64,000 bases of DNA from Arachis hypogaea (Eukaryota; Streptophyta; Magnoliopsida; Fabales; Fabaceae): positions 24,609,940 through 24,673,939 of the forward strand of contig NC_092051.1 in assembly GCF_003086295.3 (NCBI RefSeq), written 5' to 3'. Made by a program: the position numbers and the translations under genes. Shown here in pieces: positions 1 to 64,000 of the stretch; position 1 is the first letter of the stretch, and the number at the start of each line of letters is the position of its first letter. The notes below the pieces were generated by a model. It searched no databases. It saw only the letters and a list, made by a program, of their open reading frames with translations, and had not been told where the DNA came from.

Positions 1-1
1 A

Positions 2-3000
2 AAGGGTGGAATCAATGCCATTACTTTGAGGTCCGGAACCACACTGCGAGATGAAGTTGCAAGAGAAGCCATTCCCATTCCTTTTCCACACCTTGCTAGG
101 AAATCCAGAAAGCAGATGGAGCTAGACCCCAACATGGTGGAGATCTTCAAAAAGGTTGAGGTAACGATTCCCCTTTTTGATGCCATTCACCAAGTACCTA
201 AGTATGCTAAGTTTCTAAAAGATTTATGCATGAATAAAGATAAAATACATGATTTAGAAACTATTCCTCTAGGTAGCTTTATTTCTGCTTTAATGGGTAC
301 TGTACCGGAAAAATGTAGTGATCCGGTCCCATGCATGGTTACCATTACTATTGAGTGTATACAATTTTTTGACTTTATGTGTGATCTAGGTGCATGTGTT
401 AGTATTATGCCATTATCTGTATATGATGCCTTGAGGCTCCCTCCTTTAAAAAGGTCGGCAGCACGTTTTGTTTTGGAAGATAAAAGCATAATCTCGGTGG
501 TTGGATTTGCTAAGGACGTGCTGGTGAGCATTAAGGGGCTAACATTTCCTATTGACTTCTACATCTTGGAGATGTCCCCTAATGACTCAGGAAGACCATC
601 ATCCATCCTGCTTGGAAGGCCATTTCTAAAGACTTCAAGGTTCAAATTGGATGCCTTCTCAGGAACTTACTCTTTTGAGATAGATGGCAGAGTAGTGAGC
701 TTCAACCTGGATGAAGCCATGAAGCACCCTCTGGAAGATCACTCCATCTTCCAGTGTGACATCATTGATGAAACTGTAGCTGAAGTTCACCAAGAAGAAG
801 TAGAAGAGATACACATGGAGCAAGGTGCAAGTGTGGGAAAGCCCTCTGAACAAAATGAAGACACCTTGCCACCACCACTAGCTCCAGATGACCAAGTGCC
901 TAGCCATGAGCAGAAAATGGAGTTGAATCCCCTTCCACCCCACCTCAAGTATGCTTACCTTGAGGATAATCAGAAGCTCCCAGTTATTATTGCAAGGGAA
1001 CTCACTTCCCAACAAGAGGAGCAACTGCTTAGTGTGCTGAGAAGACACAAGAAAGTAATTGGGTGGAGCTTGGCGGATATAATAGGCATCAGCCCTCAAA
1101 TTTGTGAGCACCGGATATTTTTAGAAGAGGGAACAAGGCCTGTCCGTCAACCTCAAAGGTGGTTGAACCCCACCATCTTAGAAATTGTCAAGAAGGAAGT
1201 GACTAAATTGCTTGAAGCTGATATCATCTATCCAATATCAGATAGTGAATGGGTTAGCCCAGTACAAGTGGTGCCCAAGAAGTCTGGAGTCACAACAGTA
1301 AGGAAGGAGCATGGAGAGCTCCTGACAACTAGAGTGCAGAACTCCTAGAGGGTGTGCATTGATTACAGGCACCTCAACCAGGCTACTCGCAAGGATCACT
1401 ACCCCCTGCCCTTTATCGATCAGATGCTTGATCGCCTGTCAGGTAAATCACACTACTATTTTCTAGATGGTTACACTGGCTATTTTCAAATTCATATAGC
1501 TCCTGAAGATCAGGAGAAGACTACTTTTACATGTCTTTTTGGAACGTAAGCATACAAGAAGATGCCTTTTGGCTTATGTAATGCACCGGTTACTTTCCAA
1601 AGATGCATGATGAGTATTTTTTCCGATCTTATTGAGAGCTGTATAGAAGTTTTCATGGATGACTTTAGTGTGTATGGTGATTCTTTTAACCTTTGCTTGG
1701 ATAGTTTAGCTAGAGTATTAGACAGATGTGTTAGTTTAAACCTTGTATTAAATTTTGAAAAATGTCATTTTATGGTAAAACAAGGTATTGTTCTAGGACA
1801 TGTTGTTTCTAATATTGGTATTTCTATAGATCCAGCAAAGGTAGATATGATTTCTAGTTTACCTTACCCCTCCTCCGTGAGGGAAGTCCGTTTGTTCCTT
1901 AGTTATGCAGGTTTCTACCGGAAATTTATTAAGGACTTCAGCAAGGTAGCATTGCCTTTATCCAGACTGCTGCAGAAGGATGTTGAGTTCGAGCTGAGTG
2001 AAGACTGCATGGAAGCGTTTGATAAGCTGAATATCGCCTTGACTCAAGCTCCGATTGTGAGAGGACCAGACTGGAGCCAGCCTTTTGAGATTATGTGTGA
2101 TGCCTCCAACCATGCAGTAGGAGCGGCGCTGACTCAGCGCGAAGGTAAGGACCCTTTTATAATTGCTTATGCTTCTAAGACTTTAGACGCTGCTCAGTCT
2201 AATTATACTACCACTGAAAAAGAGCTTCTGGCTATTGTTTTTGCTCTGGATAAATTTTGAGCCTATTTACTTGGTACTAAAGTGGTGGTATACTCAGATC
2301 ATGCAGCTCTAAAATATTTATTAGCTAAAAAAGAGTCCAAATCAAGGTTAATACGTTGGATATTATTGTTGCAAGAATTTGATTTAGAAATCAAAGATAG
2401 GAGTGGTTCCCAGAATTTAGTGGCGGACCACTTGAGTCTCCTAGAGCACATTAAGAATGACTCCACTCCTATCAATGATGCTTTTCCATTTGATAACTTG
2501 CACACAATATCTGAAGTAGTTCCTTGGTACGCACCTATAGCTAATTATCTGGTTAGTCGTACCTTCCCTCCTAATTTTACTAAGCATCAAAGGAACAATC
2601 TGAAAAGTGAGTCCAAATATTATATATGGGATGACCCATATTTATGGAGGTATGGTGCTGACCAGATAATTAGAAGGTGTGTGCCTCAATTAGAATTCCA
2701 GTCAATTTTAGAGGCTTGCCACTCTTCTGAGAGTGGTGGACATTTTGGCCCTCAAAGAACAGCTAGAAAAATTTTAGACTGTGGATTCTGGTGGCCCACT
2801 CTTTTTCAGAATGCTACTGCCTTCTGTAAATCTTGCCCCTATGCCAAAGGTTTGGGAATATATCTAAGAGGGATGAGATGCCCCAACAGCTTATGTTGTT
2901 CTGTGAAATTTTTTATGTTTGGGGCATTGACTTCATGAGTCCATTTCCAAACTCTAGTGGTTTCTTATACATATTGTTAGCTGTAGATTATGTTTCTAAA

Positions 3001-3827
3001 TGGGTGGAAGCAATTCCTACCCGTACTGATGATGCTAACGTTGTTGTCTCCTTTGTTAAAAATCATATTATCTGTCGCTTTGGATCACCACGAGCAATCG
3101 TGAGTGATCAATGCACTCACTTTTGTAACAGGAGATTAACAGGTCTACTGAAGAAACATGGCATTGTTCACAAGGTAGCAACAGCTTACCATCCTCAGAC
3201 TAATGGGCAAGCCGAGGTGTCTAACAGAGAGATAAAGTGCATACTGGAGAAGATTGTCAAGCCTCATAGGAAGGACTGGAGCACCAGGCTTGTAGACGCG
3301 CTTTAGGCTTATCAGATAGCATACAAGACACCAATCGAAATGAGTCCCTTTTGCCTAGTATACGGAAAGGCTTGTCACCTTCCAGTGGAGGTGGAACACA
3401 AGAATTTCTGGGTTGTAAGGGATTGCAACATGGGATTTGAGAAAGTCGGTGCTGAAAGAAAGCTACAACTAGCAGAACTAGAGATCCTTCGACTCGAAGC
3501 ATATGACAACTCCAGGCTATACAAAGAGAGAGTGAAGGCTGTGCACGACAAGCATATCAAGAGAAGAGAGTTCAGACCTGGGGAGCTAGTTCTCCTTTAC
3601 AACTCAAGGTTGAGGCTCATGCCAAGCAAGCTGCGATCAAGATGGGAAGCCCATATAGAGTAGAGAAGGCAGAGCCATACATAGTCTTCCACCTGAGTCA
3701 TCCCTCAAGCTCCAAATTCATCAAAGTCAATAGCCACCGCTTGAAGCTGTATCATGGTGAGAAAATGAAGGACAATAAAGAGCTAGAGGTCTTCCTTTTG
3801 GAGGATCCACCAGCAAAAGAAGATTGA
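2..3827 (+). pseudogene. E1 pol: protease-RT-RNase H-integrase, broken
   Basis: The frame is open from the window's left edge. The protease has the active-site string CDLGACVSIMPLS near 380-420 and a LLGRPFL motif near 610. RT follows, with conserved blocks CIDYRHLNQ (about 1355), MPFGLCNAP (1562) and the catalytic FMDD (about 1655). RNase H starts at MCDASNHAVGAAL (about 2095). Integrase has an HHCC-type finger (about 2720-2840) and DDE-type residues in [14 protein letters not shown] and QTNGQAE. In-frame stops occur at 1346-1348, 1547-1549, 2258-2260, 3304-3306 and 3661-3663, and a frameshift lies near 2835-2850 inside the finger. Catalytic residues survive, but no full polyprotein can be made, so the copy is non-autonomous. 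Frames after each break remain long, so decay is fairly recent. Confidence 0.9.
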
Positions 3828-3870
3828 GCTTGTGGACCGTCCAACTTAAGGACGTAAAAGTAAAGTGCTG

Positions 3871-3888
3871 GGTGGGAGACAACCCACC
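3871..3888 (+). other. Stem-loop alpha of E1 (after pol)
   Basis: GGTGGG at 3871-3876 pairs with CCCACC at 3883-3888 around the loop AGACAA, about 40 bases after the last pol stop. The same position in E2 and E3 has the same type of loop with a different but still complementary stem. Function unknown. Confidence 0.6.
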
Positions 3889-3989
3889 ATGGTATGATCG
3901 TCCCTTTTCATTCTTAGTTTTATTTTATTTTGTTTTTATCAGTATTCATTCATAATTTCTGCATAATCACCTACATTCTACATAAAAAA

Positions 3990-4540
3990 AAACGCATTCG
4001 ACGTGCGAGCGTCCACGACGTGTACGCGTCATATGTGAATGCGAGAATAATAGGAATTGAACAGAGAGTTGGGCAGGAGTGGCACTGGAAGCGTGCTTTG
4101 TGCACAAGCAAGCCCACGCGCCTGACGTGTGCGCATCGCTTGCGCTTTCAGCAGCCCACGCGTAAGCGTCCTTGACGCGTACGCGTGACCGTGGAAATCA
4201 GCGTAAATCGCGTGCTGAACAGAGAGTTGTGATGGTTTGGGGCTGGAATTGTGCTAGAAGCACAAACCCTATCACGCATACGCGTGCCTGACGCGTGCGC
4301 GTGCCTGACGCGTGCGCGTGCCTGACGCGTGCACATGCCTGACGTGCACGCGTCGTATGCAATTTTGGCCCAGCCCAGACTGAACAGAGAGTTGTGCGTG
4401 TGCGGGACTGCCTTCGCGCGCTTGGCACAAGCCATGTCACGCGTATGCGTCCCAGACGCTTACGCGTCGCTTGAATTTTACGCGAACCACGCGTATGCGT
4501 GTTGTACGCGTACGCGTCTCATGCGCCGCATGGTTAAACC
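3990..4540. repeat. E1 internal CG-rich palindrome array
   Basis: Many copies of ACGCGTACGCGT-like palindromes (for example 4175-4190, 4275-4335, 4440-4520), often in pairs joined by CTGA or CCTGA. They sit in a looser tandem unit of about 160 bp whose start is marked by GAACAGAGAGTTG near 4059, 4217 and 4382. The same motif fills part of this element's LTR (8449-8641), although the surrounding sequence is unrelated. CG content is high against an AT-rich background. No credible coding. Confidence 0.85.
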
Positions 4541-5330
4541 AGTACGCCGCCTGATTTAAATTATTCACTCTCCCAAATCCTACTTCTTTTTCATTCCTCA
4601 TTCTTTCTTCTTTCTTTCTTCTTCCTTCTTTCTTCATTATTCCTTCTTACTATCTACTACTTTCTTCCTCCCTTTTTTTTTCATCTTCTACCTCAGGTTC
4701 TTTTCTTCCTCTCCTTTACTCTTTCCCTTCTTCTTTCAATTATTGCATTTACTTCTTTTCCTTTCTTCTCAATTTTTCTTTTAGCTTAGTTATATATGGT
4801 TTCTTTTTCTTTCTTTTATCATGCATTTTTTTATGTTGGTATTGGAGCTTTATTTGGATAGTACCTTATTATTATTGAGCTTGTGTCTCTTATGAGGAGT
4901 GATTTGATAACTGACATGTAAATTTAGCTCTCATATACATTTGGATTCATTATTTTCATACCTATTTTAACTTACACACCAAGTGTTTGTGAAAAAGCTC
5001 TTATGGCATTTTGAATCCTATTTTCTTTTACTCTTTCACTTGAATGCCTCTTTTTTCACAACATTTGTAATCCACATGTATTTGGGATTATCATTTACAA
5101 TTGTCATCTTACAAGTGCTCTTTAATTTGGCATATTTAATCGTTGATGCTTGAGTTATGCTTCTCATGCCTCTTTCTACATGCCATAAACCCTCTTGCAT
5201 CTAATTATTCTGAATTGCCTTCTTGACCTTAATTGATGTCTTACCTACATATTGTAGCTACCATGTATTTAAGCTATTATCTTCTCTTTGGAATTCATTA
5301 TCACTTGGAATTTTCTCCCTCCTATTTTTA

Positions 5331-5365
<35 letters not shown>

Positions 5366-5394
5366 CAATCTTCCTCTTTCTTTCTTCCTTAGGA
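4541..5394 (+). other. E1 spacer before ORF2: pyrimidine-rich tract and (TA)n
   Basis: No gene. 4560-4760 is very C/T-rich on the plus strand. A (TA)n microsatellite lies at about 5335-5364. The last 30 bases before ORF2 are a pyrimidine run ending in CCTTAG at 5387-5392, three bases before the ATG. That looks like a 3' splice site, so ORF2 could be made from a spliced mRNA; this is inference. Confidence 0.5.
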
Positions 5395-6675
5395 ATGAGT
5401 ACCATGAAAGGCAAAGAGAAGGCCATTGATAAGACACCGGCAAGGAGAGGAACCAAGAGAGCTCCGGCTAAGGCACCACCATCTACCAGCGTCAAGCCGC
5501 CAACAAAGTGGGTGAAGAGGATCATTAAAGTTGATGAAGCAGAAAAAGCCTTTCCCGCAAGGGACTCCACATGGTTCACTAACCGTTATTGCGAACAGAT
5601 ATTTCCCATCCTAGCCGAGAGGAACTACAACAATGAGCATCTACTCATTGTCCCAACACACTTTGTTGATTTTGTGGAGCCCCGACTTGAGAGGAGACAG
5701 TGGGGATTCTTGAGGAGGCAGCCGCGAGAGGTCAACTTATCATGGGTAGTTAAATTCTACTCCAACTTCTACTCGCCTACTCTGCAGGCTGTCTACGTTT
5801 CTCAACAGCAAGTCCTTGTCTTCAAGCATGCCATACAGAGAGTACTGGATCTTCCACCTAGCCCAGAGGGATTGGATGCATATCAAGAAGCCTCTCTTAA
5901 GCGCCAGATGTATCAGTTTGACTGGGATAGCGTCCTTGGAGTTATAGCCCAACCTGGCAGCACCTGGATCTACAGGCAGCATCGATCAAAATCCAAGAGC
6001 ATCTCAGCCCAGTCACTCACCTTGGAGGCTCACGTGTGGGCACAGATTATGTCCCACTATATCTTTCCGAGCACTCACGAGTCTACTTTCACAGCGGACA
6101 TGGCTGTTCTCATCTGGTGCATCCTAACAGAGCAACCTCTCCACCTGCCCCGACTCATCCGGTAGGCAATGGGATATGTACAGATTTCGGGTAACATACC
6201 TTTCCCCGCCTTGGTTTCAGATTTAGTCTCTGCAGCAGGTGTTTCCTATCGGGCTGGAGATACGAAGGTCATGATCCCTAGGGCCGACCAATATGTCCTG
6301 AATGGGAAGTACATCAGGCCACCAGTTCCCTCTGTGAGCCGGCCTGCAGGCCCATCTTTAGATACTCCTCCTTCTTCTACTCCACCATCATCCATACCAC
6401 AAGCACCATCCATCCATCAGATGTTCCTTCAGATCCTTAAGAGGTTCGACCGGCAAGACCGGCGGATGGAGAAATTGGAGCACCGCAACAAGTGCGGATA
6501 CAACTATCTGAAGGACCTCATAGTTGGTACCCACCCACCTCCGGAACAGAAGGACACCCCAGATTCCCCTTCATCCAGTAGCACAGGGAGCCATGGCGAA
6601 CCAGACAACAGAGGCGATGCTTCCAGCCCTACCTTGCTCCTTACTGATGGCACGGAGGACCGTGCCAAGCCTTAA
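5395..6675 (+). pseudogene. E1 ORF2, plant-retrotransposon accessory protein, one stop
   Basis: Reads in one frame for 427 codons apart from a TAG at 6163-6165. The N terminus is basic and Lys/Ala/Pro-rich (about residues 1-45). The middle (about 50-250) resembles the family often labelled 'putative plant transposon protein', with FYSNFYSPTLQAVYV and a block of short amphipathic helices. The C terminus is Ser/Pro-rich with a stretch that may form a short coiled coil (DRQDRRMEKLEHR, about 355). I see no signal peptide or membrane segment, so it does not look like an envelope protein. E2 ORF2 (26750-27898) has the same position and general layout. The function of this family is not known to me. 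The reading frame ends inside stem-loop beta-1. Confidence 0.7.
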
Positions 6676-6686
6676 GTGTGGGAAGG
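6648..6686 (+). other. Stem-loop beta-1 of E1 and purine-rich tract
   Basis: TGGCACGG (6648-6655) pairs perfectly with CCGTGCCA (6660-6667) around the loop AGGA. The tract AAGTGTGGGAAGG follows at once. The same pair of features recurs at 8107-8145 directly before the LTR. Here it overlaps the last codons and stop of ORF2. Confidence 0.65.
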
Positions 6687-7440
6687 TCAGTCCTTGACTT
6701 CCGAAGGTAATCTCTCTCTCTTAACACCAACATTTTAGTTTTTGTTTTGTTAGGTAGGATAGATTGCATGTATGTTTTGCTTGGTTGAAGTAACAAATTT
6801 CTTTTCAATACCCTATTTTATAATATTTCACTAATTTAAATTAAAAATTTGTGTTAAACTTGTTTGAAGATTTTAATTTGGAACATGAATTATAGCTAAG
6901 AACACACAACTTGTGAGATTTTGAGCTTAATTATATGGTTACATTATTTAACCATAATATTTTATTCTTGTGTGTTTTCTTCCCTATGATTACAATCTAT
7001 AGTTTGTTCCATTCTATATGTCCATTGTTTAGTGTATTTGCATGCGTACATATGATTGAGGCCATCATTTGTTATTAGCTCACTTATCCCAAATAGCCTA
7101 CCATTTCAATTACCATTGTTTGCCACTTTGAGCCTTTTAATCCCCATTTGTTCTTTATATTACCACATCACTAGCCTTAAGTGGAAAAATAATTAATTAC
7201 CTGATTTGAATCTTTGGTTAGCTTAAGATAGTGTGTTAACTAAGTGTGGGGAATTGTGAGAACCTGGGTTAATGGGAATGTATTATGTTTCTACTTTATT
7301 TGAATATTGAAAATTTGGGTTCCTACTCATATGAGACCAGAAAAATTATGTGCATTAATATGTTATGTTTGCTTTCATGTTCATTAAAAAAAATAATAAA
7401 AAAAATAAAAAAATAAAAAAATAAAAAATAAATTACAATA

Positions 7441-7479
<39 letters not shown>

Positions 7480-8106
7480 GGGGACAAAATTACCCCAATG
7501 TTAAGTTTAATAAAAGATCAATGTATATGTGGTGAAATTAAAGAAAATTTGATATATGAGTATGTGAAATATACAAAAGTGAGATTATGGGTAGCTAGGA
7601 ATAATTTCATATATATAGAGTGTGTGTATGTTAGGTGAGAACTTAGGTTAGTCAAAGATTCATATTATAGCTCACTTGGCCATACATATATCATCACCCT
7701 TACCTTAGCCCCATTACAACCTTGAAAAGACCTCATGATGTTTGCATTGGTATACTAAATATTTGTTGATTGGTTAGATGAAGAACAAAGTTTTAGAAAG
7801 CATGACTAGAAAAGAGTAGAGTGGATTAACCCTAAACACTTGAGCGATTAGAGTGCATATACACTACCAGTGAGGGTTCAATGCTTGATTCTATGTTCCC
7901 TGCTTTCATGAGCTATCTTCTTACAAGTTTACCTGTCTTTATTGTGTGATTTGAATTAGTGGAATCTGATTTACATTTGTCTTGGAGAACTTGTTTACTT
8001 TTAACCAAGTAGATAGAAACATCTTAGCATATAGTTGCATTCACATACATAGGTTGCATCTCATGAGTCTTACTTTCCCCCATTCATTCCTTTTGTCTCC
8101 TTGAGG
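6687..8106 (+). other. E1 3' non-coding region
   Basis: About 1.4 kb, AT-rich, no ORF of note. It holds an AAAT-type microsatellite (about 7385-7480), a second AAGTGTGGGGA tract at about 7240 and a small predicted three-way junction at 7828-7878. Confidence 0.6.
7828..7878 (+). ncRNA. Small predicted three-way junction in E1 3' region
   Basis: AACCCT (7828-7833) pairs with AGGGTT (7873-7878). Inside lie two nested hairpins: CACT (7837-7840) with AGTG (7852-7855), and CACT (7862-7865) with AGTG (7869-7872). Stems are short and seen by eye only. The position matches the larger junction units in E2 and E3. Confidence 0.35.
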
Positions 8107-8145
8107 TTAGCATGAGGACATGCTAATGTTTAAGTGTGGGGAGAT
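8107..8145 (+). other. Stem-loop beta-2 and polypurine tract of E1
   Basis: TTAGCATG (8107-8114) pairs perfectly with CATGCTAA (8119-8126) around AGGA. AAGTGTGGGGAGAT then runs to the first base of the LTR, the expected place for the polypurine tract that primes plus-strand DNA. Confidence 0.7.
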
Positions 8146-9678
8146 TGATAAACCACTATTTTATAGTTTATATTGTGCTAATTTGAGTGGTTTTTATCAA
8201 GTCTTTGCACATTTATTCATACAATTTGCATGATTTTTACAATTCCTTCCCAATTTTTTTCTATGGTCGAAAACTTGCTTCCTAAGCCTTTAAATTATGT
8301 ATTTTAATTCCCCTTTATACCATTTGATGCCGTGATCTGTGTGCTAAGTGTTTTCAGGCTATATAAGGCAGGAATGACTTAAAGGATGGAGAGGAAGCTT
8401 GCAAAAATGGAAGGAGCACAAGAAATAAAGGAGATAACCAGCGAGGATCGACGCGTGCACGTACCTGACGCGTGCACGTGATTTGGAGATTTTCACAGCG
8501 ACGCGTGCGTGTACCTGACGCGTACGCGTGACAAGCGAGATTGCACAACGACGCGTGCATGTACCTGACGCGTACGCGTGACACACGAAGAAGACCATCG
8601 ACGCGTACGCGTGACTGACGCGTACGCGTGACGTGCGCCACGTACAGAAATCGCAAAAAACGCTGAGGGCAATTTTGAGCTGAGTTTGGACCCAGTTTTC
8701 GGCCCAGAAATACAGACTAGAGCCAAGGGACAAGCAGAGACTCAACACACATTAACATTTACACAGTTTTAGTTTTTAGTTTTGAATCTTAGAGAGAAAA
8801 TACTACTTCCTCTAGGGTTCTTCACATTCATAGTTTTAGAGTTTTATGCTTTTGATTTGGATATTGAGAAGAGTTACTACCTCCCTTGAATTTTCCGTCA
8901 TTCTAGTTTGTTTCCTTATTTCCTTACTCTTTTAATCACCTATTAACCCTGTTCAGATGTTACATATGGATATCTATGGTTTTGGAATTTATTAATGCAA
9001 ATAATTATTTTTACCTTTAATTAATTTTCTGTTATTATTTTATTTGAATTTCCATGTCTTCTTTTCTTCCCCTTTTATCGTTTATGAAAATGGCATTCAT
9101 GTTAATGGAGTAGACTCCCAACTTGACTTGGGAGTTGATTAAAAGGAGACCCTTGAGTTGGAATACTCAAGTGTTGATTTTAATTGGAAGTTGTTGGCCA
9201 ACTCTCTAGTCACTAATGCTAATCCTTCCATAGGAGAGGATTAGGACTTGTGAATCAGAGTTGGCTCAATTACTTGACTTTCCTTTATTCGGTAAGGGTT
9301 AACTAAGTAAAAACAACAACCTCTTACTATTATACTTGAGAGAATCCAACAAAGATAGAACTTCCAATTAATCTTCTCCCGGTCAAGGCTTTTATTTTAA
9401 TTATATAAATTCTCTCGTTAATTTTCATTGCTTTAATTTATAATCATTTGTTTTTCTGTTCTCCAACTCTTAAAATTTCTCGAAAAATTCCTGACTAATA
9501 AAATAGCACTCTTTTGTCAACTCGTTGGGAGACGACTTGGGAATTCTACTCCCAGTATTTTATTCTTAAATTGTGACAACTCTTTCTAAATTGATAAGCG
9601 GAATTTTCGTCGGTTAAGAACTTTACTTGCAACGCTGTTCTTATTATAAATTCTTAATTGGCAATTTTCCGCACGTCA
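8146..9678 (+). repeat. E1 3' LTR (1,533 bp)
   Basis: Starts TGATAAACCACT after the polypurine tract and ends CCGCACGTCA, giving TG..CA ends. A TATATAAGG string lies at about 8360. An array of CG-rich palindromes occupies 8449-8641. The right edge is set by where gag-like reading of E3 starts (QEP repeats from 9679). The 5' partner is outside the window, so length and age cannot be checked. Confidence 0.8.
8449..8641. repeat. Palindrome array in E1 LTR
   Basis: Four paired units of the form CGACGCGTGCACGTACCTGA followed by CGCGTACGCGTGA, separated by about 20 unique bases. The motif is shared with the internal array at 3990-4540. Confidence 0.85.
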
Positions 9679-10653
9679 AGAACCATTCTCTTTTTACTCT
9701 TATCAAGAACCATCGTCTCCTTTTCATTCATATCAAGAGCCACCATTTCCTTATTCATATCAAGAACCATCATCTCTTGAACTTCTCATGAAAGAATTCA
9801 TACATGATATGAAGATGAGTGTAAAAAATATAGAGAAATATGTGGAGTTGTTTATCAAACCCCAGGAAGAGGAACAAGCAAATTCCTTCCCAAGAGATGC
9901 AATGCAATATCCTATGGAAGAAAGTGAGAAAATCAATAAAAGCAGTTCATATTCCAGTGAATTAGAGAACTCTCCACCCTCACACATGGAAGAAGAGGAA
10001 GATACAAAAATAAAGGAGGAAGCTGCACAAACAAAGGAGGATGATACACAAACAAAAGAGGAAGCCATACAAGTCCCTATAATTCTATGCATGCAAGGTC
10101 TTGAGAAGAAAATCTAAATGCACTGCCCACATTTGAATTAAAGTCTTCTCCCCCAACACTTGAATATGATTTCCTTGGTCCTAATGAAGCAGAGAGTGGC
10201 ATAGAGGGTGAGTTTATTGAACTACCAATTCAAGAAATTCTTGATGAAGGGTACACTCCAACCATCACACAACACCCAAATTTTAAAATTAAAGAAGTGA
10301 AGGAAATCAAGGAAAGCACAAAAAAGGGGATTTTGACCAAGAAACAGAAGAAAATATCCATGAAAAAGAGAAGGTCAGCAAAAAATAATCCAACCTCTAC
10401 CCCAACAAGCAAGGTGAATCAAGTTAACCACAATAAAAGAAAGCTTGTTAGGAGAAATTTATATCAGGGGGAACTAATTTTCACCTCCCCCCTTAGAGAC
10501 ATTTCTTCTAACCAACCGGAAGAAGAGGAAGAAAATTCAACAATCAAATGTCAAGCTAGTGACATTAAAGAAGCGTTTGTCGGGAGGCAACCCGATGTCT
10601 TCATATCCTTAAGTTTGAATTTTATCTTGATTTTTTTATTTTTATTTCATTAG
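9679..10653 (+). pseudogene. E3 gag C-terminal remnant
   Basis: The frame runs open from the E1 junction with repeated YQEP units (about 9700-9780), then an acidic Glu/Lys-rich stretch (PSSLELLMKEFIHD, later EEEEDTKIKEEAAQTKED) to a stop at 10115-10117. A downstream frame (10297-10653) is Lys-rich and probably the continuation after a frame break. There is no zinc knuckle or protease motif. It resembles the low-complexity gag C termini of non-autonomous Ty3/gypsy elements, but I cannot name the family. Confidence 0.5.
10580..10595 (+). other. Stem-loop alpha of E3
   Basis: TCGGG (10580-10584) pairs with CCCGA (10591-10595) around AGGCAA, after the string GACATTAAAGAAGCG that is also present in E2. 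Confidence 0.6.
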
Positions 10654-10789
10654 TTTTGTTTGAGTTTCTACTATTTTTCTTTTGTTTTACGTGTGTTTGG
10701 ATCATGCAGAGTAATTAGAACAGAAACAGGTTCCTGAATACAGAATTTTGGACACCCTGGAGTATATTGGTTCGGATTGGGTGGCGCCT

Positions 10790-11044
10790 AACTTCAAAAT
10801 CTCAAGTTAGGTGCCACATGCAAGCTAATTGTGAAGATGCTCTCTAGAGGGGAGATGCCTAACTTGAAGTTTCTCAAGTTAGGCGCCACATGAAGCGTGC
10901 AAGAGAAATTTCGCTCTGCCTGGTCTGTGCCTAACTTAAAGTTTCTCAAGTTAGGCGCCAGGTGTGAAGGACGCAGGGAAGTTAGGCACCATAAGTATGG
11001 AGTTAGGCGCCAAGAAGGTCCCCAACAAGCAAGTTAGGCGCCAG
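10790..11044. repeat. E3 internal palindrome array
   Basis: Repeats of GGCGCCTAACTT facing AAGTTAGGCGCC. Three close pairs form hairpins with arms of about 12-15 bases and loops such as CAAAATCT; single half-sites follow. The same motif recurs in the E3 LTR (12973-13229). Confidence 0.85.
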
Positions 11045-11230
11045 CCCATACTTTGTCTCATTCAATGGTCCTACTTAATACAAGAATCCTATCAATTCCA
11101 AACCATATCATTCATCCTGATTTGATTCAACACAAAACCCCTTCCCCCTAAGATTTGATTCCAATCACCACTTCCTACTTCCACTTTCTTGTATTCCATT
11201 CGAATAATCCCTTATATATATACGTCCCCC

Positions 11231-11267
<37 letters not shown>

Positions 11268-11442
11268 CACGTTCCCCCCTTCTTTTATATATATATAATT
11301 ACAAAATAACAAAAAATATATATTTTAATTATTTTAACCTCTCTTGTTCTTTTATTCTTTTATTCTTTTATTCTTTTTTTATAATAATATTTGTTTTTAC
11401 TCCTCCGTACGTCTTTTATGTCCCTCCCTGTTTCAGTCTCTC
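11045..11442 (+). other. E3 spacer before ORF2: pyrimidine-rich, TA/CA repeats
   Basis: C/T-rich on the plus strand, with TTATATATATACG at about 11212 and mixed (TA)n(CA)n at about 11234-11270. The position matches the TATA-bearing spacer of E2 (26203-26676). No coding seen. Confidence 0.45.
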
Positions 11443-11480
11443 TTTGCTTGAGGACAAGCAAATTTTTAAGTTTGGTATTG
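11443..11480 (+). other. Stem-loop beta-1 of E3
   Basis: TTTGCTTG (11443-11450) pairs with CAAGCAAA (11455-11462) around AGGA; AAGTTTGGTATT follows at 11468-11479. Confidence 0.65.
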
Positions 11481-11512
11481 TCGCTTCGCTTGTGGCTTTT
11501 CTGTTTGTTTTA

Positions 11513-11560
11513 ATGGCACCAAAGGGAGGTGAATCATCTTCACGGAGGATCATAACCTGA
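11513..11560 (+). pseudogene. E3 ORF2 stump
   Basis: Encodes MAPKGGESSSRR and three more residues before TGA. It matches the start of E2 ORF2 (MAPKTGESSRKG) at the same distance after beta-1. The body of the ORF is missing; the sequence jumps to something like the end of ORF2 and the 3' region, so an internal deletion is likely. Confidence 0.55.
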
Positions 11561-12594
11561 AGAATGAGACGGCCACTAGGATAACTGAGGTGGTTGAGTT
11601 CCTTTCATTCTATATTTTCTTCCATTCTTATTATGTTATGTTCCTGTTTTCTGCTATTTTACTTGGTTTCTGCATGATCCTTTGTTATTTCAATTCCTAG
11701 GTTCCAGTTTATTTTGCTATTTTTATTCTGTTATTTACTTTTAATTCTGAAAAGTGTCTCATGCATTGCTCATTGAGCTTGAATTCAAAAGAAAAATAAA
11801 AAGATGTATTGCATGAGAAATAGAGTGTATAACAAAGAATAGTCTTATTTACTTAAATGTGGTGGTATTCTCTGTGATTCTGAATGCATGATATGAACAG
11901 TGCATATTTGAATTTGAATCAAAGGATATTGATGTATAAGGAACAGGAATTTAGAGAACTATTATGAATTCTCTGAAGTAAGTGAAAGCTTAATCCTTAA
12001 AGCAAAGGAAACAGCAAAAGAAAAATAAAAGCAAGGTCCAAGGCTCTGAGCATCAATGACTAGGGAGGTCAGACATGATTAAAGGCTCAAAGAATTGTTT
12101 CCCTAGTCATATGCTTGTGGTGTGAATGTGTCAAGTAATCCTTGAGATAGATCACTAAGAGTCGAGATCAAATGCATTTAACAGAGTATGCCAAGGCTTT
12201 GAGCACCACTTGCTGGGAGTAACTGAAAGAAAAAATCAAAACTTAAAGAGAGTTTCCCAGTTAAGTACTTGTGGTATTTTTTTGTATCAAGTAAAGCTTG
12301 AGACAGAACATTTAAAGTCATGGCAAGGCTCAAGGTGCAAAGCATGAAAGAAAAGAGAATTAAAGAAAATTTGTTGTGTTCAACGATTAAACTGAAGTGT
12401 AAAAGATTGGAGAATTCATAATATTATTCGAATTCTAATTCCGAATGACAGTGACATTCCTCTGATTTAAAGGAGAGTGAGATGCCAAAACTATTCAGGA
12501 TTGCAAGTTGTAAACCCCATTTCAAGAAGAGACATGAGATTAATTGAACTCTCACTCTCATGCAAATTCACATCCTAAGCCTATGCTAGTTTTA
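11561..12594 (+). other. E3 3' non-coding region
   Basis: About 1 kb with no ORF. It contains blocks shared with E2 27899-28999 and the paired structural units described separately. Confidence 0.55.
12042..12343 (+). ncRNA. Two tandem predicted three-way-junction RNA units (E3)
   Basis: Unit A: CTCTG (12044-12048) with CAGAG (12182-12186); ATGACTAGGGA (12056-12066) with TCCCTAGTCAT (12100-12110), 11 perfect pairs; then GCTTGTGGTGT; then TCAAG (12131-12135) with CTTGA (12141-12145). Unit B: GCTTTG (12196-12201) with CAAAGC (12338-12343); CTGGGA (12213-12218) with TCCCAG (12255-12260); then CTTGTGGTAT; then TCAAG (12287-12291) with CTTGA (12297-12301). Order and spacing match the E2 units. Pairing was judged by eye; no folding energy was computed. 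Confidence 0.5.
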
Positions 12595-12632
12595 GTTGCT
12601 TGAGGACAAGCAACAATTCAAGTTTGGTGTTG
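12595..12632 (+). other. Stem-loop beta-2 and priming tract of E3
   Basis: GTTGCTTG (12595-12602) pairs with CAAGCAAC (12607-12614) around AGGA; AAGTTTGGTGTTG follows and touches the LTR. Confidence 0.7.
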
Positions 12633-14226
12633 TGATGCGTGAGCATCTTTCCTATCTTTTCATAGTAAATTTGCATTCAATTTATTGAGTTTAATCAAGA
12701 ATTAATTATCTTTTAGCCACAATCGATGCTACTTTAAGTCGTGTGTAATTCTGTTTATTTTAGGAAGCATTCAGCTGGATTTGATGGAGTTTCCGCAGAA
12801 AAAGAGCAGAAGGCAAATGATGCTGTCAACCCTAACCTCTCTGCACTCAAACCTGAATAACTCGAGCTATAGAGGTCCAATGGACGTATTTTTAGTGGCG
12901 TTGGATAGCTAACTTTCAGAGATTTCCAACGATGTATAATAATCTATATTTCTTCTCCACCAAGTCTGCAAGGGTGGCGCCTAACTTGAGAAATCTCAAG
13001 TTAGGCACCAGGATGAGAGAGAGGCGTCCAAGACACACTGCCAAGGCTGCGCCTAACTTGAGAAATTTCAAGTTAGGTGCAATACACAACAACAACATTC
13101 AACCTTAGTTTTGCACTCTTCAAGTAAGGCGCAACCTCTCCTCAAGTTAGGCACAGCACTCAAGCCTTCCACGCCATTCCTCACTGCACCATTCAAGTTA
13201 GGCGCAGCCTTTTACCAAGTTAGGTGTGGACATTAATGAGACAAGTGGTTCCCATTCGTCCTCAAGGCTCACACGGATTGTTTACTTTTAATTCTGATTA
13301 AACCGTATTTTATTTAAAAATAGGAAAAGATATTATTTAGTTTTAGAAAATATAATTTACATTAATTAGGATTAGATATAAAAAGGGAAAAGAATCAACC
13401 CTTCGGGTTCATCTCTTCTCTTCTCTTCTACCTCATTCCGCAATTTAACAGTTTTACAGAATCCTATTTTTCTCTCTGAACCATGAGCAACTAAACCTCC
13501 ACTATTAAGGTTAGGAGCTCTGTCTATTATATGGATTGATACTATTATTTTTTTTTATTTTAATTCATGTACTGATTTCTATTTCAAGAATTATTTTCGT
13601 TTTTTATCTTATGAATCTGAGTGGAATGGAAGTATGACCCTTGTTTTAATTGAGTTCTTGTATAACTTGGAAAAGCTCTTTACTTGAACAACAGCTTGAA
13701 AACAATTTCTCCAAAATTTCTAATTATCTGGACTTAACGAGATACGTGACATATAATCCTCTTATATGGGTAATTAGGGTTTTTGTGGCATATAACTAGA
13801 ATTGAACTTCACCCTCTAATTGGAATCAAGTGACCAAGGAATTGGCGGTTGATGAAGGTTAGGGGAGACTAAAAAGGTCTAAGGAATTAGAGTTTAGTCA
13901 CATATAGTTTGTCATGAATTGAATCTTGCATGATTAAAATAGTTAGTAAGAAAAGTCAATCCGGAAGATAGATATCTCTGAAGCCTTAACTGTTTCTCCA
14001 TATATATTTCACAACTTGTTTACTGTCTGTTTTCTGATTTTCTAAATTACTGTTTGATGCAATTGAACTCTCAACACTCTTTTTTGTTTGTCTAACTAAG
14101 TAAATTACTTAACCATTATTGTTTAATCCATCAATCCTCGTGGGATCGACCCTCATTCACTTGAGGTACTACTTGGTACGACTCGGTGCACTTGCCAGTT
14201 AGTTTGTGGTTACAAATTCCACACCA
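12633..14226 (+). repeat. E3 LTR (about 1,594 bp)
   Basis: Starts TGATGCGTGAGC, ends CCACACCA, and is followed by the primer site as in E2. TATAAAAAGG at 13377-13386 is a likely TATA box. A palindrome array lies at 12973-13229, about 340 bases in, as in E2. Both sides are internal element sequence: 3' end on the left, 5' leader on the right. Confidence 0.75.
12973..13229. repeat. Palindrome array in E3 LTR
   Basis: Two hairpins built from GGCGCCTAACTTGAGA facing TCTCAAGTTAGGC-type arms, followed by single AAGTTAGGCGC half-sites. Same motif as 10790-11044. Confidence 0.85.
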
Positions 14227-14232
14227 AGTTTT

Positions 14233-14250
14233 TGGCGCCGTTGCCGGGAA
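14233..14250 (+). promoter_or_regulatory. Primer binding site, tRNA-Asp type
   Basis: TGGCGCCGTTGCCGGGAA, six bases after the LTR end, matches the complement of a plant tRNA-Asp 3' end with one mismatch. It marks the start of minus-strand synthesis. Confidence 0.8.
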
Positions 14251-14455
14251 TTGACTGTGATTGACAACTACTAGTTGTTTGATTTCTTAGATTAGGCATT
14301 TTTGCTTTAATTTCATTTAACACTAAGCTATTAACTCTCTCAATATCATTATTATTCATTTTAGTATTAAACCCTTCCAATTTTATAGTCTCTATCAATT
14401 ATTATTAGCAACATTCAGCCTCAATATAAGTTACCAGTTATACTAGTACTCTTAA
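14251..14455 (+). other. Leader fragment after the E3 LTR
   Basis: About 200 bases of AT-rich leader (starting ATTGACTGTGATTGACAACT-like) before the sequence changes character at about 14456. No ORF. Confidence 0.4.
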
Positions 14456-14913
14456 TTTTTCAAACCCGAAGCAAGTGGGGCGAACCACGTCCATTGCATT
14501 TACCCGGGGAGCTTAGATATCAATTAATACTCAATTAGCATCATCCGATCATTCAATCATTAACATTTCATCCAGAACATCCCTCAGCGTCACCATCATC
14601 AGCATAAGGGACCTCTCAGTTATTCAAACACAGACAAGACAATATAAGGAATACACAGATAAGAAGAACATATACATCAATTAGATCAAATAGCATATAG
14701 GTACAATTAAGCAAGAAGGCAAACCAAATACAAGATGCACACCAAAACAATACACACAAATGTAAATGATGCATACCTATCCTACTGAGCTCACGTATTG
14801 GTTAAACTGCCAGAATCCGACACATCCGATAGCTAACCCTGACATTGTATCTAGATTGCACATCTACCAGGAGAAAAAACATATTCCAGACTATAACAAG
14901 TCGGTCTCCTCTC

Positions 14914-15172
14914 AGAAGGAGGGTGCCCTGTCACCTTCTCACTGGAGGTATCATTCCGTCTCAGAGGGAGAGTGTCCTGTCACTTGTCTCAGAGAGAGAG
15001 TGTTCTGTCACTTTACAATCAGATAGAACGTGGCCAAAATAACCCAGCACATCCCCAAAAAGGAACATTCTCAGCTTGTCATAATCTGGTCTCAGAGGGA
15101 GAGTGCCCTGTCACTTGGCTCATTGGGGGTATCATTCAGTCTCAGAGAAAAAGCACCCTGTCACCTTCCCCA
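14914..15172. repeat. Tandem motif array in the LTR-like block
   Basis: Five degenerate copies of TCTCAGAGGGAGAGTG followed by CCCTGTCAC, irregularly spaced. Confidence 0.75.
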
Positions 15173-15675
15173 AGTCACCTGGAACCACAGAACAAGAAAA
15201 ATTAACCACCGTCCTTACCTGGTGCAGGTGCCAACGCAATAACCAATCGATACGCAATTGGGATATCACACAAACCTTGCCAATACGGCCAATCAAGCCG
15301 TACTCAGTCATTAGCAGTGTCTTTTAGTAATTTCATAAGTTATTAAACTCATTAACCCCAATCTCTTTGTCAATTTATCAAACAATCAATTCATTAATCT
15401 CAACTCTTTATCAAGTAACTAATTATGTCTTCTCGTGAGTGAGATAGAACCTCCGTCCTCACCGTGGGAGGGATAAAACGACCATTCCCATAACTATGTC
15501 ATCTGGTTTAACCAAACGTTTATCCGAAAATAATTCAATTTAATTCATTCCATATTCTTACACTCATTCAAGAACCCAAAAACAAGTTGTCGGACCTTAA
15601 TTAGGGGTTACGAAAGTTTACAAGCTTGCTGGAAAAGCCAAACAGTTAAAACATAGTTTAAGTGTGAAAATAGAG

Positions 15676-15880
15676 CTTGTGCGTACGTATCACCTTTGTG
15701 CGTACGCACACACTCGAAAGGTTTCCCAGCTTATGCATATGCATGACTCCTGTGTGTACGCACAACTTACAAAATTCCTATGTATGCGTATGCATACCCC
15801 TCGTGCATACTCACGAGCATTTCCATCCATTATGTTTCGTGCGTGGGCACCATTGTGTGCATAAGCACACATACCAAAAA
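15676..15880. repeat. GTGCGTACGCAC palindrome cluster
   Basis: Several degenerate copies of a GTGCGTACGCAC-type palindrome and TATGCATATGCAT-like variants, spaced 20-35 bases apart. It is organised like the arrays in E1-E3, but in a different LTR type. Confidence 0.65.
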
Positions 15881-16863
15881 TTCTGGTTTGCTGCATAATC
15901 ACAAGATTCAGATTTTTAGACCGTTTTTCATTCGTTCATAACTTTCTCTATAAAATTTTGATTTCTTCCATCCATTTTAAAGATCTTTTCATTAGCTTCA
16001 ATTTAAGATAGATTTTACGCAAATCTAAGCTTTGAGAACTAAGTTATGGCGCGACGAAGTTGGTCAAAAACTGATTTTTACCAAATTCACCAAATTACCA
16101 AGTTTCACCAAAACTCCATTCTATTCCTTTTCAAACCATTTCAAAGTCTCATCTATGCAGTTCAACACTCATTCATTACCTTATATCCATTCCATACTTA
16201 ATCAAGAAAGTTCCAACATAGCTGTTCTAATTCCATAAGTTTTCTTTCAATAAACACATTATAATTCAATCACACAACTAAATCATCATTAATCCAATCA
16301 TTAATTCAATTGTGGCAATTCATCACTTACCGCGACTTACCATATAGGGGATATCTCACCCTATCTCGGGCTCCAGCCCAATTTTCCACCTTCACTAGCT
16401 CAAACTCCATCAATGCCACACCAAAGCAATCTTCACTCAATTCTGCACCGAATTTGTACCAAACTAATCCATTCTGTATCAATGCAAACCAATCCAATTC
16501 AATTTCATCTAACCACATTCAATTTTTACAACATTCACACTATGATCATAACTCAAATTCATGAAAAATCAAAGAAAAAAGGTTCTTTACCTTATTTTTC
16601 ATAGTCTTGGATTAAAATCTCGCTAGAACTCATGATGGAGCCTCCCCTAAACATAAAAAATTTGAGATTCCCTCAAAACCCAAACCAAAAATACAAAATT
16701 TTATAGAATGGAAAATTGGGAGAGATATAAATTTTTTACCCCTTTGTTCAAATATAATCGAAGAGAATTTTGAGACGAACGCATGGCTATAAACGGCTTG
16801 TCAATCGGAGCTCCGGATCAAAAGTTATGAGTGATTGAAGGTTGTGGTGAATAGTGAGTTAGG

Positions 16864-16865
<2 letters not shown>

Positions 16866-16932
<67 letters not shown>
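16866..16932. repeat. (CT)n(AT)n microsatellite
   Basis: About 35 bases of CT repeats run directly into about 30 bases of AT repeats. Confidence 0.95.
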
Positions 16933-16935
<3 letters not shown>

Positions 16936-17170
16936 ACTTCTGAATTTTGTGGCCTGTTAAGGATTATATGTGTGGGTTTGGGCCCAACATGGGCTCAGTT
17001 CACTAGTTTTAACCTGTCGGCCTAATTTTGGGCCAAAACCTTTAAGATTAGTGTTTTACTTCATAGTCTAATTATTTTCATTTTCTCAAATTACAAATTT
17101 TAATTTATTAATCCCTTTTGCTCATATTTAATTTATTAATTAAATTTTCATCATTTTTCTGGGTTTTACA

Positions 17171-19200
17171 ATAGGAACCATTCATGGCGACTTTCAATCG
17201 GCAATAGCTTGCAACAACGCCAGCCTATCCCTGAGAAAGAAAATCGCGATGCCATGGGAATATTTTTCGCTGACCAAGATGCAAGGATTAAGGAGCGTGC
17301 CCGACCAGAACCAGAAAGAGACCTAAAGAAAGTGCAAATAGGTGACACTGTGAAAAAATACACATTCCTAAATCAGAACCTACCTTACGAGTTCAAGAGA
17401 CCCCTCTCGACCCTCCTAAAAGAAAATAGAAATCTATTCGCATGGATGCCTACCGACATGCTGGGCTAGATCCAGGGTTCATGTCCCATAGTCTGTCCAT
17501 AAAATCAAAGGCCAAACCAGTTGCACAGAAGAGGCAAAAAATGTCCGTTGACCGGGCAACCGAGGTCAAAAGGCAGACCACGAGTCTACTCCAGGCCGGG
17601 TTTATCCGAGAACTCACCTAATCAACCTGGTTATCCAACGTGGTCCTTGTCAAGAAACCTAATGGAAAATGGAGAATGTGCATGGATTATTTATATCTCA
17701 ACAAGGCTTGCCCCAAAGAATCATTTCCGTTGCCTAGCATCGACAGCCTAGTCCACTCGACTTTCGAATACAGGTATCTAAGATTTATGGATGCTTACTC
17801 CGGGTATAATCAGATTCTGATGCACCAAACTAACGAGCCAAAAATAGCATTCATCTCGCCAGATGGCATCTACTGTTACATAGTTATGCCATTCATCCTG
17901 AAAAATGTCCGGGCCACATACCAATGGCTCATGACAAAGGTCTTTCGTGATCAAATCAGCAAGACGATAGAGGTATACATCTTCGATATGCTCATCAAAA
18001 CCACATAAGCGGGGTCCCTGTTACAAGATTTGCAACTAGTGTTCGAATCCCTCTGCAAGCACGAAATGCAGCTAACCAGAAAAATGTGCTTTCGCCATGG
18101 AAGCAGAAAATTTCTCGGCTAACCCACCGTGGATGACCAGTCCTGGATCCATTAATAGATGTCCAGAGGTTAATAGGGCGATTCACTGCCCTCTTCCGAT
18201 TTCTGGGAACTTCAGCTCAAAAGGCGTTGCCTTTTTTCAACCTGATGAGGAAGGGAATTGCATTCCAATGGACAGAAGAATGTGAGAAATCCTTCCTCCA
18301 ATTCAAAAAACTCTTGTCGGAACCTCTGGTCTTGGCCAAATTGGTTTACGAGGAACTTTTATTCCTTTATCTGGTCATCACCGATGAAGCCATAGGAAGG
18401 GCTCTCATCAGAAAAGAGGATAAACAATAGTTTTCGATATACTTTAACAACAAAGTGTTCGAAAATGCGAAATTGCGATATTCGCGGCTCAAAAAGCTGG
18501 CCTTGGCCTTGATCATCTCTTAAAGGTGGTTAAGACAATACTTTCAGAGCTACCAAATCGTGGTTCACACAAACCAACCCATTAGAAAAGTACTCCAAAA
18601 ATCCAACTTGGCGAGAAGAATGATGACATGGTATGTGGAACTATCACAATTCGACATTTCATACTAACCAAGGCACGCCATCAAGGCTCAAGCCATGGCG
18701 GACTTCTTGGCTGAAATAGCTCACCTAAACCTCATTCTCCTAGTGTAACAGTGGAAGCTCCACATCAACGAAGCATCCAACCAAACCTCTGGCAGTGCAG
18801 GAGTAATCCTAGAGAACTCTAATGGCCTCCTGTATGAGTAGTCTATCAAATATGAGTTTCCTGTATCCAATAACCAAGTGGAGTACAAAGCTATTATAGC
18901 TGGGCTCTCCTTGACCAAACTTGGGGTCAGAAATCTGGAAGTCAATAATGACTCACAAGTCATCACATTGAATGTCAACGGAATATGCCAAGCTCGGGAT
19001 CCCTTGCTCCAAAAATACTTGGAAAATGCCAAAGAATTATGCACAGCCTTTAACGTGGTGATGATCCAGCATGTCCCCCAGGAAAAAAATACTAGAGCAG
19101 ACTTACTGTCAAAGCTGGCCAACACCAAGTTCTCTAGAGGAAACCACTCCCTCATCCATGAGGCGATCAAAGAACCAACAATGATTAGGCTCCCAAGCCC
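17171..19200 (+). pseudogene. Decayed Ty3/gypsy RT-RNase H fragment
   Basis: From 17209 the frames read as the region before RT (PEPERDLKKVQIGD, FAWMPTDM), then RT (VLVKKPNGKWRMCMDYLYLN at about 17640, FMDAYSGYNQI at about 17787), then the active-site region near 17975. There the expected YxDD reads YIFD, so a catalytic aspartate is lost. An RNase H-like domain follows (about 18760-19130) with SGSAGVILEN and later NTRADLLSKLAN. Stops and frameshifts interrupt the frame at 17467, 18006, about 18100, 18428, 18840 and elsewhere. RT type and separate RNase H suggest the Tat side of Ty3/gypsy. No integrase was found. Confidence 0.8.
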
Positions 19201-19859
19201 AATTATCCCCCCTTGGCCTGAGAATCTGGAACCTACCGAATGGCCACAAATCCCTAACCGACATTCAAAATCAAATACGAATCATATCTTTTCCAAATTA
19301 GAAGATCGGACAAGGGAAAAACACTTATATAAGGGGAGTCTCAGACTCCCCCCAAATATGATACACATAACCCTAAATCTCTACTTCTTATATCTATTCT
19401 GAATTGAGTGTTGAAGTGTCTCTGTAGGTCACCCCTCCCTTTCTCACTTTGCCGGATTGAATATCGCGAAGCTCATCACCCTGCTTGGTCATGGATTCCA
19501 TTGTTCAAGGTAACTCGCGAACAAGATCCATTGAGATTCAAATCATAATTTTGATCCATATTACTATGTATGTTCTAAGAAAAAGGAAAAAAGAAATCCC
19601 ATGTTACTCGTGGACATTTCTCTACCATGAGTAGCAAATCAAATCAACCATTATAATAATCATGTAAAGAGCAAGTAAACACACCAGCACATCCAACACT
19701 ACTATATAAGTAGTGAGCATTTCAAGTAAGTTTTTAAGCAATTAAACACACCAGCACATCTCCGAATTCATTAATTATATATATCCAGAGAATAGAAATA
19801 GAGATAGGAATATTGGTGGCTGAGCAGCGCAGTAGTGGAGACAATAATAATGTCCGTTA
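19201..19859. other. Flank of decayed pol, no gene seen
   Basis: A TATA-like CACTTATATAAGGGG at about 19320, followed by GTCTCAGACTCCCCCC, could be the promoter part of that element's LTR. From about 19560 it is AT-rich unassigned DNA into which E2 inserted. Confidence 0.3.
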
Positions 19860-20240
19860 GTGCCTGATGAGTGGATAATTTATACGCTTTTTGGCATTGT
19901 TTTTAGTATGTTTTTAGTAGAATCTAGTTACTTTTAGGGATGTTTTTATTAGTTTTTATGTTAAATTCACATTTCTGGACTTTACTATGAGTTTATGTGT
20001 TTTTATGTGATTTCAGGTATTTTCTGGCTGAAATTGAGGGACTTGAGCAAAAATCAGATTCAGAGGTTGAAGAAGGACTGCTGATGCTGTTGGATTCTGA
20101 CCTCCCTGCACTCAAAGTGAATTTTCTGGAGCTACAAAACTCAGAATGGCGCGCTTCCAATTGCGTTGGAAAGTAGACATCCAGGACTTTCTAGCAATGT
20201 ATAGTAGTTCATACTTTGAACAAGTTTAGATGACATAAAA

Positions 20241-20350
20241 GGGCGTTGAACGCCAGTTCTACGCTACTGTCTGGAGTTAAACGCCAGAAACAAGTCACAA
20301 ACCAGAGTTAAACGCCAGAAATACGTTACAACCTGGCGTTCAACTCCAGA
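20241..20350. repeat. Palindrome array in E2 LTR
   Basis: Four copies of a GGCGTT(G/C)AACGCC-type palindrome or its half-form GAGTTAAACGCCAG. It recurs in the 3' LTR at about 29414-29523 and internally at 25991-26202. Confidence 0.85.
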
Positions 20351-21012
20351 AAGAGCCTCTGCACGTGTAACATTCAAGCTCAGCCCAAGCACACACCAAG
20401 TGGGCCCCGAAAGTGGATTTATGCATCAATTACTTACTTCTGTAAACCCTAGTAGCTAGTTTATTATAAATAGGACTTTTTACTATTGTATTAGACATCT
20501 TTGGAATCATCTTTGGACGCCTGGTTCTTAGATCAGAGGGGCTGGCCATTCGGCCATGCCTGAACCTTTCACTTATGTATTTTCAAACGGTAGAGTTTCT
20601 GCACTCCATAGATTAAGGTGTGGAGCTCTGCTGTTCCTCAAAGATTAATGCAAAGTACTACTGTTTTTCTATTCAATTCAACTTATTCTGCTTCTAAGAT
20701 ATTCATTCGCACTTCAACCTGAATGTGATGAACGTGACAATCATCATTATTCCCTATGAACGCGTGCCTGACAACCACTTCCGTTCTACCTTAGATTGAA
20801 TGAGTATCTCTTGGATCTCTTAATCAGAATCTTTGTGGTATAAGCTAGATTGATGGCGGCATTCATGAGAGTCCGGAAAGTCTAAACCTTGTCTGTGGTA
20901 TTCCGAGTAAGACTCTGGGATTGAATGACTGTGACGAACTTCAAACTCGCGAGTGCTGGGCGTAGTGACAGACGCAAAATGAGGGTGAATCCTATTCCAG
21001 TACGATCGAGAA

Positions 21013-21179
21013 CCTCAGATGATTAGTCGTGCTGTGACAGAGCATTTGGACCATTTTCACAAGAGGATGGGATGCAGCCATTGACAAGGGTGATGCCTCC
21101 AGACGATTAGCCATACAGTGACAGCGCATCGGACCATTTTCTAGAGAGGATAAAAAATAGCCATTGACAACGGTGATGT
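21013..21179 (+). repeat. Two diverged 83-bp units in E2 LTR
   Basis: Units 21013-21095 and 21096-21179 share GATTAG, GTGACAG, GGACCATTTTC, GAGGAT and AGCCATTGACAA in the same order. They are present at the same offset in the 3' LTR (about 30186-30352). Confidence 0.8.
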
Positions 21180-21583
21180 CCTTACATAAAGCCAGCCATG
21201 GAAAGGAGTAGGATTGATTGGATGAAGACAGCAGGAAAGCAGATGTTCAGAGGAACGAATGCATCTCTATACGCTTATCTGAAATTCTAACCAATGAATT
21301 ACATAAGTATTTCTATCCTTATTTTATGTTTACTTCTTATTTAATTTCGAAAACTCCATAACCTTTTGATATCCGCCTAACTGAGATTTACCAGGTGACC
21401 ATAGCTTGCTTCATTCCAACAATCTCCGTGGGATCGACCCTTACTCGCGTAAGGTTTATTACTTGGACGACCCAGTGCACTTGCTGGTTAGTTGTGTGAA
21501 GTTGTGATAAAAAGTTGAGATTACAATTGAGCGTACCATGTTGATGGCGCCATTGATGATCACAATTTCGTGCACCAAGTTTT

Positions 21584-21601
21584 TGGCGCCGTTGTCGGGG
21601 A
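21584..21601 (+). promoter_or_regulatory. E2 primer binding site, tRNA-Asp type
   Basis: TGGCGCCGTTGTCGGGGA, one mismatch to the complement of plant tRNA-Asp 3' end, six bases after the LTR. Confidence 0.85.
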
Positions 21602-23446
21602 TTGTTCGAGTTTGGACAACTGACGGTTCATCTTGTTGCTCAGATTGGGTAACTTTCTTTTCGTTTTCTTTTCAAAAAGTTTTCAAAAAATCTTTCAAAA
21701 ATTTCTCCTTTGTTTTCGAAAAAAATTTTAAAATAAAAATGTTTTCAAAAATATTTTTTTCTTCAGAATTTTTAAGAATGAATTCTAGAGTTTCATGAAG
21801 CATGTTGAAGCATGCTGGCTATAAAACCATGTCTAAATTCTTTTGGACAGAGGTTTTGGCTTAAAATTGAATGAATTACTCCCATATTCATGCTAAAGCT
21901 TGACTGGCTATTAAGCCATGTCTAACTCTCAGATTGGAGCTTTAGATTAAGATTGTAAGATTCCTGGAATTCATATTAAAAATTTTGGAATCCTTATTTT
22001 TCTTTTTCAAATGATTTTCGAAAAATATAAAATAAAAATACAAAAAAATCATAAAATCATAAAAATCAAAAATATTTTTTGTGTTTCTTGTTTGAGTCTT
22101 GAGTCAACTTCAAGTTTGGTGTCAATTGCATACTCATCTTGCATTTTTCGAAAATTGCATTCATGCATTGCATTCATCATGATCTTCAAGTTGTTCTTGA
22201 TAAAACCTTCTTGATTGATCTTCATATTATATTGTTTTGTTGTATGATGTTTTTCATATGCATTCTTGAATTCTTAGTGCCTAAGCATTAAAGATTTCTA
22301 AGTTTGGTGTCTTGCATGTTTTCTTTGCATTAAAATTTTTTCAAAAATATGTTTTTGATGTTCATCATGATCTTCAAAGTGTTCTTGGTGTTCATCTTGA
22401 TATTCATAGCATTTTTGCATGCATTCATTGTTTTGATCCAAAATTTTCATGCATTGCATCATTTTCATGTTTTTTCTCTCTCATCATTAAAAATTCAAAA
22501 ATAAAAAAAAATATCTTCCCCTTTTTCTCTCTTAAAATTTCGAAAACTAGATTTGACTTTTTCAAAAATTTTTAAAATCTAGTTGTTTTTATGAGTCAAA
22601 TCAAATTTTCAATTTAAAAATCTTATCTTTTTCAAATTTTTTTCAAAAAAAAAAAATTTCAAATCTTTTTCACTTTTCTTATTTATTTTCGAAAATTTTA
22701 AAAATATTTTTCAAAAATATTTTTCTTATCTTTATCACATAATTTTCGAAAATAACATCATCAATTAATGTTTTGATTCAAAAATTTCAAGTTTGTTACT
22801 TGCTTGTTAAGAAAGATTCAAACTTTAAGTTCTAGATCATATCTCATGATTTCTTGTGAATCAAGTCATTAATTGTGATTTTAAAAATCAAACCTTTTTC
22901 AAAACTAATTTCAATCATATCTTTTCAAAAATATCATCTTATCATATCTTTTTCAAAAACTTGATTTCAAAATATCTTTTCTAACTTCCTAACTCATTAT
23001 CTTTTCAAAATTTGTTTCAACTAACTAACTAACTTTTTGTTTGTTTCTTATCTTTTTCAAAACTACCTAACTAACTCTCTCTCTCTCTCTAATTTTCGAA
23101 AATATCTTCCCTCTTTTTCAAAATTTCTTTTTTATTGACTAATTATTTTAATTTTTTATTTTAATTTTCAAAAAATTACTAACCTTTTTCAAAAACTATT
23201 TTCGAAAATTACTAACTCTTTTTCAAAAATAATTTTCGAAAATCCTTCTCCCTCATCTCCTTCTAATTATTTATTCATCTACTAACACTTCTCTTCATCT
23301 CACATCACTGCTCCTATCCTTACCCTTGTGTTTGGATTCTTCATTCTTCTTCACCCCTATTCCTTTTCTTCTTCTACTAACAATAAGGAACCTCTTTACT
23401 GTGACATAGAGGATTCCTCTTCTTTTCTTGTTCTCTTCTCTTTCTT
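21602..23446 (+). other. E2 leader, rich in TTTTCRAAAA motifs
   Basis: About 1.8 kb with no ORF of interest. It holds more than 20 short near-palindromes TTTTTCAAAAA or TTTTCGAAAA and two copies of AAGTTTGGTGT (22112-22122 and 22300-22310), the motif that also precedes ORF2 and the 3' LTR. The sequence just before gag is pyrimidine-rich. Confidence 0.6.
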
Positions 23447-25787
23447 ATGAGCAGGAACAAGGAAAAAGGCATTCTTGTTGAAGCTGATCCAGAACCTGAA
23501 AGGACTCTGAAGAGGAAACTAAGAGAAGCTAAATTACAACAATCCAGAGACAACTTTATTGAAAATTTCGAACAAGTAAAGGAGATGGCAGCCGAACCCA
23601 ACAACAATAATGCAAGGAGAATGCTTGGTGACTTTACTGCACCAAATTCCAATTTACATGGAAGAAGCATCTCCATTACTGCCATTGGAGCAAACAACTT
23701 TGAGCTGAAACCTCAATTAGTTTCTCTGATGCAGCAGAACTACAAGTTTCATGGACTTCCATCTGAAGATCCTTTTCATTTCTTAACTGAATTCTTGCAG
23801 ATATGCGATACTGTTAAGACTAATGGAGTAGATCCTGAAGTCTACAGGCTCATGCTTTTCCCTTTTGCTGTGAGAGACAGAGCTAGATTGTGGTTGGACT
23901 CTCAACCCAAAGATAGCCTGAACTATTGGGATAAGCTGGTCACGGCTTTCTTAGCCAAGTTCTTTCCTCCTCAAAAGCTGAGCAAGCTTAGAGTGGATGT
24001 TCAGACCTTCAGATAGAAGGAAGGTGAATCCCTCTATGAAGCTTGGGAGAGATACAAGATACAAGCAACTGACCAAAACGTGTCCTTCTGACATGCTTTC
24101 AGAATGGACCATCCTGGATATATTCTATGATGGTCTGTCTGAACTAGCTAAGATGTCATTGGATACTTCTGCAGGTGGATCCATTTACCTAAAGAAAACG
24201 CCTGCAGAAGCTCAAGAACTCATTGACATGGTTGCTAATAACCAGTTCATGTACACTTCTGAGAGGAATCCTGTGAGTAATGGGACGCCTCAGAAGAAGG
24301 GAGTTCTTGAAATTGATACTCTGAATGCCATATTGGCTCAGAACAAAATATTGACTCAGCAAGTCAATATGATTTCTCAGAGTCTGAATGGAATGCAAGC
24401 TGCACCCAACAGTACTCAAGAGGCATCTTCTGAAGAAGAAGCTTATGATCCTAAAAACCCTGCAATAGCAGAGATAAATTATATGGGTGAACCTTATGGA
24501 AACACCTATAACCCATCATGGAGAAATCATCCAAATTTCTCATGGAAGGATCAAAAGCCTCAACAAGGCTTTAATAATGGTGATAGAAACAGGTTTAACA
24601 ATAGTAAACCTTTTCCATCATCCACTCAGCAAAAGACAGAGAACTCTGAACAAAATACCTCTAATTTAGCAAACTTAGTCTCTGATCTATCTAAGGCCAC
24701 TGTGAGTTTCATGAATGAAACAAGGTCATCCATTAGAAATTTGGAGGCACAAGTGGGCCAGCTGAGTAAAAGGATCACTGAACTCCCTCCTAGTACTCTC
24801 CCAAGCAATACAGAAGAAAATCCAAAAGGAGAGTGCAAGGCCATTGAATTAATCACCATGGCCGAACTTGTGAAGGAAGGAGAGGACGTGAATCCCAAGG
24901 AGGAAGACCTCCTGGGACGTCCAGTGATCAATAAGGAGCTTCCCTTTGAGGAACCAAAGGGATCTGAGACTCATCTAGAGACCATAGAGATTCCATTGAA
25001 CCTCCTTATGCCATTCATGAGCTCTGATGAGTATTCCTCTTCTGAAGAGAATGAGGATGTTACTAAAGAGAAAGCTGCCAAGTTTCTTGGTGCAATCATG
25101 AAGCTGAATGCCAAATTATTTGGTATTGAGACTTGGGAAGATGAACCTCCCTTGTTCACCAATGAACTAAGTGATCTGGATCAACTGACATTGCCTCAGA
25201 AGAAACAGGATCCTGGAAAGTTCGTAATACCTTGTACCATAGGCAACATGATCTTTGAAAAGGCTCTGTGTGACCTTGGTTCAGGGATAAACCTCATGCC
25301 CCTCTCTGTAATAGAGAAACTGGGAATCTATGGGGTGCAAGCCACTAAAATCTCATTAGAGATGGCAGACAATTCAAGAAAACAGGCTTATGGACAAGTA
25401 GAGGACGTGTTAGTAAAGGTTGAAGGCCTTTACATCCCTGCTGATTTCATAGTCCTAGACACTGGGAAGGATGAAGATAAATTCATCATCCTTGGAAGAC
25501 CCTTCCTAGCCACAGCAAGAGCTGTGATTGATGTGGATAGAGGAGAATTGATCCTTCAATTAAATGAGGACAACCTTGTGTTTAAAACTCAAGGATCTCT
25601 CTCTGTACCCATGGAGAGGAAGCACAGTAAGCTTCTCTCATTGCAGAGTCAACCAGAGCCCCCACAGTCAAACTCTAAGTTTGGTGTTGGGAGGCCACAA
25701 CCAAACTCTAAGTTTGGTGTTGAACTCCCATATCCAAACTCTAAGTTTGGTGTTGGAGAGTCTCAACAATGCTCTGAACACCTGTGA
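23447..25787 (+). pseudogene. E2 gag-protease, broken
   Basis: Frame 1 (23447-24016) starts ATG and holds the retrotransposon gag core (FHGLPSEDPFHFLTEFL, then FAVRDRARLWLDSQP and FFPPQK). It ends at a TAG at 24014-24016. A second break follows at about 24053-24066, where ATACAAG is duplicated in tandem (+7). The other frame then continues to 25787 with the gag C terminus (ILDIFYDGLSE, Asn/Gln-rich part) and a retroviral-type aspartic protease. The protease motif is CDLGSGINLMPLS at about 25270, with IILGRPFLATAR at about 25488. The usual plant motif there has Ala or Ser before the second Ser/Gly; this copy reads GSG. The C terminus has three NSKFGV repeats. No zinc knuckle and no RT follow. 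Confidence 0.85.
25672..25757 (+). repeat. Three in-frame 33-bp repeats with the AAGTTTGGTGTTG motif
   Basis: AACTCTAAGTTTGGTGTTG occurs three times in tandem at the end of the protease frame, encoding NSKFGV each time. The same string without coding role precedes ORF2 and the 3' LTR. Confidence 0.8.
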
Positions 25788-25836
25788 GGCTCCATGAGAG
25801 CCCACTGTCAAGCTATTGACATTAAAGAAGCGCTTG

Positions 25837-25852
25837 TTGGGAGGCAACCCAA
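25837..25852 (+). other. Stem-loop alpha of E2
   Basis: TTGGG (25837-25841) pairs with CCCAA (25848-25852) around AGGCAA, after GACATTAAAGAAGCGC. Confidence 0.65.
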
Positions 25853-25990
25853 TTTTTATCTAATTTCTATTTTTATTGTTTTTCATGTTTTATTAGGTTC
25901 ATGATCATGTGGAGTCACAAAATAAATATAAAAATTGAAAACGGAATCAAAAACAGCAGAAGAAAAATCACACCCTGGAGGAAGACCTTA

Positions 25991-26202
25991 CTGGCGTTCA
26001 ACGCCAGAACAGAGCATGGTTCTGGCGCTGAACGCCTAAATGGGCAGCATCTGGGCGTTTGAACGCCAGAATTGCACCCTGGAGAAGAGCTGGCGCTGAA
26101 CGCCCAGAACAAGCATGGTTCTGGCGTTCAACGCCAGAAATGGGCAACAAATAGGCGTTCAACGCCCAGAACAAGCACCAATCTGGCGCTGAACGCCCAG
26201 AG
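25991..26202. repeat. E2 internal palindrome array
   Basis: Seven copies of CTGGCG(T/C)T(C/G)AACGCC(C)AG, spaced by 15-25 bases, with the same core as the LTR array. Confidence 0.9.
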
Positions 26203-26676
26203 TTGTGTGCAAGGGCATTTTGCATGCCTAATTTGGTGCAAGGTTGTAAATCCTTGAACACCTCAGGATCTGTGGACCCCACAGGATCACCTCAGGATCT
26301 GTAGACCCTACAGGATCCCCACCTACCTCCACTCACTTCTTCTCACCCCTCTTTCACACAATCCCATAAACACTCTTCCCCAAAACTCTTCACCAATCAC
26401 CTCAATCTCTCTTCCCTATCACCACTTCACCACTCACATCCATCCACTCTTCCCCATAAACCTACCTTATAAACTCCACCTACCTTCAAAATTCAAAATC
26501 AATTTCCCACCCAAACCCACCCTTATGGCCGAACCTTACCCCCCCTCCCTTCCCTATATATAGCCCTCCATTCTTCCTCATTTTCACACAACACAACCCT
26601 CTCTTCTCTTCTTGGCCAAATACACCACTCCCCCTCTCCTCCATATTCTCTTCTTCTTCATCTATTCTTTCTTTTC
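26203..26676 (+). promoter_or_regulatory. Possible internal promoter and leader of E2 ORF2
   Basis: A long C/T/A-rich stretch poor in G. TATATATA at 26555-26562 is followed by CA-rich sequence resembling plant transcription starts, about 185 bases before the ORF2 ATG. I infer a separate ORF2 promoter; splicing from the LTR transcript is the alternative. Confidence 0.4.
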
Positions 26677-26713
26677 TTGCTCGAGGGCGAGCAATATTCT
26701 AAGTTTGGTGTAG
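26677..26713 (+). other. Stem-loop beta-1 of E2
   Basis: TTGCTCG (26677-26683) pairs with CGAGCAA (26688-26694) around AGGG; AAGTTTGGTGTAG follows at 26701-26713. Relative to the other copies a T-A pair has become C-G. Confidence 0.7.
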
Positions 26714-26749
26714 TAAAATCATAAGCTTTTTGTTTTTCCATTACCATTG

Positions 26750-27898
26750 ATGGCACCTAAGACCGGAGAATCCTCTAGAAAAGGAAAAGGGAAGACAAAA
26801 GCTTCCACCTCCGAGTCATGGGAGATGGAAAGATTCATCTCCAAAGCTCATCAAGACCACTTCTATGATGTTGTGGCCAAGAAGAAGGTGATCCCTGAGG
26901 TCCCTTTCAAGCTCAAGAAGAATGAGTATCCGGAGATCCGACATGAAATCCAAAGAAGAGGTTGGGAAGTTCTAACAAAACCCATCCAACAAGTCGGCAT
27001 CCTAATGGTTCAAGAGTTCTATGCCAATGCATGGATCACTAGGAACCATGATCAAAGTAAGAACCCGGACCCAAAGAATTATCTCACCATGGTTCGGGGG
27101 AAATACTTAGATTTTAGTCCGGAAAATGTGAGGTTAGCGTTTAACTTACCTATGATGCAAGGAGATGCATGCCCCTACACTAGAAGGGTCAACTTTAATC
27201 AAAGGTTGGACCAAGTCCTCATGGACATATGTGTGGAAGGAGCTCAATGGAAGATTGACTCCAAAGGCAAGGCGGTTCAACTAAGAAGACTGGACCTCAA
27301 GCCTGCAGCTAGAGGATGGTTAGAGTTCATACAACGCTCCATCATCCCCACTAGCAACCGATCCGAAGTTACTGTGGATCGGGCCATCATGATTCATAGC
27401 ATCATGATTGGAGAGGAAGTAGAAGTTCATGAAGTCATCTCCCTTGAACTCTACAAAATAGCCGAAAAGTCCTCCCCCATGGCAAGGCTAGCTTTTCCTC
27501 ATCTTATTTGCCATCTCTGTTACTCAGCTGGAGCTTTCATAGAAGGAGACATTCCCATTGAGGAAGAGAAGCCCATCACTAAGAAAAGGATGGAGCAAGC
27601 AAGAGAGCCCATTCATGGAGCTCAAGAGGCGCATGAAGCTCATCACCATGAGATCCCGGAGATGCCTCCAATGCATTTCCCTCCACAAAATTATTGGGAG
27701 CAAATCAACACCTCCCTAGGAGAATTAAGTTCCAACATGGGACAACTAAGGGTGGAACATCAAGAGCACTCCATCATCCTTTATGAAATTAGAGAAGATC
27801 AAAAAGCAATGAGGGAGGAGCAACAAAGACAAGGAAGAGACATAGAAGAGCTCAAGGACATCATTGGTTCCTCAAGAAGGAAACGCCACCATCACTAA
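26750..27898 (+). CDS. E2 ORF2, plant-retrotransposon accessory protein, open
   Basis: An uninterrupted 382-residue ORF starting MAPKTGESSRKG; I take the ATG at 26750, as the in-frame TTG before it is not a normal plant start. Residues 1-25 are Lys/Ser/Gly-rich. The middle (about 60-250) matches the 'putative plant transposon protein' type, with EFYANAW, FSPENVRLAFNLP, RGWLEFIQRSIIP and TVDRAIMIHSIM. Residues about 310-370 are Gln/Glu-rich and probably coiled coil, ending SSRRKRHHH. No signal peptide or membrane segment is visible. It stays open although gag in the same copy is broken. The role is unknown; a nucleic-acid-binding or particle-associated role would fit its basic ends but is inference. 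Confidence 0.8.
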   Translation: MAPKTGESSRKGKGKTKASTSESWEMERFISKAHQDHFYDVVAKKKVIPEVPFKLKKNEYPEIRHEIQRRGWEVLTKPIQQVGILMVQEFYANAWITRNHDQSKNPDPKNYLTMVRGKYLDFSPENVRLAFNLPMMQGDACPYTRRVNFNQRLDQVLMDICVEGAQWKIDSKGKAVQLRRLDLKPAARGWLEFIQRSIIPTSNRSEVTVDRAIMIHSIMIGEEVEVHEVISLELYKIAEKSSPMARLAFPHLICHLCYSAGAFIEGDIPIEEEKPITKKRMEQAREPIHGAQEAHEAHHHEIPEMPPMHFPPQNYWEQINTSLGELSSNMGQLRVEHQEHSIILYEIREDQKAMREEQQRQGRDIEELKDIIGSSRRKRHHH

Positions 27899-28999
27899 GG
27901 TGGACTCATTCCTTGTTCTTACACTCTCTGTTTTTCGTTTTCTATGTTAAGTGCTTATCTATGTTTGTGTCTTATTACATGATCATTAGTAGTTAGTAAC
28001 TATGTCTTAAAGTTATGAATGTCCTATGAATCCATCACCTCTCTTAAATGAAAACTGTTTTAATTCAAAAGAACAAGAAGTACATGAGTTTCGAACTTAT
28101 CCTTGAACTTAGTTTAATTATATTGATGTGGTGACGATGCTTCTTGTTTTCTGAATGAATGCTTGAACAGTGCATATGTCTTTTGAAGTTGTTGTTCATG
28201 AATGTTAAATATGTTAGCTCTTGAAAGAATGATGGCAAGGAGACATGTTATTTGATAATCTGAAAAATCATAAAAATGATTCTTGAAGCAAGAAAAAGCA
28301 GCAAAGAACAAAGCTTGCAGAAAAAAAAAATAACGAAAAAAGAGAGAGCAAAAGCAAGCAGAAAAAGCCAAAAGCTCTTAAAACCAAAAGGCAAGGGCAA
28401 AAAGCCAATAACCCTTAAAACCAAAAGGCAAGGGTAAACAAAAAGGATCCCAAGGCTTTGAGCATCAGTGGATAGGAGGGCCTAAAGGAATAAAATCCTG
28501 GCCTAAGCGGCTAAACCAAGCTGTCCCTAACCATGTGCTTGTGGCGTGAAGGTGTCAAGTGAAAACTTGAGACTGAGCGGTTAAAGTCAAGGTCCAAAGC
28601 AAAAAAAAAAAAGAGTGTGCTTAAGAACCCTGGATACCTCTAATTGGGGACTCTAGCAAAGCTGAGTCACAATCTGAAAAGGTTCACCCAGTTATGTGTC
28701 TGTGGCATTTATGTATCCGGTGGTAATACTGGAAAACAAAGTGCTTAGGGCCACGGCCAAGACTCATAAAGAAGCTGTGTTCAAGAATCATCATACTGAA
28801 CTAGGAGAGTCAATAACACTATCTGAACTCTGAGTTCCTATAGATACCAATCATTCTGAACTTCAATGGATAAAGTGAGATGCCAAAACTATTCAAGAGG
28901 CAAAAAGCTACAAGTCCCGCTCATTTGATTGGAGCTATGTTTCATTGATAGTTTGAAATTTATAGTATATTCTCTTCTTTTTATCCTATTTGATTTTCA
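27899..28999 (+). other. E2 3' non-coding region
   Basis: About 1.1 kb, no ORF. Purine-rich A/G repeats at about 28310-28440 (AAAAGGCAAGGGCAAAAAGC-like, repeated), then the two structural units below. Confidence 0.6.
28455..28733 (+). ncRNA. Two tandem predicted three-way-junction RNA units (E2)
   Basis: Unit A: GCTTTG (28455-28460) with CAAAGC (28595-28600); TGGATAGG (28469-28476) with CCTAACCA (28526-28533), one A-A mismatch; then TGTGCTTGTGGCGTG; then TCAAGT (28555-28560) with ACTTGA (28565-28570) closing a GAAA loop. Unit B: TAATTGGG (28641-28648) with CCCAGTTA (28687-28694), one G-T pair; then TGTGTCTGTGGCAT; then TCCGGT (28716-28721) with ACTGGA (28728-28733). The closing stem of unit B is weak. 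Read by eye. Confidence 0.5.
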
Positions 29000-29037
29000 G
29001 TTGCTTGGGGACAAGCAACAATTTAAGTTTGGTGTTG
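29000..29037 (+). other. Stem-loop beta-2 and priming tract of E2
   Basis: GTTGCTTG (29000-29007) pairs with CAAGCAAC (29012-29019) around GGGA; AAGTTTGGTGTTG ends at the LTR border. Confidence 0.7.
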
Positions 29038-30750
29038 TGATGAGCGGATAATTTATACGTTTTTTGGCATTGTTTTTAGTATGTTTTTAGTAGAATCTAG
29101 TTACTTTTAGGGATGTTTTTATTAGTTTTTATGTTAAATTCATATTTTTGGACTTTACTATGAGTTTGTGTGTTTTTATGTGATTTCAGGTATTTTCTGG
29201 CTGAAATTGAGGGACTTGAGCAAAAATCAGATTCAGAGGTTGAAGAAGGACTGCTGATGCTGTTGGATTCTAACCTCCCTGCACTCAAAGTGGATTTTCT
29301 GGAGCTACAGAACTCAAAATGGTGCGCTTCCAATTGCGTTGGAAAGTAGACATCCAGGGCTTTCCAGCAATATATAATAGTCTATAATTTAAACGAGTTT
29401 AGACGACGTAAAAGGGCGTTGAACGCCAGTTCTATGCTGCTGTCTGGAGTTAAACGCCAGAAACAAGTCACAAACCAGAGTTGAACGCCAGAAATACGTT
29501 ACAACCTGGCGTTCAACTCCAGAAAGAGCCTCTGCACGTGTAACATTCAAGCTCAGCCCAATCACACACCAAGTGGGCCCCGGAAGTGGATTTATGCATC
29601 AATTACTTACTTTTGTAAACCCTAGTAGCTAGTTTATTATAAATAGGACTTTTTACTATTGTATTAGACATCTTTGGAATCATCTTTGGATGCCTGGTTC
29701 TTAGATCAGAGGGGCTGGCCATTCGGCCATGCCTGAACCTTTCACTTATGTATTTTCAAACGATAGAGTTTCTGCACTCCATAGATTAAGGTGTGGAGCT
29801 CTGTTGTTCCTCAAAGATTAATGCAAAGTACTACTGTTTTTCTATTCAATTCAACTTATTCCGCTTCTAAGATATTTATTCGCACTTCAACCTGAATGTG
29901 ATGAACGTGACAATCATCATTATTCCCTATGAACGCGTGCCTAACAACCACTTCCGTTCTACCTTAGATTGAATGAGTATCTCTTGGATCTCTTAATCAG
30001 AATCTTCATGGTTTAAGCTAGATTGATGGCGGCATTCATGAGAGTCCGGAAAGTCTAAACCTTGCCTGTGGTATTCCGAGTAGGACTCTGGGATTGAATG
30101 ACTGTGACGAACTTCAAACTCGCGAGTGCTGGGCGTAGTGACAGACGCAAAAGGAGGGTGAATCCTATTCCAGTACGATCGAGAACATCAGATGATTAGC
30201 CGTGCTATGACAGAGCATTTGGACCATTTTCACAAGAGGATGGGATGCAGCCATTGACAAGGGTGATGCCTCCAGACGATTAGCCATGCAGTGACAGTGC
30301 ATCGGACCATTTTCCAGAGAGGATAAAAAGTAGCCATTGACAACGGTGATGTCCTTACATAAAGCCAGCCATGGAAAGGAGTAGGATTGATTGGATGAAG
30401 ACAGCAGGAAAGCAGAGGTTCAGAGGAACGAATGCATCTCTATACGCTTATCTGAAATTCTAACCAATGAATTACATAAGTATTTCTATCCTTATTTTAT
30501 GTTTACTTCTTATTTAATTTCGAAAACTCCATAACCTTTTGATATCCGCCTGACTGAGATTTACAAGGTGACCATAGCTTGCTTCATACCAACAATCTCC
30601 GTGGGATCGACCCTTACTCGCGTAAGGTTTATTACTTGGACGACCCAGTGCACTTGCTGGTTAGTTGTGCGAAGTTGTGATAAAAAGTTGAGATTACAAT
30701 TGAGCGTACCATGTTGATGGCGCCATTGATGATCACAATTTCGTGCACCA
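29038..30750 (+). repeat. E2 3' LTR
   Basis: TGATGAGCGG to GTGCACCA, the same length as the 5' LTR, followed by the target duplication GTGCC. Confidence 0.95.
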
Positions 30751-30755
30751 GTGCC

Positions 30756-31110
30756 TCAAATGTGTTAGCATTTAATTAAGGTAACATACCTCAATATATA
30801 ATATCATAGTTTTGTTGCATTTAATTACTGATTTAGAAACCTATTGTTAGTTCCTCTCAATGGGAAGAATTTTTCAAGCAGTACCAATGAGTATAAACAC
30901 ATTTTGATTTTTGATGAGTAGTTAGTTAGACTGTTATGCGTGCATGAGAGTATAGATAGGTACAGAAAGGATCACACAGAAATTTTAATTTAATTTTGAG
31001 TAGTCTTCTTCAATACGAAGAGTCACACGTTAAGGCAAAACAATTTATTCACATCAAAAGAAAAGATAGACTCACTTCAATACGTTTTGATATTTTATCC
31101 ACCCATATCT
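30756..31110. other. Flank between E2 and the foldback element
   Basis: AT-rich DNA with no supported gene. It continues the sequence left of E2 (19560-19859). Confidence 0.4.
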
Positions 31111-32539
31111 GAGTTAACTTCCAAAATAGTCCCTGAGATTGGCATCGTACACCAAAATTGTTCCTAAGATTCTAATTACACCAGTTACGTCCCTGAAATT
31201 GACAAAAGTGCACCACGTTAGTTTTTTACCCATTTTTTGTTAACGATGTGATGACATGGCTTGATGATATGGGCTGTTAGTGACACATGTCACTCTATGA
31301 TTTGACCACATGTAATGGTATGATGATATGTTGACCAGTGACACGTGGCATGTTGACGTAGATAGTTGTGCCATGTGTCGCAACAGTATTCGTCCACGTG
31401 TCATCTGCTCTATCATCATTGTAGATGCACCAAATTAGTCCCCCACTTTGCATTAAGTGACTCATTTTAGTCCTTGAAATTGAATATCCTACACCAAACT
31501 AGTTCCTTCACTAGTTTTTTCTCATTTAAAAAAAATCAAAATTCTCAATATCTTTGAATGTACTAATTTAATTCTATTTTTTCACATATCGTTTAAATAC
31601 AAGTGCTTTTATAAAATTTTTTAAGATTTTAGTTTTAATTATATAATTTTTTCTACAATAATTTAACATTGATAAATTTTGTAATATATAAGTATGTTAT
31701 TATAAAAAAAATTATACGATTGATTAGATACATTTTTTTATCAAAAAATACATATTTTTAACAAAAAATTAAGAATCAAAATACACATTTTTTCCGGTTC
31801 TTATGAGATACACGTTTCCGGTTGCATGTAAATGGGCTAAACTAAAGGCACTTCAAGCATCCTCACTACCATCTCTGATCACTTTCGTCTAGCCTAGACA
31901 AACGAGGTCGAAGATGGTAGTGAGGGTGTTTGAAATGCCTTCACGTCAGCTCCAAGATAGCGGTTAGAGGTACCTGCTGCAAGAGAAAAAATATTTTATA
32001 AAAATACTTGTATTTAAACAATATGTGAAAAAATAGAATTAAAATTAATGCATTTAAAGATATTAAAAATTTTAAATTTATAAAAAAAAAGAGAAAAATC
32101 TAGTGAATAGACTATTTTGATGCACATTTAATTTTAATGACTAAAATGAATCATTTAATGCAAAGTGAGGGACTAATTTGGTGCATCTACAATGATGACA
32201 CAACGGATGACACGTGAATAAATATTGTTGTGACATGTGGCACAAACTGACATATGGCTAAATAGCATTGTGACATGTGGCACAACCGTCCACGTCAGCA
32301 TGCCATATGTCACTGATCAATACATCATCATACCATTACACGTAGTCAAACCATAGAGTGACACGTGTCACTAAGAATCTACGTCATCAAGCTATGTTAT
32401 CACGCTGTTAATGAAAAATGGGTCAAGAACTAACGTGATACACTTTTGTCAATCTTAGGGACGTAATTGGTGTAATTAAAATCTCAGGGACGATTTTAGT
32501 GCATGACGCAATCTCAGGGACCATTTTATAGTTTAACTC
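31111..32539. mobile_element. Foldback Mutator-like element, non-autonomous
   Basis: Starts GAGTTAACTTCCAAAATAG and the reverse complement of its end starts GAGTTAAACTATAAAATGG. Arms of roughly 515-560 bases (31111 to about 31625, and about 31980 to 32539) are inverted copies. The flanks CCCATATCT (31102-31110) and CCTATATCT (32540-32548) form a 9-bp target duplication with one mismatch, as in MULEs. The spacer contains a second inverted repeat: about 31845-31874 against 31911-31941. No transposase. Confidence 0.8.
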
Positions 32540-32544
32540 CCTAT

Positions 32545-32694
32545 ATCTCATCCTTATATTTGTGGGCCTTTGCAAACAATTCTAGTTGTGTTAGAGTCTC
32601 CTTTAATGAATTTTCTACCAAATATATAAATAAAAAACTTATAAGTATCAACCACCAATTGAAGTTTATAAAATTATATCATAAACGATCTAAG
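32545..32694 (-). pseudogene. CACTA transposase fragment, part 2
   Basis: On the minus strand about 32535-32635 reads LKETLTQLELFAKAHKYKD, like the ELF-x-KTH region that follows the HTxGS motif in plant En/Spm (Transposase_24-type) proteins. Part 1 lies on the other side of E4 (44899-45115); E4 split the gene. Confidence 0.45.
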
Positions 32695-32699
32695 TTTTC

Positions 32700-35600
32700 T
32701 GTAAGACCCAGAACTTTTGAAAAGTCTTATTATGATCAAGTCTCAATCCTATGGTTATTTATAGCCTTAATTTCAGAAACTGTTTTATTAAAGATAATTA
32801 AGGCAAGTTTTGATTTATCGAATTTGAGACGAGTTATGATTATTATCCAATTTTATAATTATTGGATTATCTTCTATATTTAAAGTATAAGGTTGATAGT
32901 TATGAAATAATAAGGATTTTATATGATTTGGATTAGTTGAATAATACTTTAAATATTATTACTGCTATTTTGGAAAATGAAGAAATTAAGTATATTATTT
33001 CTAATTATTTGGTTGGGACATTTTATTGAAAATAATTTGTAAAAATGAGGAGCAAATAGTATTTTTATATACAATTAGTGTTAGATTTAATTGGGGTTTC
33101 AATTACTATATTATCCCTATTTTTTAGTGAAATTACCATAATGCCCCTAACCCTAATTTTGCTAAACCCATTCCCTTCCATCCTTCCTCCACGCTGCGCA
33201 GCCCAACACCTTTCCTCACTACCTTTGCTGCGCAGCAACAACAACAACACAGGCAGTTTCCTTTATTCTCCAAGAAAGAAAGAAACAAAGAGAAATAGAG
33301 ATCTGAGGGGGAGTAGAGGAGACCGGAAAAGAAAGGGGGAAGGAGGCCACGTTGCTGCCGCTGCTACCGATCCGCGCCGCCAGGGTCGTTCCGTCCACGG
33401 AGCCATGGGTCGCGCCGTGTCACTGAGAGGAGAAGGGGAACTCACCGCGTCGCTGTCACCTATAAGCCGCGCTGTTGCCCGTGCCGCCGCTAGTCCACCT
33501 TGGAGCCAACGTCGAGCTCGCGGGTGAGGGGGAGACACAGCGCCGCCGACTTCGCCAGCCTTTCGCCGTCGAATCCTCCTTGCCGTCGCCGTTCGAATCG
33601 CGACCTGGAGAGGGAGAAGCGAGCCATGGCCGGAGGGGAGAAGACGCCGTGTCTGGAAGCCGCCGTCGTCCTCGCCACAGGGTCAGCCGCTGTCATGTAT
33701 GGCAGAGCCAGAAGAAGAGAGTTCGGGAGCAGAACAGGCGAGAGAGATCTGAGGCTGGGTTGGGAGTCCAACCACCGCGTCCAGCCGCCGTTTGTGTCGC
33801 CGGCGCTGCCTTCGCCGGAGCTGCCACCGTCAAAAAGGGATTCATGCCGCCGCAGGTGTCGCTGCCGGAGAAGGGAGCTGCATCTCTGTGACTCCGGCCG
33901 CCGGGAGTGGTTCCGTGACTTCTGGGACCGCCGCCGAAGCCTCTGGCTATTTCTGCCGTCACCGGAGAATCCTGCCGGTAAGGTTTTAAGTATTGGGTTT
34001 CGTTTCTCTTGAGTTTCCGGAAACGTTACAATCACTGTATATTGATTTCAGTCGCCGGAGTCTGATCACCGTTGCCGCCTAGGATGGCTCCTGGGGCTGC
34101 CGCCGAACCGGTTCAGAGACCGCCGTTGTTACGGTTCAGCTGTTCCTTCGGTTCGGTAAGCGTTTCGATCTGAAAGGCCTCCAGTTACTGCTCTATTATG
34201 CGTTGAGGAGTTGTAGCATTTGTTGTTATGAGAGTTAATATCGGTTATTATATATTGTGATTAGAGTCGTTGTGGTTGCTGAGAAAACGGTTTGGAGCTG
34301 AGGTTTTGGTAGCCGGGATTTTGATTGTTGATTTCGGGTCGATGCGGAAAGGACTCGGTGACGCGTTTGAGTTATGGAATTTGCGTTTTGAGGTAGGGGC
34401 GCTTTCCAAAAACTATAGTTTATTATTGGAATTATTACATATGGGTACTGATGTGAGATATTGTGTATTTGGTGATTGTATCTGCCTTATGTATTATTTG
34501 ATTGACTCGAATGATTATGGATGTTGGTTTGGCCGAATTGTTGTGTGGCTTGTGAAATGTAATGTTTGAAATTGATTCTTTAAAGATTTGAATTGAGTTT
34601 AATCCGTTGAGGATTGGTTTGAATTGAGTCAATTATTTTGATGATGTAGAAGATAGAATACTCTTGAAATTCAGCCTGTGTTGCTTTAATTGATTTGGTT
34701 TTGATAAATGATTTATTGCTGAACCGATTCTTTAAAGCTTTGGAAATGAGTTAAATCGGTTGATATTGAGTTGATTTTGAAATGGCTTCCTTGAGATATG
34801 CCACTGAGGCGACTGTTGGATTTAGCTTGCTTTTGAATTGATTTCTGGTTTTGAGCTGTTGAAAAGGAATGAGAAACGGTTTAGTTGGGACCCGAAACGG
34901 GTGGCAAAAGTCCAAGTTTTAGGGGAGGTGCTGCCGAAATTTCTATAGAATCCGAGTCCTTATTTGAAATGTTAATTGGGGAATTTTGAGTTTAATGCCT
35001 TTCCTATCTATTTTGAGGATTGTGAAATTATGGCTTCTTTATTACCTTTACTTAGAGCAATTAAGAAAGCAATGAAGTTATGCTTTGAAAGAATTATTGA
35101 AAAGAGAATCATGATTTATCCTTATTTTCCAAGAAGAACAGTATGTCTTTGGGTACAAGTCATTTGAAAGAGAATTTTGCTTTGAGGCTGTTTTAAAAGG
35201 TAAAACGGGTTTATGTTTTTCTCTATTAAACACAAAGATTGTCCCTTGGGAGAGTTTTCGTGATTTTAAAAGGAATTGGATTTCGATTGATGAGCCTCAT
35301 TATTTTGACGTTTTAAATAAGATTCAAAGTATCTTTTGAACTCTAGTTTAACACAACAAAAATGATTCTCTTATCAGTTTGAAACGCTTCAGATTTAATT
35401 ATGGAATTGAAGCCGGTTTTGTTTAAGTAAAGGAAATGGTTTTGAAAGAAGTAAAGGTTACGTGACTCGGTTTGGCTTAGATCCTATTTTCTTACTCAAA
35501 TCAGAAAGCCAATGTTTTAATGATTTTAAATGATTTTGGCGAAATGAGATATGTTATTCTCCCCTAAAGACTTGGGACTCTGCCGAGAAACTTTGTTATA

Positions 35601-37329
35601 AAATCCCATTGTTGAATGGATGATTTTGAGTGTTTCCAAAAAGAATCTTTAACTTGCCATGGTTATGGAAGTTTGGAAAGAGGATGCCGAGAGTGGCATT
35701 GTTTTCAAAGGGGAATTTACCTTGAGTAAAAGTGGCTTATGAGCCTAAAATGATTTGAGAAATGAGATCTTTAAATCCAAGGCTGAAAAGAGTTGAAACT
35801 CGATTTCAAAGTGAAATGAATTGAGAAAATAATTTATGGCTTAAATGCCGACTTTATGAATTTAATGATGTTGAATGGTGGAAGTGCTGTTTTGTTGTGA
35901 GCCGGAATGGCTGTGTATGATTATACATATTGGTTGGTTTTGGATTGAACCGTGAGCCGGAATGGCTGTGTATGATATGAATATTGGCTGGTTCTGGACT
36001 GAACCGTGAGCCGGATGGCTGAGATGGATGTTGATCCATGGATGAGATTGAATGCATGTTTATGCTGAATCATTGATAAATGTGAATGTTGCACTTCCAC
36101 TATCTGAGATACGAGTTTCCCTGGGTAGTAGCAGTGGCTAGCCACCACGTGCTCCAGGTTGAGACTTGATACTCTGTTGACCCTATGTCGTAAGTGTGGC
36201 CGGGCACTGTGAAAGCCCCGGAGGAGCTCGCCCCCATAAATATTCACCAGTGATGGTGATGGATAAATATTCACCAGTGAGGGTGATGGATATGGATCAT
36301 GATTATGATCAAGTTTATGATGAGTATAACTCGAGTTGGGGATGCATGACAGAGGGACAGTCCAATGGTTAGCTACCAGGACTTGTCGGGTTGGCTCTAT
36401 AACCGACAGATGATATCATCAGCCACTAGGGACAGGCATGCATCATATGCATTTGTGTGACATTGGTTGGGTGTGCATATTATACTTGGTTTGCCTATGT
36501 GATTAATTGCTAACTGTTCTACTTGTAATAACTGTTTGTTTGTGCTTGAACTTCCTATCTGTGTTTGCATCTGGGGCTCTGTTGGATTGTGGCGATTGGT
36601 TGTTGGTTGGATTGTTTGGGCCTAGGGCCGTGGTTGGAATGAGATGAACTGATGGTTGATTTCGGTCTTGTGTTTCTGGTTTGGAATAAAATATGAAAGG
36701 CTATTTTGGTTTCGCTTAGATAAACCGTTTTGAAAGGCTTTTGAGTTTTTGAGAATTGAACGGTTCTTCTTTCTGAAAAGATTTCCGACTTTACTTTCAT
36801 TGTAAACCGTTTTTGAAAAGAGGCATAAGACGATTATGAATCACTGGTGCGATTATCTTCATGTATCCTATTACAGTAATTCCTAAAAACCCTCTACTGA
36901 GAACCCTTTCGAGGATGATGTTCTCACCCCCCTACATTTTTCCCCTTTCAGGATATGGGCGCAGAAGTTACGAAGAGCTTATTTAATTGTTGTTGTGATG
37001 CTCTGTATTGTTTTAGTTATGGTTTATTGTACCCTCGCCTTTATCTTGATATATTCTGTAAGAGGGATAGGAATTGTATTGGATAATGCTTATAATATTA
37101 TCTATGTATATAAGTGTATATATGTATGTACCCTTTATGAGTTTTTGTAAGTTGTATGGTATTTATGGATGTACGTTATCGAACGAAAGTATCTTTGGGA
37201 GCGGTATTGCGGTTTAGAGTTTTAAACAGGCTCATATTTTAGTATTAAATAGTATAAGTGTCGTCGTAATGTCCGAGCTATCAGAGTTACGCAGCCGGAA
37301 GCGTGAGCTTTGGTAGTTAGGGTGTTACA
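32700..37329 (+). repeat. E4 5' LTR (4,630 bp)
   Basis: AT-rich except for a GC-rich island (about 33330-34160). Also carries three GAGCCGGAATGGCTG units (about 35899-36020) and two TAAATATTCACCAGTGA units (about 36237-36283). ORFs of 60-180 codons here are on both strands and overlap each other; I do not regard them as genes. Confidence 0.95.
33330..34160 (+). promoter_or_regulatory. GC-rich leader-like island in E4 LTR with candidate intron
   Basis: CpG-rich, CCG-repeat-rich DNA inside an AT-rich LTR. A 74-base segment 33978-34051 starts GTAAGG and ends TTTCAG, and another donor-like GGTAAGCG lies at about 34155. This could be a spliced untranslated leader. The identical segment in the 3' LTR is 41539-41612. 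Confidence 0.4.
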
Positions 37330-37332
37330 TTA

Positions 37333-37344
37333 TGGTATCAGAGC
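37333..37344 (+). promoter_or_regulatory. E4 primer binding site, tRNA-iMet type
   Basis: TGGTATCAGAGC, three bases after the LTR; the classic plant initiator-Met primer site. Confidence 0.9.
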
Positions 37345-40247
37345 AGTTCTTCCTGTAGAGCCTGAGGAATGGACTGACTATGCTTCAATTGCATACTCTG
37401 AGCGTTTGTCATGTATTAGGTCTTGTTGAATGACGAGAATTAGAGCTTTATGCACATGACGGTCTATTGATTAACGCTGTTAGTCTTGCATTGCATAATT
37501 CCTGATATTAAGTTTGGCCGGCTTAATACTAGTGAAATATGTATATGAAAGCACTGATGGGTTATCATAGATGAAATCCTAGTTTTGAGTAAAGCGAATC
37601 GCGGGTTTTGGAAAAGTTGGAAACTACTTCTCGAGGCTATTCAGTTGTGTGTCTTGAATTCTGTTCGAGTTGACATGTTCTTTCATATCCTAACTTGAAG
37701 TTCTTATTTGCTAGACCTTTTGAAGAGTAATTTGATGTCTTCACTCTATTCCTCTATCCATATGTATTCTTGTTTGACCTTAAGTGCATATGCTGGTTTA
37801 AGATCTTTGTTGCATCTATCTTCCTCTGTTTGAGTTCTTCTTGATTCAAGTATTCTTTGATATGGCCTTGAACCTGTCTTAATGTGCTGTGACTTTTAAC
37901 TCCGGATTCTGAGTCCATTCTTTGAGAAATTGTTGATTCAGTTTTTCTCTTACTTGACAGTGATCACAGCCAATTTTGAGATTTTATAAATTGCTGTTGA
38001 TTAGATATATGCTTTTCTATATATGAGACTTTGAAATTATTTATGCAGTTTAACAACTATTTCTTTCTAATACTTTGCCTGTACTTTTACTGGTTTACGC
38101 AATTGTACTTATTTTAAAAGTAAATTTTGACCTTCTAGTAATTTTACTATAGTTCCAATGGACATCTTTATTTGATTGTGTATTTGGATATTTTCTGAAA
38201 TACTGGAAAGAAAGAATTTTTCGCTTTCATTCCGGTTGAGTTTCGTTTGATAAGCTTTACTTAACTTATTTTGAATTGAGTTTGGTTTAGCATACTACAT
38301 AGTTTATGCCATTGTTGTTCTTTTGAAAATGTTGGATTCATAGCTTCTTCTTATGAACGGACTGGTTCCTTCTTAAGCTTTTCACCTCTATGAATGTCAT
38401 ACGTGATTCTGTTTTTAACTAATCTTTTACATCTTGTGAACATTACCATTGATCTTGGTTTGTCCCCTCTTGTGAATCTCATCCTTATGTGGGTCAGTTT
38501 GATTCGTTTCAGGATAGTACATTGTTTATTCTCCCATTATCTCTACAAGAGTTTTTAGTTAAAGATTTATCATTGAAGAATTACAAATGATTGAGTTGTC
38601 TTTTCTGTGACTTTTGTATTCTTTTGGATCAATTTAAAACTTGTTTGATATTTCATGCTTAGTGGATCTTGTTTGAACTACTCTAATTTAAGATCCTTTC
38701 TTGCAAGGCTTGACTCCTTTTTAGTACATCTTAAACTTCTTGAATGTTCTTCTGAGATGGAGATTTCAAGAACACTTTTGGAGTATTGTTTTGGACTTTT
38801 TAAAGAAGTTTTGAATTCTCTTTGAAGAAATATTAAACGGAATTTACTTTCTGTTGCTTGATTGGGATTGGAACCATTGTTCAATTTTGATGAAGTTAAT
38901 TTAAAAATCGGCATGCGCTATTTTAAATGAAGTTTTGAAAAGCTTCCTTGTTTAGTGGAAACCGGTTTGTTTGTGACGCACCACTTATTTCCTTTACCAA
39001 ATTGCAAGCAAGTTTTTACCTTGGAATTTCTTTTCTAAAAAGAGTTTAACTTCCTCTTTCACCCTTGCTATGAATGTTATACACGCTTGTTTGAATATGA
39101 ATTTTGGGAATTTTTGAACAAGCATTTGATTTCTCTGCCGAGTTTTATGAATTACTTTTGGTTAAGTTGTGCACCTAATTATCTTTCTAAAATATTTGAG
39201 GAAATATTTTAGCTCTTAGCGAAACTTGTGTGCATTTTGTTTTTAAAACTCTACATGATTTACTTCAACATGAAATTGTATTGAGGTAAAGCCACGATTA
39301 TGCTTTTGTTACTCTCTTGAAGGACGTTGTTACTTAACCTTTCTTTTAGACTGCGAAGTGGTTTTTCCGCAAGTTTTGGTTCCTTTATGAACAATGTATT
39401 CGGAAGTACCTTTAATCGTGCTCGAGTTCTGTGAGCTTTGTCTTGGGTCTGAAATATTCTCTTCTGTAAACCTCATACTTCTTCGACCCAATTTGAATTT
39501 GGTACAAATTAATGTGCTGATTCTTCTTATTGGACCTATTGAAATTCTTTTATCCAAGGGTTATCTTTGAAGTTGTCAATTGATTTATTTCTAGCAAACT
39601 TCATTGCTTGAGCGTCTTTGTTTATCTGGAAATTGGATACACTCTCTCAAATCTATGAGTATTATTGTTGACATTTATCTCTCATTCCTAAATCTTGTAT
39701 CCTTCTGAGTAGACTCGAGAATTGTTTTGATATCACGTGCGACTTGTAGACGTAGTAACGCGATACGTTAGTTCTTTAAGACGTGATGTGCATACGGAAG
39801 TTGAAGCGGTAGGTGTACAACGTATGAGTTGTGGGCGTTTTGTTCCTTGCGAACGGGTTTGTGGTTGTCAGGCTTGTGATCAAATTTGGGGTTTGTAAAG
39901 TGCTTGATGGAGTTGGAAAGTTAAAACTTTGAGGTTGATATGAGATTAGTATGCGGAGGTTGAGCACGTCATTTTAACTCCATCCTGTTTGATAGCCTTT
40001 GATGCCTTGCCCTTCTATCACATGATTGACCCATGTTATCTTTTGCATTGAGCCTACCTTGTAACGTTTGCTTTGCAATCAGACTCCTACCTTTATATCC
40101 TTATGCTTATGACAATCAAAGTATTTGGAAATCGTATATATGATTGTATTTTGAGATATTTTTGCTTCTTCCTTAAATGTGTTCAAGGGTGAACTGTTAT
40201 GGAATTTCTTCCATTTTGTATCAATTTTCGAGGGCGAAAATTTTTAT
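37345..40247 (+). other. E4 internal region, non-coding
   Basis: 2.9 kb, T-rich on the plus strand, with no ORF over about 80 codons and no gag or pol motif in any frame I could read. Confidence 0.8.
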
Positions 40248-40260
40248 AAGGTGGGTAGGA
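40248..40260 (+). promoter_or_regulatory. E4 polypurine tract
   Basis: AAGGTGGGTAGGA, directly before the 3' LTR. Confidence 0.75.
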
Positions 40261-43200
40261 TGTAAGACCCAGAACTTTTGAAAAGTCTTATTATGATCAA
40301 GTCTCAATCCTATGGTTATTTATAGCCTTAATTTCAGAAACTGTTTTATTAAAGATAATTAAGACAAGTTTTGATTTATCGAATTTGAGACGAGTTATGA
40401 TTATTATCCAATTTTATAATTATTGGATTATCTTCTATATTTAAAGTATAAGGTTGATAGTTATGAAATAATAAGGATTTTATATGATTTGGATTAGTTG
40501 AATAATACTTTAAATATTATTACTGCTATTTTGGAAAATGAAGAAATTAAGTATATTATTTCTAATTATTTGGTTGGGACATTTTATTGAAAATAATTTG
40601 TAAAAATGAGGAGCAAATAGTATTTTTATATACAATTAGTGTTAGATTTAATTGGGGTTTCAATTACTATATTATCCCTATTTTTGAGTGAAATTACCAT
40701 AATGCCCCTAACCCTAATTTTGCTAAACCCATTCCCTTCCATCCTTCCTCCACGCTGCGCAGCCCAACACCTTTCCTCACTACCTTTGCTGCGCAGCAAC
40801 AACAACAACACAGGCAGTTTCCTTTATTCTCCAAGAAAGAAAGAAACAAAGAGAAATAGAGATCTGAGGGGGAGTAGAGGAGACTGGAAAAGAAAGGGGG
40901 AAGGAGGCCACGTTGCTGCCGCTGCTACCGATCCGCGCCGCCAGGGTCGTTCCGTCCACGGAGCCATGGGTCGCGCCGTGTCACTGAGAGGAGAAGGGGA
41001 ACTCACCGCGTCGCTGTCACCTATAAGCCGCGCTGTTGCCCGTGCCGCCGCTAGTCCACCTTGGAGCCAACGTCGAGCTCGCGGGTGAGGGGGAGACACA
41101 GCGCCGCCGACTTCGCCAGCCTTTCGCCGTCGAATCCTCCTTGCCGTCGCCGTTCGAATCGCGACCTGGAGAGGGAGATGCGAGCCATGGCCGGAGGGGA
41201 GAAGACGCCGTGTCTGGAAGCCGCCGTCGTCCTCGCCACAGGGTCAGCCGCTGTCATGTATGGCAGAGCCAGAAGAAGAGAGTTCGGGAGCAGAACAGGC
41301 GAGAGAGATCTGAGGCTGGGTTGGGAGTCCAACCACCGCGTCCAGCCGCCGTTTGTGTCGCCGGCGCTGCCTTCGCCGGAGCTGCCACCGTCAAAAAGGG
41401 ATTCATGCCGCCGCAGGTGTCGCTGCCGGAGAAGGGAGCTGCATCTCTGTGACTCCGGCCGCCGGGAGTGGTTCCGTGACTTCTGGGACCGCCGCCGAAG
41501 CCTCTGGCTGTTTCTGCCGTCACCGGAGAATCCTGCCGGTAAGGTTTTAAGTATTGGGTTTCGTTTCTCTTGAGTTTCCGGAAACGTTACAATCACTGTA
41601 TATTGATTTCAGTCGCCAGAGTCTGATCACCGTTGCCGCCTAGGATGGCTCCTGGGGCTGCCGCCGAACCGGTTCAGAGACCGCCGTTGTTACGGTTCAG
41701 CTGTTCCTTCGGTTCGGTAAGCGTTTCGATCTGAAAGGCCTCCAGTTACTGCTCTATTATGCGTTGAGGAGTTGTAGCATTTGTTGTTATGAGAGTTAAT
41801 ATCGGTTATTATATATTGTGATTAGAGTCATTGTGGTTGCTGAGAAAACGGTTTGGAGCTGAGGTTTTGGTAGCCGAGATTTTGATTGTTGATTTCGGGT
41901 CGATGCGGAAAGGACTCGGTGACGCGTTTGAGTTATGGAATTTGCGTTTTGAGGTAGGGGCGCTTTCCAAAAACTATAGTTTATTATTGGAATTATTACA
42001 TATGGGTACTGATGTGAGATATTGTGTATTTGGTGATTGTATCTGCCTTATGTATTATTTGATTGACTCGAATGATTATGGATGTTGGTTTGGCCGAATT
42101 GTTGTGTGGCTTGTGAAATGTAATGTTTGAAATTGATTCTTTAAAGATTTGAATTGAGTTTAATCCGTTGAGGATTGGTTTGAATTGAGTCAATTATTTT
42201 GATGATGTAGAAGATAGAATACTCTTGAAATTCAGCCTGTGTTGCTTTAATTGATTTGGTTTTGATAAATGATTTATTGCTGAACCGATTCTTTAAAGCT
42301 TTGGAAATGAGTTAAATCGGTTGATATTGAGTTGATTTTGAAATGGCTTCCTTGAGATATGCCACTGAGGCGACTGTTGGATTTAGCTTGCTTTTGAATT
42401 GATTTCTGGTTTTGAGCTGTTGAAAAGGAATGAGAAACGGTTTAGTTGGGACCCGAAACGGGTGGCAAAAGTCCAAGTTTTAGGGGAGGTGCTGCCGAAA
42501 TTTCTATAGAATCCGAGTCCTTATTTGAAATGTTAATTGGGGAATTTTGAGTTTAATGCCTTTCCTATCTATTTTGAGGATTGTGAAATTATGGCTTCTT
42601 TATTACCTTTACTTAGAGCAATTAAGAAAGCAATGAAGTTATGCTTTGAAAGAATTATTGAAAAGAGAATCATGATTTATCCTTATTTTCCAAGAAGAAC
42701 AGTATGTCTTTGGGTACAAGTCATTTGAAAGAGAATTTTGCTTTGAGGCTGTTTTAAAAGGTAAAACGGGTTTATGTTTTTCTCTATTAAACACAAAGAT
42801 TGTCCCTTGGGAGAGTTTTCGTGATTTTAAAAGGAATTGGATTTCGATTGATGAGCCTCATTATTTTGACGTTTTAAATAAGATTCAAAGTATCTTTTGA
42901 ACTCTAGTTTAACACAACAAAAATGATTCTCTTATCAGTTTGAAACGCTTCAGATTTAATTATGGAATTGAAGCCGGTTTTGTTTAAGTAAAGGAAATGG
43001 TTTTGAAAGAAGTAAAGGTTACGTGACTCGGTTTGGCTTAGATCCTATTTTCTTACTCAAATCAGAAAGCCAATGTTTTAATGATTTTAAATGATTTTGG
43101 CGAAATGAGATATGTTATTCTCCCCTAAAGACTTGGGACTCTGCCGAGAAACTTTGTTATAAAATCCCATTGTTGAATGGATGATTTTGAGTGTTTCCAA

Positions 43201-44893
43201 AAAGAATCTTTAACTTGCCATGGTTATGGAAGTTTGGAAAGAGGATGCCGAGAGTGGAATTGTTTTCAAAGGAGAATTTACCTTGAGTAAAAGTGGCTTA
43301 TGAGCCTAAGATGATTTGAGAAATGAGATCTTTAAAGCCAAGGCTGAAAAGAGTTGAAACTCGATTTCAAAGTGAAATGAATTGAGAAAATAATTTATGG
43401 CTTAAATGCCGACTTTATGAATTTAATGATGTTGAATGGTGGAAGTGCTGTTTTGTTGTGAGCCGGAATGGCTGTGTATGATTATACATATTGGTTGGTT
43501 TTGGATTGAACCGTGAGCCGGAATGGCTGTGTATGATATGAATATTGGCTGGTTCTGGACTGAACCGTGAGCCGGATGGCTGAGATGGATGTTGATCCAT
43601 GGATGAGATTGAATGCATGTTTATGCTGAATCATTGATAAATGTGAATGTTGCACTTCCACTATCTGAGATACGAGTTTCCCTGGGTAGTAGCAGTGGCT
43701 AGCCACCACGTGCTCCAGGTTGAGACTTGATACTCTGTTGACCCTATGTCGTAAGTGTGGCCGGGCACTGTGAAAGCCCCGGAGGAGCTCGCCCCCATAA
43801 ATATTCACCAGTGATGGTGATGGATAAATATTCACCAGTGAGGGTGATGGATATGGATCATGATTATGATCAAGTTTATGATGAGTATAACTCGAGTTGG
43901 GGATGCATGACAGAGGGACAGTCCAATGGTTAGCTACCAGGACTTGTCGGGTTGGCTCTATAACCGACAGATGATATCATCAGCCACTAGGGACAGGCAT
44001 GCATCATATGCATTTGTGTGACATTGGTTGGGTGTGCATATTATACTTGGTTTGCCTATGTGATTAATTGCTAACTGTTCTACTTGTAATAACTGTTTGT
44101 TTGTGCTTGAACTTCCTATCTGTGTTTGCATCTGGGGCTCTGTTGGATTGTGGCGATTGGTTGTTGGTTGGATTGTTTGGGCCTAGGGCCGTGGTTGGAA
44201 TGAGATGAACTGATGGTTGATTTCGGTCTTGTGTTTCTGGTTTGGAATAAAATATGAAAGGCTATTTTGGTTTCGCTTAGATAAACCGTTTTGAAAGGCT
44301 TTTGAGTTTTTGAGAATTGAACGGTTCTTCTTTCTGAAAAGATTTCCGACTTTACTTTCATTGTAAACCGTTGTTTTTGAAAAGAGGCATAAGACGGTTA
44401 TGAATCACTGGTGCGATTATCTTCATGTATCCTATTACAGTAATTCCTAAAAACCCTCTACTGAGAACCCTTTCGAGGATGATGTTCTCACCCCCCTACA
44501 TTTTTCCCCTTTCAGGATATGGGCGCAGAAGTTACGAAGAGCTTATTTAATTGTTGTTGTGATGCTCTGTATTGTTTTAGTTATGGTTTATTGTACCCTC
44601 GCCTTTATCTTGATATATTCTGTAAGAGGGATAGGAATTGTATTGGATAATGCTTATAATATTATCTATGTATATAAGTGTATATATGTATGTACCCTTT
44701 ATGAGTTTTTGTAAGTTGTATGGTATTTATGGATGTACGTTATCGAACGAAAGTATCTTTGGGAGCGGTATTGCGGTTTAGAGTTTTAAACAGGCTCATA
44801 TTTTAGTATTAAATAGTATAAGTGTCGTCGTAATGTCCGAGCTATCAGAGTTACGCAGCCGGAAGCGTGAGCTTTGGTAGTTAGGGTGTTACA
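40261..44893 (+). repeat. E4 3' LTR (4,633 bp)
   Basis: Near-identical copy of 32700-37329 at an offset of 7,561 until a 3-base insertion near 44373. Confidence 0.95.
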
Positions 44894-44898
44894 TTTTC

Positions 44899-45115
44899 TA
44901 TAACATCATCATATTAGCTTTGTGTTGGGTAACAAAAATTGAGCCAGTAGTATGAAGAGCCGCTCTAAATTCGCTACAATTAGATACTCGATTTAACTTG
45001 CATTGTGCATTCTTATGTAGAAATTCAGCATCAGTATCCCAATAAACACAAAGCGCATCCCACACTACTTTTCCTATTCATTGTGGTTTGACACAGATTG
45101 CACGGGCCTTTCCCA
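44899..45115 (-). pseudogene. CACTA (En/Spm) transposase fragment, part 1
   Basis: Minus-strand reading gives VVWDALCVYWDTDAEFLHKN, then CKLNRVSN and ALHTTGSIFVTQHKA. This is the W..LC..W / nR / HTxGS pattern of plant Transposase_24-type proteins of CACTA elements. Frames before it (to about 45180) shift. The next conserved block lies beyond E4 at 32545-32694. Confidence 0.6.
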
Positions 45116-46860
45116 ACAAATATTTTAGTAAAGCAGTACCTCACTTCTCAAAATTTTTCCGAGCTCAATAAAGATCTAGTGAAACAAATTGATATTTGTG
45201 CTGCATAATCAATGCAAGCAAGAATAGTTGTAAGTTAATATATATTAAAATTTTCAAACTTAAAATGAATTCCTAATCTACCAAAGAATTAAATATTCCT
45301 TTAAAACTTACTTTGAACTTTTTTCACCAAAATTTTTCAAGTAGTATAAGGTATATTTTTCCATGAAAGTCATAGCTGAGAGTAATGTCCTTTAATAATG
45401 TACGAAATTGCATGAGCCACAGTAGGTGAAGGTAAAAATCTATAGATATTAATTAAAATTAACCGGAATACAATATAAGTGGTCAAATTCAAAAAATAAA
45501 AATGTTAAAACATACCCATCCTCTGCCAAGTCTAATTTAGCCTCCTTTGACCTATGTCAATATTTGAAGACTCGTGAATAGATAACACTCTAATTTAATC
45601 ACCTTCTTTTTCAGCTTCTTTGTTAGGTACATGTTCTCTTTGATCTGACATTAGTTGAGTGTTTTCAGAAGTACTTGGATTGAGAATTAATGATGAAAGT
45701 GTACTACCTATAGCAAATGGAGTAGGAGTAAGATTGGATGTCATTTGTTCTTCTAAACTTTCAAGAAGCTAGGATAGTTTCACTTTTTTTATTTGACTCT
45801 TGGATTTAATAAATTACTTCAATAATTTTTCATATTAAATTTCAATTATAATTACCATTGATGAACGCAATGGCAACAAACAAATCCATACAATTACAAC
45901 AAAACAATACTAAAATAAGTATAACAACCAAAATTAGGTAATTATGCAGACAATAACCAAAAAAATTTGTAACTACACATTAACAACATTCTTTCTTAAC
46001 AAACCATAATACTCCTCAATCTTCATCCTCAAATAAAGTTAATTAATAATTAGTATTAAGTGACAAGTGGTGAATTCCTAATAATCTCTTAACTTCTTAC
46101 CAACTGAGGCCAAACATCAATGACACATGCTTCCATGGTGTTCAGCAAGCACTCATATTCTTCATGCTACACTAAGTCCTTCCCCAGATTATACATAACA
46201 AAAAGAAGCAAAGTTGTGCAACAACAATTGTATGCTTGTTTTCTTATTCGAAGTTCAATTTCAAAATCAGTAAAAAATAGAACTATTAATTACAAACAGA
46301 AAATAGATCAAACATAGCAAAACTTAAATCGACGGGGAGAGGAGAATACCTTTTTGTGACAGAGCAACCAGCTTTCCAATAAGCTAAAACCACCGAAATA
46401 TATGAAAATTCACAATGTTTAAATTAGTAAAACCAAATCAATTACACCATTCAATTACACACAATGATAATAATAAAAGATTTTATCACCTTCAGGATTT
46501 TATCATATTTTTTTCACTAATGATACTTTAATGCTAACAAATTTGTAGTTTAATTTTTATCCTCTAGCACTTTGACATGAAGAAGTTAGGTAAGGAACAT
46601 ATATTCTTGACTCTATTTACTCAAATTCTGCTTAGAACATTATACTAGATAGGAAATCAACATAACATTTTACCTTAAAAATATGAGAAGTATGATATAC
46701 AAGTCAACATATTATTCTGCTACTGATAGATACTTATCTGTAGACAAAAACATAATGCATAATTGATAGTTCTAGAATAGATATGGTGAAAAAGTCCTAA
46801 CAGAAGAGATCAGAATCTGGACTAGGGAACAAAGTACCTGTTTGAGGAGGTTATCGACAA
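45116..46860. other. CACTA-like remnant body, AT-rich
   Basis: Mostly AT-rich. A minus-strand stretch at about 45600-45770 reads as a Ser/Thr/Pro/Glu-rich peptide (ENTQLMSDQREHVPNKEAEK) that may be the N-terminal side of the same transposase-like gene. No complete gene. Confidence 0.35.
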
Positions 46861-47160
46861 TTAGAAAATATGGATTAGGGAATAGATATCGTTGAAAAAA
46901 TTGAAGGCGACGGCGACGGTGCCAAGATATCAAAAGACGAGGCGACGGCGCCGAGATATCAGAAGACGAAGGCGACGGCACCGAGATCTCAGAAGACGAA
47001 GGCGACGTCGCCGAGATCTCAAAGACGAAGGCGACGACGATGAGACCTCAGGAGATGGTGCTGCGATGAAGAAGATGACAATGGCACTAATGAAGAGGTG
47101 TTGTGCTTTCAGCGGGTAACTCAATATCTATTTGGAGAAGATGAAAATGATGTTGGTGAG
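46861..47160. repeat. GC-rich 30-33-bp tandem repeats
   Basis: About five copies of GATATCAGAAGACGAAGGCG-type units between 46905 and 47050. Plus-strand translation gives Arg/Asp low complexity, so I do not call it a gene. It may be the untranslated 5' region of the minus-strand CACTA gene. Confidence 0.6.
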
Positions 47161-47179
47161 TTAGGGTTAGTAAGGGTAA

Positions 47180-47601
47180 CTCAGTAACTGTCTTATTTTA
47201 TTTAAATTAGCGACCGATTTAGTGATTGATTAGTTTATAACAATAATTTTTGTTGGTTGCTAAAATGGTCGCTATCTTAACAATTAGCGACCACAGCCTT
47301 AGCGACCGAATTAGCAACCAACCAATTTTCACCTTATTTCCATATCGGTTGCAAAATCAGTCACTAAGTTAAAAAAAATAGCCACTGATTTTGTGACAAA
47401 GAGTCCCAAAGACATTACTTCTTTGTTTTGGTTGCTAATTCGGTCGCTAAATTGAAAAATAGCGACCGATTTTAGCGATCAACTTTATTCTAGTTGTATA
47501 AAAACTTATCAGTCGCTAATTCGGTGACTATTAGTGATCGATTTTATTAGTCAATAAAATCAGTCGCTATCTTAACAATGAACAACCGATTTAGTGACCA
47601 G
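47180..47601. repeat. CACTA-like subterminal repeats, first part
   Basis: More than ten degenerate copies of TTAGCGACCGATTTAGCGAC in both orientations, the pattern of CACTA subterminal regions. Interrupted at 47601 by an LTR insertion and resumed at 51960. Confidence 0.65.
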
Positions 47602-48439
47602 TGTAACGACCCAACTTTTAGTACGTCATGATCGTACCATAAGTAAGGCATTACTAACCTAATTCCTTTATTATCTATTTAATATTGAAACTTGCGCATT
47701 AACCTGTCGACAGTTTTACTAAATAGTTAAAACATTTTCATCAAGAACAAATAACATATATTCACATACTTATTATTAATAATACAAAAAAAATTACAAA
47801 ACCTACCTCTCTGAATAAAACTTTGACTAACAAGGCAAGAGGAAAAATAAATTCTAACAACAACTCAACTTGCAAACATATTCTTCTATGCTCCCGCAAC
47901 TTCGCAATAAGTCTGCAACTGTAGCTAAAAGGGGTGGAAATAGGGGGTAAGAACTAGAGAGTTCTTAATAGAGCCAGGGTGGATAGTTATGTCCATTTTA
48001 TTATTTGTTACACATCAATTCTACAACATAATACTTATAATCTTCAATAGATAGCCAACAGCAACAAACCTCAGAATACAAACAACTTTAACAAACCAAA
48101 GATACAAAGAAAATCATAAGTTAAGAAGCACACACATAGACAATCACAGAAACACATATCACAGAGAAGTATACACAAACAATTATGATGCATGTCTATC
48201 CTATGCAGGCCATGAGCTCATGTGTCGGTTGCCTACCTGCTCCCGATATTACTCGGGCACAAGTCCTAAATATGGCTTTCCAGATGCATACAGTGCGCAT
48301 ATAAGTCTTACGGTCAGGCCGCATACAATGTGACTTTTAAATGTGTTGTAATATGCTTACATATGGAAAACAGTTCACAATGTGTGGGCGTCCCCACTAT
48401 ACATTTGGCCCTAAGAGTCTAAGACCCAAACAAGGTTGC

Positions 48440-48700
48440 ATCTGCTCTCATGTGGTAGACAATCTTTTAAAGTCTTTTTATCTTTGCCCTTTGCTCTCTT
48501 ATGGCAGAGATTCCTTTAATTAATACATTCTCTTCTTTGCTATGCTCTGCTCTCCTATGGCAGAGATTCGTTAGAAACTTTTAGTCTTTGCTCTCTAATC
48601 TCTTGTGACAGAGATTTGTTAGAATCTTTTAACCTTTGCTCTTTACTCTCCTGTAGCAGAAATCTGCTCTCATGTGGCAGATATTCCCTTTAATTAATAC
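48440..48700. repeat. Tandem motif array in the minus-strand LTR
   Basis: Five or six copies of CTCTC(T/C)TATGGCAGAGATT-like units with AT-rich spacers; the analogue of 14914-15172. Confidence 0.7.
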
Positions 48701-50642
48701 ATTCTTTTCTTTCTCCTTCTTTTTTTTTCTATTTATCATTCTTTTATTTTCCTTGTTTTAATAACACAAATTGTCTTCGCACCCTTCCCTAATCTCCTCC
48801 TAGATATTTTATGAAGACTGAATCATAAGATTCTCAACTGAGGTTCATCTTTTTACGAATTTTAAGTAAGTTACTATTTAACTCTTCTATTTTGTTATAA
48901 TACAAATTACTAATATATAATATTTTAAAAATACATAGATAATAATAATCATACCGGAGTAACAGTAGTATTTTTCTTTATTACCAAAACTTATTAACTT
49001 GAACTTTAAATAATCATATTACTCAAAACTTATTAACTTGAGTTTTATTATTAAGTTTTTGTAAATTATTCTGTATCTCTGAACTTTTTAAAATATTTAT
49101 ATTTTTATCCTAACATAGTTTATAAATGACTAAATATCCTTATATATAATATAACTACCAAAATAACCTTGTACCTTTTATAAAATACCCATTTTATCCC
49201 TGAACTTCGTAATTATTATCCTAAATACCCCAAAACTAACTTCGATTTTTATTAAATTACTATTTCAATCTCAAAAATAAATTTTTATTTCCATGATTAT
49301 AGCTTTACCAAAGGACCAAACCCCATCCCCAAAATTCTTCAAGTTTTCTGCTTCTTTTTTAAGTCCGTTTCAAATTTTACGGTTACCGATTTTTCATAAC
49401 TTTTAATTTAATCTCTTGGTCATCAAACCTCATTAATTTTCTCAATATTCAATTTTAGCAACACTCCTCAAATCAAGCCACAATAGATCAGTTTAGCAGC
49501 CTCATCAAAACTAAAACATATAAAGCACTAAATCAACAATGCATCATCAAAATTCAAACATAAAATCATTCAATTTCAAGCCACAAACCTCCAATCAACA
49601 ATCACACCTTAAGAACACATTTAATTATTATAAAATTATCAAATTCTATCCTCGTACGAGAATTATAACAACCAAAACTCTAGAGAAAGCTTTTGAACAA
49701 GAAATTGAAAAAAAGGTCAAAAATCGACTATGCTTCCAAGTACACCCGGCCGAACCATGCAAATTTGGGAAAAACTTCACCGTTAACTTCTCCCAAACAA
49801 AAGTGACGTCAATGTTTGGAGGAGGAAGATACAAACACTTTAATCGGATTAGAATTTTGATCGGAGTTACGGATCACAAGAAAATGAAGTCGAAAGGTTT
49901 ATGTTTCCATGAAATTCACATTCTCCTACTCTCGATTTTCTTTATTTTCTTTCTCCAAATGCTTTGGCTGAATGAAGATGGAATGATGATGATAATTAGT
50001 AGTTTGATGATCAAGTTAGTTTGGTGACACATGGGGGATGGGTGTCACGGTTTGAAACTACTGAGTCAGGGATTCAAATTATAAATATTTTAAAGGAAAA
50101 ACTACCATTTGTACCCATAAATTTTGAGAATGCTGACAAAAGTACCCATCAAACAAGAAAACTAACGTTGTACCAATGAAAGATGGATTTCGTGTGACAA
50201 TAGTACCCAAACCGTGATTTTTCGTTGACTTTTTAATAAAATTTCCAAATTACCCCTTCTATCTTCTTCCCCAAATTCTAAATTTCACAACCCTCATCCT
50301 TCATCTTCCTCTGCCACCACCAATCACCATTCCGTCAAGACCCAAGCACCTGATGTCTTCCTCCAACCTTTATCCTCAACCTCCATCTCTCTTTATTCCA
50401 ATCCTAATTTGTTATCCAAATCTAAATCCACGTTCTCTTTCCAACGGTGACTCCAAACACTGCTCAGCGCCGTCGATCTGTAGAAAAAGGAGCTGCTGTT
50501 AGAATATCTTCATGCCATTTAGTGGAATGATATTCACATCACAGCCGCCATCGTTGCTCAAGCTAGGCTTCCGAGGCCATCGCAGAACTTTCTAGAAGGT
50601 TGTGGTGGTAGTAACGTTATTGTTGAAGGATCTTATTTCACT

Positions 50643-50778
50643 TTGAGTACTGGAGAACAAGGAGGGATGATGGTGGCGGGGTACATTGATGAGGATGAGC
50701 TTCTGAACATGCCGAGTATGATCGAAGACATGGCCAGGGGAATGCAGGGTGAAGAAGGACCCACACTCCCAAGCCCAC
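50643..50778 (+). pseudogene. Captured ERF/DREB C-terminal fragment
   Basis: Reads GYIDEDELLNMPSMIEDMARGM, resembling the acidic DEE..NMP..L..MA.GM motif near the C terminus of DREB-type AP2/ERF factors. No AP2 domain is present. It lies inside the Pack-MULE. Confidence 0.55.
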
Positions 50779-50782
50779 CTTC

Positions 50783-50962
50783 GACGACGACATCATCAGC
50801 AAGTGCTGCTCCTCCGGTGAGTTCCCAGCGAAGCTTCTCCTCTGCAACAAATGCGACCGAGGCTATTACATCTTCTATCTCCTACCTATCCTTCCTTCCG
50901 TTCCCAAAGGCTCTTGGTTATGCGCCTCTTGTTCCCACAGTGACACCAAGAAACCAAAATGT
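50783..50962 (+). pseudogene. Captured PHD-finger fragment (ATXR5/6-like)
   Basis: A different frame reads CCSSGEFPAKLLLCNKCDRG, then PILPSVPKGSWLCASCS. This is close to the PHD finger of plant ATXR5/ATXR6 H3K27 methyltransferases. The central His and a Cys of the finger are lost (YYIFY), so it should not fold as a normal PHD. It follows the DREB-like piece directly. Confidence 0.6.
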
Positions 50963-51964
50963 ATATTTTTTTTGTTAATTTCAAACTTCTTTTTATTTTT
51001 CTACACCAGATCTACAAATCCATAATATTTGAACAATAATCTCAGATAATTAATAATCCACAGTTTTTAATCTTTTTAATTTTTTGGTGGCTGGCGGCAG
51101 CAGAAGAAGACGAAGGATGAGGGTTGTGAAATTTGGAATGTGGAGAAGAAGATAGAAGGGGTAATTTGGAAATTTTATTAAAAAGTCAACAAAAAATTAT
51201 GGTTTGGGTACTATTGTCACACGGAACCCATCTTTCATGGGTACAACGTTAGTTTTCTTGTTTGATGGGTACTTTTGTCAGCGTTCGCAAAATTCATGGG
51301 TACAAATGGTAATTTTTCCATATTTTAAATGGATAATTATGAAAGTTGGATATATTAAAACACAAGTAATAATATATATGAGTTACTAATATAAATGACA
51401 TTAGTAACATAAGGATAGAAGATATATCATGAAGCGTTAGCATAATTAAGTTCATAAAAAAGTACCGATTTTTACTCATATCGGCAGATTTTGAACTCGA
51501 TAATAATATTATTAAATAAATCCTTATTTTAATTGTAATGGTTAAAAAATAAAATAATAATAATAATAATTTTTTTTATCTTTTTTGAAATATCGCATTA
51601 TAATAAAAATTATTTTAAAATCTTAATTAATTTAAATTCTAATTATTAAAAAAATAATTATGTAAAATATCTTTATTATGGCAAAATTATATAATAATTT
51701 TAATTAATCCAAACTCAAATGATAATAATAATAATAATTATAAAAATTAATTTAATTTTTGCCTATTAAAATAGTTTTTAATAAACAGTTCAAACTAATA
51801 GAATAAATCACAATTAAATTAAAATTCAATAATCATAAAATTCTATTCAATTATTTTTAATAAAATAATTTTCTTAAAAATAAAATCTCAACAATATAAT
51901 AAGTAATAACTCATAAATAACTTAATTAGTTACTTTTTAAAAAAATTCAGGATGTTACATCCAG

Positions 51965-52320
51965 GGTCTTAATGACCGAATTAGCGACCAAACAATTGTT
52001 CACCTTATTTTATTATCAGTTACAAAATCGGTCGCTAAAATAAAAAGTAGCGACCGATTTTGTGATCAACAGTCACAAAGACATTACTTTAATTTAGCGA
52101 CCAACTTTATTTCAGTTGTATAAAAAATTTATCAATTACTAATTCGGTTGCTATTAGATAATGACCGATTTTTGTAGTTGCTAAAATTGATCGCTAAATT
52201 TAATTTAACGACCAACATTTTTCTAGTTCTAAAAATTCTATATCAATTGTTAAATTAGTCTCTATTAACAACTAATTTTTTCGATTGCTAAAATCGATCG
52301 TATTCGAATAATTTCTTACC
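51965..52320. repeat. CACTA-like subterminal repeats, second part
   Basis: Continues the TTAGCGACCGATTT repeat pattern broken at 47601. Terminal CACTA bases were not found. Confidence 0.6.
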
Positions 52321-52937
52321 TTGAATTATTACAAAGCCATAGCACTAATTTTACACAAATTTATTTTATTTCGTTATAATACCCTATCAAAGTCTCATTT
52401 AGTTACATTACATGTTTTATATTTTTTGAAATTGCTCTTAATTAAAAGTATCATGTTCGTTTTCTATAAAAGAATTATAAAAGATTTCAAGCTTATTGCC
52501 CAAATAATAACATTGGAAATGGAGTCCAAGAAACTAAGTTTTAATTTTCTTCTAATACCTAATTAAATTGAGTGTATTGCTCTTAATTAAAAATATACCT
52601 TCTTATTTATTTTGCTTAAAATAATTGTATTAACTTGTAGGATTATTGTCTCAAAAAAAATTGTCCCTAAACAAATACATTATTAAATTATTTGTGTAAT
52701 TAAAAGTTTATTATTTTGGGGTTTTGGGCTTCCTCTAATTGAAAATATTATTTGTTGGCAAAAGATATGATATTTTAAATTTACTGATCATAAAATTAAT
52801 ATTGGGTTAAAAAAATAAACTGAATAGCTCAATCAAAAACAAAAACGAATACAAGCTAGCATCACAAAAAACAAAGATGGTTCACCAAAAATAAAAAGAA
52901 ATGGACAACCCGGTTAAACCAACACACCTCATAAACC
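52321..52937. other. AT-rich flank, nothing supported
   Basis: An 81-codon ORF here (52321-52566) has hydrophobic low-complexity composition and no recognisable motif. No gene called. Confidence 0.4.
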
Positions 52938-52946
52938 AAAGCTTTG

Positions 52947-55551
52947 CGTGAGGCATTTTCTGGTGTTATTCTTGATCCGAGAATGTTGGAGACTTTACTG
53001 ATTTTTATTCCAAAGGTTGAATCACCGGTATCTATGAAAGATTTCAGGCCGATTAGTCTCTGCAATGTAGTTTACAAGATCATCACGAAGGTCCTTGTTA
53101 ATAGGCTTCGTCCTCATCTTGCGGAGATTGTTGGCCCGCTTCAAGGAGGATTTATTCCAAGACGAAGAACTCCTAACAACATCATTATTGCTCAAGAAGT
53201 TCTTCACTTTATGAAGAAGACTAAATCAAAGAAAGGCACACTGGCCTTCAAGATTGATCTGAAGAAAGCTTATGACAGAGTTGACTGGAGGTTTTTAGCT
53301 CATACCCTTAAGAGCTTTGGTTTTCCTATTCCTACAATTAATTTGATTATGAATTGTGTCACTGCTTCTTCCTTATCTATTCTTTGGAATGGGAATCGTC
53401 TGAATGGCTTTACTCTTAGTCGAGATCTTAGACAAGGAGACTCTATGTCACCCTATCTTTTTGTGTTGTGTATGGAGCGATTGGCATGCTTTATTAGTCA
53501 TCAGGTTGATTTGGGCTTGTGGGAGCCGGTTGCTATTTCTAGAGGGGGACCAAGAATATCCCACTTAATATTTGCGGATGACTTGCTTCTATTCTGTAAA
53601 GCTACAAAGAGACAAGTGCAGAATGTGATGTTGGTTTTAGAGACTTTTTGCAAAGCATCTGGGATGAAGATTAATGTGGAGAAGTCTAAAGCGCTTTGCT
53701 CCAAGAATGTCTCTGCAACAAGGAAAGAGGTTTTCACTGGGGTATCCTCTATCAGATTTGTCCAGGACTTGGGCAGGTATCTTGGAGTTACCCTTAGGCA
53801 TTCTAGGGTGACTCGTTCAGCTTTCAATGGTGTCCTGGATAAGATTCGGAGTAGGCTAGCAAGCTGGAAATGAAATTTACTCAATCGGACTGGTAGACTC
53901 TTCTTGGTTAATTCTGTTGTAGCCGCTATTCCCACGTACCAGATGCAGGTCTCTATTTTTTCCAAAGGAATCATTAGTAAATTGGAGTCTATGATGAGGA
54001 ATTTTCTTTGGAAAGGACAAGTTGATGGAAGAGGATTGAATCTTGTTAGTTGGAAGGTACTGGTTACTCCAAAAAAATATGGAGGTTTGGGGATTAGAGA
54101 TCCTTATTGTGTAAATATTGCTCTTCTTGGGAAGCTAGTTTGGACTTTTTTCCAGCAGCCAAACAAGCTATGGGTCCAATTGTTGGATGCCAAATACAGA
54201 TCATCTATATATGACTATTTTAGTTATCCTAAGAACAAGGACTCTCCCATTTGGAGGTGTCTTTGCAAGGCTTGGAAAGTGTTGAAGGATGGGTTTGCTT
54301 GGTGTATTGGAGATTTGAACCAGAATTTTTGGTTTTCTAGCTGGAGGAGAGAAGGACGGTTATCTAATGAGATGGATTATGTTCACATTTTTTATTCGAA
54401 TCTCCGGATACAGGATACTTGGTCGGTTGCTAGGTGGCATTTGGATACTCTTTATTCTCTTTTATCTCAAAATCTGAAAGGTAATATTCTCTCTTACAAT
54501 CCAGATGAACAAGCAGGTCCGGAAGTGGGTTGGTATTGGTGTGGGTCTGCTGCCAAAGTCTATGACTCACGCAATGGTTACTTGTGGTTGTGTAAGCAGC
54601 TATTTGGTTGGGAGGAGCGGGAGAATTGGCTTTGGCTTTGGCGTCAGCTTGTTCTAGAAAAGCATAAGTTTTTGGCTTGGTTGTGTCTTAAGGAGGCTCT
54701 TCCTACTGCAAGTTTTCGCTTTAGAAGAGGGATGTCGTCATCGGATAGGTGTCCAAGATGTCTTTCTAACCAGGAATTGGTTTTACATTGTATTCGGGAT
54801 TGTCCAAAAGCTCAGCTTGTTTGGCATAGGTTGGATATTTCTTGTCATCCTTTGGATTTGAAGAACTGGTTCTTTTATCATAGCAGAGAGCATCTGTTCA
54901 AGTTCTTTTCGGGACTTTGGTGGATATGGAGAGTAAGGAATAATGACATCTTTAATCCTCATGAAACTTGGCCTCCGAAAAAAGTGATTTGTCTGGCATT
55001 AACTTCAGAAAAGGAGCTTAGGAATATTTTTGAATTACAACGTATGTCCCTTCCTTCTACTCTAAATGGTTTTTGGAATCCCATCCATTGGTACTTTTAA
55101 GATTAATTGTGATGCTAGTTATTTTGGTTCGGGTGATAGTGTTAGTTTTGCTTGTGTTATTAGAGATTGTAATGGGAGTTGGCAAATGGGGTGTTTGGGA
55201 ATGATTGAGAGTAATAGTATTCTTCAAGGAGAATTGTTTGCCATTTGGAGAGGATATCTCTTAGCTTGGGATGTGGGTCAACGAGATGTTATTTGTGAGA
55301 CGGATTGTGTGGAAACATTTAATCTTGTTACTCAAGATGGTTTTGGGTTTATTGATCCATTGGTACTCAAAATAAGAGATATCATGCATTGAAATTGGCA
55401 TGTTGACTTTCGTTTGATTATGAGAGATGTAAACATAGTGGCAGATACTATGGCAAAGATGGCGATGAAGTTACAACTTTCACATGTGAAGCTTCTTTCA
55501 CCTTGGGAAGAGTTTAAGAATAGTCTTAAACGGGACTGTCCCTCTATTTAA
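52947..55551 (+). pseudogene. LINE RT-RNase H ORF, broken
   Basis: RT motifs: DFRPISLCNVVYKI (about 53040), GFIPRRRTPNNI (about 53145), KIDLKKAYDRVDW (about 53250) and the intact catalytic FADDLLLF (about 53570). A TGA at 53871-53873 breaks the frame. The next part holds the linker and a zinc-knuckle-like CPRC..H..DCP region (zf-RVT type, about 54745-54810). A frameshift near 55085 precedes an RNase H domain starting KINCDASYFGSG (about 55105), with a further TGA at 55390-55392. It ends at TAA 55549-55551. Confidence 0.9.
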
Positions 55552-55610
55552 ACAGTTCCTTATTTTGTTTGTTTTATTTTTCTTTGTTTAATTTATTTCG
55601 GTAAAAAAAA
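52947..55610 (+). mobile_element. 5'-truncated LINE (L1-type)
   Basis: Starts abruptly inside the RT ORF, lacks the endonuclease, ends in an A run of about 11 after GGT. It is flanked by the 9-bp direct repeat AAAGCTTTG (52938-52946 and 55611-55619), the signature of target-primed insertion. It sits about 600 bases upstream of the bHLH start codon. Confidence 0.85.
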
Positions 55611-55619
55611 AAAGCTTTG

Positions 55620-56241
55620 ACTTGGTGTTTGTGTTCGAAACTAGATTTCACACATGACACGTGCCTTCATCTCAGTAGTGCAGCACAGCATCGTTAAAGA
55701 AAGATGATTATTTCATGCTGTAATAATGTGTAATAACAATTCAGAAGCACCCTGTACTTGAGCTTTGCTTCGTACTTGGAGTGTTACAGTCCATGCGCGG
55801 TCTAAATTGTAAATTTACCGATGGGTAAATAAGTGATCACAGAAGAGTAACTTATTTCTGTGTACTGTATTCACTTCAAAATTCATCACTCTATTAATCC
55901 ATACAAAGAAAGCCATTTTGCAAAGCTTTGTTTCTCTCGGTCACAACTACCACTACCAGTCCTTGCTGTTGGACAAAACTGCCACCGCCAATAATTGGGT
56001 TGGGATGGGACCTTGTGAGTAAACCAGACATCCTCTCTCTCTCTCTCTCTCTGTTGATACTGCAACGCTCACCAACTCTCTCAGTTTACAGTTTCCTTCA
56101 AACACATGCCCTCTCTCTGTCCCCATTCTATTTTCGTCCCTCATTGAGATTCAGACTCCACCCCACCCCATTAATGAAACCCATATATATTCTTTATTTC
56201 TTTCTTCTCTAATTCAAGGTTGGGTTATATACGTCCAGCTA
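55620..56241 (+). promoter_or_regulatory. Upstream region and leader of the bHLH gene
   Basis: No gene. A (CT)n tract at about 56034-56053 is typical of plant 5' leaders. A donor-like GTGAGT lies at about 56016, and TTACTGCAG at 56272-56280 is a strong acceptor, so a 5' leader intron (about 56016-56280) is possible. Confidence 0.45.
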
Positions 56242-57533
56242 ATGACTCGCTTCTTTTTCTTTTCTAAATTATTACTGCAGTTGTTTGGTGAGCACCTAGA
56301 AGTGAATTGCTTGGAACAAGGTTTTGTCGATAGAGAGAGTAACTTCAAAGTCAAGGAGGATGAACATGAAGAACAAACTTTGATATCAAGCTTGGAGGGT
56401 AACATGCCATTCCTTCAGATGCTTCAAAGCGTGGAATCCCCTCCATTTTCTCCCTTCAAAGATCCAAACTTTCAGGCACTATTAAGACCGCAGCATCTTA
56501 AGAAACCATGGGAAGGGACGCCCTACATACCCACATTGGAATCCGAAATCAATGAATTTGAACAGTACACACGTTCAGGCAGTGATGCTGCTTGGGCTAA
56601 TAAGAAGACAAACTCCCAGCATAAAGATACCAGGTTATCGAAACATCATCATCAGGAACGGGTGAGGAAGAGGAAGAGAGGAAGAGAAAGTAAAGACAAG
56701 GACAAGGAAGAGGTTGAGAACCAGCGCATGACCCACATTGCTGTGGAACGCAATAGGCGGCGCCAAATGAATGAGCATCTCAGTGTTCTAAAGTCTCTCA
56801 TGCACCCTTCCTATATTCAAAGGGTACGTTCAAAATCAATACTTTTGCTCTGAACATGTAAAAGTTCCAACCTTTAGCTAAGCTGCTAGTGACTTTCATA
56901 TATAGGGTGACCATGCATCAATCATAGGGGGTGCAATAGACTTTGTGAAGGAATTGGAGCAGTTAGTTGAAACCCTTGAGGCCCAAAGAAGGATGAGAAA
57001 CAAGGAAGAAGAGGATGGTGGAATGAGGTCATCAGCATCATCCAGCAGGAAAGAAGAAGCAAGTGGTGGCAATGAGGCTAAGGCAGAGAGAAGGTCAAAG
57101 GTGGGAGGCATTGAGGTGAGTGTGATTCAAAGCCATGTCAACTTGAGAATTCAGTGCGAGAAGAGAGCAGGGCTATTGATAAATGCAATCGTTGCATTGG
57201 AGAACCTAAGGCTCCCTATTCTTCATCTCAACATCACATCCTCAGATTCTTCAGTTCTCTATTCTTTCAGTCTCAAGGTATTACTTTTTCAATTCATTTT
57301 TCTCTCTTCTGCGGTCAACTATCCAAAGTGGAATCAAGTCAACGAAGCCTAGTCTTCTTCTGACTTTGCAACCTAGCTAATTACGAACAGAAACTACCTA
57401 GCTTCCCTAGTTCCCTGTATTTATTAATTAATAATATAATAATATTATGCAGATTGAAGAAGACAGCAAGTTAGGGTCAGCAAATGAAATTGCAGAGGCA
57501 GTTGATAAGATATTGACTTCATTAACACATTAA
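56242..57533 (+). CDS. bHLH transcription factor, subgroup Ia (bHLH57/67/70-like)
   Basis: Three exons fit: 56242-56823, 56906-57277 and 57453-57533 (344 residues), with GTACGT/TATAG and GTATTA/TGCAG intron borders. The bHLH domain lies at about residues 160-215 and spans intron 1: [16 protein letters not shown] gives the H-E-R E-box contacts, then [20 protein letters not shown]. An acidic or basic linker and an ACT-like C-terminal domain ([20 protein letters not shown]) follow. The N-terminal motif [18 protein letters not shown] is typical of the bHLH57/67/70 group. The start is uncertain: if the acceptor at 56280 is used, the N terminus comes from another exon or from the Met at 56404. A usual Pro in the loop (SLMPPSY in relatives) reads His. 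Nuclear role expected. Confidence 0.85.
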
Positions 57534-58509
57534 CAGATTAACTGATGATGGTTCTTCGCTTGAAAAAGAGATGGCAGAAATGGCTGGGAAACGGGAAACA
57601 CAGGGCAACCGTTTATTGTTTGCACATGCCAGTGTCATGTGAGCACAAAAGATAAAAAACAAATGTGTACTCGAATGTTGCATAGGCTATCTTATTATTT
57701 ATTTATTTTTGGAAAATTTGGTTGGTGACAGATGTGATTAGGGTGTTTGTCTACGTGCATCGAGTTTGAAAAAATAGAGACAAAAGTTTTGCTATCCTGT
57801 GCATGATTTTGAAAACTAGACCGGATTAGTCAATTGGACCGATCCAACCGCGAATCGGACACTAATATGATTTGGTCTATTGTCAAAAACTATTTTGTTC
57901 AAAACTATTTTTAATTTTTTGTTCTCTGTTCTTCGTTCTTTGTTCAAAACATTGATTTTTTTGCCTTCCGTTGTGATCCCTCACCTCTATGCTCTGGAAG
58001 GTATTGTTTTTTATGTAATTATTGTTTTAGGAGAAAATTTCACTACATTCTTCTACTTTATAATTTTAAAAAACTTTTTTTTTAATCCATTTTAAATTTT
58101 TTACGTTAATTTTATCTATTTTAAAAAAAAAATTATTTTCTACAAAAATACCTTTTAGCAAAAATTTGTATTTTTATCATTAAATTTTATTTATTAAAAT
58201 ACTCTTTAATAAATTATTTTTATTGATTAAATTATATTTTTATCAAAATATTTTTAAAAAATTTGATAATTAAATTATTTTTTTCTAAGATACCCTTCAA
58301 TAATTTTTTAATTATTAAATTGTGATTTTACCAAAAATTTTGTTAACAATGATAGTTATATTTTATTATTAATTTTTCGATATCAATATATATTACTTTA
58401 ACATTAAATAAAAAAATAATTTCTAATAACTCACTAATATTTCTCAAATATTATTACTCGTTTCTAGTTAATATTATGATTAAATTTTAATTTTATTTCT
58501 AGTATTTAA

Positions 58510-58563
<54 letters not shown>

Positions 58564-58986
58564 ATTTTAATTTTACCTATTTTATTCTTTAGTTAAAATT
58601 GAAGTTTTTCGATTTTTCTTTCAAAAATATTATTTTTTATTATTATTATATTTTTTATTTTTATGTCATTTTTATTCTCAAATAACCACAACCATAATTA
58701 TGACCACTATATTTAAATTTAATAAATATCTAAAATTTAAAGTATATTAATAAAATTTTTAATAATTTAATTAATAATAAAAATATATTAATTTAAAATA
58801 TTTTTTCTTATTTCAATATTTTAGCATGTTACATAATATGTTCATTATTAATATTAGACATAGTGATATTACATGACTAAATTATTTTGGTAACTAAATT
58901 TAATAAAATTGGTCTAATAATTTAAAGATTGATATTAAAAATTTTAATTTGAAAAAAAAAACAGAAAAAATAGCTGAGAGACATAT
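57534..58986. other. Downstream flank, AT-rich
   Basis: 3' untranslated part of the bHLH gene at the start, then AT-rich DNA with a long (TA)n at about 58515-58559. The 71-codon ORF at 57880 is low-complexity. No gene called. Confidence 0.5.
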
Positions 58987-59516
58987 ATAAGAATAGGGAA
59001 AAGCTCAGTATACAAGCGATTAGGGCTTGTAACTATTACAAGTTCATTAACGCCTAATCCACTAAAACGCGTTGCAACTCCTACGTCACTTACACGCGCT
59101 ATACAAAGATCCCGCGTTTGTATAACTACCAAATTTAAAAGATTTGTTTCCTTCTTTGTTTTCCTTCTTTCCAAATTTCATCGTTCTTCTTCTCGCGCGT
59201 CTTCCCCTGGTTTTTCGATCGTTCTTTTCTTCTCCTTTCTTATTGGTTTGTTCTTCGTCATTGACGTTAGTTCTTCTCTCTGTAACTCCAGTTTCGTTTT
59301 CTTTTCGATTTTCTGGTTTCTGAAATCAAAGTTTGAACTCGTTTTGAAGATAATAGATTATTCAACCTCAGATTGTCAGCTGAATCAGGGCGAAGTGGAG
59401 CACAAATAGGAAGGAAAACAACATTAAGAATCAATTGATTACATGTAGCAAAGAGGAAAAATGAAACCCTCATAGCAAAGACTCATTTGATAGGAATTGG
59501 AATGATTTTCTGCTAA

Positions 59517-60439
59517 ATTTTGGTCTTGTGGACAACAAGTGGCTTTCAGGTAGTGTTGGGTTAAAATCTGCAGCAGAGGTGTAAATTTAATTTTTTATCG
59601 GGTGTATTTATAGTCTGTGTTTGGGTGTATTATGCAGATCTCTATGCAGACCGTCATATATGGGTTCTAATCTATTTGGAATTCTGGATCACCACTTCAT
59701 ATTATAGTACCTGTAAATCAGACATTTTGAATACACCAGAGAGAGTTTAATTAATTTTGGTCTTGTGGACAACAAGTGGCTTTCAGGTAGTGTTGGGTTA
59801 AAATCTGCAGCAGATGTGTAAATTTAATTTTTTATCGGGTGTATTTATAGTCTGTGTTTGGGTGTATTATGCAGATCTCTATGCAGACCGTCATATATGG
59901 GTTCCAATCTATCTGGATCACCACTTCATATTATAGTACCTATAAATCAGACATTTTGAATACACCAGAGAGAGTTTAATTAATTTTGGTCTTGTGGACA
60001 ACAAGTGGCTTTCTGGTAGTGTTGGGTTAAAATCTGCAGCAGAGGTGTAAATTTAATTTTTTATCGGGTGTATTTATAGTCTGTGTTTGGGTGTATTATG
60101 CAGATCTCTATGCAGACCGTCATATATGGGTTCCAATCTATCTGGATCACCACTTCATATTATAGTACCTGTAAATCAGACATTTTGAATACACCAGAGA
60201 GAGTTTAATTAATTTTGGTCTTGTGGACAACAAGTGGCTTTCAGGTAGTGTTGGGTTAAAATCTGCAGTAGAGGTGTAAATTTAATTTTTTATCGGGTGT
60301 ATTTATAGTCTGTGTTTGGGTGTATTATGCAGATCTCTATGCAGACCGTCATATATAGGTTCCAATCTATCTGGATCACCACTTCATATTATAGTACCTG
60401 TAAATCAGACATTTTGAATACACCAGAGAGAGTTTAATT
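59517..60439. repeat. Four tandem units of about 229-238 bp
   Basis: Units begin TTTTGGTCTTGTGGACAACA at about 59517, 59755, 59984 and 60213. The first has about 9 extra bases (GGAATTCTG region). Units are nearly identical, implying recent amplification. Confidence 0.95.
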
Positions 60440-60799
60440 ATGGAAAAAAAATTTACTTATAATTGGATCAAATATATTTACACCATGTGTTCAATTTCTT
60501 ACAAGAGTATATAACAGTTACATTAATCAGTGACAATATCATTAGAATCTATCTGACAAAATGGACTCAATAACAATGAGGATGGCCTGGACAGTCTTAT
60601 TGCATCACTTCTCCTCGCTCATATTTCTGAATTTCTCACTCAACAGATGGGTTGCACACTTTAGGTCCTTGATTTGCTGTAAACAAAGCAAAATTAGAGT
60701 TAGATATATTTCTATTATGAAAAACTGATTTGATCGAAGACATATATTTGTTCTTACATTTTTTTCAGCTTGGTTTCTGCCTGCCATTTTTTCTGAAAT

Positions 60800-60965
60800 G
60801 AAAAATACACCCATAGATATCAGTAAGATACACCCATAGATATGAGTCAGATACACCCATAGATATCAGTTAGATATCACTCAAATACACCCAAATGATT
60901 ACAGAAATACACCCAAAGGATTACAGAAAATACACCCAAACGGTTACAAGAATTCACCCAAACCA
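60800..60965. repeat. ATACACCCA repeats
   Basis: Eight or more ATACACCCA(T/A) copies, some in a TAGATATCAGT(A/T)AG context. The complement TGGGTGTAT occurs twice in each tandem unit to the left. Confidence 0.8.
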
Positions 60966-61229
60966 AAATTCGTTGAAGTACATCTTATGCATAATTCAGA
61001 ACTCTTTCTCTTTCTCCTCCTCATCTTCTGCTGCTTCTTCTTCTTCAAAAACGATTTTACCATGAAAAATCGAAAAAAAAGAGAAAACAGAGAGAAAAGA
61101 CGTAAATGAAGAAGAAGAAAAAGAGGAAAACGAGGAAGAAGAACGTGCAGAAACGAAAGAAAAGGAGAAAAGAAGAGTAAGAGGAAGAAGAACGTGCAGC
61201 AAGAAGAAGAAAAAGAATTTTAGAAACCA

Positions 61230-61350
61230 TGAAAATCGAAAAAAAACGAAGAGGAAGAGGAAGAGGAAGAGGAAGAGGAAGAGGAAGAGGAAGAAGACGA
61301 AGACGAAGACGAAGAAGAAGAGAAGAAGAAGAAGAAGAAGACGAAGAGGA
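61230..61350. repeat. GAAGAG/GAC purine microsatellite
   Basis: Almost pure purine strand of GAGGAA, GAAGAC and GAAGAA units. Confidence 0.9.
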
Positions 61351-61485
61351 ACCGTTTGAGTGGGGCGCGTGTAGTTACGCTCCATTCAAAATGAGTTAAT
61401 GCGCGTGTTAATGAAGTTTGGGCTGATAACTTGTAAAACTTGTACGGCCTTTTTACTTGTATGTGTAGCAGGCCCCATAAGAATA

Positions 61486-62751
61486 AATGTTAGATTTGGT
61501 TACCAAAATAATCTGTTGATCTAATATTTTTTTACTAAATATAATATAAAAAGAATTATAACTTAACAAAAAAAATCTAAGAGGTATAATTCGAATGGAC
61601 TAACTTGGATTATTCATTATAACTTGACAAAAAAATTATGAAAAAATAAAAAAATTAAATTAAATCAAACAACCACGCACAATTTTCTTTATATATATAG
61701 ACATAGATATCGTCTTTCATAATTTTTTCGTCATCTAATTACATAGTTGACACTCTAATATTTATGTTGTAGAAAATAATTATAATATGTAAGACCAAGT
61801 AGATACTGACATTGATATACTAAAACCAATTATAATATCTACTTTCACAATTTTCTCTAACATTGATATAATATTATTTTAAGTATATGTTTTGCAGGCA
61901 TCAAAGAAAAGTGTTGAGTTGTTTTTTAGTAGATTTAAATTATTTATTATTTATTAGAGAATTTTGTGCATTAGAATTCTCTAATAATTTATTATTTATT
62001 TTGAGTTAATTTTGATATGTTCTTACTTGACAGTAAAACAACATATAAAAATTTGTTGGTGGGTCTAAGTATTATTAAGTTATTTATGGTCACATTGAGT
62101 ATATATGTTTGATTTATTGATGAAAGTAGATTACTAAAACCAATTAATAACTATTTTAGAATTAATATATTTAACACTAGATTAAGAAAAAATAAATAAA
62201 TCATAACATATTATATTTTTATTAATCAAATTATTATAATTTAAATTAATCTTAACAAAATAATTTAAAATTATAATTTTAATCTTATCACGTGCATGGC
62301 ATGGCACGGGTTAATTGTTCTTCATTTTGAGCTGATTTTGATATTTTCTTACTTCACAGTAAACCAACATATAAAACTTTGTTGGTAGATTTAAGTATTT
62401 ATGGTCATATTGAGTATATATGCCTAATTTATTGAAAAAAGTAGATTAAATAACTATTTTATAGTTAATATAATTAACATTATATTAAGAAAAGAAAAAC
62501 AATGCATACAAGTTATTCTTTTATTAATTAAATTATTATAATTAAAATGAAATTTAATATAACAACTTAAAATTATAATTTCAATCTTATCACGTGCATG
62601 GCACGGGTGATTAAACTTGTTTTCTTTATATATATAGACATAGATATCGTCTTTCATAATTTTTTCGTCATCTAATTACATAGTTGACACTCTAATATTT
62701 ATGTTGTAGAAAATAATTATAATATGTAAGACCAAAACTAATTTTAAAAAT

Positions 62752-62790
<39 letters not shown>

Positions 62791-63000
62791 TTTAATTTTT
62801 ATGCAATTTAATTTTAATGTAGTATCAGTATAAAAGAATTTTATATGTACATCAAATTACGTAGTGCCACTACACATCATAAAAAAGAACTATTATTTTT
62901 ATTAACCGCATGAATGGTCATCTAAAAAGATAAATGTAATTGTACAACTGTATAAAATATTTTATATTATTAATGCATTAAAATTAAACTCATATATATA
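61486..63000. other. AT-rich DNA with direct duplications
   Basis: No gene. A segment at 61683-61797 is repeated nearly exactly at 62619-62735, and 61960-62160 resembles 62320-62470. CACGTGCATGGCACGGGT, a hairpin with CGTGC and GCACG arms, ends each half (about 62290 and 62591). Helitron-like ends are possible but not proven. A (TA)n lies at about 62756-62786. Confidence 0.5.
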
Positions 63001-63109
63001 TATATATTGCATTGATATTTGGGCAATTTACGCAACTAAATTGTTTGATCCTCAATATTACGCAAATACATTGTTTCAGTTTTTAATACGCAAATGCATT
63101 GTTTCAATA

Positions 63110-63320
63110 TTTTATGTAAACCGCTACTGGCAGTAGCGGTTTATAGGTGTGCATAAACCGCTACTACTTGCCGCGGTTTATGTGTGAGTGTGTGTGTGTG
63201 TAAACCGCTACTGGCAGTAGCGGTTTACGTGTGTGTGTGCGTGTGTGTAAACCGCTACAGCCAGTAGCGGTTTACGTGTGGTGCTTTGCCTATATAAACC
63301 GTGGTTGTAGCCGCGGATTA
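63110..63320. repeat. Five palindromes upstream of the edge gene
   Basis: Three palindromes with arms AAACCGCTACTG facing CAGTAGCGGTTT (about 63118-63142 and 63212-63236), or the close GGC/CAG variant (about 63249-63273). A variant at about 63155-63180 and one at 63293-63320 have CCGCGG halves. GT-rich runs separate them. Confidence 0.85.
63291..63297 (+). promoter_or_regulatory. TATA box of the edge gene
   Basis: TATATAA, about 140 bases before the ATG at 63432, inside the left arm of the last palindrome. Confidence 0.6.
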
Positions 63321-63431
63321 TGTGTTTGGAAGGTTTGAGGAGTTTTCTAGAGAGAGGAAATTGCAGAGAGAAGTCAGAGCAAGTTGTGAGCGGGCCCGAG
63401 GTTCCTCAGCGGCGACTTCTGGCGAGTTATC

Positions 63432-63497
63432 ATGGCAGGCAGGAACCTGTACCGACTGAACGGTGTTGCGCATATTGCCGGTTCTATTGGTGACGAG
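63432..63497 (+). CDS. Plant-mobile-domain-like protein, exon 1 (partial)
   Basis: Encodes MAGRNLYRLNGVAHIAGSIG and two more residues, then a donor GTTAGT at 63498. I recognise this start from plant proteins of the mobile-domain (MAIN-like, 'phosphatase 7 long form homolog') type that are abundant in peanut and often linked to transposons. The rest lies beyond the window; the 500 bases after it look intronic (AT-rich). It may be a transposon-borne copy, given the palindromes upstream. Confidence 0.5.
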
Positions 63498-64000
63498 GTT
63501 AGTTAATATTTATTTTTTTCTAGTCTTTGCATATCTTAGTCAGAAAAATGGTAGGTTAGGTAGACGAATTAGAATTTATAGATTAATCGTTGTAGTTTGA
63601 ATTTAGGGTTCGCATGCTAGGATGTTAGTTCACTAATCTTGGTTTAGTGTTTTTAGTTTTTCTTGGTTAGTTATAGATATGCCTAGTTACCTGAAATTCA
63701 ATTCCATTCAATGAATGTTATGCTAATTAATGTTGGTTTAGTTTAGGGAACGGGATAGTTGACATTAGTGAATTATTATAGTTTGTTTAGGATATTTGTA
63801 TGATATGAAGTTTTAAATTTTAAATCTTTACAATATTTTAAAATTTCTGGATGTTAATAAGTAAATTATTTGTGTTGTTATTTTCCCTATCGTGAGTAGG
63901 GAATTTTTTTTAAATATTATATAGGAGAATTTGTTGATGGTTTAAGGTATTCGTATTCAGTTAGATATGGAAATCTGTTTAAGGATAGGTGAATTTAATT

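Follow-up and report, generated by a model that had tools for sequence, protein, structure and literature searches.

Two LTR retrotransposons of the peanut Arachis hypogaea, E2 and E3, lie in the window studied here (64,000 nucleotides of contig NC_092051.1) and raise the question of whether their 3' noncoding regions encode a structured RNA and, if so, how it might serve the element. The initial annotation proposed two consecutive, like-built units per element, and this is borne out: E2 and E3 each contain two homologous units of 122-135 nt (U1 and U2, U3 and U4; Table 1). The strands it had named could also be located, namely ATGACTAGGGA at 12056 (complement ending at 12110), CTGGGA at 12213, TGGATAGG at 28469, TAATTGGG at 28641, CTTGTGG at 12114, 12268 and 28538, TCCGGT at 28716 and ACTGGA at 28728. 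By blastn, U1 matches U3 with 75.6% identity over 78 nt (E 5e-9) and U2 with 68% over 133 columns (E 0.001), and thus the likeness of the units exceeds chance.

Each unit folds as a compact three-way junction in which P1 closes the domain and P2 follows directly after P1 without a joiner, while a 2-nt GU leads into P3 and one or two nucleotides lead from P3 back to P1. P1 is GGCTYT/ARAGTC in U1-U3, where one position pairs as C-G or, by a compensatory change, as T-A, and CCCT/AGGG in U4; the outer stem GCTTTG/CAAAGC previously given this place occurs in U2 and U3 only and is ruled out as a general P1. The 'constant strand' (G/T)CTTGTGG(Y)RT, formerly regarded as free, is paired on both sides. 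Its RTGCTT closes the long stem P2 as the 3' strand of the outer part, P2a (GAGCAY/RTGCTT), and its GGYR founds the long stem P3 by pairing with YRNT in the supposed joiner, which accounts for the variable (Y)(R). The TCAAG/CTTGA hairpin does form, albeit merely as the distal part of a longer P3, and the change to TCCGGT/ACTGGA in U4 still pairs, as had been stated. P2a of U4 has letters unlike those of U1, yet 6 of 6 pairs are standard; P2a of U2 has a mismatch in the window copy (12204/12267) that is C-G in 23 of 28 E2-type copies.

Table 1. Positions in the window of the units, their stems and neighbouring 3' features
Feature	Position	Strand	Basis
Unit U1 (E2)	12042..12163	+	MFE fold, column pairs, RNAalifold
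U1 P1	12042-12047/12158-12163	+	column pairs
U1 P2a	12048-12053/12111-12116	+	column pairs
U1 P2b	12056-12066/12100-12110	+	column pairs
U1 P3 base	12119-12122/12153-12156	+	
U1 P3	12127-12129/12147-12149 and 12131-12135/12141-12145	+	
Unit U2 (E2), plan as U1	12195..12319	+	model match, E2-type copies
Hairpin GTTGCTTGAGGACAAGCAAC (12595-12614) and primer-tract region before E2 3' LTR	12595..12633	+	sequence
Unit U3 (E3, FIDEL-type)	28454..28588	+	folding z, column pairs, model match, RNAalifold
U3 P1	28454-28459/28583-28588	+	
U3 P2a	28460-28465/28535-28540	+	
U3 P3 base, with bulge	28543-28546/28578-28582	+	
U3 P3	28555-28559/28566-28570	+	
Unit U4 (E3)	28626..28752	+	folding z, P2a pairs, model match, RNAalifold
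U4 P1, CCCT/AGGG	28628-28631/28747-28750	+	
U4 P2a, GGATAC/GTGTCT	28632-28637/28696-28701	+	
U4 P2b	28641-28648/28687-28694	+	
U4 P3 base	28704-28707/28742-28745	+	
U4 P3, TCCGGT/ACTGGA	28716-28721/28728-28733	+	
FIDEL274 qRT-PCR primer-matched stretch, overlaps U4 3' end	28748..28909	+	primer matches with 2 and 4 edits
Like hairpin GTTGCTTGGGGACAAGCAAC (29000-29019) before E3 3' LTR	29000..29038	+	sequence

Given U1-U4 and no structure, RNAalifold recovers P1, P2, the P3 base and P3 at -29.6 kcal/mol, compared with a mean of -4.6 and a lowest value of -13.1 for 500 column shuffles and -14.8 for the antisense. Single-unit z-scores (300 dinucleotide shuffles each) are -4.2, -1.8, -4.2 and -3.6 for U1 to U4 on the sense strand and -3.3, 0.2, -1.5 and -1.6 on the opposite strand. 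U2 of the window is accordingly weak when folded alone; it matches the model with 128 bits, being itself a training sequence of that model. Most pairs are kept in the window E2 copy and in 27 further E2-type copies. Paired columns are less variable than unpaired ones in U1, U2 and U3 and no less variable in U4, with E2 copies assigned to U1 or U2 by order within the element (33/33).

In a larger set of 86 units from the peanut assembly (alignment A3; E<=1e-10, L044-type loci left out), 91.1% of pair cells are standard, 232 cells are changed on both sides versus 69 after shuffling, and the covariation score is 0.280, against 0.187+-0.005 for shuffled and at most 0.119 for slid alignments; A3 owes its alignment in part to the model, to the advantage of every stem but the P3 base. 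The P3 base, which is not part of model R1, pairs in 95.3% of cells (U-A 65 and C-G 18; G-C 61 and A-U 16). The count of pair types is not above that of shuffles. On a tree of 76 units, which fall into four deep groups (78 units minus L044 and the insertion-split L047 unit, both retained in alignment A2), there are 11 pair-to-pair double changes; re-pairing the same columns 2000 times, a control that ignores relatedness, gives a mean of 1.4 and at most 9. None of these double changes on single branches falls in P1, 74 single changes break a pair, and a G-test with a tree-based null finds no single pair at E<0.05. The significant covariation expected of a larger alignment is therefore present in whole-structure measures (86 units) and absent for single pairs under the tree null (76 units).

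The lack of single significant pairs, the decay of single copies after insertion that the pair-breaking changes represent, and the homology of the units by duplication would all suit a relic of a DNA- or sequence-level feature, in which a tandem duplication with inverted repeats is under no selection for RNA pairing. We consider such a relic very improbable, given that P1, P2 and P3 show compensatory changes from unit to unit, that G-U cells number 441 as opposed to 141 A-C cells, and that there is a bias toward the sense strand. RNAalifold recovers P1, P2, the P3 base and the TGT/ACA part of P3 from 16 chosen representatives and the same stems from 19, the latter at -17.2 (200 column shuffles: mean -1.2, lowest -6.0; minus strand -2.8); applied to all 76 copies jointly, it gives -7.3 and recovers the P3 arm, and neither P1 nor P2. 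The G-U excess and the gap between the strands suggest that the sense-strand RNA is the folded form. As judged from aligned sequences, stem pairing is kept while sequence and stem length shift between units and families, and the changes on both sides of P1, P2, the P3 base and P3 argue for a three-way-junction RNA domain. Comparative modelling thus confirms a tandem three-way-junction RNA in the 3' noncoding region of E2 and E3, with a corrected fold: the tandem junctions, the co-changing stems and the conserved noncoding region of the initial annotation hold on the larger set, and its outer stem and constant strand had been mis-assigned.

The module is found in three Arachis families, the FIDEL-type, the E2-type and a third, young family. 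Of 20 stretches of 10 kb sampled from the peanut assembly, 11 contain it, with 19 matches at E<1e-7 between them. Among 11 sampled FIDEL-type loci, 8 reach that threshold with two units, including L047, whose second unit is split by an insertion; at L040 an insertion cuts the second unit, and a single unit is present at L036 and at L038, so that a pair is not strictly required. The number per element is one or two, usually two, and both units occur in all five fetched 3' ends adjoining divergent env-like matches. The third family, in which all 40 scored copies are 98-100% identical, has both units, with a shrunken P2, an enlarged P3 whose stems are complementary with other sequence, a weak P1 and, in the second unit, a weak P2. 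First-look candidates of the E2-type and third families number in the thousands. The 3' region of E1, which is of the Athila type and has an env-like ORF (Transposase_32), lacks the motif (best unfiltered model match E 0.25), and the module is therefore no general need of elements bearing an env-like ORF. Three Athila-type 3' ends lack it. Three pattern scans (viral contigs twice, genome contigs once) found no units, and two protein scans of viral contigs found no confirmed relative. A protein scan of genome contigs turned up three loci. Two are plant-like Athila contigs from bacterial assemblies and have no units; the third, L003, has 32% identity and was inspected by sequence patterns only.

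The module has a consistent place near the 3' LTR, which starts at about 12633 in E2 and 29038 in E3. The U3 and U4 motifs precede the GACAAGCAA hairpin arm by 471 and 310 nt, and across the three Arachis families the module is about 305-580 nt upstream of the primer-tract hairpin, which also precedes other LTRs. This co-occurrence could point to an aid for plus-strand priming: together with the adjacent GCTTGRGGACAAGC hairpin, the units would give the RNA near the polypurine tract a shape from which RNase H leaves the correct primer, a role proposed for a hairpin near the PPT in Sireviruses (PMC2829016). We regard such a priming aid as improbable, since the tract hairpin is itself at the site, a similar one is found in Athila-type elements without units, and 300-580 nt would be far for RNase H recognition.

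The host elements are FIDEL-like, that is, Ty3/Gypsy with an env-like ORF. In both LTRs of E3, the FIDEL197 primer pair, FIDEL496R and FIDEL412R match with 0-2 edits and primers 496F and 412F only with 4-5 edits; judged by these primer matches rather than by a full FIDEL sequence, E3 appears to be of the FIDEL type of Arachis. The FIDEL274 qRT-PCR primers published for Arachis FIDEL (PMC3496627) match RNA overlapping the end of the module, which is evidence for transcription of the noncoding region in Arachis. Domain matches in the three scanned ORFs of E3 are to gag, to Transposase_32 and, weakly and below the curated cut-off, to aspartyl protease; neither an RT nor an integrase domain was found in them, and E3 does not count as autonomous on this basis. 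The view that the module is conserved where coding parts have vanished fits the E2 copy in the window and does not extend to the E2-type family as a whole, in which an env-like frame (with stops) lies beside at least 3 of 40 places and ends some 370-430 nt upstream of the site corresponding to window position 12000.

The domains may well serve as a cis-acting element for RNA stability or export, a reading in which our belief and doubt are about equal. On this view an RNA-binding protein, encoded by the host or by the element, would use the domains as a pair of docking sites in cis, both on the full-length RNA and on any subgenomic env-like RNA. Its binding would improve what becomes of that RNA ahead of translation and reverse transcription, with stability or nuclear export the likeliest point of action; two copies could provide avidity or redundancy. 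A trans-mobilised RNA would have to bring its own cis signals, which may be why the module is kept in the pol-less E3 and the mostly noncoding E2 copy. The main rival, which we hold to be rather unlikely, is a packaging or dimerisation signal whose paired junctions are bound by Gag/nucleocapsid to select genomic RNA for virus-like particles. Retention in E3 would fit a trans-packaged RNA, the abundance of the families that keep the module points the same way, and UTR or POL sequences are needed for packaging and retrosome localisation in Ty3 (PMC4974528, PMC11381356). However, a 3' location would mark spliced and unspliced RNA alike, in HIV-1, Ty1 and Ty3 the sequences described for dimerisation and packaging lie in the 5' end (PMC11381356), and no palindromic loop was seen by eye in the P2 or P3 tips. 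We lean slightly toward stability or export because every transcript carries the module at its 3' end, and because there is a precedent in Arabidopsis, where the LTR retrotransposon Evade has a structure in its 3' UTR that raises both RNA stability and mobility (PMC12501189).

The module is a candidate new RNA family for annotation. To our knowledge, few cis-acting RNA structures are known for plant LTR retrotransposons, and a frequent module in a transcribed neighbourhood and a recently amplified family, with a defined fold and natural compensatory variants, offers the chance to test a retroelement RNA signal directly in a crop genome. According to a 2025 review, the export of plant LTR retrotransposon RNA has not been studied directly (PMC12786077).

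Among known systems, Rfam families (ribozymes, xrRNAs and others) gave three matches at E<=1 in window 9000-31500, none over a unit. The tandem plan and the 3' noncoding setting are shared with the three-way junctions of flaviviral xrRNAs, whereas no pseudoknot was seen by eye in the peanut units. Conserved noncoding motifs upstream of the 3' LTR are described for Sireviruses, which are Ty1/Copia plant retrotransposons with multiple PPTs with an inverted repeat, and one motif is a stem-loop at the PPT; the description of these motifs does not mention three-way junction units (PMC2829016). The ENE, as in Arabidopsis Evade/Copia93, is likewise a structured RNA between the ORF and 3' LTR of a plant LTR retrotransposon, and its U-rich internal loops bind poly(A) (PMC12501189). 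The peanut units share this location in the 3' UTR but are tandem three-way junctions without such loops, and facing U-rich loops, the mark of an ENE or triple-helix element, occur only outside the units (MFE internal loops; E2, E3 and L044 3' regions). The CTE, too, is near the 3' end and has repeated sites. Retroviral, IAP and MusD CTE, RTE and MTE are cis RNA structures that export unspliced retroelement RNA, as documented for RTE, MTE and the NXF1 route (PMC12786077); their fold is unlike that of the peanut units, for which export is a candidate role, and plants do not use the TAP/NXF1 receptor (PMC12786077). Tentatively, the module could represent an RNA family not described before, in which tandem three-way junctions of plant Ty3/Gypsy elements act in cis and recruit a host protein for the export or protection of unspliced genomic RNA. 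It would thus be a plant counterpart of the retroviral transport elements by a route other than NXF1.

The motifs named in the initial annotation, which proposed tandem three-way-junction-like RNA units in the 3' noncoding regions of the LTR retrotransposons E2 and E3, were all located where it had placed them. The four units (U1 and U2 in E2, U3 and U4 in E3) are akin by plain sequence comparison, U4 weakly so, and on the sense strand U1, U3 and U4 each fold far below their own dinucleotide shuffles; U2 alone shows no such excess. In A1, a MAFFT alignment of the four made without structural information, the pairing columns fall in register without manual shifts; the exception is the U4 P3, whose six pairs, TCCGGT/ACTGGA, are offset.

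Comparison of the four shows a predicted three-way-junction fold. The closing stem P1 is GGCTCT/AGAGTC in U1, GGCTTT/AAAGTC in U2 and U3, and CCCT/AGGG in U4. The second arm opens with P2a, which is GAGCAY/RTGCTT in U1, U3 and U2, the window copy of U2 having one mismatch at a position that is a C-G pair in 23 of 28 E2-type copies, and GGATAC/GTGTCT in U4; it continues in P2b, whose sequence is particular to each unit and is matched, a few mismatches aside, by a complement. The strand described initially as constant is so save for one Y and one R, because those positions change with their pairing partners: T-A, T-A, C-G and C-G for the Y in U1 to U4, and G-C, an A-C mismatch, G-C and A-T for the R. 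That strand is also paired, the rest of it, GGYR, joining a downstream YRNT as the P3 base. The small hairpin annotated as P3 does pair, but it is the distal part of a longer arm. No joiner separates P1 from P2, GU links P2 to P3, and 1-2 nucleotides lead back to P1.

Features of the window discussed in the text, with positions and remarks
Feature	Position	Remarks
U1, U2 (E2)	12042-12163, 12195-12319
U2 P2a mismatch	12204/12267
U3, U4 (E3)	28454-28588, 28626-28752
E3 LTR starts	~19865, ~29038	from repeat analysis of the window
FIDEL274 primer matches	28748-28767, 28889-28909	2 substitutions; 4 edits
GGGAGRCAACCC-core hairpin	3871-3888 (E1), 10580-10595 (E2), 25837-25852 (E3)	after pol or its place
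GAGGAC-loop hairpin	8107-8126 (E1), 12595-12614, 29000-29019	loop GAGGAC or close (TTAGCATGAGGACATGCTAA, TTGCTTGAGGACAAGCAA, TTGCTCGAGGGCGAGCAA)
Second GAGGAC-type hairpin	~11444-11462 (E2), ~26677-26694 (E3)	ahead of env-like ORF position
Tandem AAAACCAAAAGGC hairpins	~28370-28437	upstream of U3
CTAAGTTTGGTGTTG, three times	25676-25760	end of gag-protease ORF (NSKFGV repeats)
snoR71 Rfam match	23984-24086 (-)	antisense in gag ORF; below gathering score; 38.6 bits, E 1.2e-4
snoR66 Rfam match	28217-28290 (+)	E3 3' noncoding; below gathering score; 27.4 bits, E 0.067

Across the four units, 90.0% of cells pair in the refined fold. Thirteen pairs are changed on both sides compared with 7.3 in shuffled alignments (reached in 2 of 500), and covariation is 0.443 against 0.302±0.040 (reached in 0 of 500) and at most 0.186 in slid controls; pair types are no more numerous than expected, since 405 of the 500 shuffled alignments have at least as many. 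With no structure supplied, RNAalifold applied to the four window rows of the 86-unit MAFFT alignment recovered P1, P2a, P2b, P3 base and P3 at -29.6 kcal/mol, compared with a mean of -4.6 (sd 2.2, minimum -13.1) for 500 column shuffles and with -14.8 kcal/mol for the antisense alignment.

Larger sets extend these results. In A3, an alignment of 86 units fitted to R1 (a search model made from the four units of the window), pairing holds in 91.1% of the 3008 cells (85.6±0.2 after shuffling), 232 cells are changed on both sides (69.3±17.7), covariation is 0.280 (0.187±0.005; slid, at most 0.119), and 17 pairs show both-sided change (13.0; 15 of 500 shuffles reach 17), with pair-type number again not raised (171 of 500 shuffles). 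The P3 base, which is absent from R1, pairs in 95.3% of A3 cells. Unguided RNAalifold recovered P1, P2, P3 base and part of P3 from 16 chosen representatives of 76 units (-21.3) and the P3 arm only from all 76 jointly (-7.3); 19 chosen of the 86 gave -17.2 against a column-shuffle mean of -1.2 and lowest of -6.0. On the 76-unit tree, 11 branches carry a change from one pair to another on both sides (P2a 2, P2b 4, P3 base 3, P3 2, P1 0), compared with a mean of 1.4 and at most 9 over 2000 re-pairings, in which relatedness is not preserved. Among the same 76 units, no pair reached E<0.05 in a G-test run against a tree null. Covariation in a larger alignment, the check proposed initially, is thus borne out for the whole structure but not for single pairs. 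Because the units fall into four deep groups, single pairs have little power, and this is the main statistical weakness.

The units recur through the peanut assembly (2.56 Gb, 440 contigs). The E2 3' region (1001 bases) gave 9161 first-look candidates and the E3 region 726, neither figure being a copy number; among the matches listed, E2 had 40 long ones at 86-100% identity plus two short pieces, and the 40 scored for E3 were 95-100% identical. In 20 mid-chromosome ten-kb stretches at preset positions (200 kb), R1 gave 21 matches at E<=1 and 19 at E<1e-7, in 11 loci, ten of them with a FIDEL-type LTR start and the other, L040, FIDEL-like in its units. Both units reach E<1e-7 in 8 of the 11, including locus L047, where an insertion splits the second; at L040 the second unit is cut by an insertion, and loci L036 and L038 have one unit each, with no first unit seen in upstream sequence. 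A hairpin-pattern survey of LTR ends in these stretches and the window found 12 of the TTTAAGTTTGGTGTT..TGATG class, and in all 12 the 800 nt upstream hold one or more unit motifs, seven having two motifs by strict pattern, at 305-581 nt; the hairpin pattern missed the E2 end, where both units are present. The Athila-type ends found, at L042 and L048, have no units, nor does the 3' end of the Athila-type element E1. The motif YYTGTGGYRY..TGTR matched 13 times, always within units, across the window, the 20 stretches and L001 and L002. The latter two, deposited as bacterial assemblies (Solirubrobacter CPCC 204708 and Geminicoccus harenae CPCC 101083), have in common a plant-like LTR retrotransposon contig that is 99.7% identical between them and carries a 2004-aa open frame, a probable contamination.

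Divergent relatives retain the plan. Five E2-related 3' ends, chosen among matches at 56-66% identity from a protein search with P0023, all have both units at E<1e-22; most U1 copies have GGTG/CACT, L064 and L068 have GGTA/TATT, and L065, with GGTG/TATT, is intermediate. The weakest R1 match at E<0.05 (L044, 17.5 bits) revealed a third family, with a pair of related units ahead of an LTR beginning TGATGCCAGGGCATC. Here all that is left of P2 in the first unit is CAATGG..CCTTG, the second unit has a weak P2, and P3 is enlarged, in one to GGTGCTC..TGT.GTGAGG with CCTCAC..ACA.GAGCATT and in the other to TGTA.GGGGG with CCCCC.TACA. We infer that this family was recently amplified, since the 40 copies scored, among 3948 candidates, all share 98-100% identity across 421 bases; both motifs occur in 12 of 12 fetched copies, the L044 place among them. 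Three such regions at G000:C13:60.00-60.02 Mb, spaced by ~8.8-8.9 kb on one strand, suggest a tandem array with shared LTRs.

Other paired motifs accompany these elements. The GGGAGRCAACCC-core hairpins have arms that vary yet stay complementary (GGTGGG/CCCACC, TCGGG/CCCGA, TTGGG/CCCAA), and 47 nt past the pol stop of the plant-like contig (L001 ~6148) there is a relative, GGGAGGAAACCC; they are possibly splice-site or translation elements. The GAGGAC-loop hairpin stands directly 5' of primer-tract-like sequence such as TTTAAGTKTGG, and CTAAGTTTGGTGTTG resembles sequence at the 3' primer tract. The hairpins GCTCTT AAAACCAAAAGGC AAGGGC and ACCCTT AAAACCAAAAGGC AAGGGT differ compensatorily in their arms.

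E3 is FIDEL-related by sequence, because primers for FIDEL qRT-PCR, of which PMC3496627 gives four pairs, match its LTRs and 3' stretch. Both FIDEL197 primers match both LTRs, as do the FIDEL496 and FIDEL412 reverse primers, their forward primers matching only with 4-5 edits; the FIDEL274 stretch overlaps the end of U4, and transcription of the stretch adjoining the units is demonstrated. The three E3 ORFs scanned yielded gag, an env-like ORF of Transposase_32 type and a weak match to a protease; neither RT nor integrase turned up in them. By protein comparison, the env-like protein is 87% and 94% identical to the Arachis hypogaea records P0002 and P0008, which upholds the assignment of the window to peanut, and 44% identical to P0023, a search with which listed 107 matches.

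As to the functional molecule, the evidence points to the sense transcript, because G-U cells exceed A-C cells (441 vs 141 among 3010), G-U pairs are conserved (P1 second pair in 72 of 86 units, P2a first in 81, P3 base first in 84), and the sense alignment folds at lower energy than the antisense. Paired columns are less variable than unpaired ones in U1 (a difference matched by 187 of 5000 permutations), U2 (by 18) and U3 (by 6), and not so in U4 (by 2900).

Our alignments show conserved predicted pairing, on the sense strand, at a 3' position. Among the papers listed in searches of open-licence literature, none has a title or abstract opening that describes these units. We infer that they would act in cis in RNA; the main rival to a role in stability or export is that they are a packaging signal. 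For export, PMC12786077 states that plant LTR retrotransposon RNA export has had no direct study so far and that the NXF1 receptor is not used in plants; an element of the CTE kind would therefore require a different receptor. RNA stability or export would be the most likely role, given the location at the 3' end that all transcripts share, the duplication of the units, their retention in a pol-less element and the precedent of the Evade ENE as a 3' RNA stability structure (PMC12501189).
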